Position numbers and translations under genes: made by a program
The notes under the pieces: model-generated
What the model was told of the DNA's origin: nothing
Databases searched by the model: none
What the model saw: the letters and a program-made list of their open reading frames with translations, nothing else
Part shown: positions 1-64,000 of the stretch, one piece after another
How positions within the stretch are numbered: position 1 is the first letter of the stretch
Layout of the letters: every line of letters starts with the position of its first letter
DNA from: Streptococcus parauberis NCFD 2020
Lineage (GTDB): Bacteria; Bacillota; Bacilli; Lactobacillales; Streptococcaceae
DNA: 64,000 nt
Assembly (NCBI RefSeq): GCF_000187935.1
Contig: NZ_AEUT02000001.1
Span: 1,736,001 to 1,800,000 of the forward strand
Reading direction: 5' to 3'

Positions 1-2
1 TA

Positions 3-191
3 CTGTTACCTTTGATAAAAATTTTTAATTCTGAAGACTTTTTAATCGATAATGAAATCATTGAAGCCAATATTCAAAAATTATTAGATGAAGATAGAGT
101 TTTTGGCAGAATAACTAACAATATAATAAATGATTTCTTTTCAAAAAATAGATTAGAAGAGTTTGCTAAGCAAAGTAATCAGGTAGTGTAA
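3..191 (+). CDS. 3' end of an unidentified protein (partial)
   Basis: One frame is open from the window edge to a TAA at 189-191, giving the last 62 residues of a protein that starts outside the window. The fragment is acidic and Asn/Ile-rich (for example IFNSEDFLIDNEIIEANI and RVFGRITNNIINDFF) and I do not recognise its family. It is followed directly by transposase debris, so it could itself be a truncated gene rather than an intact 3' end. Confidence 0.45.
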   Translation: MLPLIKIFNSEDFLIDNEIIEANIQKLLDEDRVFGRITNNIINDFFSKNRLEEFAKQSNQVV

Positions 192-329
192 AATATCTTG
201 TGTAAACACAAAAAAAGGAATAAATCCTGTATGGTATACTTACAATATTTCTCTAGAATGAGATTTATTCTCATGACTCAGTTTGCCACCAAATTACTTA
301 ACTTCCTAGCACAAAATTAGATGTTGAAG

Positions 330-1350
330 AATTCATTCGTTCCTCTTAAGTAATAGCTATGAATGACTAATTGCAGGTTGAACTCCCAGCTTTCCTTGGA
401 CATGAGCTATATGAAAAAAAGGTTACAACTCTGGTACTAGCCGTAATGGGACTATTTCTCGACAGTTTGAAACGAAGTAGGGGCAGTAATTTTTATAATC
501 CTAAAAAATCGAATCGGTAAATTTTCACCAGTTAATCGCCATATTATGCTAAAAGATATGGTGATTAAACTCTATCAGACTGGCGTTACGGCACGGGAAA
601 TCAGTGACATTGCTGAGCGCATGTAGGCTCCCCATTACAGTCCAGCAGCTGTTTCAAATATCACAAAAGTGACCCAAGAAAGTATCTCTGTCTTTCATGA
701 GCGTTCACTTCAAACTAACTACTCAGTCTTGTATCTGGACGGAACTTACTTTCTCTTGCGATGAGGTACGGTCAGTAAAGAATGTATTTACATTGAACTC
801 GGTAACACGCCTGAAAGGAATAAGTGGGTCTTGGCTATGAGATAAATAATATCTCTTTGAAGGAGCTTATCAATCGCCTTCAAAAACACGGACTAGTTTA
901 TATTATCCAACAAGAATATCCACTAGCTAAACATCAGTGTTATATGGTTCATATAGGTCGTAATGTTGGCAGTAAAGTCAAGCGAGCACATAGATCACTT
1001 ATTCTGAATTAGTTCAAACAGATTTATCACACCACAAATTTACACGAAGTTACTAAAATATTAGAGCAATTTGTCTCTGAATGGAAGCCTCGTTACAAAA
1101 AGTTCATGATATCACTTGAAACAAAGGAAAATTTCCACACCGTATTCCAATTTCCACATCACATTTGGAGTAGTACATACTCTAAAAAATTGATTGAATC
1201 GCTAAATTAGGAAATCAAACGCCAAAACAAGAAGAGGGGTAGTTTTTTCAAATGAGGAAGCTTTAAAACGATACCTTGTAAGCTTTTTTGATGAATCTAA
1301 GGCTAGGTTCGGATATCGTATTCATAAAAAGCTAAATAAAATGCTGTGAT
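330..1350 (+). mobile_element. Degenerate IS256/mutator-family transposase
   Basis: Across three frames the strip spells pieces of a mutator-family transposase. In order these are an N-terminal piece near 385-480 (VELPAFLGHELYEKKGYNSG), LYQTGVTAREISDIAERM followed by an in-frame TAG at 624-626, then YSPAAVSNITKVTQESISVF, YLDGTYFLLR (the usual site of the first acidic catalytic residue) followed by a TGA, then ECIYIELGNTPERNKWVLG and a C-terminal piece near 1035-1335 (LEQFVSEWKPRYKKF, SSTYSKKLIESLN, EEALKRYLVSFFDESKARF). Several stops and frameshifts make it dead. I could not define terminal inverted repeats or target duplications. Confidence 0.8.
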
Positions 1351-2195
1351 AACCTTGAATGTTTATTTGAATAATATTTGCAAACTCTGCTTGTGTACTA
1401 CATAAAATTATTGGCAGTATCACTTACTAATAGTTCCATCATTTGAAAAATTGACTCAATTAGGTGATAAAACTTATAAATTATTCTTAGATAGATTAGT
1501 TAGTTTGTGAAGTACAATTTTTAACAATAGTTAAAAAATATTAGGTCATACCGAGTTCAAATTTACTAACTATAATGAATGTATTTCTTAATAAAAAGTT
1601 GCATGAAAAGAAATTTTGTGGATAATTAACTGATACTTCAGTGCAACAATCAGCAACACTAACTCTATTCCATCAATATTCCAAGCTTCTTCTAATTGAT
1701 TAGCAGATATTGCACCCCCTCCCCAAAAAAAATCTCTGTGAAAATTCCCCTAGTTCTCTCCTTTTATATTTAGATCTATGACATTAAATACATAAAATCA
1801 CCTACATTTTTTGTACAATGCTTAAATTAGAAAATATAAATAACTAAAAAGCTTTTGTTCTACCACTGTTCTACCAAAACATTTTTCCTACATATAAAAG
1901 AGTGACAAAACCTTGATAATTTAATATTTTTATTTCCTAATTTATTAAAATTCAACTCATTTTAGGCTGTAGGGGGCATAGTGTAATTATCAAAAAAGCC
2001 TTTTATTAAAGGATTTTTGCTTGTCTAAAGAGGATTTGTCCCCGAAATAATTTTTGATGGGATGTTAAATAAAGAATTTAATACTTTTTAAAAAAATAGC
2101 TAACACTTGATAATAATAATAAAATTAACACAAGGTGATACAATCGGAGTATTTTCACCTTCATCACCTGCGACGTAATCGGTGTAATATTTAAA
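1351..2195. other. Long non-coding/decayed strip
   Basis: No credible gene is visible. The strip is very AT-rich. It contains a degenerate minus-strand reading frame around 1620-1750 with no recognisable product, copy A of a 104-bp repeat at 1871-1974, and a terminator-like hairpin with a CCTTT/AAAGG stem at about 1993-2018. It reads as the residue of lost accessory genes. Confidence 0.5.
1871..1974 (+). repeat. 104-bp direct repeat, copy A
   Basis: This block aligns without gaps to 3279-3382, with about three quarters of bases identical by eye. The best-conserved stretches are CTACCAAAA, TTTTTCCTACA, AAAACCTTGATAA, AACTCA and the closing CTGTAGGG. On the minus strand both copies read LSRF-(C/Y)-HS-x-ICRKN-x-LVE, so they may be two copies of a gene's 3' end. 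Function unknown. Confidence 0.6.
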
Positions 2196-2515
2196 CTATA
2201 GAAAAAGTCCCATCTTCTTGAAGACCCACTGCATGAACTAGATCAAAAAATTCTTGAATTTTGACCTGCATATTATCTACAAACAACGAATCTTGTATAG
2301 TTACCTCTGGGGCCAATCTTATTTGTTATTTAGCACCTTTACAGTAGACATCAACTACTAATTGCTGGGCACGATAAAATAACATCTTTTCTGTCTCAGA
2401 ATCATTTTTTTTAAACAATTCCTTTTCTTTTTCAGTAGTATAAATATAACATTCTTCAGGACTTCTAATTCCTGCATCTGAGCCATTTTTCTAGTTAAAC
2501 AACACCCATGAAATT
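2196..2515 (-). pseudogene. Broken hypothetical protein gene
   Basis: Read on the minus strand from near 2515, one frame gives a continuous-looking protein interrupted by two stop codons. Pieces are EECYIYTTEKEKELFKKND, MLFYRAQQLVVDVYCKGAK, then a stop, then IRLAPEVTIQDSLFVDNMQ and FFDLVHAVGLQEDGTFSIV. The composition is that of a real small soluble protein, possibly from a plasmid or phage, but I do not recognise the family. Confidence 0.5.
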
Positions 2516-2575
2516 TCCATATTTGTGTTTTGTCCTATTTTATTTTAGTATTTATTTTACCATCGTTATCATATT

Positions 2576-2619
2576 AAAACAAAGCATCCTAGCAATTAAC
2601 TGCTAGGATGCTTTGTTTT
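2576..2619. terminator. 19-bp perfect hairpin, bidirectional terminator-like
   Basis: The arms 2576-2594 and 2601-2619 are exact inverted repeats (core AAGCATCCTAGCA / TGCTAGGATGCTT) around a 6-nt loop, flanked by A-rich and T-rich ends. It lies just upstream of the minus-strand pseudogene and is not next to any intact gene, so it may be a stranded terminator or a fossil mobile-element end. Confidence 0.6.
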
Positions 2620-2904
2620 GATGTGTTCTATTTGAGAGATTTATATTGAATTCAATTTACACTAATAAATATCAGCGTTATTATGGGAAATTTTCAAAAG
2701 AAATTTTACTATCTTATTTTATGACATAAATCTTTATCTATAATTTATAAAAAACATTTAAGACTATCTCCAGTATACAATTATCCAATTTAAGTAAGAA
2801 TGATCTCATCTGAAGCACCTTCTTGATATTTATTTTATAGTCATAGAAACTTTTTTATTACACCTCTTATTTTGGAATTCTTTAATTAAAAAATCTAATC
2901 AAAA

Positions 2905-3096
2905 TACCACCTAGAATTAAAAGGTATATCCTTACTAACTGACATTGCTTTAGATCAAGATGATAATAATCTTGTAAAAGTTCCACTAAAAACAGAAGAT
3001 GACATTTCTTTTTTTATTAGTTATGCGTATCCCGAAAATATTCAACTAAACGACACATTAATAACATTAATAAATCTTTTTGAAAAAATTACATAA
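2905..3096 (+). pseudogene. C-terminal fragment of a LysR-type regulator
   Basis: An open frame ending in TAA at 3094-3096 reads GISLLTDIALDQDDNNLVKV, then VPLKTEDDISFF and a hydrophobic tail ending LINLFEKIT. The G-I-(S/A)-L-L-(T/P)-D followed by a VPL segment is the usual end of a LysR substrate-binding domain. No helix-turn-helix half or start codon is present upstream, so only about 63 residues of a lost regulator remain. Confidence 0.6.
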
Positions 3097-3278
3097 ATTA
3101 GTATATTATAGAAACCATCAAGAAATAACTAATCCCTTTATGTTATTGCATTTAAAGCGTTAATAAAATTTAATTACAACGTGAATTATTAATATATTAA
3201 TAAGAACTAATAGATCATAAATTCTTTTATCAATAAATAGAAATAGAAATTAAAATATGATGCAGTTTTTCTTTTACT

Positions 3279-3382
3279 CTACCAAAATATTTTTCCTACA
3301 AATTAATGAGTGATAAAACCTTGATAAATCTGCCTTTTCAATTCTTGATTTAATCAATCTTAACTCAATTACGTCTGTAGGG
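3279..3382 (+). repeat. 104-bp direct repeat, copy B
   Basis: Partner of 1871-1974, same length and orientation, about 1.4 kb away. On the minus strand this copy keeps an open frame, ELRLIKSRIEKADLSRFYHS followed by LICRKNILVE and a stop, whereas copy A carries a stop upstream in the same frame. Copy B may therefore be the less decayed one. Confidence 0.6.
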
Positions 3383-3445
3383 CAGATTTATATAGGCGCT
3401 TTCGTCAATATTATAATTGTTTTAGATATTAAAGATAATAAAAAT

Positions 3446-3474
3446 AAGAGTACTAATAAATTATTAGTACTCTT
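3446..3474. terminator. 14-bp hairpin, terminator-like
   Basis: AAGAGTACTAATAA and its exact reverse complement flank a single A, giving a 14-bp stem followed by TCTTTCT. It sits just upstream of a short ORF with a good ribosome binding site. Either terminator or operator is possible; no intact upstream gene ends here. Confidence 0.4.
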
Positions 3475-3500
3475 TCTACTTTCATTTAGGAGATTGAAAA

Positions 3501-3632
3501 ATGAAAGATCTTGATAACTACGAAAAATATTTTTATTTTTTTTATTCCAATTTTAGATTATCAAATTATTATTTCAATAAGCTATCTTCTTTTTTAATTT
3601 CTGTTGGTTCAATAAACGTTATATTTCTTTGA
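3501..3632 (+). CDS. Short ORF, 43 aa, unknown
   Basis: ATG at 3501 is preceded by AGGAGA at a good distance. The product starts MKDLDNYEKYFYFFYSNFRL and is rich in Phe, Tyr and Asn. It stops after 43 codons, shortly before the lactococcin-972-type ruin on the other strand. It may be the N-terminal remnant of a longer gene; no family recognised. Confidence 0.3.
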   Translation: MKDLDNYEKYFYFFYSNFRLSNYYFNKLSSFLISVGSINVIFL

Positions 3633-3821
3633 TAGAAATGATAAATATTTCATCATTTCAGTTGAATTTTGTCTTTGATCAGTTAGATAAAAATGGACAA
3701 TATAGGGACTATCTTCCATATTGTTAATTCGATTTATTTCTTGTGTTCGAAAAATGTTTATGATAAGTAAGCTGATACATAGTGTAATGACAATGCAAGT
3801 AGATTTCACAATTTTGCCCAT
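3609..3821 (-). pseudogene. N-terminal remnant of a bacteriocin-associated integral membrane protein (DUF1430-like)
   Basis: The ATG at 3821 has a textbook GGAGG ribosome binding site; an upstream in-frame ATG lies before that site and is not the start. The product has an N-terminal membrane helix (STCIVITLCISLLIINIF) followed by a soluble stretch with PYIVHFYLTD and LSFLSKKYNVY, then a stop after 70 residues. Full-length family members are several hundred residues with several membrane helices and accompany lactococcin-972-type bacteriocins. Here only the start survives. It lies just after the bacteriocin-like ruin on the same strand, as expected for that gene pair. Family assignment rests on pattern and context, so it is moderate. 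Confidence 0.5.
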
Positions 3822-4023
3822 AGATTCCTCCACATAACCAGAAAGGATCTTCTAGCAGTATGACTCCTATTAGGATGATGGTAATTAGAATAACCATATG
3901 TTCCAGTATATCCCACACCGTAATGCCAAGTTTCTCCATCAACAGAAGCTGCCAATACAGTTCCTGAAATTAGCATTCCTACAAATAAAAGGGCGACAAC
4001 TAAACTCTTAACTTCCTCTTCAC
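3806..4023 (-). pseudogene. Lactococcin-972-family bacteriocin precursor, frameshifted
   Basis: From a GTG at 4023 the minus strand reads MKRKL. After a one-base shift it continues SLVVALLFVGMLISGTVLAA, a clear secretion signal. Then comes a mature part with ETWHYGVGY and YSNYHHPNRSHTA, matching the W-x-Y-G-V-G and Y-S-N-Y-x-H-x-x-x-x-H-x-A pattern of lactococcin 972. The C-terminal half is missing: the frame runs into RRSFLVMWRNLWAKL and stops at 3806-3808. With the N-terminal shift and the lost C-terminus it cannot make an active bacteriocin. Confidence 0.7.
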
Positions 4024-4424
4024 TTATTTATTTGTAGTTTATATTTATTTTTAAAAAGATTTCAACCACAATTACAAAATAATAATTTTTCGGCTTTTTA
4101 ATAGAACATTTTAAAAAATTCATAAAACCAACTTATTGACCTAATGGAATGAAGACGGTCATCCAAGGTACTACCCTTGCTTCTAATTCAGTTTATTCAT
4201 TTTTCAGATCCTTTTAATTACTTACCCATTCATCTTACTATACGAAATTTATTCTTTTTTTTACAGAAATACTTCCATCAATTTTTTAACTTTTCATAAA
4301 AATTTAACCAAATTCATTATTTTTATCGATTTTCAATTATTTTTTTCTAAAAAACGATATTTTTTTATTGATTATCGATATATTTGTGTTATACTGTTGT
4401 CAATATGAAAGAGGAGATTCAATT
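4024..4424. other. Intergenic with DUF2975 operon promoter
   Basis: About 400 bp without a gene. The right end holds a plausible promoter for the following operon: TTGATT near 4371, a 16-bp spacer, then TATACT at about 4391-4396. ATCGAT-containing sequence lies between them and a related AACGATA lies upstream. The operon encodes a small HTH regulator, so these could be its sites, but that is inference. Confidence 0.4.
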
Positions 4425-4892
4425 ATGAACACAAAAACTTATGAAAACTTTAGCATCCTTTTAACTAAGATTAGTTTGATTGCACTTTTTATTGGTGCTG
4501 TCATTCTTCTTTGCACTGGAACTTGGGTTGTTGACCTTGTTGTCGTATACCCCTCACCTTTTCTACAGGGTACTCAGCGTTTCATGACCATGCTAATTTT
4601 GGGCTATGGAATTGGTTTTCTTTCTCTAATTTTCATTTATCATATTTATCAATTGGTTAGTCGTTTTGCTAAAAATCTAATTTTTACTGCTCAAAATGTA
4701 CGCAGTCTCCAATTACTTGGTTGGGAAGCGGCAGCCATTACGCTACTTTCCTTAATCATTGGGGTAACTTGCTATATTCCCGTTCTTTTGATTACTGCCG
4801 CAGGAATTGCCCTAACCCTTGTCATTCGGGTCATCCGTAATGCTTTTGGGAAAGCTGTCGAATTACAGGATGAAGTTGATTTCACGATTTAA
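4425..4892 (+). CDS. DUF2975 membrane protein
   Basis: 155 residues from the ATG at 4425, which has GAGGAG just upstream; a longer in-frame reading to 4368 has no ribosome site and would start inside the promoter. Four hydrophobic segments are visible (LIALFIGAVILLCTGTWVV; MLILGYGIGFLSLIFIYHI; LLGWEAAAITLLSLIIGV; YIPVLLITAAGIALTLVI), the usual four-helix plan of DUF2975. These proteins are regularly encoded next to a tiny Cro/CI-type regulator, as here (12 bp downstream). The biochemical role is unknown; a membrane sensor or partner of the regulator is a guess. Confidence 0.8.
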   Translation: MNTKTYENFSILLTKISLIALFIGAVILLCTGTWVVDLVVVYPSPFLQGTQRFMTMLILGYGIGFLSLIFIYHIYQLVSRFAKNLIFTAQNVRSLQLLGWEAAAITLLSLIIGVTCYIPVLLITAAGIALTLVIRVIRNAFGKAVELQDEVDFTI

Positions 4893-4904
4893 GGAAGGAC
4901 CATT

Positions 4905-5120
4905 ATGATACGTATAAATTTAGACCTAATTATGGTGCAAAAGCACATCAGCGCTGGCCGGCTTGCCGAACTGATTGATCTGACGCCCGCCAACCTCTCG
5001 ATTTTGAAGAACAACAAGGCCAAAGCTATTCGTTTTTCGACCTTGAATGCCCTTTGCCGTGAATTGGATTGCCAACCTGGCGACATTCTAGAGTATGTCC
5101 CTGACGAAGAAAGTGAGTAA
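4905..5120 (+). CDS. Small Cro/CI-family HTH regulator (YozG-like)
   Basis: 71 residues, essentially one helix-turn-helix domain: VQKHISAGRLAELIDLTPAN with recognition helix around LSILKNNKAKAIRFSTL, ending LDCQPGDILEYVPDEESE, the usual tail of this small family. AAGGAAGGA precedes the ATG. It is the middle gene of a tight three-gene operon (12 bp after DUF2975, 6 bp before the large membrane protein). It probably controls its own operon; no operator was proven. Confidence 0.85.
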   Translation: MIRINLDLIMVQKHISAGRLAELIDLTPANLSILKNNKAKAIRFSTLNALCRELDCQPGDILEYVPDEESE

Positions 5121-5126
5121 ATTTGC

Positions 5127-6470
5127 GTGAACCCTCAACCTTTAAACCGCAAGCACCTGTCCCCACTCTACATCAACCAACACCCCGATGCCGACTTGAA
5201 ACACTTTAAACTGGGCGCCCTCCTTAGTTTTTTCCCGGCTTATTTCTATATCGTGAACCTCTATCAGGACAACTACTTTTACCTTATTTTGTCTTGTATA
5301 CTGATAATTCTAATCGTGGAAATGAATGTAGCCAAATTTAACTATCGAGAACTGTTCAAGCAAAAAACTGCTGAGGATTTTTTGCTCATAAGTGCCCTAC
5401 TCGTACAGATTGTAGCCCTAGCCATTTGGGGAACCTTCGAAGAATTAGTACTCTTTCAGATGGTCAGCTTACACATGACCTTCCTTTATTATATTTTGTC
5501 CAGAAATAACAGCTTCATTCAAGGTCGATTTGGAAGTCTCTTTCTGATTGATGCCTGGCGTGGCTTTTGGATCATTCCAGTTAAGAATTTTCGATTCAGA
5601 AAAAATATACTAAAAGTGCAACTTCCAGACCAACATTTGAAAATGAAAATCACACCAGCTTTAGTTCTGATTAGCATAGGAACCTTTTGGGTTGCTATTG
5701 GTGTCGTTCTCTTTGCCGTTAATCAATTGCAAGCTGTCTCCGAAAATTTCAAGTTACTCACAACTAACTTCACTGACCTTTGGGGAGTATTCTTTTCAAA
5801 AATTCATTGGATGGATTCCATCATTGACTTTATGGTCTATCTACTCTTTTCATTGCCTTTAGGCGCCTATATTTATGGCCTTATCTTTGGTCCACTAATT
5901 CGCAAGGCGGGTAAAAAGGCTAACTACCAAGCTATCCAGGCAAAAATCAATCGAAACCGACTTTTACCTCTATTTAGTAGTTATATTGTAATTGGTAGTC
6001 TCTGCTTTATCTACACTCTCTTTTTAGTCATTAGTTTCCTGGATTTGCAATCCCTCTTTCAAGTGCATACCATTAGCCCACAAAATGCCTCACATACAGC
6101 CGTATCAGGTTTCTGGCAGCTAGTCCGCGTCGCTCTTCTTAACTTTGCGACCCTAGCTGTTTGCTACTTCTTCTCAAAAGTAGCAGTGTGGAATAAAAAA
6201 GCAGGAAAAATTCTATTAACCATTCTATTTGGCTATACCCTAGCCTTTGCACTTTTGGCCTCATGGAAATTATTTGGCATCTACATAGCTCTCTATGGTA
6301 TAACACCACTTCGCTTAATCTCAGGCTGGTTTATCACTGTCCTCATCTTTTGGACAATGTTAACCATCATCAGAATCCACAAACTCTTCCTAGCCATCCG
6401 TTATGGTATCTTTTATATCATTATAACTATTACAATACTTCCTTATTTATTTGCGATGTATTTAAATTAG
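5127..6470 (+). CDS. Polytopic membrane protein (DUF4153/DUF4173-like)
   Basis: 447 residues with about ten hydrophobic helices spread over the whole length (for example LGALLSFFPAYFYIVNLY, LLISALLVQIVALAIWG, VLISIGTFWVAIGVVLFAV, LLSGWFITVL-like segments near the end). Start is a GTG 6 bp after the previous stop; the ribosome site is weak, which suggests translational coupling. No catalytic motif is visible. The architecture resembles DUF4173/DUF4153 proteins of Firmicutes. Expression is probably shared with the DUF2975 and HTH genes. Confidence 0.65.
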   Translation: MNPQPLNRKHLSPLYINQHPDADLKHFKLGALLSFFPAYFYIVNLYQDNYFYLILSCILIILIVEMNVAKFNYRELFKQKTAEDFLLISALLVQIVALAIWGTFEELVLFQMVSLHMTFLYYILSRNNSFIQGRFGSLFLIDAWRGFWIIPVKNFRFRKNILKVQLPDQHLKMKITPALVLISIGTFWVAIGVVLFAVNQLQAVSENFKLLTTNFTDLWGVFFSKIHWMDSIIDFMVYLLFSLPLGAYIYGLIFGPLIRKAGKKANYQAIQAKINRNRLLPLFSSYIVIGSLCFIYTLFLVISFLDLQSLFQVHTISPQNASHTAVSGFWQLVRVALLNFATLAVCYFFSKVAVWNKKAGKILLTILFGYTLAFALLASWKLFGIYIALYGITPLRLISGWFITVLIFWTMLTIIRIHKLFLAIRYGIFYIIITITILPYLFAMYLN

Positions 6471-6488
6471 AAGGATGAAAATACAGAC

Positions 6489-6515
6489 AAAAAGCCTTTA
6501 AATAAAGGCTTTTTG
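6489..6515. terminator. Intrinsic terminator, both directions
   Basis: AAAAAGCCTTT-AAAT-AAAGGCTTTTT hairpin between convergent genes. It closes the plus-strand DUF2975 operon and the minus-strand metal-ATPase operon. An almost identical hairpin occurs at 10227-10258. Confidence 0.85.
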
Positions 6516-6550
6516 TATATCTATACGGGAATCCTAAAATGCAATATTCT

Positions 6551-7117
6551 TTATAAATAGCGTCTTGTTTTTTTATAATAAGTATCATATTCTTTTTGGA
6601 ACATTTTTCGTAAATGTTTTTCTTCACTTAACACTAAATAATGTAAAGAGAGTGTGTCAACTAAAATGAGTAGAACCATCATAGCATCACCAATGAGAAA
6701 TAAATAACCACAATTGAATAAGAAGAAGCCTAGATAGGCTGGATTTCGAGAATAGGCATAAATTCCTTTAGTTATAAGGGTTGTTCTATCAGATTTTTCA
6801 AAGCCCACGCGCCAACTGTCTTTCATTTCAGAGACACTTAGACCAAATATGACAATTCCTAATATAATTATGACTATACCAAGAGTATAAAATCTATTAT
6901 CTACATGATAATCAAAGAAAAGTTTATATATCTGATAAAGAACTAAAGAAAAAGCTATTCCAGACATAAATTGTTGTGCAATTTTTTCTTTAGAGTATAA
7001 TTTTCCTTGTCCTAAATGGACTGCTTTAATCTGTTTTCCTTTTAAAAAATGTAATTTGCCAAAATAAATACTATAAAATATGACAAATAAGAGTATAATA
7101 AACAACCGAAATAGCAT
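6551..7117 (-). CDS. Isoprenylcysteine carboxyl methyltransferase-like membrane protein
   Basis: 188 residues. I chose the ATG at 7117 because GGAGGTGTT lies directly before it. At least four hydrophobic helices are present, and the family hallmark GIYAYSRNPAYLGFFLF (Y-x-x-x-R-N-P-x-Y-x-G) lies in the C-terminal third, followed by SEEKHLRKMFQKEYDTYYKK; in ICMT/PEMT-type enzymes this region binds SAM. It starts 19 bp after the metal ATPase stop codon and shares its transcript. The methyl acceptor is unknown. Bacterial relatives are often encoded near metal or stress exporters, so a role in membrane or metal stress is inference. Confidence 0.75.
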   Translation of the reverse strand: MLFRLFIILLFVIFYSIYFGKLHFLKGKQIKAVHLGQGKLYSKEKIAQQFMSGIAFSLVLYQIYKLFFDYHVDNRFYTLGIVIIILGIVIFGLSVSEMKDSWRVGFEKSDRTTLITKGIYAYSRNPAYLGFFLFNCGYLFLIGDAMMVLLILVDTLSLHYLVLSEEKHLRKMFQKEYDTYYKKTRRYL

Positions 7118-7136
7118 AACACCTCCCATTAAGTTA

Positions 7137-9011
7137 TTATTTTCTGAGTAATCTTAAACTATTAATTAAAACTAATAATGTCGACCCTTCATGCAAGGAA
7201 ACACTTTGAACAACTGTTAAATTGCTAAAAAATGTAAAAATAACTAAGAGAAGAACTACTATCATAGACAAGGCAACGTTTTGAATAATAATCTGTTTCA
7301 AAGATTTCGAAAGTTTGTGAGCAATTATGAGTTTACTCAAATCATTTTTCATAATCACAATATCAGCAGTTTCAATTGCCACGTCGCTTCCATCTCCCAT
7401 TGCAATCCCAATATCGGCTTTTGCTAGTGCTGGCGCATCGTTTACTCCATCTCCAACCATCGCTGTCAATCCATCTGCCTTTTGTAGTCTCTGAATCAAA
7501 TTTGATTTTTCTTCAGGTAAAACATTTGCCTTAACATCATCCATACCCATTTGACTAGCTAATGCTTTTCCAGTTTTTTCAGAGTCTCCTGTAATCATAA
7601 CACTTTTTATTTGATTCTTTCTCAAATAATCTAAAAGTATGTGAGCAGATTCCTGTGGTTTGTCTTGAATTGCGATGTAACCACAGACTTGATGGTCTAT
7701 AGCAACAAACACTACGGTAGCCCCCTTACTTTCTTGAGTTTCTTTTGCACTAAGCCATTTCTGAGGGACGTTATCAAAAATACTAGGCTTTGCAATTTGG
7801 TAAAGGGCACCTTGGTAGTCAGCCGTTAAACCTTCACCAAGTTTGTTTTCAGTTTTAATAACCATAACAGGTTTGACCTTTTCCGAAAAGTAAGAACAAA
7901 TAGCCTGTGCTAGGGGATGGTTTGATTGTTGCTCCATTCCTAAAATAATGGTCATTAGTACTGCCGTACTTACCTGACTTGGCTCTAAATCGTAGTCGAC
8001 TATTCTCGGCTTGCCAGCAGTCAGCGTTCCTGTTTTATCAAATGCTATGGCTTTGACATCCTCTAAGCTTGAAAGAAAAGCTCCTCCTTTGAAAAGAATA
8101 CCTTCTTTGGCTAAATTCGATATGCCGGCCAGTGTCGCTGGAATAGCGGAGACTGCCAATGCACATGGAGATGCTGAAACCATAAAAATCAAACCTTTAG
8201 TCAGTGTTCCCATAAGTGTCCACCCAAACAAGTTAGGTCCCAATAGTAAGAGCAGAACAAATATAATTAACACAGTTGTGACATAGATAGGTTCAAAACG
8301 TTCTATAAAACTTGCTGTCGGTGATAAGTTCCCTTGAGAGGCTTCTACTAAACGGATGATTTTTGCAAAAACTGTATCCTTGCTATCCTTAGTAACCTTC
8401 ATTGTAAAACTTGTGTTCCCGTTTATGGTTGATCCAAAAACTGTATCACCAATTCTTTTTTCTCGAGGAATAGATTCCCCATTAATACTTGATTCATTTA
8501 TGCTTGCTTGACCCTCAGTGATAACCCCATCCGTAGGAACTTGAGCGCCATTTAGTACTTGCAGTTGATCCCCAACTTTTAAACTTTCGACAGCCACTAA
8601 AGCAATTGAACCATCACTCATTATTTTTCTTGCTTCAGTCGGATTAAGCTCTAAGAGTGCCTTTATCTCTTTTTGACTTTTTGACTCAACATATTCTTCT
8701 AAAAAGTGAGCTCCTGCAAAGATAAAAATTAACAAGGCCGCTTCTATTGCCTCCCCGATAAATATTGCTCCGAGTGCAGCAATTGTCATTAAAATGTGTG
8801 TATTTGGTAAAAATTTTTTTCTGCTTAGTGAGTTTGTGACTGTGTCAGATAAACCCTCCCACATCACATGAAAACCTGATATCAAAATAGCTATCATATA
8901 GATAATTGTTTTAAATTGAGTTGGTAAAGGAATGATAAGGCCAATCATAAAGAGGACAACCCCAAAGAAGTATAATTTAATTTCTAAATTTAATTTTTTT
9001 AATTGTTTCAT
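7137..9011 (-). CDS. P1B-4-type metal-exporting ATPase (PmtA/PfeT/CoaT-like)
   Basis: 624 residues with no N-terminal metal-binding domain. Visible landmarks are TINGNTSF before the A-domain end, the ion-path motif SPC at 281-283, the phosphorylation site DKTGTLTAGK (Asp325), MVGDGVNDAPALAKADIG in the hinge, and HEGST at about 607-611 in the last helix. SPC plus HEG(G/S)(S/T) is the signature of P1B-4 pumps, which export Fe(II), Co(II) or Zn(II); CadA/CopA-type pumps carry CPC and a different last helix. The streptococcal PmtA iron exporter is of this type, but PmtA is PerR-controlled, whereas here a MerR-type regulator is divergent and a 19-bp-spacer promoter drives the gene. The substrate metal is therefore open. 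Confidence 0.85.
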   Translation of the reverse strand: MKQLKKLNLEIKLYFFGVVLFMIGLIIPLPTQFKTIIYMIAILISGFHVMWEGLSDTVTNSLSRKKFLPNTHILMTIAALGAIFIGEAIEAALLIFIFAGAHFLEEYVESKSQKEIKALLELNPTEARKIMSDGSIALVAVESLKVGDQLQVLNGAQVPTDGVITEGQASINESSINGESIPREKRIGDTVFGSTINGNTSFTMKVTKDSKDTVFAKIIRLVEASQGNLSPTASFIERFEPIYVTTVLIIFVLLLLLGPNLFGWTLMGTLTKGLIFMVSASPCALAVSAIPATLAGISNLAKEGILFKGGAFLSSLEDVKAIAFDKTGTLTAGKPRIVDYDLEPSQVSTAVLMTIILGMEQQSNHPLAQAICSYFSEKVKPVMVIKTENKLGEGLTADYQGALYQIAKPSIFDNVPQKWLSAKETQESKGATVVFVAIDHQVCGYIAIQDKPQESAHILLDYLRKNQIKSVMITGDSEKTGKALASQMGMDDVKANVLPEEKSNLIQRLQKADGLTAMVGDGVNDAPALAKADIGIAMGDGSDVAIETADIVIMKNDLSKLIIAHKLSKSLKQIIIQNVALSMIVVLLLVIFTFFSNLTVVQSVSLHEGSTLLVLINSLRLLRK

Positions 9012-9049
9012 CTTTTTCTACCTCTGAGTCGTAATTATGATATACTAGA

Positions 9050-9080
9050 AGTATAAACCATACCGTCACGGTAATGTCAA
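9050..9080 (-). promoter_or_regulatory. MerR-type promoter/operator of the metal ATPase operon
   Basis: On the minus strand TTGACA (9080-9075) and TATACT (9055-9050) are separated by exactly 19 bp, the over-long spacing typical of MerR-activated promoters. The spacer contains the inverted repeat TACCGT-C-ACGGTA at 9061-9073, the expected MerR-family operator. It lies between the ATPase gene and the divergent MerR gene, so the MerR protein is the obvious activator. Confidence 0.85.
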
Positions 9081-9095
9081 GGGTGAGGTAAAAAA

Positions 9096-9869
9096 ATGCA
9101 CTCATTATTAACAATTGGACAATTAAGTAAACTTTCTGGAATTCATATCAAGGCCCTGCGCTATTATGAGAGTATTAATATTTTAAAACCAACATATATA
9201 AATCCTCAAAATGGTTATAGATATTTTCTATTTGCTACAATTGATTATGTAAAATTGATTAAAATCTGTGCAGACTATGGTATTCCCTTAAAAGAATTTA
9301 CTCAATTTATTGATAAAGATGGTCAGATTCATATAGCTGAGCTTTTACAACAAGCAGAAGAAAAAATTCGTTTAAAAGAGTTAGCTATCAAAGAAGACAA
9401 ATATCAGATAGAGCAATTTAAAAAGCAAATAAATCTGTCAAATCAACTAGACCATAGCTCACATTATCATATCGAACCTGGTGATGAAGACTACTTCCTT
9501 GAATCCACGGACGCCACTATTTTATCTGAAGGTTATTATCACGGAATTCAGAAAATGATTCTGGAAATTAAGAAAAAAAATCTAATATTTGATCAACGAA
9601 TTGGTATCTTTATGGTAAAAAATGAGGACCAATGGAAATCTTTTCTTGCCTGTAAAGTTCAAAAATGTAAAAAAGACAGTTTAGTAAAAAATATTATTTG
9701 TCTGAAGAATAGTCATATTCATGCTGAACATATCACTAAACATAATCTTGAAAATAAAATCAAACAGTTATCAAATGAACAGAACATTACTAAGATCTTG
9801 TTATTAGAGACTATTGAAGAGCCCTATAATTTTCAAACACCTCATATTGAATTAAGATACTTTATCTAA
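9096..9869 (+). CDS. MerR-family activator with large effector domain
   Basis: 257 residues. An N-terminal MerR helix-turn-helix (TIGQLSKLSGIHIKALRYYE, then a wing with NPQNGYRYF) is followed by a coiled-coil dimerisation helix (about 85-120) and a C-terminal domain of about 130 residues (HYHIEPGDEDYFLE onward). This layout is like BmrR/TipA drug-sensing regulators rather than ZntR or CueR, which end soon after the coiled coil with a Cys-rich metal loop. Cysteines are few (a C-x-x-x-K-C stretch near 190). It is divergent from a P1B-4 metal pump, an unusual pairing. Ribosome site GGGTGAGG precedes the ATG. Confidence 0.85.
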   Translation: MHSLLTIGQLSKLSGIHIKALRYYESINILKPTYINPQNGYRYFLFATIDYVKLIKICADYGIPLKEFTQFIDKDGQIHIAELLQQAEEKIRLKELAIKEDKYQIEQFKKQINLSNQLDHSSHYHIEPGDEDYFLESTDATILSEGYYHGIQKMILEIKKKNLIFDQRIGIFMVKNEDQWKSFLACKVQKCKKDSLVKNIICLKNSHIHAEHITKHNLENKIKQLSNEQNITKILLLETIEEPYNFQTPHIELRYFI

Positions 9870-10265
9870 TTTAACTTAACTCTCTTAATATCACTTTGAT
9901 GAACAACATTTCTTTAAAGTATGATGAAAATTTAATACATAAAAAGCCTTTTAACACTGCTTTCAGAATGAAGAAAAAGTTATTTCTCTTCATTTTTGAA
10001 TGTTTAATTTATAGTATGATAGATACTATAAGAAATTACTTTTAAACAAGAAAATAGAAACTAATTCAATTAGTAGAAATTATCCTTAATTGAATCAAAG
10101 GAGTCTTATGACCTTTTCTACAAACCGTTCGAGAAGGAAGCAAACATAATAATTGAAACATAAAAAAGAAATTAAATGACATGAATTCCTACATTTATGT
10201 ACAATATATTTTTAATCTAGAGTTAACAAAAAAGCCTTTAAATAAAGGCTTTTTTTTATTAATAA
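9870..10265. other. Intergenic with a mini-ORF and palindrome
   Basis: About 400 bp between the MerR gene and the DUF2812 gene. It holds the perfect inverted repeat TATAGTAT-GATAG-ATACTATA (10010-10030) and, 78 bp on, a 13-codon ORF at 10108-10149 (MTFSTNRSRRKQT) with an AAGGAG ribosome site. It then ends in the terminator at 10227-10258. The order promoter-like palindrome, mini-ORF, terminator could be a small RNA or micro-peptide gene, or a gene stump. Confidence 0.4.
10227..10258. terminator. Intrinsic terminator
   Basis: AAAAAAGCCTTT-AAAT-AAAGGCTTTTTTTT, the same hairpin core as at 6489-6515. It lies just downstream of the DUF2812 stop codon on the minus strand and can also stop plus-strand transcripts. 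Confidence 0.85.
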
Positions 10266-10865
10266 TTATTTCTTACTTTTGTGTGCTCGCCCCAAATAAT
10301 ATATACCAGCTATAAGAAAGTAGAATATAGGTAAAACTCTAAGGAGAACAAATGGAGTTTCAAAGAGAAATCCTAGCCAGAACATACGTCCTTCCATGCC
10401 CCATAAGCCCTGAGTTAAGTACCATGATTGAGGATTTATAAGATTAAATTGAGTTACTCTCATTAACAAAAAGAAATAAATAATAAAGACAAAAGCCATT
10501 TCACTAGCATATTTGTAGTAACTATTCACCATGGCCTCTTTTGATTCTGGATCAGAGAAAATTTCGGAATTTTCTCGGGAATTAAGTTGTTGGAAATAAT
10601 GAAGTCCACCCCAACGGCTGCCCGCAACATGTTTCCAGCCACTATCTTCAAAGAGCGTTACATAATCTAAAAATTTATCTTTTGACATGTATCTTTTATA
10701 ATCCATTCTTACTTTCTTATCCCGACTAGATTCATCCTTCTTAAAATAATAAAGCGAGGGGATAATTGAACTGACTCCAGATAAAGAGTAACCCTTTTCT
10801 TGAATACTGTTTAACCATTCTTCTTCTTTAGTCATCGAATTAAAATAAAGTTTAAATTTTATCAT
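10266..10865 (-). CDS. DUF2812 domain membrane protein
   Basis: 199 residues. The N-terminal 100 residues have the DUF2812 look: FNSMTKEEEWLNSIQEKGYS, later YVTLFEDSGWKHVAG and GGLHYFQ. This is followed by two or three membrane helices (MAFVFIIYFFLLMRVTQF; FLFETPFVLLRVLPIFYFLIAGI). It begins one base after the PadR regulator stop, so the two are cotranscribed and coupled. DUF2812 proteins are commonly paired with PadR regulators; function is otherwise unknown. Confidence 0.8.
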   Translation of the reverse strand: MIKFKLYFNSMTKEEEWLNSIQEKGYSLSGVSSIIPSLYYFKKDESSRDKKVRMDYKRYMSKDKFLDYVTLFEDSGWKHVAGSRWGGLHYFQQLNSRENSEIFSDPESKEAMVNSYYKYASEMAFVFIIYFFLLMRVTQFNLINPQSWYLTQGLWGMEGRMFWLGFLFETPFVLLRVLPIFYFLIAGIYYLGRAHKSKK

Positions 10866-10866
10866 C

Positions 10867-11187
10867 TCACTTATCTCCTAATCTTAGTTGGTTGGTTAAA
10901 TTAACCAGATATTTTAAACGATTAATTTCAAGATTAACCATTTCTTTACCTTTTTCAGTGATAATATAAACTTTCCTTCTGCTATCCTCACTAGGAACAG
11001 ATTTGATCCACTTTTGTTTGAGTAAATTTTCAATAGCTCCATACATGGTTCCTGCAGCAATTCTAACGTCACCATTACTCATGTCTTCTACCTTTTGCAT
11101 AATTACATAGCCATGTGCAGGTTCTAGTAATGCTAGTAGAACATAGAAAGTTGTTTCAGTTAGTGGAATATTTTTATCTCTTTTCAT
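10867..11187 (-). CDS. PadR-family transcriptional repressor
   Basis: 106 residues with the PadR winged-helix signature: LTETTFYVLLALLEPAHGYV, the MQKVEDMSNGDVRIAAGTMY stretch with GTMYGAIENLL, and EDSRRKVYIITEKGKEM. It is short (subfamily 2, no long C-terminal domain). It heads the operon with DUF2812. A strong promoter with a repeated 12-bp box lies upstream, suggesting autorepression. Confidence 0.9.
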   Translation of the reverse strand: MKRDKNIPLTETTFYVLLALLEPAHGYVIMQKVEDMSNGDVRIAAGTMYGAIENLLKQKWIKSVPSEDSRRKVYIITEKGKEMVNLEINRLKYLVNLTNQLRLGDK

Positions 11188-11202
11188 TATATCACCTCAA
11201 TG

Positions 11203-11253
11203 TACAGTTTAACTTTATATTTATATTATATACAGTTTAACTATATAAGTCAA
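11203..11253 (-). promoter_or_regulatory. Promoter of the padR operon with two TACAGTTTAACT boxes
   Basis: On the minus strand TTGACT (11253-11248), a 17-bp spacer and TATAAT (11230-11225) form a near-consensus promoter. The plus-strand box TACAGTTTAACT occurs twice in the same orientation, at 11231-11242 inside the spacer and at 11203-11214 just downstream of the start point. A repressor bound there would block transcription, so these are good candidate PadR sites. Confidence 0.75.
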
Positions 11254-11282
11254 CTGCTTATTAAAAAATATTATAATCTAAC

Positions 11283-11309
11283 AAAAAAGCCCCAATTATA
11301 GGCTTTTTT
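11283..11309. terminator. Intrinsic terminator
   Basis: AAAAAAGCC-CCAATTATA-GGCTTTTTT directly after the glycosylase stop codon on the minus strand. Confidence 0.75.
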
Positions 11310-11310
11310 C

Positions 11311-11883
11311 TTATCTCCACGTCTCCCGATCAGGAACCAAACCCCGTTTGCGAATTCTCGAAACATGCTGATTGCCTGCTACATAAAAACAGAGTGGCGC
11401 CTCGCGCCAGAGGTCTGTACATGTCACGCCAATTCTAGCACGACTGGCAATTTTTTTCGGCTTAAGACTTGGCCTAAGATGCAGGGCGCAGTTTTCACTA
11501 TCTTGCCCATCCCAAGCTCGAGTGATCCCAAAAAGTCGAGTCAGTTTGCCCGGCCCATTGCCTTCAGGCAAACCATCAGGCGTTTCTAAAGCTCTAATAA
11601 GGACTGCTTCAGGGACTTCTTTCTCTCGCGTCACTAAATTAAGCATGTTGTGCCCATGAATCTGATAAACATACCAATGACCCGCTTCCAGATACATGGA
11701 CTCATTTTTGGGAGTCCGACGTCCTTGGGCACTGTGACAAGCACTGTCAAAAGCACCTAGATAAGCCTCGGTTTCGACAATCCGCCCTAGCTTCTCATCA
11801 CCTAAATAGAGTTCCATCCCAAGCAAAGCCTTGGCTGCTCCTTGCGTATCCGTCAAAAGTAATTTTCTAAACCACTGGTCCAT
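11311..11883 (-). CDS. 3-methyladenine DNA glycosylase (AAG/MPG family)
   Basis: 190 residues, normal for bacterial AAG. Removes alkylated purines in base-excision repair. Family motifs are clear: LLTDTQGAAKALLGMEL, GRIVETEAYLGAFDSACHSA (the active-site Glu lies in this loop), YVYQIHGHNMLNLV, VLIRALETP, GNGPGKLTRLFGIT and the closing RIGV. I start at the ATG at 11883, eight bases after AAGGTGGGGAG; a GTG at 11892 overlaps that ribosome site and is less likely. It is a single-gene transcript. Confidence 0.92.
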   Translation of the reverse strand: MDQWFRKLLLTDTQGAAKALLGMELYLGDEKLGRIVETEAYLGAFDSACHSAQGRRTPKNESMYLEAGHWYVYQIHGHNMLNLVTREKEVPEAVLIRALETPDGLPEGNGPGKLTRLFGITRAWDGQDSENCALHLRPSLKPKKIASRARIGVTCTDLWREAPLCFYVAGNQHVSRIRKRGLVPDRETWR

Positions 11884-12078
11884 CGTTAGCACTCCCCACC
11901 TTTTTATTACACTTACTATATCTCACTTGCTTAACAAAATGCAAGGATCAGCTGTGCTTTAGAGTCAATTCTAATAGATGGAATATTCGACAAAAGACGA
12001 ATAATTTTTCATAAAAATAGTTTCTGATGGTACAATATTACAATATTTGATAATATTGTACTAATTTTGGAGGTATCT

Positions 12079-12396
12079 ATGGATATTAAAGCTTATCAGC
12101 AATGGGTCAGTGATTTTTACAAGAAGCGTCACTGGTACCAGTACAACCCTTTTATCCGCAGTAATTTTTTGACTGAGGAAGTCGGTGAACTTGCGCAAGC
12201 TATTCGCAAATATGAAATTGGACGGGATCGTCCGGACGAAACCACCAGGACTGAAAGAGAAAATCTAGAAGATATTAAGGAAGAACTAGGAGATGTGTTA
12301 GATAATATTTTCATCCTAGCTGACTTGTATCAAATATCCTTGGAAGACATCGTCCAAGCCCACAAAACAAAATTAGAAAAGAGATTTGAAGAGTGA
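12079..12396 (+). CDS. MazG-like nucleotide pyrophosphohydrolase
   Basis: 105 residues from the ATG at 12079, directly preceded by GGAGG; the in-frame TTG upstream is part of the leader. The MazG fold is shown by FLTEEVGELAQAIRKYE (the E-x-x-E metal-binding helix) and the second metal motif EELGDVLDNIFILADLY (E-x-x-D). Such enzymes hydrolyse abnormal or excess NTPs. Its stop overlaps the start of the LOG-family gene, so the two are coupled. Confidence 0.88.
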   Translation: MDIKAYQQWVSDFYKKRHWYQYNPFIRSNFLTEEVGELAQAIRKYEIGRDRPDETTRTERENLEDIKEELGDVLDNIFILADLYQISLEDIVQAHKTKLEKRFEE

Positions 12397-12953
12397 ACAT
12401 CACAATTTTTTGCGGAGCGAGCACAGGCAATAACCCTATTTATGGTCAAAAAACAATCCAGCTAGCTGAATGGATGGCTGAGACAAAACATAATCTTGTT
12501 TTTGGTGGTGGAAAGATTGGTTTAATGGGAATCATGGCAGATACGATTATTGCCCATGGAGGCCACACAACTGGTGTCATGCCTGCTTTTTTGAAGGATC
12601 GGGAAATTGCTCACGCGGGTCTAACCGAACTAATTATTGTCAACAATATGTCAGACCGTAAAGCAAAAATGATGACCTTAGGCGATGCCTTCATAGCCTT
12701 ACCTGGAGGCCCAGGAACACTCGAAGAAATATCAGAAGTCATTTCTTGGTCTCGTATTGGTCAAAATGATAGTCCCTGTGTTCTCTATAACGTCAATGGT
12801 TATTTTAATGACTTGAAAAATCAGTTTGACCACATGGTTTCAGAAGGTTTTCTCAGCCAAAAAGACCGTAATAAGGTACTCTTCACAGATGATATCTCAA
12901 AAATTGAGAGCTTTATCACTGATTATCAAGCACCAAGCATCCGTAACTATTAA
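12393..12953 (+). CDS. LOG-family nucleotide 5'-monophosphate phosphoribohydrolase
   Basis: 186 residues, starting at a GTG that overlaps the upstream stop (GTGA). The Rossmann-like LOG fold is recognised by IFCGASTG at the N-terminus, LVFGGGKIGLMGIMADTII, MSDRKAKM, and the hallmark ALPGGPGTLEEISEVI. Bacterial members cleave AMP-like nucleotides or cytokinin nucleotides to base plus ribose 5-phosphate. Coupling to a MazG-type NTP hydrolase suggests shared nucleotide housekeeping. Confidence 0.9.
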   Translation: MNITIFCGASTGNNPIYGQKTIQLAEWMAETKHNLVFGGGKIGLMGIMADTIIAHGGHTTGVMPAFLKDREIAHAGLTELIIVNNMSDRKAKMMTLGDAFIALPGGPGTLEEISEVISWSRIGQNDSPCVLYNVNGYFNDLKNQFDHMVSEGFLSQKDRNKVLFTDDISKIESFITDYQAPSIRNY

Positions 12954-12985
12954 GAAAAAAGCCTTTCACAAGGCTTTTTTCTTTT
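12952..12985. terminator. Intrinsic terminator, both directions
   Basis: AGAAAAAAGCCTT-TCAC-AAGGCTTTTTTCTT between the LOG gene and the convergent cyclophilin-like gene. Confidence 0.85.
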
Positions 12986-13331
12986 AACTTGTTAATGTTA
13001 GAAGTAATTCTTCATTACTTAATAAGTCCACTATTTGATTGTCAGAAAGCTTAATTCTTCCTAATTTCGTATAAGACCAGCTATTTTGTCCGTAAAAGAT
13101 AACAATATTATTGCCATTATAAAGGACAATATCTCCTACTTCTGTTTTTATATGTTTATCACTTCTCGGATAATTCTTTCCTAAAAATCCGACTTGTTCA
13201 AAACCACCATATTTTTCCATCTTTACGTTAATTGGACTTTTTTGAGCATCTTCATTCAAGGTATACACAGCCTGATTTAATTCCCAATCAACTGGGATGT
13301 CATTGTCTTTAATTTTTAATTTCATTGACAT
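12984..13331 (-). CDS. Cyclophilin-like fold protein
   Basis: 115 residues, no signal peptide. The pattern (M-K-L-K-I-x-D near the start, an ELNQAVYTLNED stretch, GGFEQVGFLGKNYPRSD, then GDIVLYNGNNIVIFYGQNSW and a GRIKL ending) matches the small bacterial cyclophilin-like beta-barrel family often found near oxidoreductases or hydrolases. It is 30 bp downstream of the alpha/beta hydrolase on the same strand and probably in its MerR-controlled transcript. Enzyme activity unknown. Confidence 0.75.
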   Translation of the reverse strand: MSMKLKIKDNDIPVDWELNQAVYTLNEDAQKSPINVKMEKYGGFEQVGFLGKNYPRSDKHIKTEVGDIVLYNGNNIVIFYGQNSWSYTKLGRIKLSDNQIVDLLSNEELLLTLTS

Positions 13332-13361
13332 ATTACCTACTCTCTTCGATAAGCTTAAATA

Positions 13362-14357
13362 TTAGTTTAAATAATTCTCAAAAAATTGTTCTATTTTATC
13401 AAATGGTATAACATCAGTTTGATCGTATAAATCAGTATGAGAAGCCCCAGGGATAGTTAACATCTCTTTATTCTCAATATAATTACTGTTAGTAATCATA
13501 TTATCAAATGCATCTTTTCCAAAATAATAACTATGTGCCTGGTCACCATGAATAACTAGTACTGCACTACGAATTTCATTACTATATTGTAAAATTGGTT
13601 GGTTCAAGAAAGACATCGTTCCAACTACATTCCATCCCTCATTAGAATTTAAAGATCTTTCATGATAGCCACGATTAGTTTTATAATAGTCAAAATAATC
13701 TTTCACAAAAGACGGAACATCTTCTGGAAGGGGATCAACAACGCCTCCTGCACGCGCATAATCTCCATTTTTATAATCAAGAGTTCGTTGATGATTTAAT
13801 AATTTTCGTGTTTCATATCTTGCTTTTTCGCTATCATCTGCGTCGAAGTAGCCTTTAGCATTAACTCTTGTCATATCATACATGGTAGAAACAAGTGTTG
13901 CCTTTATACGTGTATCTAAAGCAGCAGCATTAATTGCCATTCCACCGAAGCCACAAATACCTATTATTCCTATTTTATCAGTATCAACAAACTCATGAGT
14001 AGACAGAAAATCTACAGCTGCTTGAAAATCTTCTGTGTTAATGTCAGGAGAAGCCATATTTCTTGGATAACCTCCGCTTTCTCCTATGAAAGAAGGATCA
14101 AAAGCAAGTGTTGCGTACCCTTTTTCAGCCATTATTTGAGCATAAAGTCCGCTTGATTGTTCTTTAACAGCGCCAAATGGACCTGACACTGCAATAGCTG
14201 ATAATTTCTTGTGCTCTTTATTTAAAGGAAGATAAAAATCACCTGCAAGTGTAATTCCGTATCGATTTGTAAAAGTAACCTTCTGATGTTTTACAGCGTT
14301 ACTTTTTTCAAATGTTTTATCCCACTTTTCCTCTAGAACTAACTTTTCTTGTTGCAT
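13362..14357 (-). CDS. Alpha/beta hydrolase of the YcjY/dienelactone-hydrolase type
   Basis: 331 residues, no signal peptide. The nucleophile elbow reads GIIGICGFGGMA, with Cys where most relatives have Ser, as in YcjY and dienelactone hydrolases. The catalytic His is in IPGASHTDLYDQ and the acid is probably in VIHGDQAHSYYFG or nearby. Substrate unknown. It is driven from a MerR-type promoter divergent from a small MerR regulator, so it is likely induced by a small electrophile or drug that it helps to detoxify (inference). A cyclophilin-like gene follows. Confidence 0.85.
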   Translation of the reverse strand: MQQEKLVLEEKWDKTFEKSNAVKHQKVTFTNRYGITLAGDFYLPLNKEHKKLSAIAVSGPFGAVKEQSSGLYAQIMAEKGYATLAFDPSFIGESGGYPRNMASPDINTEDFQAAVDFLSTHEFVDTDKIGIIGICGFGGMAINAAALDTRIKATLVSTMYDMTRVNAKGYFDADDSEKARYETRKLLNHQRTLDYKNGDYARAGGVVDPLPEDVPSFVKDYFDYYKTNRGYHERSLNSNEGWNVVGTMSFLNQPILQYSNEIRSAVLVIHGDQAHSYYFGKDAFDNMITNSNYIENKEMLTIPGASHTDLYDQTDVIPFDKIEQFFENYLN

Positions 14358-14410
14358 AATTAATATCCTCCATATCTGTTTTACAACATCTAATATTAAA
14401 TGTTATAATC

Positions 14411-14441
14411 ACTATAACACCTAAAGTTGACTTTAGGTCAA
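14411..14441 (-). promoter_or_regulatory. MerR-type promoter/operator of the hydrolase
   Basis: Minus-strand TTGACC (14441-14436) and TATAGT (14416-14411) are separated by 19 bp. The spacer contains the perfect inverted repeat ACCTAAAGT-TG-ACTTTAGGT. It sits between the hydrolase and the divergent MerR gene and is the second such 19-bp-spacer element in this window. Confidence 0.85.
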
Positions 14442-14457
14442 GGAATAAGGAGAAAAA

Positions 14458-14895
14458 ATGTACACAATTGGAGAAGTTTCAAAATTATTTAATTTACCTG
14501 TCTCTACATTACGTTATTATGATAAAGAAGGATTTTTCCCATTTCTAGAAAGAACAAACGGTATCCGTAAATTTAGTGAAACTGAAATTGAAGCACTAAA
14601 TATTATTGAATGCTTAAAATTTGCTGGTTTAGAAATCAAAGATATTAAATTATTCATTGATTGGTGTAATCAAGGTCCGTCAACATATCGTCTAAGAAAA
14701 GAACTTTTTAAAGAAAAGCAGGCCCATCTTGAAGAAGAAATGAAACAATTAGAAAAATACTTAGCAATGGTGAAATTCAAATCTTGGTACTATGACCAAG
14801 CTATTATTGATGGCACAGAAAAGAAAATACAAGCAAAATTGCCAAACAACCTACCAAAAAACATCCAAGAATTATATAATCTAGCACATTCATAA
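14458..14895 (+). CDS. MerR-family regulator (AdhR-like)
   Basis: 145 residues. MYTIGEVSKLFNLPVSTLRY followed by YDKEGFFPFLERTNGIRKF is a classic MerR helix-turn-helix and wing, followed by a long coiled coil (about 75-115). There is no large effector domain and no cysteine pair; one Cys lies near residue 60 (IIECLKFAG) and one in DWCNQG. AdhR/NmlR-type regulators that sense aldehydes or electrophiles through a cysteine look like this. AAGGAG precedes the ATG. Confidence 0.9.
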   Translation: MYTIGEVSKLFNLPVSTLRYYDKEGFFPFLERTNGIRKFSETEIEALNIIECLKFAGLEIKDIKLFIDWCNQGPSTYRLRKELFKEKQAHLEEEMKQLEKYLAMVKFKSWYYDQAIIDGTEKKIQAKLPNNLPKNIQELYNLAHS

Positions 14896-14944
14896 AAAAA
14901 TAACTATTCAAAATAAGATAGAAAGATAATTAATGATAGAGCAG

Positions 14945-16975
14945 TCACTTATTTAAATGAATAATATTAGTTGCAAGCTCTATAAATTCCTCATCATGGG
15001 TTACAATACAAATTATCTTTTTCTTTTTTAGGAGTCTTGCTATCATTTCTTTTAACTGCTGTTTTGAGGATTTATCAAGGTTACTTGTTGGTTCATCAAG
15101 TAAAAAAATATCTTTACTCTCATCAGACAAAGATCGCAAAATCAATGTTCTTTGTTTTTGACCTAAAGACACATTTTTTCCTTGAGAGTCGATTTGATAA
15201 CTAAGTGGTAAACCAATAAATTTATTTTCTTTATAATTAATTCCTGAACTAAGATTAAACAAATCAAAATTGATGTTTTTATCAATGCTTCCAGCAAATA
15301 AACGGAATTCATTTGAATAAATTCCTATATAATCACATATATTTGTATGTTTGAGAGTTTTATACTCGGAATTATTTATAATAATTTTCCCTTTTGTTGG
15401 AGTAATAAAACCTTGTAAGATTTTTAAAAATGTAGACTTACCTGATCCATTATCTCCAGTAATAACATACAGACTTCCCTTTTCTAAATTAATATTGATA
15501 TCATTAAAGATTGTCTTATCTAGATATTGCATTGATAGTCCTTCAATCTTGATTGATTCTATCTCAGTTATCCCTAAAGAATATATATCCATACTAGAAA
15601 TAAAATTTCCCTTATCTTTCATACTTATATATTCAAGTGAGAACCTACTTCTACTATAAGAAAGCCAAGTAGTTAAGATAGGTTGTAAAATTGTAGTCAA
15701 CAATGAAATGAGTAATATTATATTTGAATTATCAACATAACTCGTCTCAAATCGATAAAAATTTGAGAATATCAATATACAAGTTGCTAATCCAATTATG
15801 TATATTGAGATAGATGTAAAGATACAATTTGAAAGTTCAGCTGCTTCCAGTTTTACAGTAAGTAAACTTTTAATTTTTTCTATGAACTCTTTCTTAAATG
15901 ACTCTTCTTTTTTATTAGCGGATATATCATACAAGCCATCGATAGAACTTTCAACCAAATACGTGAAATTTGAACTTGCTATCACATATTTCCTTTGATT
16001 TTCCTCAATTTTAGATAACTTTTTATAATTATAAAAAAATAAAACTACGAGGGAACATATTGTTAATATTGCTAGTGAAAGGTTCAAGGATAAGAGGCAC
16101 AATATTATTATCATCAACATAAATAAATAAATTGAAAGATAAAATTTGTGTATTACTCCTGAGGCTGATGTTAAAAGGTTCCAAAAATAACCCATTACAA
16201 AATCATAATTTTTACTATTTTCGTAATTATATAGCCTTTCACAATAGTATTTTTCTATTGTTTTTTGGAGAAAATCATTTTCAATTATTGTTTTTAATTT
16301 TGTATCAGTCTTAGTAATTACATAATAAATAAACATTACAAATAATATTACTAAGGTCGTCAATACTTTTAGTTGAGTTTCTTCGAGAAAAACATGCGTT
16401 AAAATATATTGTAAAAATAATGCTATTACCATAGGCAAAATTATTCTAGAAATTCCTGTACATACTAAAAGAAATTTTTGTTGTGTCTTTAAATTTGAAA
16501 TAAAACTACAATAGAGTTCAGAGGAAACATCCTCTTTAGCTTCATATGTGTTTAAACTTTCCAGACACTCTTTAGCTAACTCGGGAATTAATATTATTCC
16601 TAAGAACTCATCATTAAATTCATCAATTTTCTTAGTTGAAATTTTAGAAAATGCAGGATCAGAAATCGTTAGCTTATTTTCTGTTATATTAATAATCACA
16701 ATATAATGCGGTAAAGAGTTTCTTTCTACTACTGCAATAAAAGGTCGTTCTATTTGTCTAAGTGATTTTATATCATCTATCTTATATGAATTGGAACTAA
16801 TATTATATTTCTTTAAAACATTTTCGATATCTAGAAGAGACATTCCTTGAGTAGACTTAACATTAAAACTTTCATTTATATTTTCACTTGAAATCTCAAA
16901 GAATGATAAAAGAGTCTTAGTACATGCTAAACCACAATCTAATAGAGATACTTGTTTATGATGTTCTATTGTCAT
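14945..16975 (-). CDS. C39-peptidase ABC transporter (bacteriocin/peptide processing exporter)
   Basis: 676 residues from the ATG at 16975, which places the peptidase motif right at the N-terminus as usual; an ATG at 17017 would add 14 residues overlapping the upstream gene. Order of domains: C39 peptidase (residues 1-140) with oxyanion Gln8, catalytic Cys14 in LLDCGLAC, His in SLPHYIVII and Asp in ISDPAFSK; then a six-helix exporter domain; then an ATPase with GDNGSGKST (Walker A), VSLGQKQR (signature), IFLLDEPTSNLD (Walker B) and CIVTHDEE (H-loop). It should cut leader peptides after a double-glycine-type site and export the core. It ends the operon that starts with the two small precursor genes at 19249-19462. 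Confidence 0.92.
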   Translation of the reverse strand: MTIEHHKQVSLLDCGLACTKTLLSFFEISSENINESFNVKSTQGMSLLDIENVLKKYNISSNSYKIDDIKSLRQIERPFIAVVERNSLPHYIVIINITENKLTISDPAFSKISTKKIDEFNDEFLGIILIPELAKECLESLNTYEAKEDVSSELYCSFISNLKTQQKFLLVCTGISRIILPMVIALFLQYILTHVFLEETQLKVLTTLVILFVMFIYYVITKTDTKLKTIIENDFLQKTIEKYYCERLYNYENSKNYDFVMGYFWNLLTSASGVIHKFYLSIYLFMLMIIILCLLSLNLSLAILTICSLVVLFFYNYKKLSKIEENQRKYVIASSNFTYLVESSIDGLYDISANKKEESFKKEFIEKIKSLLTVKLEAAELSNCIFTSISIYIIGLATCILIFSNFYRFETSYVDNSNIILLISLLTTILQPILTTWLSYSRSRFSLEYISMKDKGNFISSMDIYSLGITEIESIKIEGLSMQYLDKTIFNDININLEKGSLYVITGDNGSGKSTFLKILQGFITPTKGKIIINNSEYKTLKHTNICDYIGIYSNEFRLFAGSIDKNINFDLFNLSSGINYKENKFIGLPLSYQIDSQGKNVSLGQKQRTLILRSLSDESKDIFLLDEPTSNLDKSSKQQLKEMIARLLKKKKIICIVTHDEEFIELATNIIHLNK

Positions 16976-17543
16976 AGTAGTTAGCTTTCTCAATTGTGAC
17001 ATCACCATAGGCATCAACTTTTATAGTGCTGTCATCGGATTCATCGGTTTGAGGTATATGTAATAACTTAGAGTCTTGATTTAGCTTAATATCATAAGAA
17101 CCATTGAATGTCTTTGGTACCAAAACATTTACATTACCATTCCAAGGGTCAATAAATATTTCCTTAGCAATTGCATCTTTCCTCAGATTAATAGTTACAT
17201 TTAATACGTCTTTCCCTTCAGTTGAAGTTGACCACTTAAATCCCTTCTTTGTGAAAGGGATATAAACTTCTGAATCTGATACCTTTGCTTTCTTTAATGA
17301 CTTCAGAGTCTCTTTAGAAACTATTCCTTCTGCTAAAATAGTTGTCACCTCTTGATCCGTTTCATGCAAGGCGACTTTTAAGGGTTGCTCAGTTCCATAT
17401 AAAACGATAGACTTAATATTTTTGTCTTTTAGTATCCAAGATTTTGATAGTTTTAAATTTGTCTTGCCGTTATTAAAACTTGTAACTACTGCTACCATGA
17501 TCATAACAATTAGTAAAACTATCGGTAAAATTATTTTTTTCAT
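16956..17543 (-). CDS. Membrane-anchored protein of the peptide operon, unknown function
   Basis: 195 residues: one N-terminal membrane helix (ILPIVLLIVMIMVAVVTSF) and an extracytoplasmic beta-rich domain with repeated short strands (GNVNVLVPKTFNGSYDI, STIKVDAYGDVTIEKA), which resembles DUF4097-type right-handed repeats. Such proteins sit beside bacitracin/lantibiotic-type ABC pumps. It lies between the ABC permease (8 bp upstream) and the C39 exporter (overlapping by 20 bp), so it is part of the operon; immunity or accessory export is a guess. Confidence 0.6.
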   Translation of the reverse strand: MKKIILPIVLLIVMIMVAVVTSFNNGKTNLKLSKSWILKDKNIKSIVLYGTEQPLKVALHETDQEVTTILAEGIVSKETLKSLKKAKVSDSEVYIPFTKKGFKWSTSTEGKDVLNVTINLRKDAIAKEIFIDPWNGNVNVLVPKTFNGSYDIKLNQDSKLLHIPQTDESDDSTIKVDAYGDVTIEKANYYDNRTS

Positions 17544-17551
17544 TAAACCCC

Positions 17552-18259
17552 TTACTTAAATTCCTTTCTAATAAATATTGTATAACTTGCAGAAAAGTAA
17601 ACTATTGAAAAAACAAGTGCTACTGATGATGTTTTAGTAAAAAAGACATCATTAACACAAATCTCTTTTAAATTTGTCATCATTAAAAAGTCATCCATAA
17701 AATTAGTTTCAAACATTGAGTCGATTACAAAACCAAACAATTGGTCAAACAGTAAAATAATTATGATGTAACTTATATATGCCTGATAACTTCTATCCAA
17801 ATAAATAAAAATAAAAATACAAAGCATAATAAGGCAACTGTATATTGGTAATTGATTACAAAAAATTGTAAACAAATAGTATCCAGATACTTGGAAACCA
17901 ATTATTCCTCTTATAATTGCAATTAAACATAAATTAAGTAATATAATAGCAAAAGAAGTTATTAATGTAGCTGCTACTTTGTAAATAAAAATTGATGACC
18001 TAGAATTCGATTTTATTATTACATTATTTATAGTTCGATAATATATATCTTCACCCCAAAAAAAGTTTGTGATACTCATAAAATATAATGGTATAAAACT
18101 AGTCAACATCGACTGAGTTTCCCAATAACCTTCTTGTCCTGATTCATTTCTAAATAGATAGGAAAATACCAATGAAATAGCAACGATCAACAAGATAGTT
18201 CCTCTAAAACTGCTTTCTTTAGTAGCTCTAAAAAAATCTGCTTTAAAATAATTAAACAT
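17552..18259 (-). CDS. ABC-2-type permease of the peptide operon
   Basis: 235 residues with six hydrophobic segments (ILLIVAISLVFSYLF; LTSFIPLYFMSITNFFW; VAATLITSFAIILLNLCLIAII; LPIYSCLIMLCIFIFIYL; ISYIIIILLFDQLFGFVI; SSVALVFSIVYFSASYTIF), the plan of BcrB/LanFEG-type immunity or export permeases. It overlaps the ATPase gene by 8 bp. If the ATPase is dead because of its stop codon, this permease is orphaned. Confidence 0.8.
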   Translation of the reverse strand: MFNYFKADFFRATKESSFRGTILLIVAISLVFSYLFRNESGQEGYWETQSMLTSFIPLYFMSITNFFWGEDIYYRTINNVIIKSNSRSSIFIYKVAATLITSFAIILLNLCLIAIIRGIIGFQVSGYYLFTIFCNQLPIYSCLIMLCIFIFIYLDRSYQAYISYIIIILLFDQLFGFVIDSMFETNFMDDFLMMTNLKEICVNDVFFTKTSSVALVFSIVYFSASYTIFIRKEFK

Positions 18260-19148
18260 TCATCAACTTCCTTTCCTGAAGTAAAGCCATATAATATTCT
18301 TCAAAAGAGGTTTTTCTTGAATAAATTCCATAAATGACTAGATTCTCCTCAATTATGCCTTGAACAATATTATTAATTGAATCTGTGGAAGAATTAATTT
18401 CAATTCTATTAGAAACTATTCTACAACTATAATTATTTTTATTTAAAAGTCGATAGCAATCATCAATATTATCTACTTCTAATATTATTTTTGAAGATAA
18501 ATATCTTTGAATACTTGCCTTTGTAATATTTTGAATAATTTTTCCTTTATGCAAAATAATATATCGATCCACTACGAGTTCTAGTTCAGATAAGATATGA
18601 CTGGATATAAGAATTGTCATATTGTAATTTTTTTTCAGGTTTAACAAAAGCTCTCGCATTTCTTTAATTCCTACTGGGTCAAGTCCATTAATAGGCTCAT
18701 CCAATATCAGTAACTGAGGAGAATCAATTATGGACAGTCCAATAGCCAAACGTTGCTTCATTCCTAAGGAGAAATTTTTTACTTTCTTATTTCTTTCAAC
18801 CTATTTTAAACCTACTAAATTTAGAATTTCATCAATTTTTTTATTACTTTTTGGAAAACCTAGTCTGAGCATATGATACTTTAAATTATCATATGCTGAC
18901 AGATTGGGATAAAATGCTGGCGATTCAATAATGCAGCTTAAATTCTTAATTTTAGATTTATCTATTACACCACCATCGGATTTTATTAGTCCTGCAATAA
19001 TCCGAATTAATGTTGTCTTACCAGCACCATTTTCACCAACCAGACCACAAATTTCTCCTTTATGAACTGTGAAACTAAGATCATTTAATGTTATACGTTT
19101 ATTGTAGTATTTTGTTATATTTTGAATATCTATTAAAGCTTGATTCAT
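18252..19148 (-). pseudogene. ABC transporter ATPase, split by one in-frame TAG
   Basis: One frame of 299 codons encodes a BcrA-type ATPase: IQNITKYYNKRITLNDLSF, Walker A GENGAGKTT, then ILNLVGLK and a TAG at 18801-18803, then VERNKKVKNFSLGMKQRLAI (signature), LLILDEPINGLDP (Walker B) and ISSHILSELE (H-loop). The stop falls between the helical domain and the signature motif, so neither half can bind and hydrolyse ATP alone. An ATG in the signature (LGMKQR) would allow a 169-codon second piece. It is a nonsense mutation or a base-call error; everything else in the frame is intact. Confidence 0.85.
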
Positions 19149-19180
19149 TTACTAAACCTCAACATCTCTTATTAAAATAT

Positions 19181-19214
19181 AAAAAAGTCGATAGTAAAGT
19201 GACAAACTATCGAC
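19181..19214 (-). terminator. Intrinsic terminator/attenuator between precursor genes and ABC genes
   Basis: On the minus strand GTCGATAGT (19214-19206), a 10-nt loop and ACTATCGAC (19195-19187) are followed by six T. It lies 35 bp after the second precursor stop codon and just upstream of the ABC ATPase start at 19148. Partial read-through here would give many precursor transcripts and fewer transporter transcripts, a common design in bacteriocin operons. Confidence 0.8.
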
Positions 19215-19248
19215 GAAACAATTACTAATTATTTAATCTTATAGATAA

Positions 19249-19344
19249 TTAATCAAAACAGAAATATCCTATTTTTCTTATATTAAAAACACAAAGACGG
19301 CCTGCTGTAATCATCTTCTTTTCATTATTTGATAATTTTTTCAT
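19249..19344 (-). CDS. Small double-glycine-type precursor peptide 2 (31 aa)
   Basis: ATG at 19344 with GGTGAG upstream, TAA at 19251-19249. The leader MKKLSNNEKKMITAG carries the double-glycine consensus positions Leu-12, Ser-11, Glu-8, Ile-4 and ends Ala-Gly. The predicted core is RLCVFNIRKIGYFCFD, 16 residues with Cys3 and Cys14. It is a clear paralogue of the next gene: the leader differs at two positions, and the cores share R-x-C near the start and FC-x-D at the end. The C39 exporter of this operon is the natural processing partner. It is too short for standard gene callers. No modification enzyme is encoded nearby, so a disulfide loop is the simplest mature form. Confidence 0.85.
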   Translation of the reverse strand: MKKLSNNEKKMITAGRLCVFNIRKIGYFCFD

Positions 19345-19363
19345 TTTTCTCACCAATTATATT

Positions 19364-19462
19364 CTAATCCCAACAAAAAAGTCCTTTTCGTTTAGGAAGT
19401 CCAACGATACAGAATCGTCCTGCTGTGATCATTTTCTTTTCTTTTTTCGATAATTTCTTCAT
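19364..19462 (-). CDS. Small double-glycine-type precursor peptide 1 (32 aa)
   Basis: ATG at 19462 preceded by GGAGAAAG, TAG at 19366-19364. The leader MKKLSKKEKKMITAG fits the double-glycine consensus L-S-x-x-E-x-x-x-I-x-(A/G)-G. The predicted core RFCIVGLPKRKGLFCWD is 17 residues, net positive, with cysteines at positions 3 and 15. It is 19 bp upstream of its paralogue and opens the operon. The cysteine spacing (11 residues here, 10 in the paralogue) and the FC(W/F)D end are conserved while the middle varies, as in bacteriocins or peptide pheromones. I know of no characterised peptide of this type. Confidence 0.87.
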   Translation of the reverse strand: MKKLSKKEKKMITAGRFCIVGLPKRKGLFCWD

Positions 19463-19862
19463 CTTTCTCCTTTCAATTTTTAAAATTATTCAATTATTTT
19501 ATAAGAAAGCTTAGTCTATAGAGAATGTTTTGTCACTTTAAGAATCTCTAAGACTTACTTTTCAAATGGCTCTCTTAACCAATTTGTAAATATGTTATTA
19601 TTTATTTTTTATACAGTCAATGCTATTTTTATGGGAATAATCTGACTTTTATAAATCTGAAACTCTCTTTTCGACAAGAATACCAGTATCACTAGATACA
19701 ATAGCTAAATTGAGATTTTCAATTGGATATTTCTCTAATAATCAACTTTTTATGTATCACAATAAATAATGACCTAAATTAATAAATAATAGGGCTTCTC
19801 CTCCTCTAAAACCTATATCCTACTCCTTGTTTATGCTATGATATTAAAGCGGAGGTTTAATT
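19463..19862. other. Intergenic upstream of the precursor genes
   Basis: 400 bp that must hold the promoter of the peptide operon (minus strand) and that of the FAD-binding protein (plus strand). I could not pick a convincing peptide promoter; an A/T-rich TATAAAAT-like element lies about 35 bp upstream of the first precursor. A 30-codon minus-strand fragment at 19649-19741 (ending VSSDTGILVEKRVSDL) has coding-like composition but no start, and looks like a gene remnant. Confidence 0.35.
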
Positions 19863-21296
19863 TTGACGAAGAAGATTGCAATTATTGGGATGGGTGTCAG
19901 TGGTTTAGCTGTTTTACTGGCCATCTCTCAACAGACAAAAGAGTATTTACAATCAATAGAAATTAGCTGTTTTGATGACAGTGAACATTTTGGCCGTGGT
20001 ATTCCTTTTCAGGAAGATGATGACTCAGCCTTAATTAATTCACCACTCGATGATATTTCTTTTGATTACCATCAGATGATGGATTTTATGGACTGGCTAA
20101 AAGTAAACAAGTACGATACAAGTGTGACCTACACCTCACGCGCCCTCTATGGAAGATACATGAAAGAACGTGCTCATCAGCTCATTACACAACTACCAGT
20201 TACCATTATCAAAGAACCCGTTGAGTCTATTAGCTACTCGCCTTCGACTCAGACCTTCCAATTAACCCTTACTAATACAAGGTCCCCTCAAATATTTGAC
20301 CATGTTCACTTGGCCTGTGGAGCACTTCCCGTTGCTGACCCCTATCAGCTAACCGGGCATTCTTCCTACATAGCAGATCCTTATCCAATTCAAAAGGAAT
20401 TAGCCACAAAGAGCTGGGATAATAAAGATGTAGCAATTATTGGCACCGGCCTAGCAGCAGTTGATGTGATCAAATGGCTTTTATTGAGAACAACTGTTAC
20501 TATCAAAGCCTTCTCACGTAGCAACTACTTTCCGACTGTTCGCATCACCCAAGGCCCCGACATCACCTGGCACCATCTGACCGACCAAACCATTCAAACA
20601 CTCATTGACAGCAAAAGCGTCAGCTATCAGGAACTTGATCAACTATTCCAAAAGGAATTGCAGGCACTAGGCTTTAGTAACTGGGAAAAAACAAAAAATG
20701 AATTCTTGTCAGAAGGGATTGCTGGTATCAAGCTGTCGCTTGACATGGCCGAGCATCTCTATCACTTACAGCAACTAGCATCTCGACTGGTCGATTACTT
20801 AACCGACCTGTGGCCCTTAATGTCCCCTGCGGACCGCCATTCCTACCAAGAAAACTATGGTAAAGCCATCGTGAATTTACGAAACCCCATGCCTGAAGAG
20901 TCAGCTCAAACTATTTTAGAAGCGGCAGCCCAAGGTAGATTGAACATCATTTCTGGTGTTGAGGAAATCAACGTAAAGGGCGACAAATTCCTGGTTGGCG
21001 AAGCAATCACTGTTGATCAAGTTATTAATGCTACTGGCTACCAACTGACCGAAAAGACAATTGAACTGGCGACTCCATTCTTGCAAAACATCGTTAAGCA
21101 AGAACTAGCTCAAATCGATGACCTTGGAGGGCTGTCTGTCAGACCAGAGACTATGCAAGTCATGTCACCTAAATATGGTGCAATGCCAACTCTATTTGCA
21201 CATGGAGCGCTGATTAATGGTGTCATTTACCAAAACAACTCCACCATTAAAATTCAAAAGATGGCAGAGCGAGGAGTTGTCTACTGTAATATTTAG
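19863..21296 (+). CDS. FAD/NAD(P)-binding protein (NAD_binding_9 family)
   Basis: 477 residues. The N-terminus is a dinucleotide-binding Rossmann motif (KKIAIIGMGVSGLAVLLAI, G-x-G-x-x-G), followed by FGRGIPFQ-type residues typical of this family, a second nucleotide-binding stretch (DVAIIGTGLAAVDVIKW) and a closing VINATGYQ. The start is a TTG seven bases after GGAGG. Family members are predicted flavin oxidoreductases of unknown substrate, often in streptococci. It stands alone with its own terminator. Confidence 0.85.
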   Translation: MTKKIAIIGMGVSGLAVLLAISQQTKEYLQSIEISCFDDSEHFGRGIPFQEDDDSALINSPLDDISFDYHQMMDFMDWLKVNKYDTSVTYTSRALYGRYMKERAHQLITQLPVTIIKEPVESISYSPSTQTFQLTLTNTRSPQIFDHVHLACGALPVADPYQLTGHSSYIADPYPIQKELATKSWDNKDVAIIGTGLAAVDVIKWLLLRTTVTIKAFSRSNYFPTVRITQGPDITWHHLTDQTIQTLIDSKSVSYQELDQLFQKELQALGFSNWEKTKNEFLSEGIAGIKLSLDMAEHLYHLQQLASRLVDYLTDLWPLMSPADRHSYQENYGKAIVNLRNPMPEESAQTILEAAAQGRLNIISGVEEINVKGDKFLVGEAITVDQVINATGYQLTEKTIELATPFLQNIVKQELAQIDDLGGLSVRPETMQVMSPKYGAMPTLFAHGALINGVIYQNNSTIKIQKMAERGVVYCNI

Positions 21297-21303
21297 AATA
21301 AAA

Positions 21304-21328
21304 GAAAAGCCTTATCTAAAGGCTTTTT
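21304..21328. terminator. Intrinsic terminator, both directions
   Basis: AAAAGCCTT-ATCT-AAAGGCTTTTTTT between convergent genes. Confidence 0.8.
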
Positions 21329-22363
21329 TTATTTACCATGTTTTTCCAATAGGAAATTGTTAATAGCTTTTTGACTTTCTGTATTGGCTTTTTCATTTGC
21401 GGATAAGCTACCACCAGTTCTCATCCTCATCTCAGGTGTACTAAGAACACCATTTCCAAGAAAGAGGTGACCAGCATCTTTATAAAGATTAATTTCTGTA
21501 TCAGGTTTTTGCTCTTTTATTTTTTTAGCCATAGCTGGACTATTCCACATTTGGTCATCTTCCCCTACAATAATCATAATATGAGCTTTAACATCTTTTA
21601 CAGGTATGACTTTTTTTACCAATGATTTGTCACTCTTGATAGCCGTATCATAGGTTTCCTTATATACAATTGGTCCTTTTGTGAGCATCGGCCAAAGCAT
21701 ATTTTTTACCAAAGCAACAAATGAACTCTTCTTAATATCAATATATGGTAGTTCTTTATCTTGCCAAGTCCATGAAGACCCGTAATCCTTAAAATCCAAA
21801 CCGGCAAAATTATACGCAGATGGGGCTGTCAATACAAGATTTGAAATATCATCATATTTGCTGGCAAGATTCAAAGTATATTCTGCGCCTTTTGACCCAG
21901 CTAAAACTGTTATCGGCCCTTTTTCAACCTTCTGTTCCTGAATATAATTGAGGACATCTTCAAATTGTTCTAAAGGAATTCTTGCCAATGTTTTTTGTTG
22001 ATTGTTCATACCATACATAAAGACTGCCAATGTCTCATATCCCTCTTTAGCTAAACGCTCAGCCTCTCCAAAGTTAGGACTCCCTTCAGATCCGCCATAG
22101 CAAACCACAATTCCCTCATATTTTTTCTGATCCGGAACCAAGTGGAAGCCTTGCATAGTCCCCTCATCCACATAAGTTACCGATACACCAGCTATCTTAG
22201 TAGGATAATAACTCACATTGGTCACGTCGGTCAAATACTTAGGGGTATTTGGATCACCATCTCCATATTTTGCATCATTCGTTTTTCGAAGTGCTATAAT
22301 AACACCACCAAATACAAGTACAAGACAAAATATAACAATTATTATTTTAATAAAATTTTTCAT
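21329..22363 (-). CDS. Membrane-anchored BAAT-type acyl hydrolase
   Basis: 344 residues. An N-terminal helix (IIIVIFCLVLVFGGVIIAL) without a lipobox anchors or exports it. The rest is an alpha/beta hydrolase of the acyl-CoA thioesterase/BAAT C-terminal type: nucleophile elbow LAGSKGAEYTL, acid in IIVGEDDQMW, His in KDAGHLFLGNG. The natural substrate outside the membrane is unknown; relatives occur next to drug or bacteriocin resistance genes. Monocistronic. Confidence 0.8.
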   Translation of the reverse strand: MKNFIKIIIVIFCLVLVFGGVIIALRKTNDAKYGDGDPNTPKYLTDVTNVSYYPTKIAGVSVTYVDEGTMQGFHLVPDQKKYEGIVVCYGGSEGSPNFGEAERLAKEGYETLAVFMYGMNNQQKTLARIPLEQFEDVLNYIQEQKVEKGPITVLAGSKGAEYTLNLASKYDDISNLVLTAPSAYNFAGLDFKDYGSSWTWQDKELPYIDIKKSSFVALVKNMLWPMLTKGPIVYKETYDTAIKSDKSLVKKVIPVKDVKAHIMIIVGEDDQMWNSPAMAKKIKEQKPDTEINLYKDAGHLFLGNGVLSTPEMRMRTGGSLSANEKANTESQKAINNFLLEKHGK

Positions 22364-22615
22364 CTATTTCACCTTTATTCTATTCTTTCCGATAGCTGAC
22401 ACCTTGCCTAAACAACAATCAAAATCCCCCTTTAAGTACTTAATAGACAACAATTTCTTTATTTAACAAGCAAATTATATTATTGTTTTACAATAATATC
22501 AATGCCTTATGAAATATATTATATCACTGATGAGTATCCATATCAGAAAACTCAACTTTCCTAACTAGAAACTTTTTTGAAAAGTGATTTCTCAAATAGA
22601 ACTTTATTTTCTTAT

Positions 22616-22678
22616 AAGGATTTAAAAATGAATCAAGGTCCTTCATTCTGAGACGCCATTTTATATGGCGTCTTTTTT
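22616..22678 (+). other. Seven-codon ORF fused to a strong terminator
   Basis: AAGGA is followed by ATG at 22628 encoding MNQGPSF and a TGA whose last base starts the hairpin AGACGCCAT-TTTAT-ATGGCGTCT (22651-22673) with a T-run. This looks like a transcription-attenuator leader or a small RNA end. No plus-strand gene follows within reach, and on the minus strand the hairpin has no T-run. Purpose unclear. Confidence 0.45.
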
Positions 22679-22692
22679 ATTGGATATCTCCA

Positions 22693-23181
22693 TTACAATT
22701 CAATAATTGTTGCTGGATAGTCGATTGCTGCCAAGAATGTCAGTAAATCATTGGTAGCTAAGAAAATTGTTTTTTCATTCGTATTGGGGTGGAAACTCAT
22801 TCGTTCTTCAGGAATAATCTCCTTGTCAATATAAACTGAGATGTCGTGGTCCTTGTTATTTAGTAAACCAAAAGGTGAGACGACACCTGGTGGTAAGAGC
22901 ATCTTCTCATATAGACTGTCACTTGAAGCCATGCGCATTCTATTAGCTCCGACAACCTCCTTAAAAGCATCCATATCTAACATCTTTTGGTCATCCATTA
23001 TCAAAAGATAAAACTGTGTTTTTTTCTTATTGGTTAAAAACATAGTTTTTGTCCGGACGCCGTCTATCCCTTCAATGAAAGAATCAGCTTGTTCAGTTGT
23101 TAAAGCAGGTTCATGTCCCACAATCTGAAAAGCAATGCCTAGTTCATTTAACTTGTCTGCAACAGGCTGATATAAGTCCAT
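22693..23181 (-). CDS. YbaK/ProX-type prolyl-tRNA deacylase domain protein
   Basis: 162 residues. I start at the ATG at 23181, which has AAAGGAG at the right distance; a TTG 6 bp upstream is closer to that site. The free-standing editing domain hydrolyses mischarged Ala- or Cys-tRNAPro. Landmarks are FQIVGHEPALTTEQA, GVRTKTMFLTNKKKTQFYLL, the family Lys in this segment, and GVVSPFGLLNNKDHDISVYI (G-x-V-S-P-F/x-G). It follows the EamA transporter by 15 bp and probably shares its transcript. Confidence 0.88.
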   Translation of the reverse strand: MDLYQPVADKLNELGIAFQIVGHEPALTTEQADSFIEGIDGVRTKTMFLTNKKKTQFYLLIMDDQKMLDMDAFKEVVGANRMRMASSDSLYEKMLLPPGVVSPFGLLNNKDHDISVYIDKEIIPEERMSFHPNTNEKTIFLATNDLLTFLAAIDYPATIIEL

Positions 23182-23196
23182 AAGCAACTCCTTTAC

Positions 23197-24099
23197 TTAT
23201 CCTTTATTTGAAGTATAAACACCAATCATAATAGCCAAAACACCAAAAATTTGCAAGCCCGTAAAAGATTCGCCTAAAATAAGCACACCAAACACAATAG
23301 CCACAGCCGTCGATACGCCAATAAAGGAAGCTGTTCGATTGACACCAATTTTGGCAATAGCCACATTTGATAAGAAGAAGGCCAAGACTGAACAACCAAT
23401 ACCTTGATAAAGAATGGCTAGCGCAAAAGTATTATTTTCAAATGGCAGAATGATGAGTTGTGATAAGTTTTGATGAACGATTGCTTCGCCTATAGCCAGG
23501 CTAGCGAATACCAGAAAACCAAGCAAAATCATGACGACGGTTAATTCTACTCCTGTAAAATGGCTAGCCTTGTCTACATAAACACAATAGAGGGCATAGG
23601 ATAGTACTGCTAGAAAGAGCATGGCATACCCTAGCACCGAAAAACTAGCTGACATGCCTACGGCCATAACACTAAGCAAAACACCTGAAACAGTTATTGC
23701 AATACCGACAATCTGATGCTTACTTGGCTTTTCTTTCAATATCAAAGTTGCCGCAATTAAAGCCATGACTGGAATTGAGGCTAAAAAGGCTCCACTTTCG
23801 GATGCTGTAGTTAAATTGATACCTAATGTTTCACCTAAAAAGTAGAGAACGGGACTAAAAATTGCTGCCAAAAGGACATACTTAATGGACTTGCCTTTAA
23901 AATTGACTCTTATTAATCCTATCACAAATAGGATTAGGAGAAAAAGTGCAGCCACTAGAAAACGCCAGCCAAGTAGAGCTAAAGCTGATGCTGTTTGGCC
24001 AGCTTCTTTAGTGAAAAGGTAGCTTAGCCCAAATAAAATTTCACATCCAATGGCACAAAGCGACCCTATGATAAGGTCTTTTTTGGTATTGTTTGTCAT
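23197..24099 (-). CDS. EamA/DMT-family transporter
   Basis: 300 residues, ten predicted helices in two EamA repeats of about 140 residues (first repeat ending KEKPSKHQIVGIAITVSGVL, second ending GESFTGLQIFGVLAIMIGVY). Members export or import metabolites such as amino acids or nucleosides; the substrate cannot be read from sequence. It begins 12 bp after the DinB gene. Confidence 0.85.
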   Translation of the reverse strand: MTNNTKKDLIIGSLCAIGCEILFGLSYLFTKEAGQTASALALLGWRFLVAALFLLILFVIGLIRVNFKGKSIKYVLLAAIFSPVLYFLGETLGINLTTASESGAFLASIPVMALIAATLILKEKPSKHQIVGIAITVSGVLLSVMAVGMSASFSVLGYAMLFLAVLSYALYCVYVDKASHFTGVELTVVMILLGFLVFASLAIGEAIVHQNLSQLIILPFENNTFALAILYQGIGCSVLAFFLSNVAIAKIGVNRTASFIGVSTAVAIVFGVLILGESFTGLQIFGVLAIMIGVYTSNKG

Positions 24100-24111
24100 T
24101 TCCTTTCCTAT

Positions 24112-24621
24112 CTATTTACCAAGAACCAATCGTCTTGTATAAACTGCTTGACCTGAATGCATGAGAGCATCGTCAATAGTTGAGACTAGGCGAACTGCGC
24201 GAGTGACTGGTGGATTCCAAGAACGATCAATAATTTCATCTAGACTGTTAAAATCAAGTTGACTGAGATAAGTCTTACTTAGGTTAAATGTGACCTTCAA
24301 GTAATCTATCAACAAATTCTTATCCTTAATAATGACTTTTCTTGCTTCCTCTGGACGATGTTTCCATTCTTCAGTGTCTCTTGGTAAATCAAATGCAAAG
24401 CGATCAACCCACCCCTGAGAAAAATAGAGTGCTTCCTCACCCTTTAGCTCTGATACTTGTTGATCCAACATCTTAGCAGTATGCCAAATCAACCATGAGA
24501 CTGATTTAATCAGTGGATCTGGCATGGTGTTTGCTTCTTCCAGGGTCATTTGATGGAAAGAATCTAAAAATCGTTCCTCAGATCGGTCCAATAAATCACA
24601 CAACAATTGTCTGTCAATCAT
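24112..24621 (-). CDS. DinB-family protein
   Basis: 169 residues, a four-helix DinB/YfiT-type protein: LLCDLLDRSEERFLDSFHQM, a conserved metal-ligand His in LIWHTAKMLDQQ, and DDALMHSGQAVYTRRLVLG at the end with the second His. Members bind Zn or Ni and may be thiol transferases. The GGAGGG ribosome site is clear. First gene of a DinB-EamA-YbaK operon. Confidence 0.82.
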   Translation of the reverse strand: MIDRQLLCDLLDRSEERFLDSFHQMTLEEANTMPDPLIKSVSWLIWHTAKMLDQQVSELKGEEALYFSQGWVDRFAFDLPRDTEEWKHRPEEARKVIIKDKNLLIDYLKVTFNLSKTYLSQLDFNSLDEIIDRSWNPPVTRAVRLVSTIDDALMHSGQAVYTRRLVLGK

Positions 24622-24707
24622 AATAATCCCTCCAGATAATCTTTCTTCTATTATACCATGGTAGACAGCCTGAATCCCTCTCCTAAAATGGCAAAAAAAA
24701 GAGAAAA

Positions 24708-25511
24708 CTATTTAGCATTCTCTTTTTCAAATTGATTTAATAATTTTTGTAAGTGGTCAACTGTTAATATAAATTGATTTGCACCCGAAACTAATTCTTT
24801 TCCAATCGCAAAGCCATAGGTTGCCTGTCTTAACATTTCTATATCATTGTGGTCATTTCCAAAAGCAAGATATGCTTGGGCACCGATTAATCTAGAAAGA
24901 GCGGCATACTTATCATTTCCTTTTGCTGTAATGACAAGTTCCTTTTCTAACGGATGATAAACATAAGAAATGCCTTTTATGTCAGAAAAATGAGCAAGCC
25001 TTTCAGAAGATACATCAAACAGGATAATTTTACTGACTTTACTATTCCTTATAGGCTGAGCCTTTGCCAATCGTCCACTGTCTAGTTTTTGCAAAATATG
25101 ATTTTGAGAATTTCTAATTCTAGCTGTATAATCCCAATCATAATCAAAAATATAATCTAAATCTTCCCTGTCCATAATTACTCTAATTGCAGCAACAGCT
25201 TTAACAGGAATGGATTCCATTAGAATGATTTGGCCATCCTGACGATACATGCTTCCATTCCCACCGATTAAATCATTATCTGGAAAATCATTTAAAAGTG
25301 GCAACATATCACGAATCGGACGAGCGGACGCAAAAATGATGTTAAAACGACTATTTAAGAGTTGCAAGATTTCGTTAAGACCATCAGCAATCCTTATCCC
25401 ATCAAAAACCAGTGTTCCGTCCAAGTCAAAGACTAAATAAGGTGTCTCATTCATAATGATTTGTTTTTTTAAACTTCCTTGATTATCTTTACCCATTTCA
25501 GCCTCTATCAT
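24708..25511 (-). CDS. Cof-type HAD phosphatase
   Basis: 267 residues. HAD motif I VFDLDGTLVFDG, motif II in IIFASARPIRDM, Lys in the KGNDKYAALSRLI segment, and motif IV FGNDHNDIEMLRQA (G-N/D-D-x-x-D). This is the Cof-type cap class acting on sugar phosphates or flavin/pyridoxal phosphates. The start used, ATG 25511, is four bases after the CPBP gene stop and has a distant AAAGGAG; a start at the internal Met near residue 20 would give a more typical N-terminus. Confidence 0.88.
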   Translation of the reverse strand: MIEAEMGKDNQGSLKKQIIMNETPYLVFDLDGTLVFDGIRIADGLNEILQLLNSRFNIIFASARPIRDMLPLLNDFPDNDLIGGNGSMYRQDGQIILMESIPVKAVAAIRVIMDREDLDYIFDYDWDYTARIRNSQNHILQKLDSGRLAKAQPIRNSKVSKIILFDVSSERLAHFSDIKGISYVYHPLEKELVITAKGNDKYAALSRLIGAQAYLAFGNDHNDIEMLRQATYGFAIGKELVSGANQFILTVDHLQKLLNQFEKENAK

Positions 25512-25514
25512 ATC

Positions 25515-26429
25515 TTATGAAATTTCTCCTTTTTTCAATTGCCAAGCTAGTATAGCAATTCCAACAAAAAGAACAAGACTTGCCATAAGACTACCTTCAG
25601 TCCCAAAAGCTCCGCCTGATAGCCAGTCCGGTGCACCAACCTTGCTTTTGAATGTTAGAATCGAAGCCCCCGTCTGCGAACCACTGACTGCAACACCAAA
25701 GAAATTACCTTGCATAAAATTCCATGCTCCGTGAAGACCAGCCACACCCCAAATATTATCCGTTTTCAGCATGTAAAGTGCCATTAGGAAACCAGATAAA
25801 ATGAGACTAAGCATAGAAGCAATGGTCACATGATCATTTCCTAAATGCATAAGACCAAAAAGACTACTTGACACTGCAACTGCTATCGCCAAATTACTTC
25901 GCTTATTTATGAGAGGTAGGAACCACCCTCGGGTAATCAACTCCTCAGTCCCTCCTTGAATAAACCATAAGGGAATTAAGGAAAGTACATACCAGATGGT
26001 TTTACTGGATAAGTCAACTTTATCAAAAGTCAGACCTCCAAATAGATAGGATAGTAAAAAGGCACTTGATAAAAGAACTGTTCCCCAGAACCAACCTTTG
26101 GCAATCTCGAAAGCCCATTTCTGCTTAAAAAAACCGAGACTGGTAATTGGTCGATTTTCAAACCACTTTACCCAAGCCATTAAGGCCAACGCTGCCCCAG
26201 CAAATCCCAATAATTCAAAATGCATACTTTGCATCATATTCAAGACATTACCCGTATGACCATCTTTTAGTAAACTATATATAAAAAAAACAAGTAGTGA
26301 AAGTAAAGAATAAATAGTCACTCCTACGAACATAGCGACCTGTGTCATCACACAAGCCAAGATAATGATAAGCCAAGCTGGCCATTTTTGGTAGCGGTCA
26401 GTATTAAATGACAACATTTTATTAGCCAT
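25515..26429 (-). CDS. CPBP-family intramembrane protease (CAAX-like)
   Basis: 304 residues from the ATG at 26429 (GAGG six bases upstream). Eight or so membrane helices; the catalytic motifs are GGTEELITRGWFLP (E-E-x-x-x-R) and LFGLMHLGND (His in F-x-x-x-H). Streptococcal members often protect against self-made bacteriocins or act in membrane stress. It is cotranscribed with the downstream HAD gene. Confidence 0.88.
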   Translation of the reverse strand: MANKMLSFNTDRYQKWPAWLIIILACVMTQVAMFVGVTIYSLLSLLVFFIYSLLKDGHTGNVLNMMQSMHFELLGFAGAALALMAWVKWFENRPITSLGFFKQKWAFEIAKGWFWGTVLLSSAFLLSYLFGGLTFDKVDLSSKTIWYVLSLIPLWFIQGGTEELITRGWFLPLINKRSNLAIAVAVSSSLFGLMHLGNDHVTIASMLSLILSGFLMALYMLKTDNIWGVAGLHGAWNFMQGNFFGVAVSGSQTGASILTFKSKVGAPDWLSGGAFGTEGSLMASLVLFVGIAILAWQLKKGEIS

Positions 26430-26495
26430 AATCATCCTCATTTCATTCTTATCTTGTTATAATAATACAATTGTCTTCTTATTTCAAGTGAAAAT

Positions 26496-26525
26496 AAAAA
26501 AACAGCCCTAAGGACTGTTTTAAAA
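26496..26525. terminator. Intrinsic terminator
   Basis: AACAGCCCTAAGGACTGTT-type hairpin with A/T-rich flanks, directly after the aquaporin stop codon on the minus strand. Confidence 0.75.
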
Positions 26526-27179
26526 TTACTTGTCTTCGCTTGTTAACCATTTAGCAAAAACTGCTGCTAATGCGCCACCAAGTTCAGGTGCTAAGAAGTA
26601 AACCCATAAATGACTCAAACTAGATCCACCTGCTAATAAAGCTGGACCAAATGAACGAGCAGGATTTAATGATGCACCTGTCAAGCTAATTGTTGTAAGA
26701 ATTAATAGCGTTAGTGACAAGCCGATAATTAAGCCGGCAAAATTTGGATTACCAAATCTATTATCAGTTACTAGTAAGATTAATGTTACAAACAAGAAAG
26801 TAGCTAAAGTTTCAACTAAAATCGCCATCCCAGCTGAAATAGTTGGAAAATCATTTTGTGCTAGCATATTTGCTGGTAAGCCTGCTGCTTTAACAAATAA
26901 GGCAATAAGGCCTGCTGCTATGAGTCCGCCAACAAATTGGGCAAGCATGTAAAATCCAGCATCTTTACCGGAAATTTTCTTTTGAATTAACATGGCTGTT
27001 GTAACGGCTGGGTTAAAATGACCACCCGAAATACTACCAAATGTATAGGCTGAAATAGTAATAGCTAAACCAAATGCCATGGCAATGGCCAAAACACTAC
27101 CTTTTGTAATAACAGCTGTCGCAGAGCCGATAAAAACTAGTAAAAATGCACCAAAAAATTCTGAAATATATTTTTTCAC
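26526..27179 (-). CDS. Aquaporin Z-like MIP channel
   Basis: 217 residues, six helices and two NPA half-helices: SGGHFNPAVT (first) and GASLNPARSFGPALLAG (second), with the N-terminal KKYISEFFGAFLLVFIGS of AqpZ. Short loops and Arg after the second NPA favour a water channel over a glycerol facilitator. Monocistronic. Confidence 0.9.
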   Translation of the reverse strand: MKKYISEFFGAFLLVFIGSATAVITKGSVLAIAMAFGLAITISAYTFGSISGGHFNPAVTTAMLIQKKISGKDAGFYMLAQFVGGLIAAGLIALFVKAAGLPANMLAQNDFPTISAGMAILVETLATFLFVTLILLVTDNRFGNPNFAGLIIGLSLTLLILTTISLTGASLNPARSFGPALLAGGSSLSHLWVYFLAPELGGALAAVFAKWLTSEDK

Positions 27180-27271
27180 AACAATCTCCTTAATATTATG
27201 TTCTGATTCAAGTATAGATGATTTATGAAGTAATTCAAATTTTTTGATTATAAAAACATTTTAGCCATAAT

Positions 27272-28309
27272 TTAGATGGACTTTTCATTAGAAAAACGGA
27301 TTAAGCCTGTTTCTGCATCAACATAAGCTACTGGACCAAACGGGATAATGGCCCTTGGGGTCGCATGACCAACATTTAGATTAGCCACTATAGGGATATC
27401 CTGATCAACTACTGTTAGTAAGTTTTCCTTATATTCTTGATCGAAGGTTTCGTCCATCGGTTTACCAACAAGCAGTCCAGAAATGACAGAGAAGATACCT
27501 GTTTCTTTTAGAGCTAGTAACATTTTTTTATGGAGGGCTGGTTCCGGTTTTTCTTCACTAGTTTCAAGCAATAAAATTTTTCCTGTCCAATCTTGCAAAC
27601 TTGGGAATAAGTCATATTTTTTGCAGAGCTCAACGCTATCTCCATGTCGCTCATTATTAAAGAGATCATAGAGGGATTCTAAACACCCTCCCAATATAGG
27701 GCCACTAAATTTTCCAGAACCTTTTAACAGTTGGAAACCCTGATTATCATGGGAAATACGTGGTGTACCTAGGGCGTCCTCCGAAAAATCAGTCCGTTCA
27801 TCATACCAAACATCGCTAGCTTTTATTTCAGAAATCTTTCCTGTTCTGATCAATTCTTTGAAATAGTGCTCAGTGTAGGGAAGCATGTCCTTGTCCAACT
27901 CGCAAATATCTGGTAGGAAAGCCTGCCCGTAGAAAGTTTGAATTCCAAGTTTGTGCAACATCAGGTGATTCATCGTCGTGTCTGAGAATCCTAAAAAAGG
28001 CTTTTGTTGGATGACTTTTTCAAGTTCATTATTCTCAAAGAGGTAAGGTAAAAGGCGGTAAGTATCTTCACCACCAATGGCGCAGAGAATCAAATCAATA
28101 TCTGGATCAGCAAATGCTTGGATTAAATCCTCAGCACGTGCTTTAGGATTGTCTTCAATAAAGTCGACACCCTTTAAACTGTGGGGTAGAAAAACAACTT
28201 TCAAGCCCATGTCTTCAAGTCGTTGAATTCCAAGTAGGACTTCATGTTTAACCATTTGTTCACCAATAATACCACTGGATAAACTAACTATACCAATTGT
28301 TTTAATCAT
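27272..28309 (-). CDS. S66-family peptidase (LD-carboxypeptidase / MccF-like)
   Basis: 345 residues. I start at the ATG at 28309; the GTG 9 bp upstream is inside the AGGAGGTG ribosome site. Family landmarks: IGIVSLSSGI at the N-terminus, ILCAIGGEDTYRLLPYL, nucleophile Ser in FLGFSDTTMNHLML, a C-terminal catalytic Glu in ILLLETSEE, and His in LNVGHATPRAIIPFG. Members trim murein tetrapeptides or cleave acyl-sulfamoyl nucleotides (microcin C self-immunity). No signal peptide. Confidence 0.88.
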   Translation of the reverse strand: MIKTIGIVSLSSGIIGEQMVKHEVLLGIQRLEDMGLKVVFLPHSLKGVDFIEDNPKARAEDLIQAFADPDIDLILCAIGGEDTYRLLPYLFENNELEKVIQQKPFLGFSDTTMNHLMLHKLGIQTFYGQAFLPDICELDKDMLPYTEHYFKELIRTGKISEIKASDVWYDERTDFSEDALGTPRISHDNQGFQLLKGSGKFSGPILGGCLESLYDLFNNERHGDSVELCKKYDLFPSLQDWTGKILLLETSEEKPEPALHKKMLLALKETGIFSVISGLLVGKPMDETFDQEYKENLLTVVDQDIPIVANLNVGHATPRAIIPFGPVAYVDAETGLIRFSNEKSI

Positions 28310-28381
28310 CAGATACACCTCCTTAGTTTTTTTATTATAGCATAATTGTTAATGATTTTGATTTATTGATTTCAACTTCGT

Positions 28382-28840
28382 TCAGTCAATTATATCTTGG
28401 CTATCAACCTTATCATTTTTTATCATTGTACTTTTATTAATACCATCTGATACAAACCTAAAAACTAAGAAAGTTGCAGCTGAATTTGTACTATCTAATT
28501 AATCGATGAATTGATCTTTTAACCCTAATTACATCACCTGTTGTTACATTAAAGCTTTCTATTCTATTTTCTTCAAATACTTGAATTTTTCCTTGTCCAG
28601 TTAAGATGTATAGGACTTCCTCTATTTTTATATGGCGATGCTAATCTTGATGGCTTTGGTCTGGTATCAGATTATGATGTACTTCAAATTCACTAGAACT
28701 ATAATAATCTACTTCCGTTCCATTTTCTTTTCTTATGTTGATTGCTTCTGCTTTACTAATGATTTCAATACCTTTTTTTCCATAATCGCCATACCTTTCC
28801 TTTTTAGGTAAATTATAGTCTGATTTAGTTATTATATGGT
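28382..28840 (-). pseudogene. Cupin-domain protein, broken
   Basis: On the minus strand one frame reads YGDYGKKGIEIISKAEAINI, VDYYSSSEFEVHHNLIPDQS, an in-frame TAG, then HRHIKIEEVLYILTGQGKI (the H-x-H and E of a cupin), VTTGDVIRVKRSIHRLI and another TAG at 28491-28493. A one-base shift continues the frame as STNSAATFLVFRFVSDGINK to a TGA at 28382-28384. At least one nonsense and one frameshift mutation; no start codon is left. Confidence 0.7.
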
Positions 28841-28851
28841 GATGATTCTAA

Positions 28852-28878
28852 CAAAAAAAGACTAGTTTTTAACTAGTC
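28852..28878 (-). terminator. Intrinsic terminator
   Basis: On the minus strand GACTAGTT-AAA-AACTAGTC is followed by seven T, 4 bp after the zinc-ribbon gene stop. Confidence 0.75.
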
Positions 28879-28881
28879 CTT

Positions 28882-29157
28882 CTACTTAGCGTTCCGCCAG
28901 CGTTTTGTCTGTTTTAAGACCATTGGATAGGTCATTTTGAAAATCACTTTTGCCAGAGTACTCCCTTCTCCTTTAGAAATACCTTTCCGTCCTAAGGCAA
29001 CCATTTGTTCAAAGGTGATATCTGGAGATAAAAATTTGCCATTTACATAGCATAAATAACAATACTCATCAGATTTTCATCCTTTATCATTGCTTCCTCT
29101 TAAATCTTGTCCCTTTGGCATTAAAAGCATAGCACATGATTGACACATTTTCTCCAT
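28882..29157 (-). pseudogene. Zinc-ribbon protein with one in-frame TGA
   Basis: 92 codons from an ATG at 29157 to TAG at 28884-28882: MEKMCQSCAMLLMPKGQDLR, GSNDKG, TGA, KSDEYCYLCYVNGKFLSP, then DITFEQMVALGRKGISKG. The C-x-x-C pairs of a putative zinc ribbon flank the stop codon, which splits them. A single base change would restore it. Confidence 0.7.
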
Positions 29158-29282
29158 TGTTTTCCTCCGTCTTCAAGTTTTATTTATCATATCCAATGAA
29201 GAATCATACCTTTTCTGAATTTTTCAATAAAAAAAAGCGTACTTCAATACGACTTCTTTTAATGTGGTGACATAAAAGGCTA

Positions 29283-29621
29283 TTATTTCCCTTTTATTTC
29301 CCCTATAATCACTGACAAGGCGTTTATAATACGATCTTGTTGACCTGAAGATAGTTCTTTAATTTGCATCATGAGATCTGATAGATCAGAATTTTCTTCA
29401 ATTAAACTAATATCAAAAAATCCTTCAAAATCAACTTCTAGTGCCTTCATGACCTTTTCCAGAGTCTTCACCTTTATGTTTGTGGACTGATTTTCTAATT
29501 TATACACATAATTAGTCCCGAGGTCTGCTTTTTCCTCTAGTTGCTCTTGGGTCATCCCACGTTCCAACCTTAAAAGTCGAATTCTCTTGGAAATATATTC
29601 CTGTAATATTTTATTATCCAT
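29283..29621 (-). CDS. XRE-family transcriptional regulator
   Basis: 112 residues. Helix-turn-helix at residues 12-65: RIRLLRLERGMTQEQLEEKA, DLGTNYVYKLENQSTNIKVK, ending VMKALEVDFEGFF, followed by a short helical tail. Such 110-residue XRE proteins are frequent relics of mobile elements or controllers of small loci. No obvious partner gene is adjacent. Confidence 0.88.
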   Translation of the reverse strand: MDNKILQEYISKRIRLLRLERGMTQEQLEEKADLGTNYVYKLENQSTNIKVKTLEKVMKALEVDFEGFFDISLIEENSDLSDLMMQIKELSSGQQDRIINALSVIIGEIKGK

Positions 29622-30262
29622 TAATTTTTACCTCATAACATTAATTCTACACATATATCACAAAATTTTTTAGATTTTTTAATGACATTTTTATTCCCTT
29701 TCAACCTTTAAAGGTTTTTCTTTCCTATTTATTCAATAACACAAGTAACTATTTCTCTGAACATAAACTTTTAAAGGTTGTAATTTAAAAAGAATTGTTT
29801 TCAGAAAACATCATTATTTCATCATAAACCAATTAGAACCTTTCTAATTAACCTTATTTATCAAGCAAATGATTAAAAGAATCAATTTCTTTACTTGTCT
29901 ATTTACGATATCCAATTAAAATAATATCTGAATTAACGTTCAAAATTAAACTTTAAAAGAAGGACTAATGATACTTGAATAAAAAGAAAAGACATTAGGA
30001 TTTTGCAACAATGCATACCATCCCAATCCCTCAATTTTTGCGTCCACACTTGTTTAGACCTATCCTAATCACTGAAATATATAGTATAGTACAACTACTA
30101 TACTATATATTTCAGTGATTAGGATAATATAAACTTATATATTTCAAAATTGTAATACAGTTCTAAAATGACTGTAACAATAAAATATAAAATCAATCCC
30201 AACTTATTATCTAAGCTTTTTTGCAGACTGTGTTATAATGATTGTGTCAAGGAGGATTCAAA
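29622..30262. other. Intergenic with inverted repeats
   Basis: 640 bp without a gene. It contains AACCTTTAAAGG near 29703-29715 and the related AAAGGTTG near 29772, a possible operator or distant stem for the XRE regulator, and the 66-bp palindrome at 30061-30126. The PgpA promoter lies at the right end (TATAAT near 30234). Confidence 0.5.
30061..30126. repeat. Perfect 31-bp inverted repeat with 4-nt loop
   Basis: Arms 30061-30091 and 30096-30126 are exact reverse complements (outer part TATCCTAATCACTGAA, inner part TATATAGTATAGTA) around CAAC. There is no T-run, so it is not an ordinary terminator. Candidates are a non-autonomous mobile-element fossil, a cruciform site or a double-stranded RNA source. 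Confidence 0.9.
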
Positions 30263-30772
30263 ATGAATAATAGTTATCAATTAAAAGAGATTTCCAGTCA
30301 ATTATTAGTCGAACGTGGTGTTAGCCTTGATGATATTGCTGACATCGTTTTATCTTTACAAAACAAATATATTCCAAATCTGAATAAAGAAGAGTGTTTA
30401 GAAAGTATTGCTGCCGTTTTGAAAAAAAGAGAAGTTCAAAATGCTATCATAACGGGGATTGAATTAGACAAATTAGCTGAGCAAGAGCTTCTGTCTAAGC
30501 CACTATTAACTATTCTGATGAAAGATGAAGGCTTGTATGGGATAGATGAAATTTTGGCACTTTCAATTGTCAATCTCTATGGTTCAATTGGATTCACTAA
30601 CTACGGTTACCTTGATAAAATTAAACCTGGCGTTATCGCCAAGCTTAACGAAAAAGATGGTAAACAATGTCATACTTTCTTAGATGATATCGTAGCAGCC
30701 ATTGCTGCGGCTGCCGCTAGCCGTCTAGCTCATAATGACCCAGATAAAAGTGCCATTACTAACCAACAATAA
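30263..30772 (+). CDS. pgpA: Phosphatidylglycerophosphatase A family protein
   Basis: 169 residues from the ATG at 30263, directly after AAGGAGG; an upstream in-frame reading has no ribosome site. The PgpA-like fold is recognised by LKEISSQLLVERGVSLDDIA, GIELDKLAEQ, LYGIDEILALSIVNLYGSIG and GYLDKIKPGVIAKLN. The Firmicutes version (YutG-like) is soluble, without the C-terminal membrane helices of the E. coli enzyme. It dephosphorylates phosphatidylglycerophosphate in phospholipid synthesis, or a related substrate. Confidence 0.88.
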   Translation: MNNSYQLKEISSQLLVERGVSLDDIADIVLSLQNKYIPNLNKEECLESIAAVLKKREVQNAIITGIELDKLAEQELLSKPLLTILMKDEGLYGIDEILALSIVNLYGSIGFTNYGYLDKIKPGVIAKLNEKDGKQCHTFLDDIVAAIAAAAASRLAHNDPDKSAITNQQ

Positions 30773-30774
30773 GC

Positions 30775-30806
30775 AAAAAACCTCTATTAGAAAATAGAGG
30801 TTTTTT
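30775..30806. terminator. Intrinsic terminator
   Basis: AAAAAACCTCTATT-AGAA-AATAGAGGTTTTTT after pgpA; it also serves the convergent alkaline phosphatase gene. Confidence 0.85.
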
Positions 30807-30840
30807 CAACGACTTTTTAGGAGGAAGCCTTATTGGTTAA

Positions 30841-32553
30841 TTAATTTTTCTTTGGTGCTTTTAAGCCAACACCACTTGGTTTTTTGGATTTCTTCTCAAC
30901 TTCTTTTTTCGGTTTTGAATCTTTTCCATTGAAGCCCATAGCTTCACCCATGCGCACAGCTACATCTGTATCATCATACTCGCCGTCAAACATGAAAGCA
31001 CCTGAACCCATAGCATAGACAGGAACTTTTTCACCTGAGTGGTCAGTTGTTGACCAAGCAAGTCCAGCCTTCTTATCTAGAATACGAGTTGCTGTAATTG
31101 AAACTGGAATATAGCCACCATAATTGGTATCTTGATCATCAGATTCTTTTTTAGACTCTTCAAAAGCTGCTCTCAAGGCCTCATATTCTTCTTTAGAACA
31201 TAAGCCACGATCTTTAGCTTTTTCTTCAAGGTAAGCATCTTCATCAGCATTGCTTACTTTTTCAGACGGTGCATCTTCTTTCAAAGTTAAACCAAAGTAG
31301 TCTTCAATTTTTGATGCAAAGTCTTTGAAAGACATATCAGGATTTGCTTCTAATTCTTTGGTTACAAGATTATCAAATTCAACCTGTGAACCTTTTTGTT
31401 TAGTTAATTGATCAAAGTAAGTTTCATAACCAGTTGATTCGTTACCGATCGTAAAGCCACCTGTTGAATGGTCTGCCGTTACAACAATTAGCGTTTCATC
31501 TGGATGTTCGTTATAAAAATCAACAGCTGACTGAATTGATTTTTGGAATCCAATGACTTCATTAACTGTTGTTGCTCCATCGTTTGCATGCTCAGCCCAG
31601 TCGATTTTACCAGATTCAGCCATCATGAAGAAGCCTTCAGGATCATCTTCCATTACTTCAATCCCTTTTTTGACCATATCATTAAGATTTTGCGTACCTT
31701 TTTTCTGATCTATCTGATATGGCATTGCGCCATCATCTTGAAGATCTTCTGAAACAATGTAAGTCTTCTTCGATTTAGGATTGACTTTTTTAGCTTCATC
31801 TTTGGTTTCGACGACATTGTAGCCCTTGTCTTTCAAGACATCATAAAGGTCCTTTTGATCTTCATTTTCACCTTTACGATCCATTAAAGAACCCCCAGCG
31901 AAGAAGTCAAAATTTGATTCTGCCATCTGTAAACCAATTGAATAATTTGATTTACGTGATTCTTCATTAGCATAGAAAGCAGCTGGTGTTGCATGGTTAA
32001 GTGTAACAGTTGTTAAAATCCCAACAGATTTCCCAGCCCGTTTAGCTTTTTCAGCTACAGAGTCACTTGATTTTGAGAAGTCGCCATTAAGGCCAATTGT
32101 ATTGGTTTGTGTTTTATTTCCTGTGGCAAAGGCTGTCGCTGTGGAAGCCGAATCAGGAATGAAAGAGTGACAATCATATTGTGACTTTAAGCCAATGACT
32201 GGCATCTCAGTGAAATTCATGCGTGTAGGATAAACTTCATCTTTATTGGTCTTAGTAAATCCTAAATAATCCTCAGCTGCCGTTACTGGGGTAACACCCA
32301 TCCCGTCACCAATAAATAAGAAAACATATTTTGCTTTGTTCTCATTAACTTTAGAGTAATCCTCAGTTTTTGGACGCTTCGCATCATACATTTGAACAGC
32401 TTTACCATTAGCTGTTTTCTTAGCTAATTTAGTGCTATTTGCTGCATCAGTATCAATTTTGACATCGGCTTGTTTTGAACAAGCTCCTAATAAAATAGAT
32501 GATGCTATGAGAAGTGTACCTATCTTTTTAAACGAATGTGTAGTTACTGCCAC
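30841..32553 (-). CDS. Lipoprotein alkaline phosphatase
   Basis: 570 residues. The start is GTG at 32553, seven bases after AAAGGAG; an upstream TTG precedes that site. Signal peptide with lipobox LLGAC (Cys about residue 25). Catalytic core of the alkaline phosphatase superfamily: FLFIGDGMGVTPVTAAEDYL, nucleophile Ser in FIPDSASTATAFATGNKT, GKIDWAEHAND, VVTADHSTGGF and WSTTDHSGEKVPVYAMGSGA. An inserted Lys/Glu-rich segment (about 420-470) and a Lys/Pro-rich C-terminus are unusual. It releases phosphate from extracellular phosphomonoesters. Secreted alkaline phosphatases are uncommon in streptococci. Confidence 0.92.
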   Translation of the reverse strand: MAVTTHSFKKIGTLLIASSILLGACSKQADVKIDTDAANSTKLAKKTANGKAVQMYDAKRPKTEDYSKVNENKAKYVFLFIGDGMGVTPVTAAEDYLGFTKTNKDEVYPTRMNFTEMPVIGLKSQYDCHSFIPDSASTATAFATGNKTQTNTIGLNGDFSKSSDSVAEKAKRAGKSVGILTTVTLNHATPAAFYANEESRKSNYSIGLQMAESNFDFFAGGSLMDRKGENEDQKDLYDVLKDKGYNVVETKDEAKKVNPKSKKTYIVSEDLQDDGAMPYQIDQKKGTQNLNDMVKKGIEVMEDDPEGFFMMAESGKIDWAEHANDGATTVNEVIGFQKSIQSAVDFYNEHPDETLIVVTADHSTGGFTIGNESTGYETYFDQLTKQKGSQVEFDNLVTKELEANPDMSFKDFASKIEDYFGLTLKEDAPSEKVSNADEDAYLEEKAKDRGLCSKEEYEALRAAFEESKKESDDQDTNYGGYIPVSITATRILDKKAGLAWSTTDHSGEKVPVYAMGSGAFMFDGEYDDTDVAVRMGEAMGFNGKDSKPKKEVEKKSKKPSGVGLKAPKKN

Positions 32554-32772
32554 AATAAATCTCCTTTTTTCCCTAAACAAATTGGCTACACCTCTATTGT
32601 AATACTCGCTTGTAAAATTAGTTTGCGATTTGTGTAAACCTTCTGTAAATTTTCTTTCAAAGATTAAAAAAAACTGAAGAAAACAACCTCTTCAACTTTT
32701 ACAGTTTGTTGGGTAAAGACACAGCTACTGTAGTGCCCTGAATAAAAGAGAAATATGACCTGAATATGACCT

Positions 32773-32808
32773 AAAAAAAGGAACTAAGATATTTTAGTTC
32801 CTTTTTTT
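32773..32808. terminator. Intrinsic terminator
   Basis: AAAAAAAGGAACTAA and its complement flank a 5-nt loop, ending in seven T. It closes the TetR/ABC operon on the minus strand. Confidence 0.85.
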
Positions 32809-32833
32809 ATATAAACGGAATTAACTTCCAAAT

Positions 32834-33469
32834 CTAATTTGTTATGCCTGCTAGAATTTGTTTTTTGATAATAGCAATATCCATTTCTGGGTCCTGACTT
32901 GCTATGCCCATGATGTAACGTTGACCAAAATAGGCTAACATCGGGCCAATAATGCATCTGATTATTGATACTAAGTCTAAGTCTTGATTAACAGTTGGGT
33001 TAGCTTCTTTTAGGGTTTCCAACCAACTTCCCATTTTGGAAAGTATATGATTTTTCTCGGACAAGGCCAAAATGTGCTTTTTTAGACTGGCATTAACCAT
33101 CACTTCTTGAAATACGATTTGTAGAAGTGGATAGTTTACTTCAAAAAAGGTTAGTCGATTGACAACAATGAAGTCAACCGCTTCTTCTAAATCATTTTTA
33201 TCCTTTAATAGATTAAAAAAATCACCAAACAATGCTGGTAAAACTGGATTAATAACTTCTAACAATAAGTTTTCTTTGGTCACAAAATACTTAAATACGG
33301 TTGCTTGACTAACTCTAGCGGCTGCTGCAATCTCTGCTGTTGAGGTTCCATCATACCCCTGCTTGGAAAATAATTCTAAGGCAGCTAAAATGGTTTGCTT
33401 TTTTCCTTTGGGAATAGATAGCGTTGCTAAAACCTCAAGATAGGTGGTCATTTGATTGTCGGTCATCAT
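32834..33469 (-). CDS. TetR-family repressor
   Basis: 211 residues. N-terminal TetR helix-turn-helix: KQTILAALELFSKQGYDGTS, TAEIAAAARVSQATVFKYF, VTKENLLLEV; the remaining 150 residues form the variable ligand domain. It is the last gene of the operon with an ABC exporter (9 bp downstream of the permease) and presumably represses it through the GTGAGTG sites at 35338-35389. Confidence 0.9.
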   Translation of the reverse strand: MMTDNQMTTYLEVLATLSIPKGKKQTILAALELFSKQGYDGTSTAEIAAAARVSQATVFKYFVTKENLLLEVINPVLPALFGDFFNLLKDKNDLEEAVDFIVVNRLTFFEVNYPLLQIVFQEVMVNASLKKHILALSEKNHILSKMGSWLETLKEANPTVNQDLDLVSIIRCIIGPMLAYFGQRYIMGIASQDPEMDIAIIKKQILAGITN

Positions 33470-33478
33470 AAGTCCTTT

Positions 33479-34603
33479 CTATACTCTGCGGTAGCGTTTC
33501 ATCCCAAAAATGTTAGCAAATGTGAGGATAACTAAAATAATTAACAAGACTGCTATATCAGACCAGATATCCATAAATCCTTTGCCTTGAAGGACAATCC
33601 CTGACATGGCATGACCAGAATAAGTGAGAGGTAAAATTTTACCAATACTTCGAACCCAGCTTGTCATCGTGTCTAACGGAATAATTCCTGAGAAGAATAA
33701 TTGGGGAAGAACAACTAAAGGAATGAATTGCATCATTTGAAATTCTGATTTCGCAAGCGTTGATAACAAGATCCCAAAGGCTAAGGCAACAAGTGCTAAA
33801 ACATTACTGACCAAAACTAATAAATAAATGTTGCCGACAACTTCTAATTTCATAAGGTAAACTGATGCAATGACAATAATTGTTGTCTGAATTAAAGCTA
33901 GTATGCCATAAGAAATCATGTAGCCAAAGACTATTTGTGATCTTTTGACTGGTGTTGCTAAGAGGCGATCAAGTGTACCTGAAGTTCTTTCTTTCAGCAA
34001 AGCCATACCCGAAATTAGAAAAACAAAGAAGAAGGTAATAAAACCAATTAAAACTGGAATCATCTTCGCAAAGAAGCTGGTATTTTTATCACCATATCGG
34101 TAGCTTTGACTTATTTCAGGAAGCTTGGGTGCCTCAATTTTAAGTGCTGGTTTAGCTTGTGGGGTAGTTTTCGGAATTGATAGTTGGGATAACTTTTTGG
34201 TAATTGATGAAATGAGCTCTTTTTGTCCATCTGTTGCTAGAACGGTATTAATTGCCTGACGAGTCATCTTGGTCTTCGAACTGTCGGTATTTGCGTGGAG
34301 CAAAGTATAATTGCCGTCTTGTTCTCGATTAAGATACGCATCATACATATCTTCTTTCATACCTTTTACAGCTTCTTCTTCTGAAGAGACATCCATTATT
34401 TCTATACCTTCTACTTTCTTCAACCCGTTAACAAGTTCTGTTGGTAAGTTATTGGCAGCCAAATTGACAGAAACACTAGTCTCAGCCGAAAACATGACAT
34501 TCATCAAGAAAAGTATAAATATAGGTGCTACAAACATCATCAAGACTGTCCGCTTATCTCTTAATAATTCAGTAATTACTTTTTTTACAATTGCAAGTGT
34601 CAT
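33479..34603 (-). CDS. ABC-2-type exporter permease
   Basis: 374 residues from the ATG at 34603 (AAGGTG upstream; a GTG 9 bp earlier overlaps that site). One N-terminal helix (RTVLMMFVAPIFILFLMNVM), a large external domain (about 40-190), then five helices; FLISGMALLKERTSGTLDRL and LATPVKRSQIVFGYM is the YhgE/YadH-like ABC-2 signature. With the upstream ATPase it forms a drug or lipid exporter. Confidence 0.88.
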   Translation of the reverse strand: MTLAIVKKVITELLRDKRTVLMMFVAPIFILFLMNVMFSAETSVSVNLAANNLPTELVNGLKKVEGIEIMDVSSEEEAVKGMKEDMYDAYLNREQDGNYTLLHANTDSSKTKMTRQAINTVLATDGQKELISSITKKLSQLSIPKTTPQAKPALKIEAPKLPEISQSYRYGDKNTSFFAKMIPVLIGFITFFFVFLISGMALLKERTSGTLDRLLATPVKRSQIVFGYMISYGILALIQTTIIVIASVYLMKLEVVGNIYLLVLVSNVLALVALAFGILLSTLAKSEFQMMQFIPLVVLPQLFFSGIIPLDTMTSWVRSIGKILPLTYSGHAMSGIVLQGKGFMDIWSDIAVLLIILVILTFANIFGMKRYRRV

Positions 34604-34604
34604 A

Positions 34605-35321
34605 TTACTCACCTTCAGCTTTCAAAAAGACTTCTTCAATACTTGATACACCATAAGTAGTCTTCAATTGTTCCGGAGTATCTAAAGCAATTAGCCGTCC
34701 ATCCAATAATAAGCCTACTTTGTCTGTTTTCTCAGCCTCATCCATGACATGGGTTGTTACAAGGATACCAACACCCTTTTCTTTTAAGTGATATAATTCT
34801 TGCCAAATTTTTAATCTTAAGGATGGGTCTATCCCAACTGTTGGTTCATCCAAAATTAGTACTTGAGGATCACCTAGTAGGGCTATTGCCAAAGATAAAC
34901 GGCGTTTCATTCCACCTGAAAAGCCTGATACCAATTTGCTTAAATCATTTACAAGTCCAACAATCTTGGCCACATGTTCAATGACTTCCTTTATAGCATT
35001 ACCTTTAACACCTTTCATTTGGGCAAAAAATTTCAAGTTTTCATAGGCCGTTAAGCTTTCATAAAGAGCATCAGCCTGTGCCATATACCCTATTTTACCT
35101 AATACTTGTCTGTTCGGCATTGTTACCCCAAGTATGGTGGATTGCCCTGCGTCAGCTTTCTCCATCCCTAGACTTAATTTGATCATGGTAGATTTGCCGG
35201 CACCTGAGGGACCAATCAGTCCAACAATCTGACCCTTAGATAGGGCAAAACTAACCTTATCTAATATTTTACTTTGTCCATATGATTTCTCTAGTGAATC
35301 TAGGATATAGATGTTTTCCAT
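34605..35321 (-). CDS. ABC exporter ATPase
   Basis: 238 residues. Walker A GPSGAGKSTMIKL, Q-loop GYMAQADALYESLTAYENL, signature FSGGMKRRLSLAI, Walker B VLILDEPTVGIDP, H-loop ILVTTHVMDEAEKTD. This is the DrrA/CcmA-type half of an exporter. First gene of the ATPase-permease-TetR operon. Confidence 0.92.
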   Translation of the reverse strand: MENIYILDSLEKSYGQSKILDKVSFALSKGQIVGLIGPSGAGKSTMIKLSLGMEKADAGQSTILGVTMPNRQVLGKIGYMAQADALYESLTAYENLKFFAQMKGVKGNAIKEVIEHVAKIVGLVNDLSKLVSGFSGGMKRRLSLAIALLGDPQVLILDEPTVGIDPSLRLKIWQELYHLKEKGVGILVTTHVMDEAEKTDKVGLLLDGRLIALDTPEQLKTTYGVSSIEEVFLKAEGE

Positions 35322-35337
35322 AGTTACCTTCTTTTAG

Positions 35338-35395
35338 GTGAGTGTTCACTCACTTTTTATAAATACATTATAGTGAGTAATCACTCACTTGTCAA
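35338..35395 (-). promoter_or_regulatory. TetR operators and promoter of the ABC exporter operon
   Basis: On the minus strand TTGACA (35395-35390), 17 bp, TATAAT (35372-35367) is a consensus promoter. The palindrome GTGAGTG-AT-TACTCAC fills its spacer, and a second, perfect one, GTGAGTG-TT-CACTCAC, lies at 35353-35338 just downstream of the start point. A repressor on either site would block the operon; the TetR encoded in the operon is the obvious candidate. Confidence 0.9.
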
Positions 35396-35499
35396 TGAAA
35401 ATTTCTATTTTATAAAATATTATTATGATATTTTCAGAAAATTTTCGACCTTCAACGTTCGTTTATTTACATAAAATTGTGAAAAAATTAAGGTAACAT

Positions 35500-35529
35500 T
35501 TGACAGCCTTTACAAAACGGGGGTAAAAT
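35500..35529 (+). promoter_or_regulatory. Promoter of the DUF5105 lipoprotein gene
   Basis: TTGACA at 35500-35505, an 18-bp spacer with a G-run, and TAAAAT at 35524-35529. The resulting leader of about 110 nt contains the short hairpin ATCCAG-TTCTTGT-CTGGAT and a second arm pair (TTTCTAAT / ATTAGAAA); no known riboswitch was recognised. Confidence 0.65.
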
Positions 35530-35648
35530 AATAGAAAGGAGGATATGATATCCAGTTCTTGTCTGGATTTTAGAGTAAATTTAAATAATAATACAATTTC
35601 TAATTTTGGCTCATATATTAGAAATCGTTTTGGGGTTAGGAGAAGTTT

Positions 35649-36821
35649 ATGAAAAAACGTAAAATTATTTATGGCTTGTTAACGTTGTCATCAGTATTTG
35701 TTTTAACTGCTTGCGGTGGCAAAGATGAAAAAAATGCAACAACAACTAAAGATGGTCTTCAAGTAAAAATTGTTGACGGCGAGTATATCACAAATGAGGA
35801 CTTAAAAACATCTAGTAGTAACAAAGGTTACCTTGCTTTAGAAGTTAAATTAAAAAATACTGGTGATAAAAGTGTTACTTATGGTGAAGATAATTTCACA
35901 CTTTATACTGGTAAGGATGAAGATGAAGAAAGTATCGAACCAAGTCAAGTTTATGACTCGCTAGATCATTTTAAAACTATTTCTTACGGTAAAGTTTCAA
36001 AAGGTCGCTCAAAAACAGGCTATCTTGTATATGAAGTTGATAAAGATCAGAAAAAATACAATCTAGTTGTTGATGCTTCAATGGATGACGAAAATTCTCA
36101 AGAACTTAAAATTCCTGTTAATGCAACTAAATACAATGACAACACAGAGAAAATTACAAAACTTGCTGAAACCTTTGTTACACAAACTTTCCTAGATGAG
36201 AAAGCGGCTATTGCTGGTTCAGATGCTGAAGCTGCAAGCACAACTGGTGGTGGACAAGTTGAACTACTTGGATCTAAAAAAAGCAAAGAGTGGCAATTAA
36301 CTAATAAAGTTGACGAAGATCGTGCTGCTTATATGAATAAATTTAAAGAAGAAATTAAAGGTTCATTCTCAGATTACAGTCCAAGCGAAGCAGATTTACA
36401 AAAATTCGCTCAACAATATATTGCGGCTAATTCAAAACGTGCAAAAATTGAATATACTGTAAAAAATTATCTCCCAACATCAGCTACTATTGCTGTTAAA
36501 CCATCCGTTATCAACTATGGTGATATGGATTATGATAGCTTAATTAATGATGCAAAAGAGAAATTGAAAAACAATAACTATTCAGATTATGACCAAGTCT
36601 ACAAAGATGCTGAAAAGTATATCTTTGAAAATATGCACACACGTTATGATTCTGCATCAATTTCAACACCAGATTCTATGTCTGGTGATGGGTACGAAAT
36701 TAACTTAACTAAAGACACTGATACTGGTAAATGGACTGTTGATACATCTGATAGTGATCAAAACTACTATTACGATGATTTAATTCAAGCCTTCACTGGT
36801 GGTATCAATTCATTCTATTAA
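35649..36821 (+). CDS. DUF5105 surface lipoprotein
   Basis: 390 residues. Lipoprotein signal with lipobox VLTACGG (Cys about 22). The N-terminal 150 residues form a DUF4352-like immunoglobulin-type domain (GYLALEVKLKNTGDKSVTYG, YLVYEVDKD), and the rest is the DUF5105 region with acidic repeats and a Tyr-rich end (SDQNYYYDDLIQAF). Anchored on the outer face of the membrane; function unknown. Ribosome site AGGAGA precedes the ATG. Confidence 0.85.
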   Translation: MKKRKIIYGLLTLSSVFVLTACGGKDEKNATTTKDGLQVKIVDGEYITNEDLKTSSSNKGYLALEVKLKNTGDKSVTYGEDNFTLYTGKDEDEESIEPSQVYDSLDHFKTISYGKVSKGRSKTGYLVYEVDKDQKKYNLVVDASMDDENSQELKIPVNATKYNDNTEKITKLAETFVTQTFLDEKAAIAGSDAEAASTTGGGQVELLGSKKSKEWQLTNKVDEDRAAYMNKFKEEIKGSFSDYSPSEADLQKFAQQYIAANSKRAKIEYTVKNYLPTSATIAVKPSVINYGDMDYDSLINDAKEKLKNNNYSDYDQVYKDAEKYIFENMHTRYDSASISTPDSMSGDGYEINLTKDTDTGKWTVDTSDSDQNYYYDDLIQAFTGGINSFY

Positions 36822-36862
36822 ACGACTATTTACTCTAAAACATCATAGCCAAATAGATCAAT

Positions 36863-36889
36863 TAAAAAAAGCCCATTAGGGCTTTTTTT
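36863..36889. terminator. Intrinsic terminator, both directions
   Basis: AAAAAAAGCCC-ATTA-GGGCTTTTTTT between the lipoprotein gene and the convergent import operon. Confidence 0.85.
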
Positions 36890-37991
36890 AATTGACTAAA
36901 GCTAATTCAGTTGCTTTATCAAAAAGGTAAAGAAATTTTTCAGGAAGTCCAAGGTACAATGAATCGCCAACTTCAAATAATTCTTTAGAGGTGCTTTTTA
37001 CGACAAGATTTGTTTTGGAGCCTTCAATTTTGACATGAATTATTGCATCCTCACCAAGCATCTCATAAACTTTAACGTGACCTTTAATGGTATTTGCTTT
37101 CTCCTCATGGAAAATTTCAATATCATTTGGTCTGATTCCTAGGACCAATTCTTTGGCTAGGCAACCTTTATCTTCAAATTCTAATGCTTTAGCTGGACTA
37201 ATCACTTGCTCATGATAGTCTGTTTCAAGCTGTAGTTGACCATTCGTTTGCGTCAAGTGACCATCTAAGAAATTCATTGGTGGAGTTCCTATAAAACCAG
37301 CAACAAAAAGATTTACTGGATGATCAAAGAGATTTTTTGGACTATCAATTTGCTGAATTTCGCCATCTTTCATAACAACAATTCGTGTACCTAAAGTCAT
37401 TGCTTCTGTCTGATCATGTGTAACATAGATAAATGTTGCATCTAATTTTTGATAAAGACTAGCAATTTCAAGGCGCATTTCCCCTCTCAACTTAGCATCT
37501 AAGTTCGACAAAGGCTCATCCATTAAAAACACTTTAGGATGGCGAACCATTGCTCTACCCATGGCTACACGTTGTTTTTGTCCACCAGATAATTGACCTG
37601 GACGACGATCAAGATAAGCATCCATTCTCAACAATTTAGAAACTTCTGCTACTTTTTTATCAATTTGGGCTTTTTTTAGACCACGAATTTTCAAGCTATA
37701 AGCCATGTTATTCCGAACAGTCATATGTGGATATAAGGCATAATTTTGGAAAACCATGGCGATATCTCGATCACTTGGACTGACGTGGTTAATTTTCTTA
37801 CCATCAATCAGTAAATCACCAGATGAAATATCTTCCAAGCCAGCAATCATTCGAAGCGTTGTTGACTTGCCACATCCCGATGGTCCAACAAAGATGATGA
37901 ATTCCTTGTCTTCAATTTTTAAATTGAAATCTTTTACTGCAGTTGCAGTTTCATAAACCTTATTAATGTGCTTTAATTCAATAGTTGACAC
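36888..37991 (-). CDS. UgpC/MsmK-type sugar ABC transporter ATPase
   Basis: 367 residues. Walker A GPSGCGKSTTLRMIAGLE, Q-loop VFQNYALYPHMTVRNNM, signature LSGGQKQRVAMGRA, Walker B VFLMDEPLSNLDAKLR, H-loop THDQTEAMTLG, plus a C-terminal TOBE-type regulatory domain (about 240-367), the layout of CUT1-family ATPases. It is the last gene of the import operon and overlaps the HAD gene by 14 bp. Some streptococci share one MsmK for several importers; here the importer has its own. Confidence 0.93.
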   Translation of the reverse strand: MSTIELKHINKVYETATAVKDFNLKIEDKEFIIFVGPSGCGKSTTLRMIAGLEDISSGDLLIDGKKINHVSPSDRDIAMVFQNYALYPHMTVRNNMAYSLKIRGLKKAQIDKKVAEVSKLLRMDAYLDRRPGQLSGGQKQRVAMGRAMVRHPKVFLMDEPLSNLDAKLRGEMRLEIASLYQKLDATFIYVTHDQTEAMTLGTRIVVMKDGEIQQIDSPKNLFDHPVNLFVAGFIGTPPMNFLDGHLTQTNGQLQLETDYHEQVISPAKALEFEDKGCLAKELVLGIRPNDIEIFHEEKANTIKGHVKVYEMLGEDAIIHVKIEGSKTNLVVKSTSKELFEVGDSLYLGLPEKFLYLFDKATELALVN

Positions 37992-38739
37992 GCGGATCCT
38001 CTTTCATTTGATTAATTTCTTCCAATAGAGGCACTAATTCTGCCACCGTAGGAATCACATAAGACGTGTATTCTGCAAGACTGAAAAGATTGCCAGTTCC
38101 ACTGGTTACGCCTACGCCTATCGCTCTGCCATTATTAGCAAAACGCATATCATTAGGTGTATCTCCTACAACTATAATCTCAGAGCTGTCGCATCCCCAA
38201 AGTCTTGCAGCTTGATAAAGCAATTCAGGATTTGGTTTAATTGGCCGACTATTGTCTGACGTTCCAACGAAACTAATGAAATGATCTAAACCTAAATCTT
38301 CCATCGTTTTCCAGGTAGATAAGAAAGTATCCGTTGTGACAATTCCAATTGCAATATCCATTCTTTTGAGCTTATCAAAGAGTTTTCTAGTATCTGTAAA
38401 GGTTGGTATATCCGACATAGAAACATGAACGGCATCTGTAAAATAATCTTGTAAGCGTTGTGTTAAGAGGTTATAATCAAGGTCTTTGACTTCTTTTTCA
38501 ATAATCTCACCTAAATCTTCAGCAATCAACTGATATGGTTTCCAGGCAATTGCTCCTTCTGGATCAACTTCACCTTTATGAAACCCGATGGCATCAGACA
38601 ATTGTTCAAGATATATGTCACTTGGATATAAGTGATAATCTTTAATAAGTTGATTTAATACAGGAATAATAGCTGGTTGCCACAAGCTGAAAAAATCTAT
38701 TAAAGTGCCATCTTTATCAAATAATATTCCTTTTATCAT
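37978..38739 (-). CDS. HAD-family phosphatase (phosphoglycolate phosphatase-like)
   Basis: 253 residues. HAD motif I GILFDKDGTLIDF, motif II IGIVTTDTF, Lys in RPIKPNPELLYQA, motif IV IVVGDTPNDMRFA; a helical cap (about 15-110) marks subclass I. Its ATG overlaps the PHP gene stop (TAATG). In this operon it may dephosphorylate the imported compound. Confidence 0.88.
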   Translation of the reverse strand: MIKGILFDKDGTLIDFFSLWQPAIIPVLNQLIKDYHLYPSDIYLEQLSDAIGFHKGEVDPEGAIAWKPYQLIAEDLGEIIEKEVKDLDYNLLTQRLQDYFTDAVHVSMSDIPTFTDTRKLFDKLKRMDIAIGIVTTDTFLSTWKTMEDLGLDHFISFVGTSDNSRPIKPNPELLYQAARLWGCDSSEIIVVGDTPNDMRFANNGRAIGVGVTSGTGNLFSLAEYTSYVIPTVAELVPLLEEINQMKEDPRVNY

Positions 38740-40232
38740 TATTCCAGTCCTAACTTCTCTTTAGCTTGACCAAATGTTTTAATACTAGTCGTTTTTTCAC
38801 CCCTAGTGATTGGATTACCATAAAATCGAAAATCTCCATCCTGAGTATTTGCACCAAAGCGAATCCAGTCATACGATTCTTGACTAAAGCTAATTTTCCC
38901 TTGAGCACGGTATTGATCTTGATCGATTTTTTCTAAATCAAGAGCAACTTCTTGGCCGTTAAGTTTATAGAAAAGGTATGGTTTTTTTTCCATTTCAATA
39001 CAAATATCAAAGTGTAATTCCTGACAGTCATCAGCTACTTTATCACCATAAACAATTACTTGATTGTCATCAGTTGTAAATTGACTGTCTAACTGACAAA
39101 AACGAGTCACATAGGTATGGCAAGCTGCCAATCCTTTTTTGAGATTATTGGGCGTAAGGTCATCCATTAGTACCCATGTTGCAGGGTCTCCAGGCACAGA
39201 AGGGGTCGTTGCAGTTGGATAACATTCATCTTTTAGGAGGTGAGAGTCACTACCACCAATTGCACAAATACGATACCCCTCTGACCAGAAGAAATCTGAT
39301 AAATCCACAGCTTGTTGATTAGCCAATTTCCCTCGGGCTTTGGGCTCTAATTCATAAGTAGGGTCATTTATTATTTCTAGACTTCTTATTTTGTCTAGAC
39401 TTAATTCATCGAATTGCCATTTCCATTGGTATAGAAATGGATGATTGATTGAAAAATACCAATCATTATCATTACACTCTTTGATAAATTTATCAATGGC
39501 TGCAAGAACCTTTTCTTGTCCACTATCGTTGATAATGGCATCAAGGCTTTCAGGTCGTTTAGTCATTCCAAAAACATTAGCATGACCAAAATTAGTGGTC
39601 ATTTCCATTCCTGGTAGAACCATTAATTCTGTTTCTTGCCATCCTGTATGAAGCAAGTTATGCTCAGTTGCGTAATAGAAATCTAATCCCTCTCCAAGAA
39701 CTTTTTCAGTGACTGTAGGAATTAATTCTTTTCCATCTGATAATTGGGTGTGTGTATGGAAGTCACCTTTATACCAGGCTTTGCCTTTTTGATAAATTTT
39801 GTCTTGGTCGAAAAAGCTATAGTTAAAGTCTTTATCAACCCAGATTGGGCCACCAATTGCTTCCAAAATAGAACTAGCTTCAAAACTAAGGTCAATTTTG
39901 AATTCAATCAAGTCTTTATCAAAGTGCTTGCCATATTCTTGGTTGTAGACAGCTTCAATTGTCCATTGACCTTGGCCGAGCTCCCCTGGAATTGCGCCAA
40001 GGGTGCTGGTTTTAGGGTCATTACTTAATGAAATAATTGGGTTGCTATAACTGAGTTGCTTTTGAAAACGGAGTCTGCCTTTTTCATCCTTAATCATTAA
40101 GAGAACAAGCATTGTATAAGGCGCTTCTAAATCATACTGTAAACTAATCCCTGTACAATTTTCAGGCATTTGGAAACAGACTGGAGATATCTTATGCGTA
40201 TCTTTATTTAATTGAAAGTGATAAGTTTCCAT
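38739..40232 (-). CDS. PHP-domain metallohydrolase (CehA/McbA family)
   Basis: 497 residues. An N-terminal beta-rich domain (1-145) precedes a PHP domain with WYKGDFHTHTQLSDG (H-x-H), YYATEHNLLH, GMEMTTNFGHANVFG, WYFSINHPF and CAIGGSDSHLLKD, which together supply the trinuclear metal site. A C-terminal beta domain follows (about 390-497). No signal peptide, so it acts on an imported substrate; family members hydrolyse phosphomonoesters or phosphodiesters. Placed between the binding protein and the HAD phosphatase. Confidence 0.88.
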   Translation of the reverse strand: METYHFQLNKDTHKISPVCFQMPENCTGISLQYDLEAPYTMLVLLMIKDEKGRLRFQKQLSYSNPIISLSNDPKTSTLGAIPGELGQGQWTIEAVYNQEYGKHFDKDLIEFKIDLSFEASSILEAIGGPIWVDKDFNYSFFDQDKIYQKGKAWYKGDFHTHTQLSDGKELIPTVTEKVLGEGLDFYYATEHNLLHTGWQETELMVLPGMEMTTNFGHANVFGMTKRPESLDAIINDSGQEKVLAAIDKFIKECNDNDWYFSINHPFLYQWKWQFDELSLDKIRSLEIINDPTYELEPKARGKLANQQAVDLSDFFWSEGYRICAIGGSDSHLLKDECYPTATTPSVPGDPATWVLMDDLTPNNLKKGLAACHTYVTRFCQLDSQFTTDDNQVIVYGDKVADDCQELHFDICIEMEKKPYLFYKLNGQEVALDLEKIDQDQYRAQGKISFSQESYDWIRFGANTQDGDFRFYGNPITRGEKTTSIKTFGQAKEKLGLE

Positions 40233-40251
40233 GCTGATTTAACTCCTATTA

Positions 40252-41559
40252 TTATTTTTCTAAAGCTTTATCTAAGGCTTTTTGTGCTGTTTTTTGTGCA
40301 TCATCTAAAGCTTTTTGTGCAGGAACATTTTCTAATTCAACTTTATCAGCAGCAATCTTCAAAGCGTCGTAAATAGCACCATCAGTTGGGTCAATTGGTA
40401 ATACTGAACCATGTTTTGCTTGTTCAAATGGTACTAATGCTTGTGGGTTTTCTTTAACATATGCTTTGTAGTCAGTATTTTCTGTGATTGCTTTGTTTAC
40501 GGCTACATAACCAACAGCTTTAGTCCACTTAACTTGGTTTTCAACATCTGTAAAGTATTTCATGAAGTCATAAGCACCCTTTTGCTCGTCTTTGGTAGAT
40601 TTCGCGAGGACGTCCATTAAGAGAGCGTCTGCTGCTGGTGCTGATTTAGAGTCTGCATCCCAAGCAGGTTGTTCCATTGCTTGTACTTTTTTGAAGTCAA
40701 GGTCGGCTTGGTCACCAGATGATCCAATGTAACCACCGGCAGTGTTATCTAGTACATCATCAATTGTTTTGTACCAATACTCCCAGCCTTGCCCACCTGA
40801 GTTAACAGTCATTGTTTTATCATCATGGATCCAACTTCTGAATTGTTCCCAAACTTCAACCCACTCTTTATCATTGATGGTAACTGTTTTCCCATCTTCG
40901 CTGAACATTTTTGCATCATTACTTAAAGATGCATCAATTAGGTTATATTGGCCCCACATTGGTTCCCAACCATATTTGAATTTACCAGTATCTTTGATGG
41001 CTTGGGCTGCTTTGCCCATATCTTGCCAAGTCTTAATTGAATCTGGTTGAATATTTGCAGTTTTGAAAGCTTCTTGGTTATAGTACATAACCTGTGTTGT
41101 ACCATAAGCTGGTAAGCCATAACGTTTACCATCTTTATTTTTACCTTGATCAGCGAATACTTGAAGGTAGTTATCTTCTTTGAAGTCTTTATCATCCTTA
41201 GCTAATTCATTGATATCAACTAATAATTTTTTCTTATCTAGATTACGAGATGGTGCAGTATCTAATAGGACAAGGTCTGGTGCTTTATTACCAGCAATTG
41301 CTGCTTGTAATTTAGTATAAGTTTCACCATAGTCTGCTTGTGTTACTGCTTTAATTTCATATTTATCTTGAGACTTGTTATAGTCTTTAATAATATCTTT
41401 CCAAACATTAACGGCTGTTTTCCCACCTGCAAACCAAAATTCAACTTCAATTTTGCCATCTTTTGTTTTAGGAGCTGAGGAGCTTGAACCACCACATGCC
41501 GAAAGTACAAGTGTCGATAATAGTCCAACTGAAGCAAGTGCTAACCAATTTTTTTTCAT
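40252..41559 (-). CDS. ABC importer substrate-binding lipoprotein (CUT1 type)
   Basis: 435 residues. Lipoprotein signal with VLSACGG. The family-1 solute-binding pattern is seen in EVEFWFAGGKTAVNVWKDI, AAIAGNKAPDLVLLD, YGLPAYGTTQVMYYNQEAF and the C-terminal YDFMKYFTDVENQVKW. Size and W-rich middle resemble UgpB-like proteins, which bind glycerol 3-phosphate or its diesters. An Ala/Lys helical tail ends the protein. Confidence 0.9.
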   Translation of the reverse strand: MKKNWLALASVGLLSTLVLSACGGSSSSAPKTKDGKIEVEFWFAGGKTAVNVWKDIIKDYNKSQDKYEIKAVTQADYGETYTKLQAAIAGNKAPDLVLLDTAPSRNLDKKKLLVDINELAKDDKDFKEDNYLQVFADQGKNKDGKRYGLPAYGTTQVMYYNQEAFKTANIQPDSIKTWQDMGKAAQAIKDTGKFKYGWEPMWGQYNLIDASLSNDAKMFSEDGKTVTINDKEWVEVWEQFRSWIHDDKTMTVNSGGQGWEYWYKTIDDVLDNTAGGYIGSSGDQADLDFKKVQAMEQPAWDADSKSAPAADALLMDVLAKSTKDEQKGAYDFMKYFTDVENQVKWTKAVGYVAVNKAITENTDYKAYVKENPQALVPFEQAKHGSVLPIDPTDGAIYDALKIAADKVELENVPAQKALDDAQKTAQKALDKALEK

Positions 41560-41600
41560 GATAAAATCCTCTTTTTTTAATAAGTGTAAAACAATATATA

Positions 41601-42455
41601 TTAACCTTTGACACCAGTGTCACCACCGATACCATTGATAAACCATTTTTGAGTGAATGCAAAGATGATGAGTAAAGGTAGGACAATAACAGCACTTGCT
41701 GCCATTACTTTTGCCCACTCTGTTCCATAAGCTCCACCTTCAATGAAGAAACTACGCAACCCTTGTGACACTAGATACTTAGGCTGATCATTAGTAATTA
41801 ATGATGGCCACATATAACTGTTATAAGCTGCTATAAAACTCATCAAACCGAAAGTAATAAATGATGACTTGGTCATCGGACAAACAATTTCCCATAAAGC
41901 TCGGAAATGTGAAGCACCATCCATCCGCGAGGCTTCAACTAAGGTTTTTGGAACCTGCATGAATGCCTGACGTAACAAGAAGATTCCAAAGATACTAATC
42001 GTACTTGAGACAATCAAGCCTGATAAAGTATTTAGTAAGCCACTTTGAGATAAGATAATGTAGCTCGGGATATAAGTTGCCGCCGCTGGTAACATATATG
42101 TTCCCATAACGATGGTAAAAATGAGGTTTCTGCTTTTAAATCTCAAAAAAACTAAGGCATAGGCTAACATAGCACCAGTAACAATTTGGATTAAAACAAT
42201 GACTAATGATGTCCACAAACTATTCCAGATATAAAGCGGAATAGGTGAGTTGAAGAAAATCTCTGAAAAATTTGACCATTGTGGTACGGTTGGCCAAAAA
42301 TTATCTGGATTCATTACTTCCGCCTTAGTTTTTAGAGAACTAATAATCATCCATAAGAATGGAAATGCTGTAAAGATACTAACGAGAATTAAGATGGTCC
42401 ACTTAATAAGTGTGGCTAAAATGCTCTTGGCATTCATATTTTGATTTTCCGACAT
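41601..42455 (-). CDS. ABC importer permease (UgpE/MalG type)
   Basis: 284 residues, six helices. Opens with TLIKWTILILVSIFTAFPFLW and carries the EAA loop EASRMDGASHFRALWEIVCPMTK-like motif (E-A-x-x-x-D-G-A). It is the second permease of the operon, 9 bp after the first. Confidence 0.92.
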   Translation of the reverse strand: MSENQNMNAKSILATLIKWTILILVSIFTAFPFLWMIISSLKTKAEVMNPDNFWPTVPQWSNFSEIFFNSPIPLYIWNSLWTSLVIVLIQIVTGAMLAYALVFLRFKSRNLIFTIVMGTYMLPAAATYIPSYIILSQSGLLNTLSGLIVSSTISIFGIFLLRQAFMQVPKTLVEASRMDGASHFRALWEIVCPMTKSSFITFGLMSFIAAYNSYMWPSLITNDQPKYLVSQGLRSFFIEGGAYGTEWAKVMAASAVIVLPLLIIFAFTQKWFINGIGGDTGVKG

Positions 42456-42464
42456 GATTACTCC

Positions 42465-43349
42465 TTAATAATGAACCCAACGTTTAGAACCAACAAATTG
42501 CATATAAGATAGAACCACTGTTATAAGGACCATGACGACGGCAACGGCTGTTGCTTGTCCCATATTGTATTCTTGGAAACCAAGTTGGTAATACATATAA
42601 AGTAAGGTTCTGGTGCTTCCGCTTGGTCCACCTTGTGTTAAAATCTGAATTTGGTCATAGGCCTGTAAAGAATTAACCATGGTAATGATCATCAGAAAGA
42701 AGGTTGTCGGAGAAATACTTGGTAAAGTCATGTCAATGAATTGACGCAAAGGCTTTGCCCCATCCAGTGAACTTGCTTCGTAGATATCTTTTGGAACTTT
42801 TTCAAGAGCTGACAAGTAGAAAATCATTGCGTAGCCGAGGCTTTTCCAAACAGTAACAATAACAACTGCTAACATTGCTGTCTGAGAACTCTTTAACCAC
42901 TCTAAAGCTGGTAAATGCAAAGCTTGTAAGATTAAGTTTGCAAAACCATTTTTAGGTTCAAAAATCCAAGTCCAAACAATTGATATTGCTACTGTTGGTG
43001 TAATCCAAGGTGAGAATAGGATGAATTTGAATAAACCTGATCCTGCCATCTTTTTTTGTAATAACATAGCTAAAGTTAGTCCACCAAGTATCGTTGGAAC
43101 TAAAGTTCCCAATGTAAAGACTAGGGTATTTTTTAAGGCTTCGTAGAATCTGGAATCAGCAAGTAAACTCTTATAATTGCTAAACTGTACAAACTGATAC
43201 TCCGGTGTCATGAAGTTCCAGTCTGTAAAACTTAACCAAAAGGTTCGAAGAATTGGATAAACCCAGAAAATAAATAAAGGAATAAAGGCTGGTAGAACAA
43301 ATAATGCTACCAACAAGGCATTTTTGAAACGACTTTGACTTAAGGTCAT
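42465..43349 (-). CDS. ABC importer permease (UgpA/MalF type)
   Basis: 294 residues, six helices, EAA loop EASSLDGAKPLRQFIDMTLP. The N-terminus FLFxPAF-like (LVALFVLPAFIPLFIFWVYP) and RTFWLSFTDWNF are standard for the first CUT1 permease. Ribosome site GGAGGAAACTAACCAATG just after the SMR stop. Confidence 0.92.
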   Translation of the reverse strand: MTLSQSRFKNALLVALFVLPAFIPLFIFWVYPILRTFWLSFTDWNFMTPEYQFVQFSNYKSLLADSRFYEALKNTLVFTLGTLVPTILGGLTLAMLLQKKMAGSGLFKFILFSPWITPTVAISIVWTWIFEPKNGFANLILQALHLPALEWLKSSQTAMLAVVIVTVWKSLGYAMIFYLSALEKVPKDIYEASSLDGAKPLRQFIDMTLPSISPTTFFLMIITMVNSLQAYDQIQILTQGGPSGSTRTLLYMYYQLGFQEYNMGQATAVAVVMVLITVVLSYMQFVGSKRWVHY

Positions 43350-43352
43350 TGG

Positions 43353-43670
43353 TTAGTTTCCTCCTAAATTGACTAAAAGACAGCCAGCTAAAATTAATAT
43401 AATCCCTAGTACCCCAGTAAGAGATAGACTTTCCTTATAAAAAATAAGAGATACTAGAACTGTTACTAGGATTCCTAGACCACACCATAAGGCATATGCC
43501 ACTCCCAAATTTAATTCTTGGATAGCTTTGGCAAAAAAATAGTGACAGATCATATATACACAAGAGCACAAGATACTTGGCCAGAATAGTGTAAATCCCT
43601 TAGTCAACTTTAAAGTTGATGTTGCAATGACTTCTGCGATGATGGCTAAGAGTAAAAAATAGAGGGCCAT
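43353..43670 (-). CDS. SMR-family multidrug/guanidinium-type transporter
   Basis: 105 residues, four helices. The membrane-embedded essential Glu is in LLAIIAEVIATSTLKLTKGF (Glu13), and GVAYALWCGLGILVTV plus a final ILAGCLLVNLG match EmrE-like proteins. Only one SMR gene is present, so it would act as a homodimer. It lies 3 bp upstream of the import permease, which places a small exporter at the head of an importer operon. A TATACT -10 element is visible near 43698. Confidence 0.85.
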   Translation of the reverse strand: MALYFLLLAIIAEVIATSTLKLTKGFTLFWPSILCSCVYMICHYFFAKAIQELNLGVAYALWCGLGILVTVLVSLIFYKESLSLTGVLGIILILAGCLLVNLGGN

Positions 43671-43813
43671 GTTTCTCTCCTTAACTAAAGCTTAAGCTAA
43701 GTATAGCGAGAGACTTTAAATTTCCCATATGATTTTTGTAAAAGTATTGTAAATTTTTTAAATAATTAATCAAAGATGAACAATTAACACTTTTGTTCTA
43801 TTTTTGTTAGGAA

Positions 43814-43845
43814 TAAAAAAACACCCTGGAAAATGGGTGCTTTTG
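43814..43845 (-). terminator. Intrinsic terminator
   Basis: On the minus strand GCACCC-ATTTTCCA-GGGTGT is followed by seven T, downstream of the glycyl-radical operon. Confidence 0.75.
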
Positions 43846-43927
43846 TCATTTTTATTCATTACTTTTTAGTTCCCAGATATTATCTGATTAACCTTATTGA
43901 TTAGACTTATTACTTCTTTTCCATAAG

Positions 43928-44218
43928 CTATTCTTTCTCAGAAGCTTGAAAGGGTGTTTTGTAATAGGTAATTTGTTCTGGTCTTGCTTTTGATTTTAAG
44001 TAAAGTTCTACTTCTAGAGAAGTCATTGCAAAGTAGTCCAGATAATTAGTTTGGGGATTTAATCGCCTTACTAAATCATCGACAGTTGTTTCAATGCCTG
44101 AAGTATACAATTTTACAGCCTTGATATCATTTAATGGGATTATTTTCTTCTTTAAGATAAGGACTTGTTGCTTATCATCCCAAGTAATAATTCCTTTTTC
44201 ATTGCCTTTGGTAAACAT
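43928..44218 (-). CDS. Small protein after the aldolase, unknown
   Basis: 96 residues from the ATG at 44218 (AGGAAA upstream, 8 bp after the aldolase stop). Sequence such as GIITWDDKQQVLILKKKIIP, LNDIKAVKLYTSG and NYLDYFAMTSLEVELYLKS suggests a small beta-rich soluble domain, perhaps PH-like. It occupies the place where glycerol dehydrogenase (gldA) follows in comparable streptococcal clusters. No family recognised. Confidence 0.6.
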   Translation of the reverse strand: MFTKGNEKGIITWDDKQQVLILKKKIIPLNDIKAVKLYTSGIETTVDDLVRRLNPQTNYLDYFAMTSLEVELYLKSKARPEQITYYKTPFQASEKE

Positions 44219-44226
44219 TGTTTTTC

Positions 44227-44895
44227 CTAAATGCTTTGTTTTTGATGAATACTTTCCCAGTCTTTGCAAAAATCGTCAACTGCTTTTTGGATTGATGGCA
44301 TAGCAAATCCGGCTTCAAAGACATCTGGCCCTGCTGTTATTGCTTGGGCGCCAAGGGCAAATGCTTTATTAACTTGTCCAACATTTTTAAAGCTAGCAGC
44401 TAAAATTTTACTGTCAGAACATTCGCGGTCAATTGCTTCCGCTAATTGTCCAATAACAGCTTCCGCATCAATATTGAGATTTTCCATCCGGTTATAGTAT
44501 GGTGCTAAATAATCTGCTCCTGCTTCAATAGCCAACAGACCTTGGAAAGTTGTATAGATAGCTGTTGCTGTAATATGATAACCATCAGCTTTCAAGGTTT
44601 TAATAGCAGTAAGGCCATCGGTAGTTACAGGAACTTTAACAAAAATACTATCTCCTGCCTGACGACGAATTTCAGCAGCATCTTTTAATATCCCTTCATA
44701 GTCTTTTGCGACCACTTGAACATGGATTGACGCTTTATCACCAATAATGGAACGAACTTCTTTAATTCGTTCAAAAAAATCAATCTGACCTTCTGCTTTA
44801 GCAATTGTCGGATTTGAAGTAACCCCGGCTAGAGGTAAAATTTTTGACCATTTTTTAATTGCCTCAAGATTGAGGGTGTCTAACATATATTCCAT
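44227..44895 (-). CDS. Fructose-6-phosphate aldolase / transaldolase-like protein (Fsa family)
   Basis: 222 residues from the ATG at 44895 (AAGGA six bases upstream). Class I aldolase of the Fsa/TalC family: [29 protein letters not shown], the Schiff-base region with [47 protein letters not shown] and [12 protein letters not shown]. It follows the glycyl-radical enzyme by 26 bp. Fsa-type enzymes cleave fructose 6-phosphate or 1-deoxyfructose 6-phosphate to glyceraldehyde 3-phosphate plus dihydroxyacetone or hydroxyacetone. Confidence 0.9.
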
Positions 44896-44921
44896 TACAT
44901 TTCCTTTTCTAAACAAAATCC

Positions 44922-47336
44922 TTAAAAAGTATGCTCAGTGCGTTCAATGATGTCATCTTGTGTTGCTTTTGATAAAACATTGAAGAATGCTGAGTAGCCA
45001 GCAACACGAACAATTAAATCACGGTGTTCTTCTGGATGCAGTTGAGCGTCAATTAAGGTTTCACGAGAGACCACGTTATATTGGATATGATAACCATGAA
45101 GGCGATTAAAGAATGTTCTTAAAAGAGCCATCAGTTTCAACTTATCTTCTTCTTTGGCTAAAGTCTGTGGGTTGACTTTTTGATTAAGCAAGACACCACC
45201 AACAATTTCATCTGTGCGCAATTTAGAAACAGATTTCAGTACTGAAGTTGGCCCTTTTTTATCCATACTATGTTCAGGAGAACAACCCTCAGCTAGTGGC
45301 GTACCAGCATGACGTCCATCGGGCGTTGCCAGTGTTCCTTTTCCTTGACCGACATTAGCTGAAATTGATGATGTTCCTGAATAGCGCGTACCTCCAATTG
45401 GACCACGACCATAACGCGTATTTGGATATTTGGCAATCTCATCAATGTAAGTATCATAAGCATCGACGACTAACTGATCGACATAATCGTCGTCATTCCC
45501 ATATTTAGGGGCATCATTAATGAGCATTTGACGAATTTCTTCGCCGCGGTCCCCCGCGAAATCGGATTCCAAAGCATGCCACAATTCTTGAGGAGTCAGT
45601 TTGTGCTCCTCAAAGACTAATTTCTTAAGCACTGCTAAGGAATCAGCAAGGTTGGCTATCCCTACTTGAAGGCCAGAGATAAAGTCATAAACTGCTCCGC
45701 CTTCTTTCAAAGTCTTACCTCGGCCGATACAGTCATCAGTTAAGGCAGAGCAAAGAATGTCTGGGCATTCGCGTTCCAAACCAAGGTCAATGGCATTTTC
45801 GACAACGACACTCATGCGGGTTATTTCGCGTAGAGTTTTATCCCAAGCAACTTTCAACTCCTCATAAGAAGTCATATCTGTAAAGTAACCGTGTCCCTTA
45901 GCAAAACGTTTACCAGATGAGGGATCAATGCCGTTATTCATAGTAATTAATAAGATTTTCGGGAAGTTAATATAGCTCATCCCTGTACAACGGTAACCCC
46001 ACTTACCAGGGACAGCTGTTTCAACACAGCCAATAGCTGAGTAATCATAAGCATCTTCTTCCAAAACACCTTTTTTGATAAAGGACGGAATGATAATTTC
46101 ATCATTATTCATGGCTGGCATTCCAAAACCAAGTTTCATGACTTCGATACATTCATTCATAAAATCATTATCTAAACCTTTATGGTAACGAACAGTCAAG
46201 TTTGGTTGTGGTAATTTAGTTTGAGCTACTGAGCGCAGAACCATATAGGACATTGGATTGACAGCATCTTTTTTATCTCTGGTTTGACCACCAATGGTCA
46301 CGTTTTGGTACATTGGACTACCTGCTGAAGAGAAGGTATGTGATTGACTGCGTACTTTATTGATGGTTAAAGTTTTTATCCATAAATTGGTTAGGCGTTC
46401 AACAATTGATTCCTCTGTTTCACGTCCAGCTTCTAAATCTGCTTTGGCATAGGGATACATGTATTGGTCAAAACGTCCATATGAGAGGGAGTGACCATTT
46501 GATTCTATCTGCAAAATACACTGGATAAACCAAACAGATTGGACAGCTTCCGCAAATGTCGCAGCTGGCTCATAAGGTACTTTGTCACAGATTCGAGCAA
46601 TTTCCAAGAGTTCAGCTTTGCGATCAGCCGAAGCCTTTTCCGCCATTTGGCGTGCTAATTCTGCATAACGGCGAGAGTAAGTCTTGATGGCGTTGATGAC
46701 GATGAAAATGGAATCGTAGAAATGATACTTATCAATGTTTTCTGGAACAGTTAGGTCCAAGGCATCTTTAGCAGCATGTGCACGGGCTTCAAAGTCTTTC
46801 AAGCCAAATTCAAGAACTTTCTGGTAATTGACAGCTAAGTGAGCATCACCTGAATTCATTTTACCTTCCATCCCAAAGAAGCCTGTTTCCATATAGACAT
46901 CAACTTCTCTTGGTAGAAGCGCACCTGCGCGTGCCCGGAGATTATTGTTTTCCCAGAATGGTGCTATTGAACGCAACTGCTCTTTGGTTTCTTCCTTAAT
47001 ATAGAAGACATCGCCATCGCGCTTTTCAAAGAGATCCAATTCATTAATTACGAATTCAAGTGTATACTCAGGAAAAATGGGGGCATCTTTATTTGAAGAA
47101 GCTTGGTTACCAGCAATCAAGCTTTCATCTTCAATATAAATTGACATATGTTCCAAAATATTTTGCAACATATAAGCTCTTTTAAGATTGGCTGGTTTAT
47201 CTTGATGCTCTTTATAAGTTTCTGTTACCAGAATAGCTCGCTCAGCATCGATATACGGTTTTTTATCAAGCACAGCCTCGCGGTAAGTGCTCATCCGTTC
47301 AGTTAATTGGCCAAAACGTGAATTAGTTAGGGTCAT
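44922..47336 (-). CDS. Glycyl-radical enzyme of the dehydratase/lyase type (annotated PflD in relatives)
   Basis: 804 residues from the ATG at 47336 (AAGGAG eight bases upstream). The glycyl radical site is [13 protein letters not shown] (Gly about 780). The thiyl site reads [13 protein letters not shown] (Cys437, Glu439). Pyruvate formate-lyases have Cys-Cys here, while eliminating enzymes such as glycerol, choline and hydroxyproline enzymes have Cys-x-Glu, so despite the common PflD name this should be a dehydratase or lyase. Anaerobic, and activated by the divergent radical-SAM enzyme at 51287. The neighbouring Fsa aldolase suggests a sugar-phosphate-derived substrate such as 1,5-anhydroglucitol 6-phosphate (inference). 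Confidence 0.92.
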
Positions 47337-47357
47337 AGCTATCACTCCTTGTTTTTT

Positions 47358-47434
47358 CTTTCGTAATAGTTTTATGTTTCTTTCGTAACTATTTTAACAT
47401 AAAATATATTCTAAAAGATATGTTCTTTCGTTAA
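47358..47434 (-). promoter_or_regulatory. Three CTTTCGT(T)AA boxes upstream of the glycyl-radical enzyme
   Basis: CTTTCGTAA at 47358-47366 and 47380-47388 (22 bp apart, two helical turns) and CTTTCGTTAA at 47425-47434. The same TTACGAA element recurs in the promoter of the divergent activase (51222-51233). They are probable binding sites of the DeoR or SorC regulator of this pathway. A loose catabolite-repressor-like element overlaps 47431-47447. Confidence 0.55.
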
Positions 47435-47448
47435 AAGCGTAAGCAAAA

Positions 47449-47474
47449 AGATATTGCACAATTGTGCAATATCT
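47449..47474. promoter_or_regulatory. 26-bp perfect palindrome centred on GCACAATTGTGC
   Basis: Exact palindrome with core TTGCACAATTGTGCAA. It lies between the RidA stop and the glycyl-radical gene start. On the minus strand it is followed by TTTTTGC, so it can end the ridA transcript. The same core recurs at 49401-49420 without a T-run, which suggests an operator role as well. Confidence 0.65.
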
Positions 47475-47496
47475 CGGTGCCTTGACATTGTTTATA

Positions 47497-48762
47497 TTAA
47501 ATTACTGGAGGAGTTCCTTCAGCATTACCAACTGTTGCGTCAATTTGAACAGAAGCACCTTTTGGTAATTCAGAAACACCTACGAAACGAAGTGCTGGTT
47601 TAGTTTCAGCAAAGATTGCTGAGAAGACTTCTTCTACTGCAGTCATTTCATTAAGATCAGTCATGTAAACATTGATTTTCACAACATCAGCCATAACATG
47701 ATCAACACTTTCGATGATTGCTTGGATATGCTCAAAAGCTAATTGTGCTTGTTCTTTAACAGCCCCAGCTACTAAGTCACCAGTGCTTGCATCAACTGGA
47801 AGTTGGCCTGAAATGTGGTTGTAGTGTGAGAAGGCAACTGTTTGGCTAGAATAAGCACATTTAGGAGCTTTGTCAGTGTTTGAGTGTTCAATGATAAGGC
47901 CGTGACGGTCTTCGATAGCTTGTGGCGGAGTTCCATCACCGTGTGATACCGTTGCTTCCATTTGAACTAATGCACCCATTTCAAGTGCTGCAACTGGAAC
48001 AACTGTACGAGCTGGTAGGTAGTTGACAGCACGCGCAATTCCTGAATCTGGTAAGAAAGTTTTGTATACTTCGTTAACGACATCAAGGTCAGCTAAGTTA
48101 GTGACGTAAACAGTCATTTTAACAACGTCATCAAGAGGGACATCGATGCTTTCAAGCACTACTTTGATGTTTTTCAAACATTGTTGGGCTTGTTCTTTAA
48201 CGCCACCAATTGCTAAACGTCCAGTTTTAGGATCGATTGGTAATTGAGCAGTTACATTATTATAGTGTGAAAAAGCTACTGTTTGTGTTGACATTGCGGA
48301 CACAGGAGCATTATAAGTATTATTCGTTAATTTAACCAAATCACCTGCTTGAGGAGCATTTGGAATTGTCCCCTCACCATTTGAAATAATGGCATCCATT
48401 TGCACTTTCGCATCCATTGGTAGAGCAGAAACTGCTACAACTGTGCGTGAAGGTACATAGGTTGGGAAGAAATCTGTTTGAACTAAATTAATAGTATCAA
48501 CATCTTGAATATCTTTAACGAAAATAGTAAGTCTTACAATGTCAGTTAGGACATGATCAATGCTTTCAACAACTATTTTTAAGTTTTGAAAACATTGTTG
48601 GGCTTGTTCTTTAATCCCACCTTCAACCAGTTGACCAGATGAAACATCAATTGGTAACTGTGCTGATAGATTGTTGTAGTGTGAAAAAGCTACAGTGTGA
48701 GATCCTAGAATTTTAGGAGCAAGTTCAGTATTTCTTGCTAAGACTTCGTTATTAACGCTCAT
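47497..48762 (-). CDS. Triple-RidA fusion protein
   Basis: 421 residues made of three RidA/YjgF domains. Each opens with the same block: HTVAFSHYNNLSAQLPID at about 22, QTVAFSHYNNVTAQLPID at 160, QTVAFSHYNHISGQLPVD at 307. RidA proteins hydrolyse reactive enamines/imines and normally work as trimers, so three domains in one chain could form a built-in trimer. The catalytic Arg is present in domains 1 (PSRTVV, Arg106) and 2 (PARTVV, Arg252) but domain 3 has PALRFV, with Leu at that place and Arg one residue later. Its location directly upstream of the glycyl-radical enzyme suggests it removes a reactive by-product. Confidence 0.9.
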   Translation of the reverse strand: MSVNNEVLARNTELAPKILGSHTVAFSHYNNLSAQLPIDVSSGQLVEGGIKEQAQQCFQNLKIVVESIDHVLTDIVRLTIFVKDIQDVDTINLVQTDFFPTYVPSRTVVAVSALPMDAKVQMDAIISNGEGTIPNAPQAGDLVKLTNNTYNAPVSAMSTQTVAFSHYNNVTAQLPIDPKTGRLAIGGVKEQAQQCLKNIKVVLESIDVPLDDVVKMTVYVTNLADLDVVNEVYKTFLPDSGIARAVNYLPARTVVPVAALEMGALVQMEATVSHGDGTPPQAIEDRHGLIIEHSNTDKAPKCAYSSQTVAFSHYNHISGQLPVDASTGDLVAGAVKEQAQLAFEHIQAIIESVDHVMADVVKINVYMTDLNEMTAVEEVFSAIFAETKPALRFVGVSELPKGASVQIDATVGNAEGTPPVI

Positions 48763-49420
48763 GCGTAAATTCTCCTTTGGATTTGTGTTTGATGTGAATC
48801 ATTTATTAGAGTTAGTGCACTTTCTCTAATAAATAAAAGTAACTCTTTTTTCAGAAAGCGGTTACATTTGTCAGTATAACAAGCTCCTATCCTCACTGTC
48901 AAGCCGAAAAAGGAGGTCTTAATCAAGACTACTCCATTCCTTGTCTAGACATTTTGTATAGTCTTATATTTATAATTAATTAAACAATTTTTACTTTCAG
49001 CAAAAAAATATACCTCTATTTTTTTGAATAATCTGATAAAATCTCATCCTGGGCTATCACCCTTTCCCATGCCTAAATTTATTTTCATTCATTTTTTCAT
49101 TTCAATATTTAAGTTTTTCTCAAAAAAATGTATAAACATTAGACAAATTAAAAACATACGCTAGCACTTTAGGCTACTTCAAGATTTTCCAGTTTTGCTT
49201 GATGCATATTTTTGCTAATGAAAAGAACCTGTCTTTCAAAACAAGTTCTTTGCAATAGCTATGAAAATATCTAATCAGTATTTCAGATACTTACCTCTTA
49301 CCATTTCATAGTCATAACTGACATTTTTTAAGCTGGAAAATGCTAAGCTATTTCATTCCATGGAAAGCATACTTAAAAATAAAATGTATAGGGAGAGGAA
49401 TTTTACACAATTGTGCAAAA
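48763..49420. other. Intergenic with ridA promoter region and regulatory repeats
   Basis: About 660 bp without a gene. It contains a catabolite-repressor-like site AGAAAGCGGTTACA at 48853-48866 (two mismatches to the usual cre), a minus-strand hairpin near 49220-49252 (GAAC-TGT / ACA-GTTC, then TTTTC) that can terminate the sorC transcript, and the GCACAATTGTGC-like palindrome at 49401-49420. Confidence 0.5.
49401..49420. promoter_or_regulatory. Second GCACAATTGTGC-type palindrome
   Basis: TTTTACACAATTGTGCAAAA is a 20-bp palindrome with a single mismatched pair, directly after the SorC stop codon. The core equals that at 47449-47474, so the two copies flank the ridA gene. Confidence 0.6.
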
Positions 49421-50401
49421 TTATCCTATTTTATCTTGCAGATAGGTATCGCCGTCCTTTGCTAATAAGACTTTGATAGTTTCTTCATCGGTAACTAAAT
49501 AATTAATACACTTAACTTTTAAAGCAGCTAAGATGGCAGCAGCTTTTTCTTGGCCGCAAGCAATGGCAAAGACATTTGGTACTTGCCTTAATTGTTGCAA
49601 GGAAATACCGATCGTGCGTTCTTGTAGGTCTTTATCAACTGACTGACCATTCTTGTCAAAGAAGCGGCAGCAAATCTCACCGACAGCCTCAAGTTGACGC
49701 AGTTTCATATAGTCGCTACCCATCAAAAGATCACGCCATTGGCTATTTTTTTGAGCATTAGGCTCGGCTCCAATACCAATAACTGCCCAATCCAGTTTCT
49801 CCCAGGAAAGCAAGGTTTTTTCAAAGTATTTGGATTTCTTAATCCCCTGAGCAATCGTAGCATTTTCCTGAATGACAGTGGCATTAATAAATGAGCTTTG
49901 ACCGTGAAATAACCGAGCTAAGCGGTAAACCAAAGTATTCACATGAAAGTTAGCATGGATAGCACTTGGACCTCCAGAAAGTGGGAAAATCGAAATCCCC
50001 TTCAAACTCTTCTGAGTCATATGGTCAATCAAGGCGCTAATGCTAGAACCCCATGAAATGCCAATAACCTCATTGTCTTTAATCATGGAACGGAGAACTT
50101 CCGCCCCTTCTTTAGCTATATGATTGAGGTTATCTTGGTCGTCATGCCCTACTTGATAAGGCAAGATAGTCACTTTTTTGAGACCATACTTTTCTTGAAC
50201 GTAGGATTCCAAGGCAAATAGGGTGGAGTCATAGCCTTGAATCTCTATTTTAACAATGCCCTCATCCTTAGCTTTGGCCAACATGCGACAGACCGTGGTC
50301 CGATAAATATCCAACTCCTTGGAAATGGTGGTTTGACTTTTGCCCTCAATATAGTGCATATAGGCGATTTTGGCCAAGAGTCGTTTTTTTTCTTCCTTCA
50401 T
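49421..50401 (-). CDS. SorC/DeoR-type sugar-binding regulator
   Basis: 326 residues. N-terminal helix-turn-helix (LAKIAYMHYIEGKSQTTISK, ELDIYRTTVCRMLAKAKDEG) followed by a SorC-type sugar-phosphate-binding domain with EVIGISWGSSISALIDHM, WAVIGIGAEPNAQ and VFAIACGQEKAAAILAALK. Effectors of this family are phosphorylated sugars, which fits a pathway with an Fsa aldolase. It lies 17 bp after the DeoR gene, in one transcript. Confidence 0.9.
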   Translation of the reverse strand: MKEEKKRLLAKIAYMHYIEGKSQTTISKELDIYRTTVCRMLAKAKDEGIVKIEIQGYDSTLFALESYVQEKYGLKKVTILPYQVGHDDQDNLNHIAKEGAEVLRSMIKDNEVIGISWGSSISALIDHMTQKSLKGISIFPLSGGPSAIHANFHVNTLVYRLARLFHGQSSFINATVIQENATIAQGIKKSKYFEKTLLSWEKLDWAVIGIGAEPNAQKNSQWRDLLMGSDYMKLRQLEAVGEICCRFFDKNGQSVDKDLQERTIGISLQQLRQVPNVFAIACGQEKAAAILAALKVKCINYLVTDEETIKVLLAKDGDTYLQDKIG

Positions 50402-50418
50402 GACACCCTCACTTGCTC

Positions 50419-51162
50419 TTATACGTAGTCCATGGCAATCCCAGAGGAAGTTAGAAAGCCTTTGCTCTCTTGATCAATCCCCTTGTCAGTAATAATGCGG
50501 CTAACCTTGTCAAGGCTCAGCTGATGCACCAAACTTGATTTGAGAAACTTGCTGGAATCAGTAAGAATAATCGTTTTTTCGGCCGCGTCAGCCATGCTTT
50601 GGACCGCTTCACAGCGCATCATATCCTTGCACATAAAACCAACTTGTGGGCTAAAGCCATCCGTCCCCGCAAAAACCATATCCACATGGAAGAGGTTAAT
50701 CATTTGCTTGAGCAGAGGCCCAACAGTCACCTCCGAGTTATGCTGATAATTACCCCCTAAGAGAATGATTTGACAGGAGTCATATTGACGCAAAAAATTG
50801 GCTATAAAACAAGAATTGGTAATAATTTTAATATTGCGTTTGGTCTGGCAAAGGACTTCCGCCAAAAGAGCACAGGTTGAGCCTGATTCAATCATGATAG
50901 TATCGTTGTCCGCAACCAATTCAGCCGCTTTTTCAGCAATCTTACGCTTGATATTATAATTGTAAGACAGGCGAACATTAAGGTCATCGCCACTGTTCAA
51001 AACAGCATAACCATGCTCTCGATGCAGAAGACCTTTTCCTTCTAATTTATCTAAATCTTTCCTTATAGTTACTTTCGAAACAGCTAACTTACGAGAAAGG
51101 GTATTAACGTCAATTTTTTGATGTTTTGATACTAATTGGATAATCTTTTCTAATCTATTCAT
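50419..51162 (-). CDS. DeoR-family repressor
   Basis: 247 residues from the ATG at 51162 (GAGGTG upstream; the GTG further up overlaps that site). N-terminal DeoR helix-turn-helix (KIIQLVSKHQKIDVNTLSRK, LAVSKVTIRKDLDKLEGKGL, HREHGYAVL) and a C-terminal isomerase-like sugar-phosphate domain with MIESGSTCALLAEVL and ILLGGNYQHNSEVTVGPL. It is divergent from the activase, 124 bp apart, and probably binds TTACG-AA-CGTAA there. Confidence 0.9.
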   Translation of the reverse strand: MNRLEKIIQLVSKHQKIDVNTLSRKLAVSKVTIRKDLDKLEGKGLLHREHGYAVLNSGDDLNVRLSYNYNIKRKIAEKAAELVADNDTIMIESGSTCALLAEVLCQTKRNIKIITNSCFIANFLRQYDSCQIILLGGNYQHNSEVTVGPLLKQMINLFHVDMVFAGTDGFSPQVGFMCKDMMRCEAVQSMADAAEKTIILTDSSKFLKSSLVHQLSLDKVSRIITDKGIDQESKGFLTSSGIAMDYV

Positions 51163-51221
51163 TGGACACCTCACTTGTCATTATATCAGTTTGAGCAAGA
51201 AAATTGAAAGAAAAAAATGAC

Positions 51222-51262
51222 TTACGAACGTAATTGATAAAATTACGTTTATGTGTTATCAT
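51222..51262 (+). promoter_or_regulatory. Promoter and operator of the glycyl-radical activase
   Basis: TTGATA (51234-51239), a 17-bp spacer and TATCAT (51257-51262). Directly upstream is the inverted repeat TTACG-AA-CGTAA (51222-51233), and AATTACGTTT lies in the spacer. These match the TTACGAA element seen three times upstream of the glycyl-radical gene. Confidence 0.7.
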
Positions 51263-51286
51263 GTCCATAAAAGAAAGGGTAGCACT

Positions 51287-52060
51287 ATGACAGAATCAGG
51301 AATTGTCTTTAACATCCAACACTTTAGTATCCATGACGGCCCAGGTATCCGGACCACTGTTTTTTTAAAGGGATGTCCTCTAAGATGTCCTTGGTGTGCT
51401 AACCCAGAGTCTCAACGGAGAGAACCGGAGGAAATGCTCAAGGCAGACGGTCAATCCTATGAAACAGTCGGTCAAGTTAAAACAATCGACCAAATTATGG
51501 AAGAAGTCCTCAAAGACCAAGATTTCTATGAAGAATCTGGAGGCGGACTAACCTTATCAGGTGGTGAAATTTTTGCTCAATTTGAATTCGCAAAGGCCAT
51601 CTTAAAGGCAGCCAAAAAAGCTGGACTGCATACCGCCATTGAGACCACCGCTTATACCAAACACGAGCAATTCCTAGATTTGATTCAATATGTCGATTTT
51701 ATCTACACCGACCTCAAGCACTATGATCAAATCAAACACCGCAAGGTTACAGGCGTAGCTAACCAGGTCATTATCAAGAATATCCATGCTGCCTTTCAAG
51801 CTGGCAAAAAAATCGTTCTCCGCATCCCTGTCATCCCTAACTTCAATGACAGCCTAGAAGATGCCCAATGCTTTGCCCAACTCTTTAACGAGTTGGACAT
51901 TAATCAGGTGCAATTACTTCCTTTCCATCAATTTGGGGAAAACAAATACAAACTCTTGGAACGCGACTACACAATGAGTGATGTCCCAGCTTACCATCCC
52001 GAAGACCTCAAAGACTATCAACAAGTCTTCCTAGACCATCAGATTCATTGTTACTTTTAA
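51287..52060 (+). CDS. Glycyl-radical enzyme activating enzyme (radical SAM)
   Basis: 257 residues from the ATG at 51287; the longer reading to 51251 would start inside the promoter. The radical-SAM cluster is KGCPLRCPWCANPES (C-x-x-x-C-x-x-C), with GPGIRTTVFLKG before it and GGGLTLSGGEIFAQ (SAM-binding G-G-E) after it. It has no room for the extra 2x[4Fe-4S] ferredoxin insert (about 60 residues) seen in many dehydratase activases, so it is of the short PflA-like type. It makes the glycyl radical on the enzyme at 44922-47336. Confidence 0.92.
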   Translation: MTESGIVFNIQHFSIHDGPGIRTTVFLKGCPLRCPWCANPESQRREPEEMLKADGQSYETVGQVKTIDQIMEEVLKDQDFYEESGGGLTLSGGEIFAQFEFAKAILKAAKKAGLHTAIETTAYTKHEQFLDLIQYVDFIYTDLKHYDQIKHRKVTGVANQVIIKNIHAAFQAGKKIVLRIPVIPNFNDSLEDAQCFAQLFNELDINQVQLLPFHQFGENKYKLLERDYTMSDVPAYHPEDLKDYQQVFLDHQIHCYF

Positions 52061-52067
52061 GAAAGAA

Positions 52068-52098
52068 AAAGACAAGCTAAAAGATTGGCTTGTCTTTT
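52068..52098. terminator. Intrinsic terminator
   Basis: AAAGACAAGC and GCTTGTCTTTT flank a 10-nt loop just after the activase stop codon. Confidence 0.8.
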
Positions 52099-52132
52099 CA
52101 TATGTTTAATCTAATTTTTCAGCTATTCTTTT

Positions 52133-52489
52133 TTACTTATCATACTTGTCGAAGACTTGTTGAGGACTCTTGCCTTTTGCTAACCAGTCAACGAGTTTAT
52201 CCAACTGGCGCATTTTTTGTGTCTGATCATCTTCGATGGTTTCAATTTGAACACCACAAATTTTACCAGTGATATTTTGACGCAAAGGATTATAGCTAGG
52301 TGCCTGCTCGAGAAATTCTCCATAAGTAGTATCTGATTGATTCAGTTGGGCAACTTGATCGGCCGAATAGCCCATTAACCATTCAATAATGGCATCCACA
52401 TTCTGAGCCTGGCCACCTTTGCGCTCAACTTTGGCTACTAAAGCCTTATAGATTGATTGAAATGACATTTGAAATACTTTATGTGACAT
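52133..52489 (-). CDS. DUF2200 family protein
   Basis: 118 residues from the ATG at 52489 (GGAG upstream; the TTG 15 bp earlier is part of that site). The pattern KVFQMSFQSIYKALVAKVER, IEWLMGYSADQVAQL, YGEFLEQAPSYNPLRQNITG and ICGVQIETIEDDQTQKMRQL is characteristic of DUF2200. Function unknown. Confidence 0.85.
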   Translation of the reverse strand: MSHKVFQMSFQSIYKALVAKVERKGGQAQNVDAIIEWLMGYSADQVAQLNQSDTTYGEFLEQAPSYNPLRQNITGKICGVQIETIEDDQTQKMRQLDKLVDWLAKGKSPQQVFDKYDK

Positions 52490-52573
52490 AGCATTAAACT
52501 CCAACTCTTTTTTTCTATTTTAACACAGAATGGTCACAGGATAATTCATGATGTTTCATATGTTCCGATAGGA

Positions 52574-52747
52574 TTATTGATTTGATAACCATTCTCTATT
52601 TAACTTAGGTTTGCCATTTGCTTCAAGAAGAGGAATAATGTGGTTACCATTTTTGTAGTATTCGACACCTGTTTCATTATCAACAATCACTTGTGTTCCA
52701 AAATCAGTATTAATAACTGAAAATCTATCTTTCGAAATTTTAGACAT
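52574..52747 (-). CDS. Small DUF6440-like protein (57 aa)
   Basis: ATG at 52747 with AAAGGAG upstream, TAA at 52576-52574. The product starts MSKISKDRFSVINTDFGTQV and continues VIVDNETGVEYYKNGNHIIP and LLEANGKPKL, which matches the V-D-x-E-T-G-V-x-Y ... P-L-L-x-x-x-G-K-P pattern of DUF6440. It is too short for many gene callers but has an excellent ribosome site. Confidence 0.75.
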   Translation of the reverse strand: MSKISKDRFSVINTDFGTQVIVDNETGVEYYKNGNHIIPLLEANGKPKLNREWLSNQ

Positions 52748-52888
52748 ATTTTTCTCCTTTTAATTATTTTTCATAAATATAACATTTATTAACTTTACAA
52801 GTCAATTTTTTCTTCACCCTTTATAGAATAATTCCGCTGAATTATTGATAGTCGTTGGACATCCTATGATGCTTTTCCATTTACAAAC

Positions 52889-52923
52889 AAAAAAAGTGAA
52901 GACAAGTAGCTTATCTTCACTCT
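52889..52923 (-). terminator. Intrinsic terminator of purA
   Basis: On the minus strand AGTGAAGATAAG-CTA-CTTGTCTTCACT is followed by six or more T, 39 bp after the purA stop codon. Confidence 0.8.
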
Positions 52924-52961
52924 GATAATCTTTCCAAAGAAAGATTGTTATTTACATTTTA

Positions 52962-54347
<1,386 letters not shown>

Positions 54348-54353
54348 CACCCT

Positions 54354-54383
54354 ATTATAGCAAAAAATGGATATATTTGCCAA
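54354..54383 (-). promoter_or_regulatory. purA promoter
   Basis: On the minus strand TTGGCA (54383-54378), an 18-bp spacer and TATAAT (54359-54354). Transcription would start about where the leader's outer stem begins. Confidence 0.75.
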
Positions 54384-54621
54384 CTTTTATAATAATATTA
54401 AGAAAATACATTTTATTAGAAAAATTATTATTTTCAATTAAGCAAAATCCGAACATTTGTATTTCATCACTTTATTATGCCCTATTTTGCTATTCTATTT
54501 GTAATCTAAATAATATCCGCTATTTTTAAAGTATTCTCTTTAAGAAAAGTCCTATTTGAGGTAAAATAACAGTATAATAATGGGTTTAACCCACTAAAGA
54601 GTCCTAGAAAGAGAACAATCT

Positions 54622-55479
54622 ATGTTACAAAAATTTGATGGTATTATTCAGCATCTTCCAAAGCTACCAAAGTGGGTTTGGTTTATTATTTATTTTTTGA
54701 TGATTGCACCATTATCTGATGTCCTACCAGATGGTCTTCTTTTTACGGCTATGATTGGTCTTGGTCTTGGTTTTAATTATGTCGGCAAACGGAAAAAATG
54801 GCTAACTGGCCAAAAATTAGCTAAACGCATTCAAAATCTCAAAGACAATGTTCATTTGGCTGACAAGCAAAGTAATCTCTTAAAAGACTATCTAGCTATC
54901 AGTGATTACAGTAATTTCAAAGTAACAGCTGAACAATTATTAGCCCGAATTGAATATATCAAAGATGAATCTTACAATTTACAATCTCATATTCCTCGAG
55001 ATGTTTATAGTCGAATGAACCAAAAAGCAGACGATGTCAAAGTAGATACAGTATTACAATTAGAAAAACTGCAACAAATATCTGGTCCGCAAGCTGAACA
55101 TACCGATTTACATCTACAGATTGTCCAAGAAGCACCGGAAATAAACGAACTCTATCAAAATATCCAAAAAGATCATCATAACATTCTTGAAAAAATCAAA
55201 AAAGCAGATAATGTTGCTGAACTAGAAGCACTTCATGAAAGTGGTATGCAAAAATTCTATGATATTTTAGATGGTTACCTCAAAATAAAAGCTTCACCAA
55301 AGGATTACTACAACGCTGAACAACGGCTAGAAAATGCATTAGTCGCTATCAAAGCTTTTGACTTAGATTTGGATGAAACATTGCGACAACTCAATGAAAG
55401 TGATCTTAGTGATTTTGATATTAGTCTTCGAATGATGCAAACTAATAAGCGGACACCTGACTCAGATACAACAATTTAG
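54622..55479 (+). CDS. XpaC-family membrane protein
   Basis: 285 residues. Two N-terminal membrane helices (VWFIIYFLMIAPLSDVL; GLLFTAMIGLGLGF) followed by a long helical, charged domain (about 70-285). The pattern fits the 5-bromo-4-chloroindolyl-phosphate hydrolysis (XpaC) family, regularly encoded just upstream of TelA-type proteins as here (12 bp). Together they are linked to toxic anion or cell-envelope stress resistance; the mechanism is unknown. Confidence 0.82.
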   Translation: MLQKFDGIIQHLPKLPKWVWFIIYFLMIAPLSDVLPDGLLFTAMIGLGLGFNYVGKRKKWLTGQKLAKRIQNLKDNVHLADKQSNLLKDYLAISDYSNFKVTAEQLLARIEYIKDESYNLQSHIPRDVYSRMNQKADDVKVDTVLQLEKLQQISGPQAEHTDLHLQIVQEAPEINELYQNIQKDHHNILEKIKKADNVAELEALHESGMQKFYDILDGYLKIKASPKDYYNAEQRLENALVAIKAFDLDLDETLRQLNESDLSDFDISLRMMQTNKRTPDSDTTI

Positions 55480-55491
55480 AGGAGATAAACC

Positions 55492-56763
55492 ATGCCAGAT
55501 TTTAATTTTGACATTGACCAAATAGCTAATAATGCTATTACTAAAAATGATAAAACAACTGAAATCATTAGCCATGAAGCAAGTGATGTTAGTAAGCCAA
55601 TTTCCTTCTTAGAGAAATTAAGTCCTGAACAACGAACAGCTATTCAAAGCAAAGTACCTGCTGTTGTTGATAGTTTTATGGCAGACCAAAATGCCTTACT
55701 TGACTTTGGTCAATCTGCTGTCGAAGGAGTAAATAACACTGTTAATCATATCCTTGCTGAACAAAAGAAAATTGAAATTCCACAAGTTGATGATTTGTTA
55801 AAAAATACTAACCGTGAACTCAACGGTTTTATTGCTAAATATAAAGACATCGGTCCTGTTGAATTAGAAAAGAAACCAAACTTGCTTCAAAAATTCTTTA
55901 AACAAAGCAAAGATACCCTCCAAGAATTCTATTTTGATGCACAGAATATTGAGCAAAAAATGGACGGGATGGCTGCTGCTGTTGTCAAGCAAGAAGACAC
56001 CTTGGCTAGAAATATTGTTTCAGCTGAACTCTTAATTGAAGACAATACTAAATCAATTGAAAATTTAGTTGGTGTTATCTCCTTTGTTGAAGCCAGCCAA
56101 AATGAAGCTACTAAACGTGCAAGTAGTATTCAGACTGAACTTGCTAAACTAGATGCCCAAACTCCTGAATACCAACAAGCTAGTGATCTCTTAGCGCGCA
56201 CAACTGAAGTCATTAATACGCTTGAACAACAACATACTGAGTACCTCAGTCGTCTCTATGTTGCCTGGGCAACAACACCACAAATGCGTAACTTAGTAAA
56301 AGTTTCTTCTGACATGCGTCAAAAACTTGGCATGCTGCGTCGCAACACTATCCCTACGATGAAGTTGTCAATTGCGCAACTAGGCATTTTGCAACAATCA
56401 CTCAAATCTGGGATTACTGCGGATGCCATTGTTAATGCTAATAATGCAGCTCTTCAAATGTTAGCTGAAACAAGTAAAGAAGTTATTCCTGCTTTGGAAC
56501 GTTCGGCACAAAACCCAACCATGTCTATCAAGTCTGTCACTTCCCTTGCTGAAAGTTTAGTTGCTCAAAATAACGGCATTATTGCTGCTATTGATAGTGG
56601 CCGTCAAAAACGGGCCCAATTGGAACATACTATTATTAAATCCGCTGAAACTATTAATGACTCGGTCAAACTGCGTGATGAGAAGATTGTCCAAGCATTA
56701 CTCAATGAAGGGCGAACTACGCAAGATGAAGTTGATCAACCGTCAGCATCTACGACTAATTAA
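55492..56763 (+). CDS. TelA/KlaA-type toxic anion resistance protein
   Basis: 423 residues, all helical. Typical TelA stretches are FDAQNIEQKMDGMAAAVVKQ, YVAWATTPQMRNLVKVSSDM, RRNTIPTMKLSIAQLGILQQ and NANNAALQMLAETSKEVIPA. Family members were named for tellurite resistance but also act in tolerance to cell-wall antimicrobials. GGAG precedes the ATG. Second gene of the XpaC-TelA pair. Confidence 0.9.
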   Translation: MPDFNFDIDQIANNAITKNDKTTEIISHEASDVSKPISFLEKLSPEQRTAIQSKVPAVVDSFMADQNALLDFGQSAVEGVNNTVNHILAEQKKIEIPQVDDLLKNTNRELNGFIAKYKDIGPVELEKKPNLLQKFFKQSKDTLQEFYFDAQNIEQKMDGMAAAVVKQEDTLARNIVSAELLIEDNTKSIENLVGVISFVEASQNEATKRASSIQTELAKLDAQTPEYQQASDLLARTTEVINTLEQQHTEYLSRLYVAWATTPQMRNLVKVSSDMRQKLGMLRRNTIPTMKLSIAQLGILQQSLKSGITADAIVNANNAALQMLAETSKEVIPALERSAQNPTMSIKSVTSLAESLVAQNNGIIAAIDSGRQKRAQLEHTIIKSAETINDSVKLRDEKIVQALLNEGRTTQDEVDQPSASTTN

Positions 56764-56893
56764 GAATAAACTATCCTTTTAAAAAGTGGCTTGCGAAAGT
56801 AAGTCATTTTTTTGTGATAAACGTATCAATTTTTTGAAATTCAGTCTTGAAACATGTAAACTGGAACAAAAGACTACGAAGGAGACCAAGTAT

Positions 56894-59155
56894 TTGGTAT
56901 TAGATCAGCTATTACAAAATGTCCCAGCGACAACTAATATATTAGAAGCCACTTTTGGTTTGGAACGTGAAGGCTTACGTATCAAGGAATCAGGACAGGT
57001 TGCTCAAACCAACCATCCGAAATCATTAGGATCACGAACATCTCACCCCTATATCCAAACCGATTTTAGTGAAGCGCAATTAGAATTAATTACACCAATT
57101 TCACAGACAACAAAACAAGCACTTAGACGATTAAATGCTATTACTGATGTTGCTCATGCTTCAATGCCCACCGATGAAATGATTTGGCCACTATCAATGC
57201 CACCTTACATTACTGAAGATGACATTCAAATCGCCAAACTAGAAAATCAAGATGAAGTTGACTACCGCGAAAAGTTGGCCCAAAATTATGGCAAAAGACT
57301 CCAATCTATTTCGGGGATTCACTATAACTTTGAATTAGGTAAAGACTTAACGAAGCACCTTTTCGAATTAAGTGCAAGTGACAATCTAACTGACTTTAAA
57401 AATCAGCTTTACATGAAAATTGCCAGACAGTTCTTACGTTATCAATGGTTTGCAACTTACTTATTTGGTGCTAGTCCGATTGCTGAAAAAGACTTCTACC
57501 AAGATGCCCCTCAGCAAACTGTTCGTGCACTGCGGGCCAGCCATCAATTTGGCTATAGCAACGATGATTCTGTTCAAATTTCATTTTCTTCACTTGAAAA
57601 TTACGTTAAGGATATGGAAACAGCCATTAATTCTGGCGCTCTGTCACTTGAAAAGGAATTCTACTCGTCCGTACGCTTACGCGGCAGCAAGCACTCGCGT
57701 GATTATCTGGAAAAGGGCATTACCTATATTGAGTTTCGTAATTTCGACATCAACCCCTTTGACCGTCTAGGAATCTCTCAAGAGACTCTAGATAGCTTCC
57801 ATCTCTTTATCCTCAGCCTCCTTTGGATGGACGATGTGCTTGATTTTGATGGAGAAATTGCTAGCGCCCGTCAACTTAATGAGGACATTGCCCTTGCATC
57901 TCCTCTTGACCCATTGCCAAACCCGGCTGACGCAATAGCTATTCTCCAAGAGATGACAGACATGATTGAACATTTCCAATTAGGGGACTATGCTAAGCAG
58001 TTAGTTGAGCACCTGTCTGAGGCTGTAAATCAGCCAGTACGCACAATAGGTGGACAGCTCGCATCACATATTCAAGAGGGTTCTTTAGAAGCATTTGGAT
58101 TAGACCAAGCTAGACACTTCACAGAAGAGTTAAACCAAGCTCCTTATGCTTTAAAAGGTTATGAAACCATGGAATTGTCAACTCAGATGCTAATGTTTGA
58201 TGCCATTCAAAAAGGAATCAATTTAGAAATTCTGGATGAAAATGACCAATTTCTGAAGCTTTGGCACAATGATCATTTTGAGTATGTCAAAAATGGTAAT
58301 ATGACCTCCAAAGATAATTATATTGTTCCATTAGCCATGGCTAATAAGACAGTAACCAAGAAAATTTTGGATCAGGCTGGTTATCCAACACCAAAGGGAA
58401 GAGAATTTGCCACTAAGGATGAGGCTCTTCGTTATTATCAATTAATTGCTGACAAATCGATTGTGGTCAAACCAAAATCAACTAATTTTGGACTTGGCAT
58501 TTCCATCTTCCAAAAACCGGCTAGCCTTTCAGATTATGAAAAAGCATTGGACATTGCTTTTTCTGAAGATACCGATGTCTTAGTTGAAGAGTTCATTTCT
58601 GGAACAGAATACCGCTTCTTCATCTTAGATGGCAAATGCGAGGCTGTACTGCTTCGCATAGCGGCTAATGTAGTTGGCGATGGTAAGCATACTATAAAAG
58701 AATTAATTGAAATCAAGAACCAAAATCCTCTTCGAGGATTAGACCATCGTTCTCCTTTAGAAAAAATTCAACTGGGCAAAATTGAAAAACTAATGCTTGC
58801 TCAAGAAGGACTAGATGAAAACAGTGTTCTAGAGAAAGATCGCAAGGTCGAATTAAGACGGAATTCCAACATTTCAACTGGTGGAGATTCTATTGATTTA
58901 ACAGAGGAAATGGACCCGTCATATAAAGAGTTAGCAGCACAAATGGCTAAAGCTATTGGGGCGTGGGTCTGTGGCGTTGATCTGATTATTCCAGATATCA
59001 GTAAACAAGCTAGTCTAGTAGAACCAAACTGTTCTTGTATTGAATTAAATTTCAATCCTTCAATGTACATGCACACATACTGTCATGGTGGACCTGGACA
59101 AGCTATTACTCCTAAAATCTTAGCAAAACTATTTCCAGAAGTGCCCATTTTATAG
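56894..59155 (+). CDS. gshF: Bifunctional glutamate-cysteine ligase/glutathione synthetase
   Basis: 753 residues from a TTG at 56894, nine bases after AAGGAG; a reading to 56786 would add 36 residues that do not match the family start. The N-terminal ligase half has ATFGLEREGLRIKESG, ISGIHYNFELGKDL, RLRGSKHSRDYLEKGITYIE and FRNFDINPFDRLGIS. The C-terminal ATP-grasp half (about 480-753) has KSIVVKPKSTNFGLGISIFQ, LVEEFISGTEYRFFILDG and VEPNCSCIELNFNPSMYM. It makes glutathione from Glu, Cys and Gly in one protein, as in S. agalactiae, and protects against oxidative stress. Confidence 0.95.
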   Translation: MVLDQLLQNVPATTNILEATFGLEREGLRIKESGQVAQTNHPKSLGSRTSHPYIQTDFSEAQLELITPISQTTKQALRRLNAITDVAHASMPTDEMIWPLSMPPYITEDDIQIAKLENQDEVDYREKLAQNYGKRLQSISGIHYNFELGKDLTKHLFELSASDNLTDFKNQLYMKIARQFLRYQWFATYLFGASPIAEKDFYQDAPQQTVRALRASHQFGYSNDDSVQISFSSLENYVKDMETAINSGALSLEKEFYSSVRLRGSKHSRDYLEKGITYIEFRNFDINPFDRLGISQETLDSFHLFILSLLWMDDVLDFDGEIASARQLNEDIALASPLDPLPNPADAIAILQEMTDMIEHFQLGDYAKQLVEHLSEAVNQPVRTIGGQLASHIQEGSLEAFGLDQARHFTEELNQAPYALKGYETMELSTQMLMFDAIQKGINLEILDENDQFLKLWHNDHFEYVKNGNMTSKDNYIVPLAMANKTVTKKILDQAGYPTPKGREFATKDEALRYYQLIADKSIVVKPKSTNFGLGISIFQKPASLSDYEKALDIAFSEDTDVLVEEFISGTEYRFFILDGKCEAVLLRIAANVVGDGKHTIKELIEIKNQNPLRGLDHRSPLEKIQLGKIEKLMLAQEGLDENSVLEKDRKVELRRNSNISTGGDSIDLTEEMDPSYKELAAQMAKAIGAWVCGVDLIIPDISKQASLVEPNCSCIELNFNPSMYMHTYCHGGPGQAITPKILAKLFPEVPIL

Positions 59156-59160
59156 AAGAC

Positions 59161-59196
59161 AAAAAAGAGTTGAACCATCTAGGTTCAACTCTTTTG
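59161..59196. terminator. Intrinsic terminator, both directions
   Basis: AAAAGAGTTGAACC and its complement around a 5-nt loop, between gshF and the convergent M-like gene. Confidence 0.85.
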
Positions 59197-59238
59197 ATTA
59201 AGCAAGACTAAATGTATAAGGGGGAATGGACGACTTGC

Positions 59239-60948
59239 TTAAGCTTCTTTACGTTTACGATTGAGAGCCAAACCACCAGCTCCAATAATAATAGCCATTG
59301 CAGAGGCTGTAAAGAAAGGATTTGCCATCACATCACCAGTTGAAGGCAAATGGTTTTTAGCATCTGTAGACGCTTTGTGACTGTCAGTCATCGGTGAAGC
59401 AGCCATCGCTTTGCCTAAACCTTGGTTCTGTGGGTGAGCAATGTTCATCTTAGCTAATTGGTCAGCCAATTCTTTTTGAAGGCGTGCAATTTCAGCTTGG
59501 AAGTCGGCAATTTCTCTGTCACTATGATTTTTATTAGTATCAAAGTCTTTTTGTAGATCTTCCATTTCTTTAAGTAATTTATCATTTGCTAAGTCTTTAT
59601 CAGCTAGTAAGGCTTTTAAACGATCCATTTCTGCTTCAAGTTCCGCTTTGTCAGCTTCCAAGTCTATCGCTTTTTTCTCTAAATCAGCTTTTTCTTTTTC
59701 TAAATCTTTTACCTTAGTTCCAAGCTCAGCAACTTCTTGTTCTAAATTAGCACGTTGCTCTTTCACCTGGTTTAATTCTGATTGAGTCGCTTCTAAGTCA
59801 GATTCCAGTTCTTTAATCTTATCTGCTTGAGCTTTAACTTGTGCGTCTGATTTTTCTTTTTGCCCTTTAAGGTCTTTAAAGGCAACCCCACCATCAGCAA
59901 CTTCTTGTTCTAATTGAGTAATCTTTTGATTAGCAGCTTCATTAGCTTCTTTTAAACTTGCCAATTGACTTTCTAGGTCTGAAACTTTAGTCAAAGCAGT
60001 TTCTAATTGTCCGTCAATAGCATCTTTTTCTGCAAGAGCTGCTTGATAGTCCTGGGCTTTTTTGTCAAATTCTTCTTTAGCTTGTTGTAGGGCATTTGAT
60101 AATACAGTGACGTTATTATTCAGTTTTTGTGCTTCAGCAGCTTTCAAATCAAATTCTTCTTTAGCTTGATTTAAAGCATTACTTAAAACAATAACACGAT
60201 TGTTAGCAACTTCACCCTCTTTAGCTTTTTGATCAAACTCTTGCTTAGCTTGTTCTAAGGCATGGGTCATGACCTTAGCTTCGTTTTTGTATTTATCAGC
60301 TTCTTTTTGAATTGACTCTCGTTGAATAAATAGATTTGCAGCATCTTTAACTACATGTCGGTATCTGTTCTTTTCCTTAGCAAGTCGTTCATTTAACTTT
60401 ACTTCTTTATCTTCTAATTCTTTAATTTTTAAATCTCGTTTAACAATTTCTCTGTTTTTATCAGCAATGATATTATTAGTGGTTTTTAACTGCTTTTCTT
60501 GATCATAAAATTTTTCAAGAACATTTGCTTTTTCTTTTTCAATTTCCTTAGAGTACTTTCTTGAATTTTCAAAAAGACTTTTATACATATCTTTTTGTTT
60601 TCTGAAATCTTTTATCCTTTCGATTGCTACTTCATTCGCTACCCCTTTAAAAATTGGTGCATTTTCTGGAGAAACAATGTTCAAATTACTTTTACCATTC
60701 AGCTTTAAATAGTATTCAAGTAGATTATCAGATGCATCATTTACAATTTTTTTTACAATATCTCTTCGAATTCTTTTATCTGGTCCAGTTCTTCGAAAGG
60801 TATTATATGCTGATAGGCTATCCAATTTAGATTTTGCTTCTACATCACTTGAAAGTACTCCAAGACTTTGCATGGCGGTACCTGCTAATACTGTAGCAGT
60901 GACCGCTTTTCTAAGTGCGTGTTTGCGGGCTTTAATTTTTTTAGCCAT
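59239..60948 (-). CDS. simA: M-like surface protein (SimA-type), LPXTG anchored
   Basis: 569 residues. Signal peptide without YSIRK (ALRKAVTATVLAGTAMQSLG, cleavage near VEA-KS). A variable N-terminal part (40-220) is followed by three 28-residue repeats starting HALEQAKQEFD (229), NALNQAKEEFD (257) and NALQQAKEEFD (285), exactly four heptads each. A long coiled coil (about 300-490) follows, then a wall-spanning part and LPSTG at 534-538 with a hydrophobic helix and RKRKEA tail. Sortase A would anchor it. M-like proteins bind fibrinogen or other host proteins and block phagocytosis. Divergent from an Mga-type activator. AAGGAG precedes the ATG. Confidence 0.9.
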   Translation of the reverse strand: MAKKIKARKHALRKAVTATVLAGTAMQSLGVLSSDVEAKSKLDSLSAYNTFRRTGPDKRIRRDIVKKIVNDASDNLLEYYLKLNGKSNLNIVSPENAPIFKGVANEVAIERIKDFRKQKDMYKSLFENSRKYSKEIEKEKANVLEKFYDQEKQLKTTNNIIADKNREIVKRDLKIKELEDKEVKLNERLAKEKNRYRHVVKDAANLFIQRESIQKEADKYKNEAKVMTHALEQAKQEFDQKAKEGEVANNRVIVLSNALNQAKEEFDLKAAEAQKLNNNVTVLSNALQQAKEEFDKKAQDYQAALAEKDAIDGQLETALTKVSDLESQLASLKEANEAANQKITQLEQEVADGGVAFKDLKGQKEKSDAQVKAQADKIKELESDLEATQSELNQVKEQRANLEQEVAELGTKVKDLEKEKADLEKKAIDLEADKAELEAEMDRLKALLADKDLANDKLLKEMEDLQKDFDTNKNHSDREIADFQAEIARLQKELADQLAKMNIAHPQNQGLGKAMAASPMTDSHKASTDAKNHLPSTGDVMANPFFTASAMAIIIGAGGLALNRKRKEA

Positions 60949-61040
60949 TTGTTTCTTTCTCCTTTTTACTTCTTAAGTATCGCTTTATGCTGTAGACAAA
61001 ATGCATTATCTATCTACCTGTTCACTAAAGCTCTTAATAA

Positions 61041-61069
61041 ATTATATATGAGTTTTTAATTAGAATAAA
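61041..61069 (-). promoter_or_regulatory. Promoter of the M-like gene
   Basis: On the minus strand TATAAT (61046-61041) with a poor -35 TTTATT (61069-61064) at 17 bp. A strong -10 without a real -35 is what an activator-dependent, Mga-controlled promoter would show. The leader is about 90 nt. Confidence 0.55.
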
Positions 61070-61223
61070 GTTCATATTTTTTATTTAATTTATAATTTTT
61101 GGTTGTGTCAGTTTTCTATAATAAATAGGAAAAAAGATTTAAAACCGCTTATTACTTACATTAATTGGCATGTGTTACTCAAAACTATTCTAATAAAACA
61201 ATTAATTTTTTATTATAAAATCA

Positions 61224-61252
61224 TTGACAACTATCTCATTTTGAGATATCTT
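61224..61252 (+). promoter_or_regulatory. Promoter of the Mga-type regulator with an internal inverted repeat
   Basis: TTGACA (61224-61229), a 17-bp spacer, TATCTT (61247-61252). The perfect repeat TATCTCA-TTT-TGAGATA (61232-61248) spans spacer and -10 and is a candidate autoregulatory site. Confidence 0.65.
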
Positions 61253-61328
61253 GAACAAGCAAGCTTTTATGGTACCGTTTCAAAGCCTTATCCATAAGGG
61301 ATTGTAATACATTTAATAAGGAGTAGTT

Positions 61329-62834
61329 ATGCCATTTCATAAGGATATCTTTACCAATCAGCAAGTGCGTGAATTGAAATTGATCACCCTCTTGCAAGAA
61401 CATAAGTCATTATTAGATTATAGAAAGGTTTGTCACTATTTAGATTGCTCCTTTCTGACCCTGCAGACTGAAATTTCCACCTTGAAAACATTTCCTGAGA
61501 TAGAAGATATGTCTTACCAGCCCTCCCACCTAGCCATTACCTATAAAGAACAATACGGAACCCAAAAGTTTTACCAGACAATCCTTAAAGATTCTCCCTC
61601 TTTAAATCTCTTGAAGCTCATCTTTTTTTCCGAATGCGAAACGATGGAGGAACTAGCAGATAAACTCTTCATTAGTCTGTCTACTCTAAAACGTTTATTA
61701 AAAAAGACCAACAGTTATCTGACAACTCGTTATCACTTTAAAGTAGACTTGAAAAAATTAGTCTTTATTGGTGAGGAGAAAGCTATTCGTCTCTTTTTTC
61801 TTAAGTATTTTTCAGAAATTAATAGTATTGACGATTGGCCGTTTACTCCCTACATTCCCAAAGATTTAATTGAAGATTTGGTTTCCTTTGTGGCAGAGAA
61901 ACAAAAGTGGCAAATGGATTTTTCACAGTATCAGCACCTGCTGATTTATGCTACTGTTAACTTGATTCGTTACTTGGATGGTTATCAAAAGGGGAACCTC
62001 TCTTGCCTCAACCATAATTTGTCAAAGCAACTAGCTCAATCTCCAAAAAATCACTTTCTGTGCCAGCGATTCCACGAAAACTTCAAAAAACCTTTAGACG
62101 ATCAGACCTTTACAGACCTTTTTTCCTCTTTCTTGTCAGAGGAATTGCTGTGCAACCCAAAGCAAGTTTCCTTGTCTGAAAATAAGTTTTTACATTTCAA
62201 AACTTGGCGTCACCTCTTGCTTTGCTTAGAAGGCGAAATTCATCTTCCTATCACCAACAAAGATGAGATTATCATGCGCTGTCATAATGCACTGGAACTC
62301 GGAAATGAGGACTTTTATCTTAATTTCTTGGTTTACGACTATCGTAAAGAATTCTTAGATTACTTTAGTCAAGATTATCCTCATTTTATGCAAGAAGTCC
62401 AAAAGCATGCTAATTTGATGATCCGCGAATATCCTAGTGAGATTATTGATTATACTGTTGACCATTTAACTTATCTTTTACTGATGACTTGGGAAAATCT
62501 GTTCCTCCATTTAAGTCAGCATATTGAGAAACAGAAGTTGATGGTCGTTGAACGCGGGAAAGGGAGCCTTGGTCATTTTCTTCAAGTCTATTTGGGACAA
62601 TTTTTTGAAATTTCGATTTTCACAGATTATAACTTAGCCCACTTAAATACCGATGACTGTGATCTAATCATCACCGACACACTTTTAAGTGAAATGGAAG
62701 GCGTGACCGTTCTTTACTTTAATAAATTGGTTCCTGCAGAAGTCTTGTGTCGTTTAAATGACTATTTACGAAAACAATTAAAATTGCAATTTCAATCTAA
62801 ATATGAAAGAAGTCAGTTATCTCATAAGTCATAA
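61329..62834 (+). CDS. mgx: Mga-family virulence regulator (Mgx-like)
   Basis: 501 residues. The N-terminal half carries the Mga winged helices (REL-KLITLLQEHKSLLDYRKV, then CHYLDCSFLTLQTEI; and the second HTH ETMEELADKLFISLSTLKRL). Next come two PRD-like helical domains (about 170-390), and a C-terminal EIIB-like domain (LAHLNTDDCDLIITDTLLS). Mga proteins activate M-protein and adhesin genes and sense sugar status by PTS phosphorylation of PRD histidines. Placed back to back with the M-like gene, as described for S. iniae. AAGGAG precedes the ATG. Confidence 0.9.
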   Translation: MPFHKDIFTNQQVRELKLITLLQEHKSLLDYRKVCHYLDCSFLTLQTEISTLKTFPEIEDMSYQPSHLAITYKEQYGTQKFYQTILKDSPSLNLLKLIFFSECETMEELADKLFISLSTLKRLLKKTNSYLTTRYHFKVDLKKLVFIGEEKAIRLFFLKYFSEINSIDDWPFTPYIPKDLIEDLVSFVAEKQKWQMDFSQYQHLLIYATVNLIRYLDGYQKGNLSCLNHNLSKQLAQSPKNHFLCQRFHENFKKPLDDQTFTDLFSSFLSEELLCNPKQVSLSENKFLHFKTWRHLLLCLEGEIHLPITNKDEIIMRCHNALELGNEDFYLNFLVYDYRKEFLDYFSQDYPHFMQEVQKHANLMIREYPSEIIDYTVDHLTYLLLMTWENLFLHLSQHIEKQKLMVVERGKGSLGHFLQVYLGQFFEISIFTDYNLAHLNTDDCDLIITDTLLSEMEGVTVLYFNKLVPAEVLCRLNDYLRKQLKLQFQSKYERSQLSHKS

Positions 62835-62848
62835 AATTGTCTTTATGC

Positions 62849-62854
62849 TATAAT
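62849..62854 (+). promoter_or_regulatory. Extended -10 promoter placing hslO at +1
   Basis: TGCTATAAT is an extended -10 (TG-n-TATAAT at 62846-62854). The usual start point, seven bases after it, falls on the ATG of hslO at 62862. No Shine-Dalgarno exists between, so the mRNA is probably leaderless. Confidence 0.6.
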
Positions 62855-62861
62855 ATTAGCT

Positions 62862-63734
62862 ATGGATAAACTAATTAAATCAATAGCCAAATCAGGCTCG
62901 TTTAGAGCCTTTGTTCTTGACAGCACTGAGACAGTCAGAACTGCTCAAAAAAAACATGAAACTCTTTCTTCATCTACTGTTGCTTTAGGACGCACTTTAA
63001 TTGCCAATCAAATCTTAGCAGCTAATCAAAAAGGGGATAGTAAAATTACGGTCAAAGTCATTGGTGACTCTTCATTTGGCCACATTATCTCTGTTGCTGA
63101 TACCAAAGGCCATGTTAAGGGCTACATCCAAAACAGAGGCGTTGACATTAAAAAGACTGCTACTGGAGAAGTTCTAGTCGGACCTTTTATGGGTAATGGC
63201 CATTTTGTATCAATCATTGATTACGGAACAGGTAACCCATATACGTCGACGACCCCTTTAATTTCTGGTGAAATCGGTGAAGACTTCGCCTACTATTTAA
63301 CTGAATCTGAACAAACACCATCTGCTGTCGGCTTAAACGTTCTTTTAGACGAGAATGATCAGGTCAAAGTTGCTGGTGGCTTCATGCTCCAAGTTTTACC
63401 TGGTACATCGGACGAAGAAATTGCCCGTTATGAAAAGCGTCTTCAAGAAATGCCCGCCATTTCTACTCTCTTAGAATCAGATGACCATATTGAAGCTCTC
63501 TTATCAGCTATCTATGGAGAAGATGAATACAAATGTTTATCAGAAGAGCCTCTCAGCTTTACCTGTGATTGTTCTAAGAAACGGTTTGAGTCTGCACTAA
63601 TCTCTTTACCGACCAGTGATTTAAAAGCCATGATCGATGAAGATCATGGTGCCGAAATCGTCTGCCAATTTTGTCAGACTGTCTACACATTTGATGAAAC
63701 AAATTTGGAAGGAATCATCAATGACAAAGCTTAA
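62862..63734 (+). CDS. hslO: Hsp33 redox-regulated chaperone
   Basis: 290 residues. N-terminal chaperone domain ([54 protein letters not shown]) and C-terminal zinc switch C-D-C ([15 protein letters not shown]) and C-x-x-C ([12 protein letters not shown]). Oxidation releases zinc and switches on holdase activity, so it guards against oxidative unfolding. It overlaps the dus gene by 14 bp. Its apparent leaderless start is unusual. Confidence 0.95.
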
Positions 63735-64000
63735 TTCTTCCTTTATGATTGGGAATGTTGAGATACCTCATCGTACAGTGCTAGCACCGATGGCTGGTGT
63801 GACTAACTCAGCATTTCGGACAATCGCCAAAGAATTTGGAGCTGGTTTAGTTGTCATGGAAATGATTTCGGAAAAGGGACTACTTTATAATAACGAAAAG
63901 ACCCTGCACATGCTTCATATTGACGAGACTGAGCATCCAATGTCGATTCAACTCTTTGGAGGTGATATTGAAGGCTTAAAACGAGCCGCTGATTTTATTC
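63721..64000 (+). CDS. tRNA-dihydrouridine synthase, 5' part
   Basis: The first 93 codons, open to the window edge. AAGGA precedes the ATG at 63721, inside the end of hsl[21 protein letters not shown] with [30 protein letters not shown] and MSIQLFGGD are the N-terminal FMN-barrel motifs of DusB-type enzymes, which reduce uridine in tRNA D-loops. The catalytic Cys would be outside the window. The hslO-dus order is common in streptococci. Confidence 0.93.

Follow-up and report, generated by a model that had tools for sequence, protein, structure and literature searches.

The two peptide genes studied here, P1 and P2, are neighbours on the minus strand of the window, by which we mean the whole 64,000-nucleotide stretch of DNA that was analysed, a portion of the 2.16-Mb single-contig genome of Streptococcus parauberis NCFD 2020. 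A preliminary description of this DNA had reported two adjacent ORFs of 32 and 31 codons with ribosome sites, quoted their leaders and cores, and placed downstream the ATPase and permease of an ABC transporter, a membrane-anchored protein, and an exporter whose C39 residues are complete. All were found as described, and the leaders and cores were confirmed from the sequence. Behind the peptide genes, the same strand carries the ATPase first, then the permease and the membrane-anchored protein, and last the C39 exporter:

19364..19462, minus strand: P1 precursor gene, 32 codons (family profile E 1.0e-19)
19418..19462, 19367..19417 and 19364..19366, minus strand: P1 leader (MKKLSKKEKKMITAG), core (RFCIVGLPKRKGLFCWD) and stop codon
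19249..19344, minus strand: P2 precursor gene, 31 codons, MKKLSNNEKKMITAG / RLCVFNIRKIGYFCFD (family profile E 7.6e-19)
19181..19214, minus strand: terminator-like hairpin of 9 bp, then six T (stem-loop 19187..19214), between the peptide genes and the ATPase
18252..19148, minus strand: ABC ATPase frame, broken in frame by TAG at 18801..18803; the stretches left open are 18801..19148 and 18252..18761
17552..18259, minus strand: ABC permease, 235 aa, no Pfam family
16956..17543, minus strand: membrane-anchored beta-rich protein, 195 aa, LiaG/DUF4097-like
14945..16975, minus strand: C39 peptidase/ABC exporter, ATG at 16975 (Peptidase_C39 PF03412 E 8e-23; ABC_tran E 9e-21)

P1 and P2 are real ORFs. 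Each ATG is preceded by a ribosome site (GAAAGGAGAAAG for P1 and GGTGAGAAAA for P2), the two peptides are 61% identical, and P1 is predicted to be cut after Ala-Gly. Neither peptide matched a Pfam or NCBIfam family, P1 also matched no PHROGs family, and the three family peptides tried against PHROGs gave no match. The hairpin behind the peptide genes has an energy of -13.1 kcal/mol (z -2.8) and was equalled by one of 200 shuffles; the terminator scan did not list it, its loop having 10 bases and the scan a maximum of 8. A nearly identical stem-loop is present in the S. suis-like locus L015, where the stretch gave z -0.85 with 38 of 200 shuffles as good, and a different, strong hairpin lies at the corresponding place of L014 (z -5.0). 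The promoter scan gave no more matches than in shuffled sequence.

The cassette has a G+C content of 27.1%, against 35.6% in the remainder of the window. Its gene set is present as first described, but the cassette is not intact: a single in-frame TAG, previously overlooked, stands at codon 116 of 299 in the ATPase frame, so the ATPase protein is interrupted in this strain. Under the curated cut-offs, both ATPase pieces match TIGR03740, a lantibiotic-protection ATPase model (E 4e-25 and 3e-25), as well as PmtC (E 6e-19 and 5e-25). The AlphaFold model of the 195-aa LiaG-like protein (pLDDT 82.7) has a single N-terminal helix with strands after it, and Foldseek linked it weakly to putative adhesins (best E 7e-6, TM about 0.35). 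The exporter is the sole Peptidase_C39 match in the whole genome. Its residues 8-661 align with solved 'ABC-type bacteriocin transporter' structures such as 4ry2, and Q8, C14, H90 and D106, which we take to be the C39 active-site residues, are invariant across six related exporters.

Regulators and thioredoxins of the types found in relatives gave no match in positions 11001..24000 of the window. A distant TlpA-like thioredoxin (29% identity) is encoded elsewhere in the genome, and the genome's one ComR match (C1:1921426-1922097) lies away from the cassette and has a TAA inside the matched stretch. No ComR-box was found near the peptides; the one match in 64 kb is at 41610, with a chance expectation of 0.69. 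By eye, no histidine kinase or response regulator was recognised in the cassette ORFs of the window, nor in L014 or L015. Genes that had no family-library scan were identified by eye from their translations, and in this way no LanM-, radical SAM- or YcaO-like gene was seen in the listed cassette ORFs of the window and relatives, in agreement with the earlier statement for this locus. PADLOC returned nothing but ABC/ATPase-type matches.

For the neighbouring gene at 19863, good relatives occur in two of 40 other genomes, with dissimilar flanks in this empty-site comparison. A similar alpha/beta-hydrolase-like gene occurs near the peptide cassette in the window (13362-14357) and at L016:4307-5278, possibly by coincidence. 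At 59239-60948 of the window an M-like surface protein was recognised by eye, its C-terminus bearing an LPSTGD sorting motif.

Distribution and sequence of the peptide family

Relatives were sought in genome sets holding one genome per species, using a family profile of six peptides, including P1, P2 and peptides from five of the 9 other matched Streptococcus genomes. Among 284 Streptococcus genomes the profile matched with E <1e-10 at 15 places in 10 genomes, the window strain among them; at E up to 1 some match was present in 136 of the 284, and we judge these to be mostly noise. The relatives at E <1e-10 in 9 other Streptococcus genomes, together with the one found in G101 with P1 as sole query (E 1e-8), indicate that the family exceeds chance. 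At the order level (n=395), 37 genomes matched at E up to 0.05 and 14 at E <1e-4, the latter spanning three genera, with nine of the 14 in one genus (f3 g19). For G421, a member of this genus, the best match of ribosomal protein S9 was chain 7nhk, presumably from the E. faecalis ribosome, and the genus is on this account taken as Enterococcus. At the class level (n=398), five genomes matched at E up to 0.01, of which three are convincing: two Streptococcus genomes and G844, from a further family of the class, with 5-6 tandem peptide copies. In the plasmid collection, the exporter of L134 found 22 records, all with <60% identity, one of which spans 80% of the query.

Two weaker matches were accepted: G126 (E 0.006), because it lies directly upstream of a C39 exporter, here split into two frames, and G569 (E 0.001), on context. 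Several others were not accepted. Two of the eight genomes matched by P1 alone (G072 and G237) had in-frame stops or no two-cysteine core, the profile match in G073 was not accepted, the match in G925 fell within a long frame carrying a stop, and G792, a borderline case, gave a leader-only match with a C39-type exporter gene close behind. The remaining Streptococcus matches at E 0.01-1 were not accepted and not individually inspected.

Family members are built from a leader of ~15 residues ending in Ala-Gly (Gly-Gly in some non-Streptococcus relatives) and a core of 12-23 residues in which two cysteines are conserved. Double-glycine leaders have a hydrophobic/acidic pattern followed by a Gly-Gly-type site; the family leaders follow this pattern, with L4, I12 and A14-G15 conserved, and have Lys rather than a hydrophobic residue at -7. 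In 11 Streptococcus-type peptides M1, K3, L4, A14, G15, C18, G27 and C30 are invariant, and K9, I12 and W31 are nearly so. The Ala at -2, pointed out earlier as a departure from the usual Gly, is thus no oddity of the strain, with Ala-Gly in 11/11 of these peptides. The core starts with Arg, Gln, Lys or Trp, one to two residues ahead of the first Cys. The cores had also been called cationic, which fails as a family trait: the predicted charge at pH 7 ranges from +2.7 to -1.3 over the 11 cores computed. No family peptide matched Pfam or NCBIfam above cut-off (three weak matches were obtained for non-Streptococcus peptides). We found no account of the family in the open-access literature searched, and core-motif searches returned nothing relevant.

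Non-Streptococcus loci carry 2-10 tandem peptide genes each. The seven genes of L136 share the core WVCVLWGAVCWG, L141 and L142 have ten genes each with several core types, and the first genes of L141-L143 encode one cysteine only. Pairwise codon differences within seven tandem arrays were 235 synonymous and 42 non-synonymous (the pairs are not independent), an excess that shows selection on the reading frames; core codon differences among seven S. suis-type loci were synonymous only (6 vs 0, all pairs). In L144 (8748-9906) two long-leader two-cysteine peptide types alternate three times, in the order A-B-A-B-A-B, and this alternation suggests a two-peptide product. Three further loci (L145:9136-9285, L146:9288-9596 and L147:9539-9727) combine the short leader (MKKL/MRKL...AG) with different, longer cores, so the leader may serve a wider superfamily. 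These loci, from G481, G530 and G596, were not counted as members: their exporters and thioredoxins are related, but the peptides are other and longer.

Cassettes and regulators in relatives

All 12 non-Streptococcus loci (L134-L144 and L157) have the full set, with 91-100% coverage for the ATPase, the permease, the LiaG-like protein and the exporter alike, and 11 of them encode thioredoxin-like proteins. Two of these thioredoxins resemble the bacteriocin-maturation proteins PedC/BrcD (TIGR01295; E 2.5e-10 and 1.5e-7), at 31-40 bits vs a cut-off of 120. Permease relatives occur in every compared cassette but L089 and L145-L147. Between two genera, the LiaG-like proteins matched in profile-profile comparison with a probability of 99.9 (E 2e-37), and the exporters share 32% identity over their full length. 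The LiaG-like protein of L134 gave weak matches, under cut-off, to LiaG (E 9e-4) and DUF4097 (E 3e-3).

Among the 10 peptide-bearing Streptococcus loci, a full exporter is present in five (the window, L014, L079, L071 and L073); it is reduced to a C-terminal remnant in L016, and four others gave partial ABC matches only. A TlpA-like thioredoxin accompanies three of them (L014, L079 and L071). The homologue search proposed in the preliminary description was to look for cores that vary beside a constant leader and C39 gene, and this is what was recovered: cores vary while leader and cassette recur, with the C39 exporter in 5/10 Streptococcus and 12/12 other loci. Damage is visible in several places, the LiaG-like gene of L014 being frame-broken, the exporter and ATPase of L089 both split, and the ATG at the usual start missing in G119. 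LiaG-like proteins are encoded in 24 of the 284 Streptococcus genomes, all 10 peptide genomes included, and in 14 of the 24 they occur without the peptide (six of the close type, E <1e-50, and eight of a distant type), so they are not exclusive to the peptides.

In seven loci (L074-L078, L080 and, from an S. mitis isolate, L093) the regulator ComR is retained together with the ATPase, the permease and the LiaG-like gene, with no peptide or thioredoxin match; three of the seven have a full-length exporter. The DNA ahead of the ATPase has no room for a peptide gene in six peptide-less loci, and in L093 the gap is 38 bases. We presume that protection-like genes without peptides are the pattern of immunity-only bacteriocin loci. 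Elsewhere (L081-L084, L087 and L088), the ATPase and LiaG-like gene stand behind another small membrane-protein gene, without such peptides, and L081 has between one and three consecutive LiaG-like copies; a wider protection-like module is a possible reading. From the 16 loci of the named-genome scan, L094, L098 and L101-L106 were set aside as distant ABC proteins for which the scan showed no such peptide.

ComR-family regulators were identified in L014-type loci (PF18710 E 1.9e-64) and in L134 (E 3.6e-60), and an RNPP_C regulator in L015-type loci (E 1.6e-8). The non-Streptococcus loci have ComR in 8/12 and AgrB/AgrA in 3/12, the Agr-like genes lying directly behind the large mixed two-cysteine arrays of L141-L143. 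The regulator module is exchangeable, being ComR, RNPP-type (PlcR/RNPP) or Agr, and the cassette is otherwise constant.

Palindromes of the form GACANNNNTGTC (the ComR-box) are followed by a tiny ORF in all 11 chosen ComR regions (8 non-Streptococcus and 3 Streptococcus), which were picked after a first inspection of boxes and ORFs. We take these ORFs to resemble ComS pheromone genes. In the f3-g19 ComR loci (L134, L136-L140 and L144) the last four residues of the ORF are WW and two others in 7/7 cases, e.g., MLELLGLWWEI and MGGFDIFGIWWVQ; when each region was dinucleotide-shuffled 500 times, 0-3 of the shuffles gave an ORF of this kind, for a pattern chosen after viewing the ORFs. The tiny ORF of L135 carries NWS, and the Streptococcus form is MFGF[A/E]VFLSLSFWF[S/Y]G. 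L134 and L136 have two palindromes and two such ORFs each (in L134 the second stops short of WW), L144 has three of both, and the remaining two-box loci have one ORF. The f3-g19 loci with box and WW-ending ORF are possible ComRS circuits outside Streptococcus. The set of ComR_TPR regulator, box and tiny ORF was thus found in the relatives' ComR loci and not in the window. Five of the six peptide-less loci other than L093 keep the palindrome, and none of the six has the tiny ORF; L093 has both, without peptides. Because the ComR loci own a separate ComS-like ORF, the signal is probably another peptide.

Candidate function and comparison with known systems

We interpret the P1/P2 family as very small, quorum-controlled, disulfide-looped bacteriocin-like effectors, with a probability of roughly 60%, and place it as a new family within the C39-exported bacteriocin-like peptides, bacteriocin activity being putative. 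From the leader and exporter, the C39 exporter is predicted to cut after Ala-Gly and export a core of 16-17 residues. In oxidised form the cores would have calculated average masses of 2036.5 for P1 and 1992.4 for P2. Outside the cell the two cysteines would close into one disulfide, as the conserved cysteines and thioredoxin-like partners predict, and in many relatives thioredoxin/PedC-like proteins may help this closure. The core would then act on the envelope of competitors. Resemblance and the peptide-less loci suggest that the ABC ATPase/permease pair, similar to lantibiotic-protection and PmtC proteins, and the LiaG-like protein protect the producer; of these immunity candidates, the window ATPase is interrupted. 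In relatives, the cassette would answer to a separate quorum-sensing module of ComRS, PlcR/RNPP or Agr type.

The bacteriocin reading draws on the family with its conserved cysteines, the recurring cassette, the PedC-like thioredoxins, the peptide-less protection loci, the ComS-like ORFs, purifying selection on the arrays and, as the main argument, exchangeable regulators beside constant two-cysteine peptides, which favours an effector over a pheromone. It is weakened by the presence of the exporter in only 5/10 Streptococcus loci, the ATG loss in G119, the LiaG-like proteins found without peptides, the variable charge, the very short cores and, in the window, the interrupted ATPase and the lack of a regulator or thioredoxin match nearby. 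Bacteriocin and pheromone had both been proposed at the outset. The family exists, and its pheromone side is disfavoured by the separate ComS-like ORF behind the ComR-box. C39-exported pheromones of the ComC/BlpC kind, whose looped core would be sensed by its own species and switch genes on, are nevertheless suggested by the report that short secreted peptides linked to C39 exporters are often pheromones (PMC7595303) and by the AgrB/AgrA-type genes beside the arrays of L141-L143, which also suit signalling. We consider this unlikely: regulators swap while peptides stay, some loci keep protection-like genes but no peptides, and arrays with as many as ten copies suit a bulk product better than a signal.

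Still less probable, indeed very improbable, are modified RiPPs with a thioether or other crosslink of the Cys-Trp end in place of a simple disulfide loop. The conservation of G27, C30 and nearly always W31 in the Streptococcus type would fit them, the disulfide being itself a prediction, but modification genes of the three kinds looked for were not seen by eye (family libraries were run on some proteins only), and thioredoxin-like genes recur in nearly all non-Streptococcus loci. A further alternative, on balance doubtful although the strongest of those considered, concerns this strain rather than the family: P1 and P2 may be no longer made or inactive, as a decaying remnant, whatever their relatives do. 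The stop in the ATPase, the want of a ComR, RNPP or thioredoxin match in 11001..24000 and the decay common in relatives (the LiaG-like gene of L014, lost exporters, the split genes of L089) speak for it, whereas the peptide frames, leaders, cysteines and full exporter are all intact and what is broken is a gene for protection rather than for the product. The window-strain locus may be partly decayed. Returning to the bacteriocin-like effectors, we see about an even chance for the wider statement that these are previously undescribed ultra-short (12-23 residues) disulfide-looped bacteriocins that occur in Streptococcus, in apparent Enterococcus and in one or more further families of the class, with a C39 exporter, PedC-like oxidoreductases, ABC/LiaG-like immunity, arrays of up to ten genes and exchangeable quorum modules that include ComRS in apparent enterococci.

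The family cores are very short relative to known unmodified bacteriocins. Nearest in working principle is bactofencin A, described as a class IId bacteriocin of 22 residues with a single disulfide; its N-terminal tail is highly cationic and its immunity of DltB type (PMC6081437), and it is made with an ABC transporter and an accessory transport protein (PMC5465099). Like it, the family core is short, apparently unmodified and predicted to form a single disulfide loop; unlike it, the cores span 12-23 residues with variable charge and are accompanied by ABC and LiaG-like genes. No DltB-like gene, as sought for a bactofencin-type locus, was noticed by eye among the cassette ORFs. The pairing of an exporter with a thioredoxin-like accessory for a (here predicted) disulfide peptide recalls the PedC/BrcD-assisted pediocin-like bacteriocins, but the thioredoxins fall under the TIGR01295 cut-off, and against Pfam and NCBIfam the cores gave nothing above cut-off. 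In the pneumococcal rtg system, an RRNPP-type regulator with its own pheromone is reported to control a C39 exporter and exported peptides, with longer leaders recognised via residues -22 to -18 (PMC7018657); an RRNPP-controlled C39 locus is common to both, whereas the leaders here have 15 residues and end in Ala-Gly. According to a survey of complete genomes, the ComRS-type system is confined to Lactobacillales; most cases are in Streptococcus, and the enterococci are represented by PrgX (PMC9765709). The ComR paralogues ScuR and SarF of S. salivarius are described as driving bacteriocin genes from a locus that encodes the ABC subunits SptAB, and their authors reported seeing no short coding sequence nearby (PMC6703854). 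ComR-family control is the likeness; unlike ScuR/SarF, the ComR gene of the family is followed by a box, a tiny ORF and a complete peptide cassette.

Should the loops kill, they would probably rank with the shortest unmodified bacteriocins and be easy to obtain by peptide synthesis, and the natural core variants would form a ready structure-activity series. With regulators that can be exchanged and loci that have no peptides, bacteriocin cheating and rewiring are open to direct testing. Circuits of ComRS type in the apparent enterococci would extend the system beyond the range given in the survey (PMC9765709).
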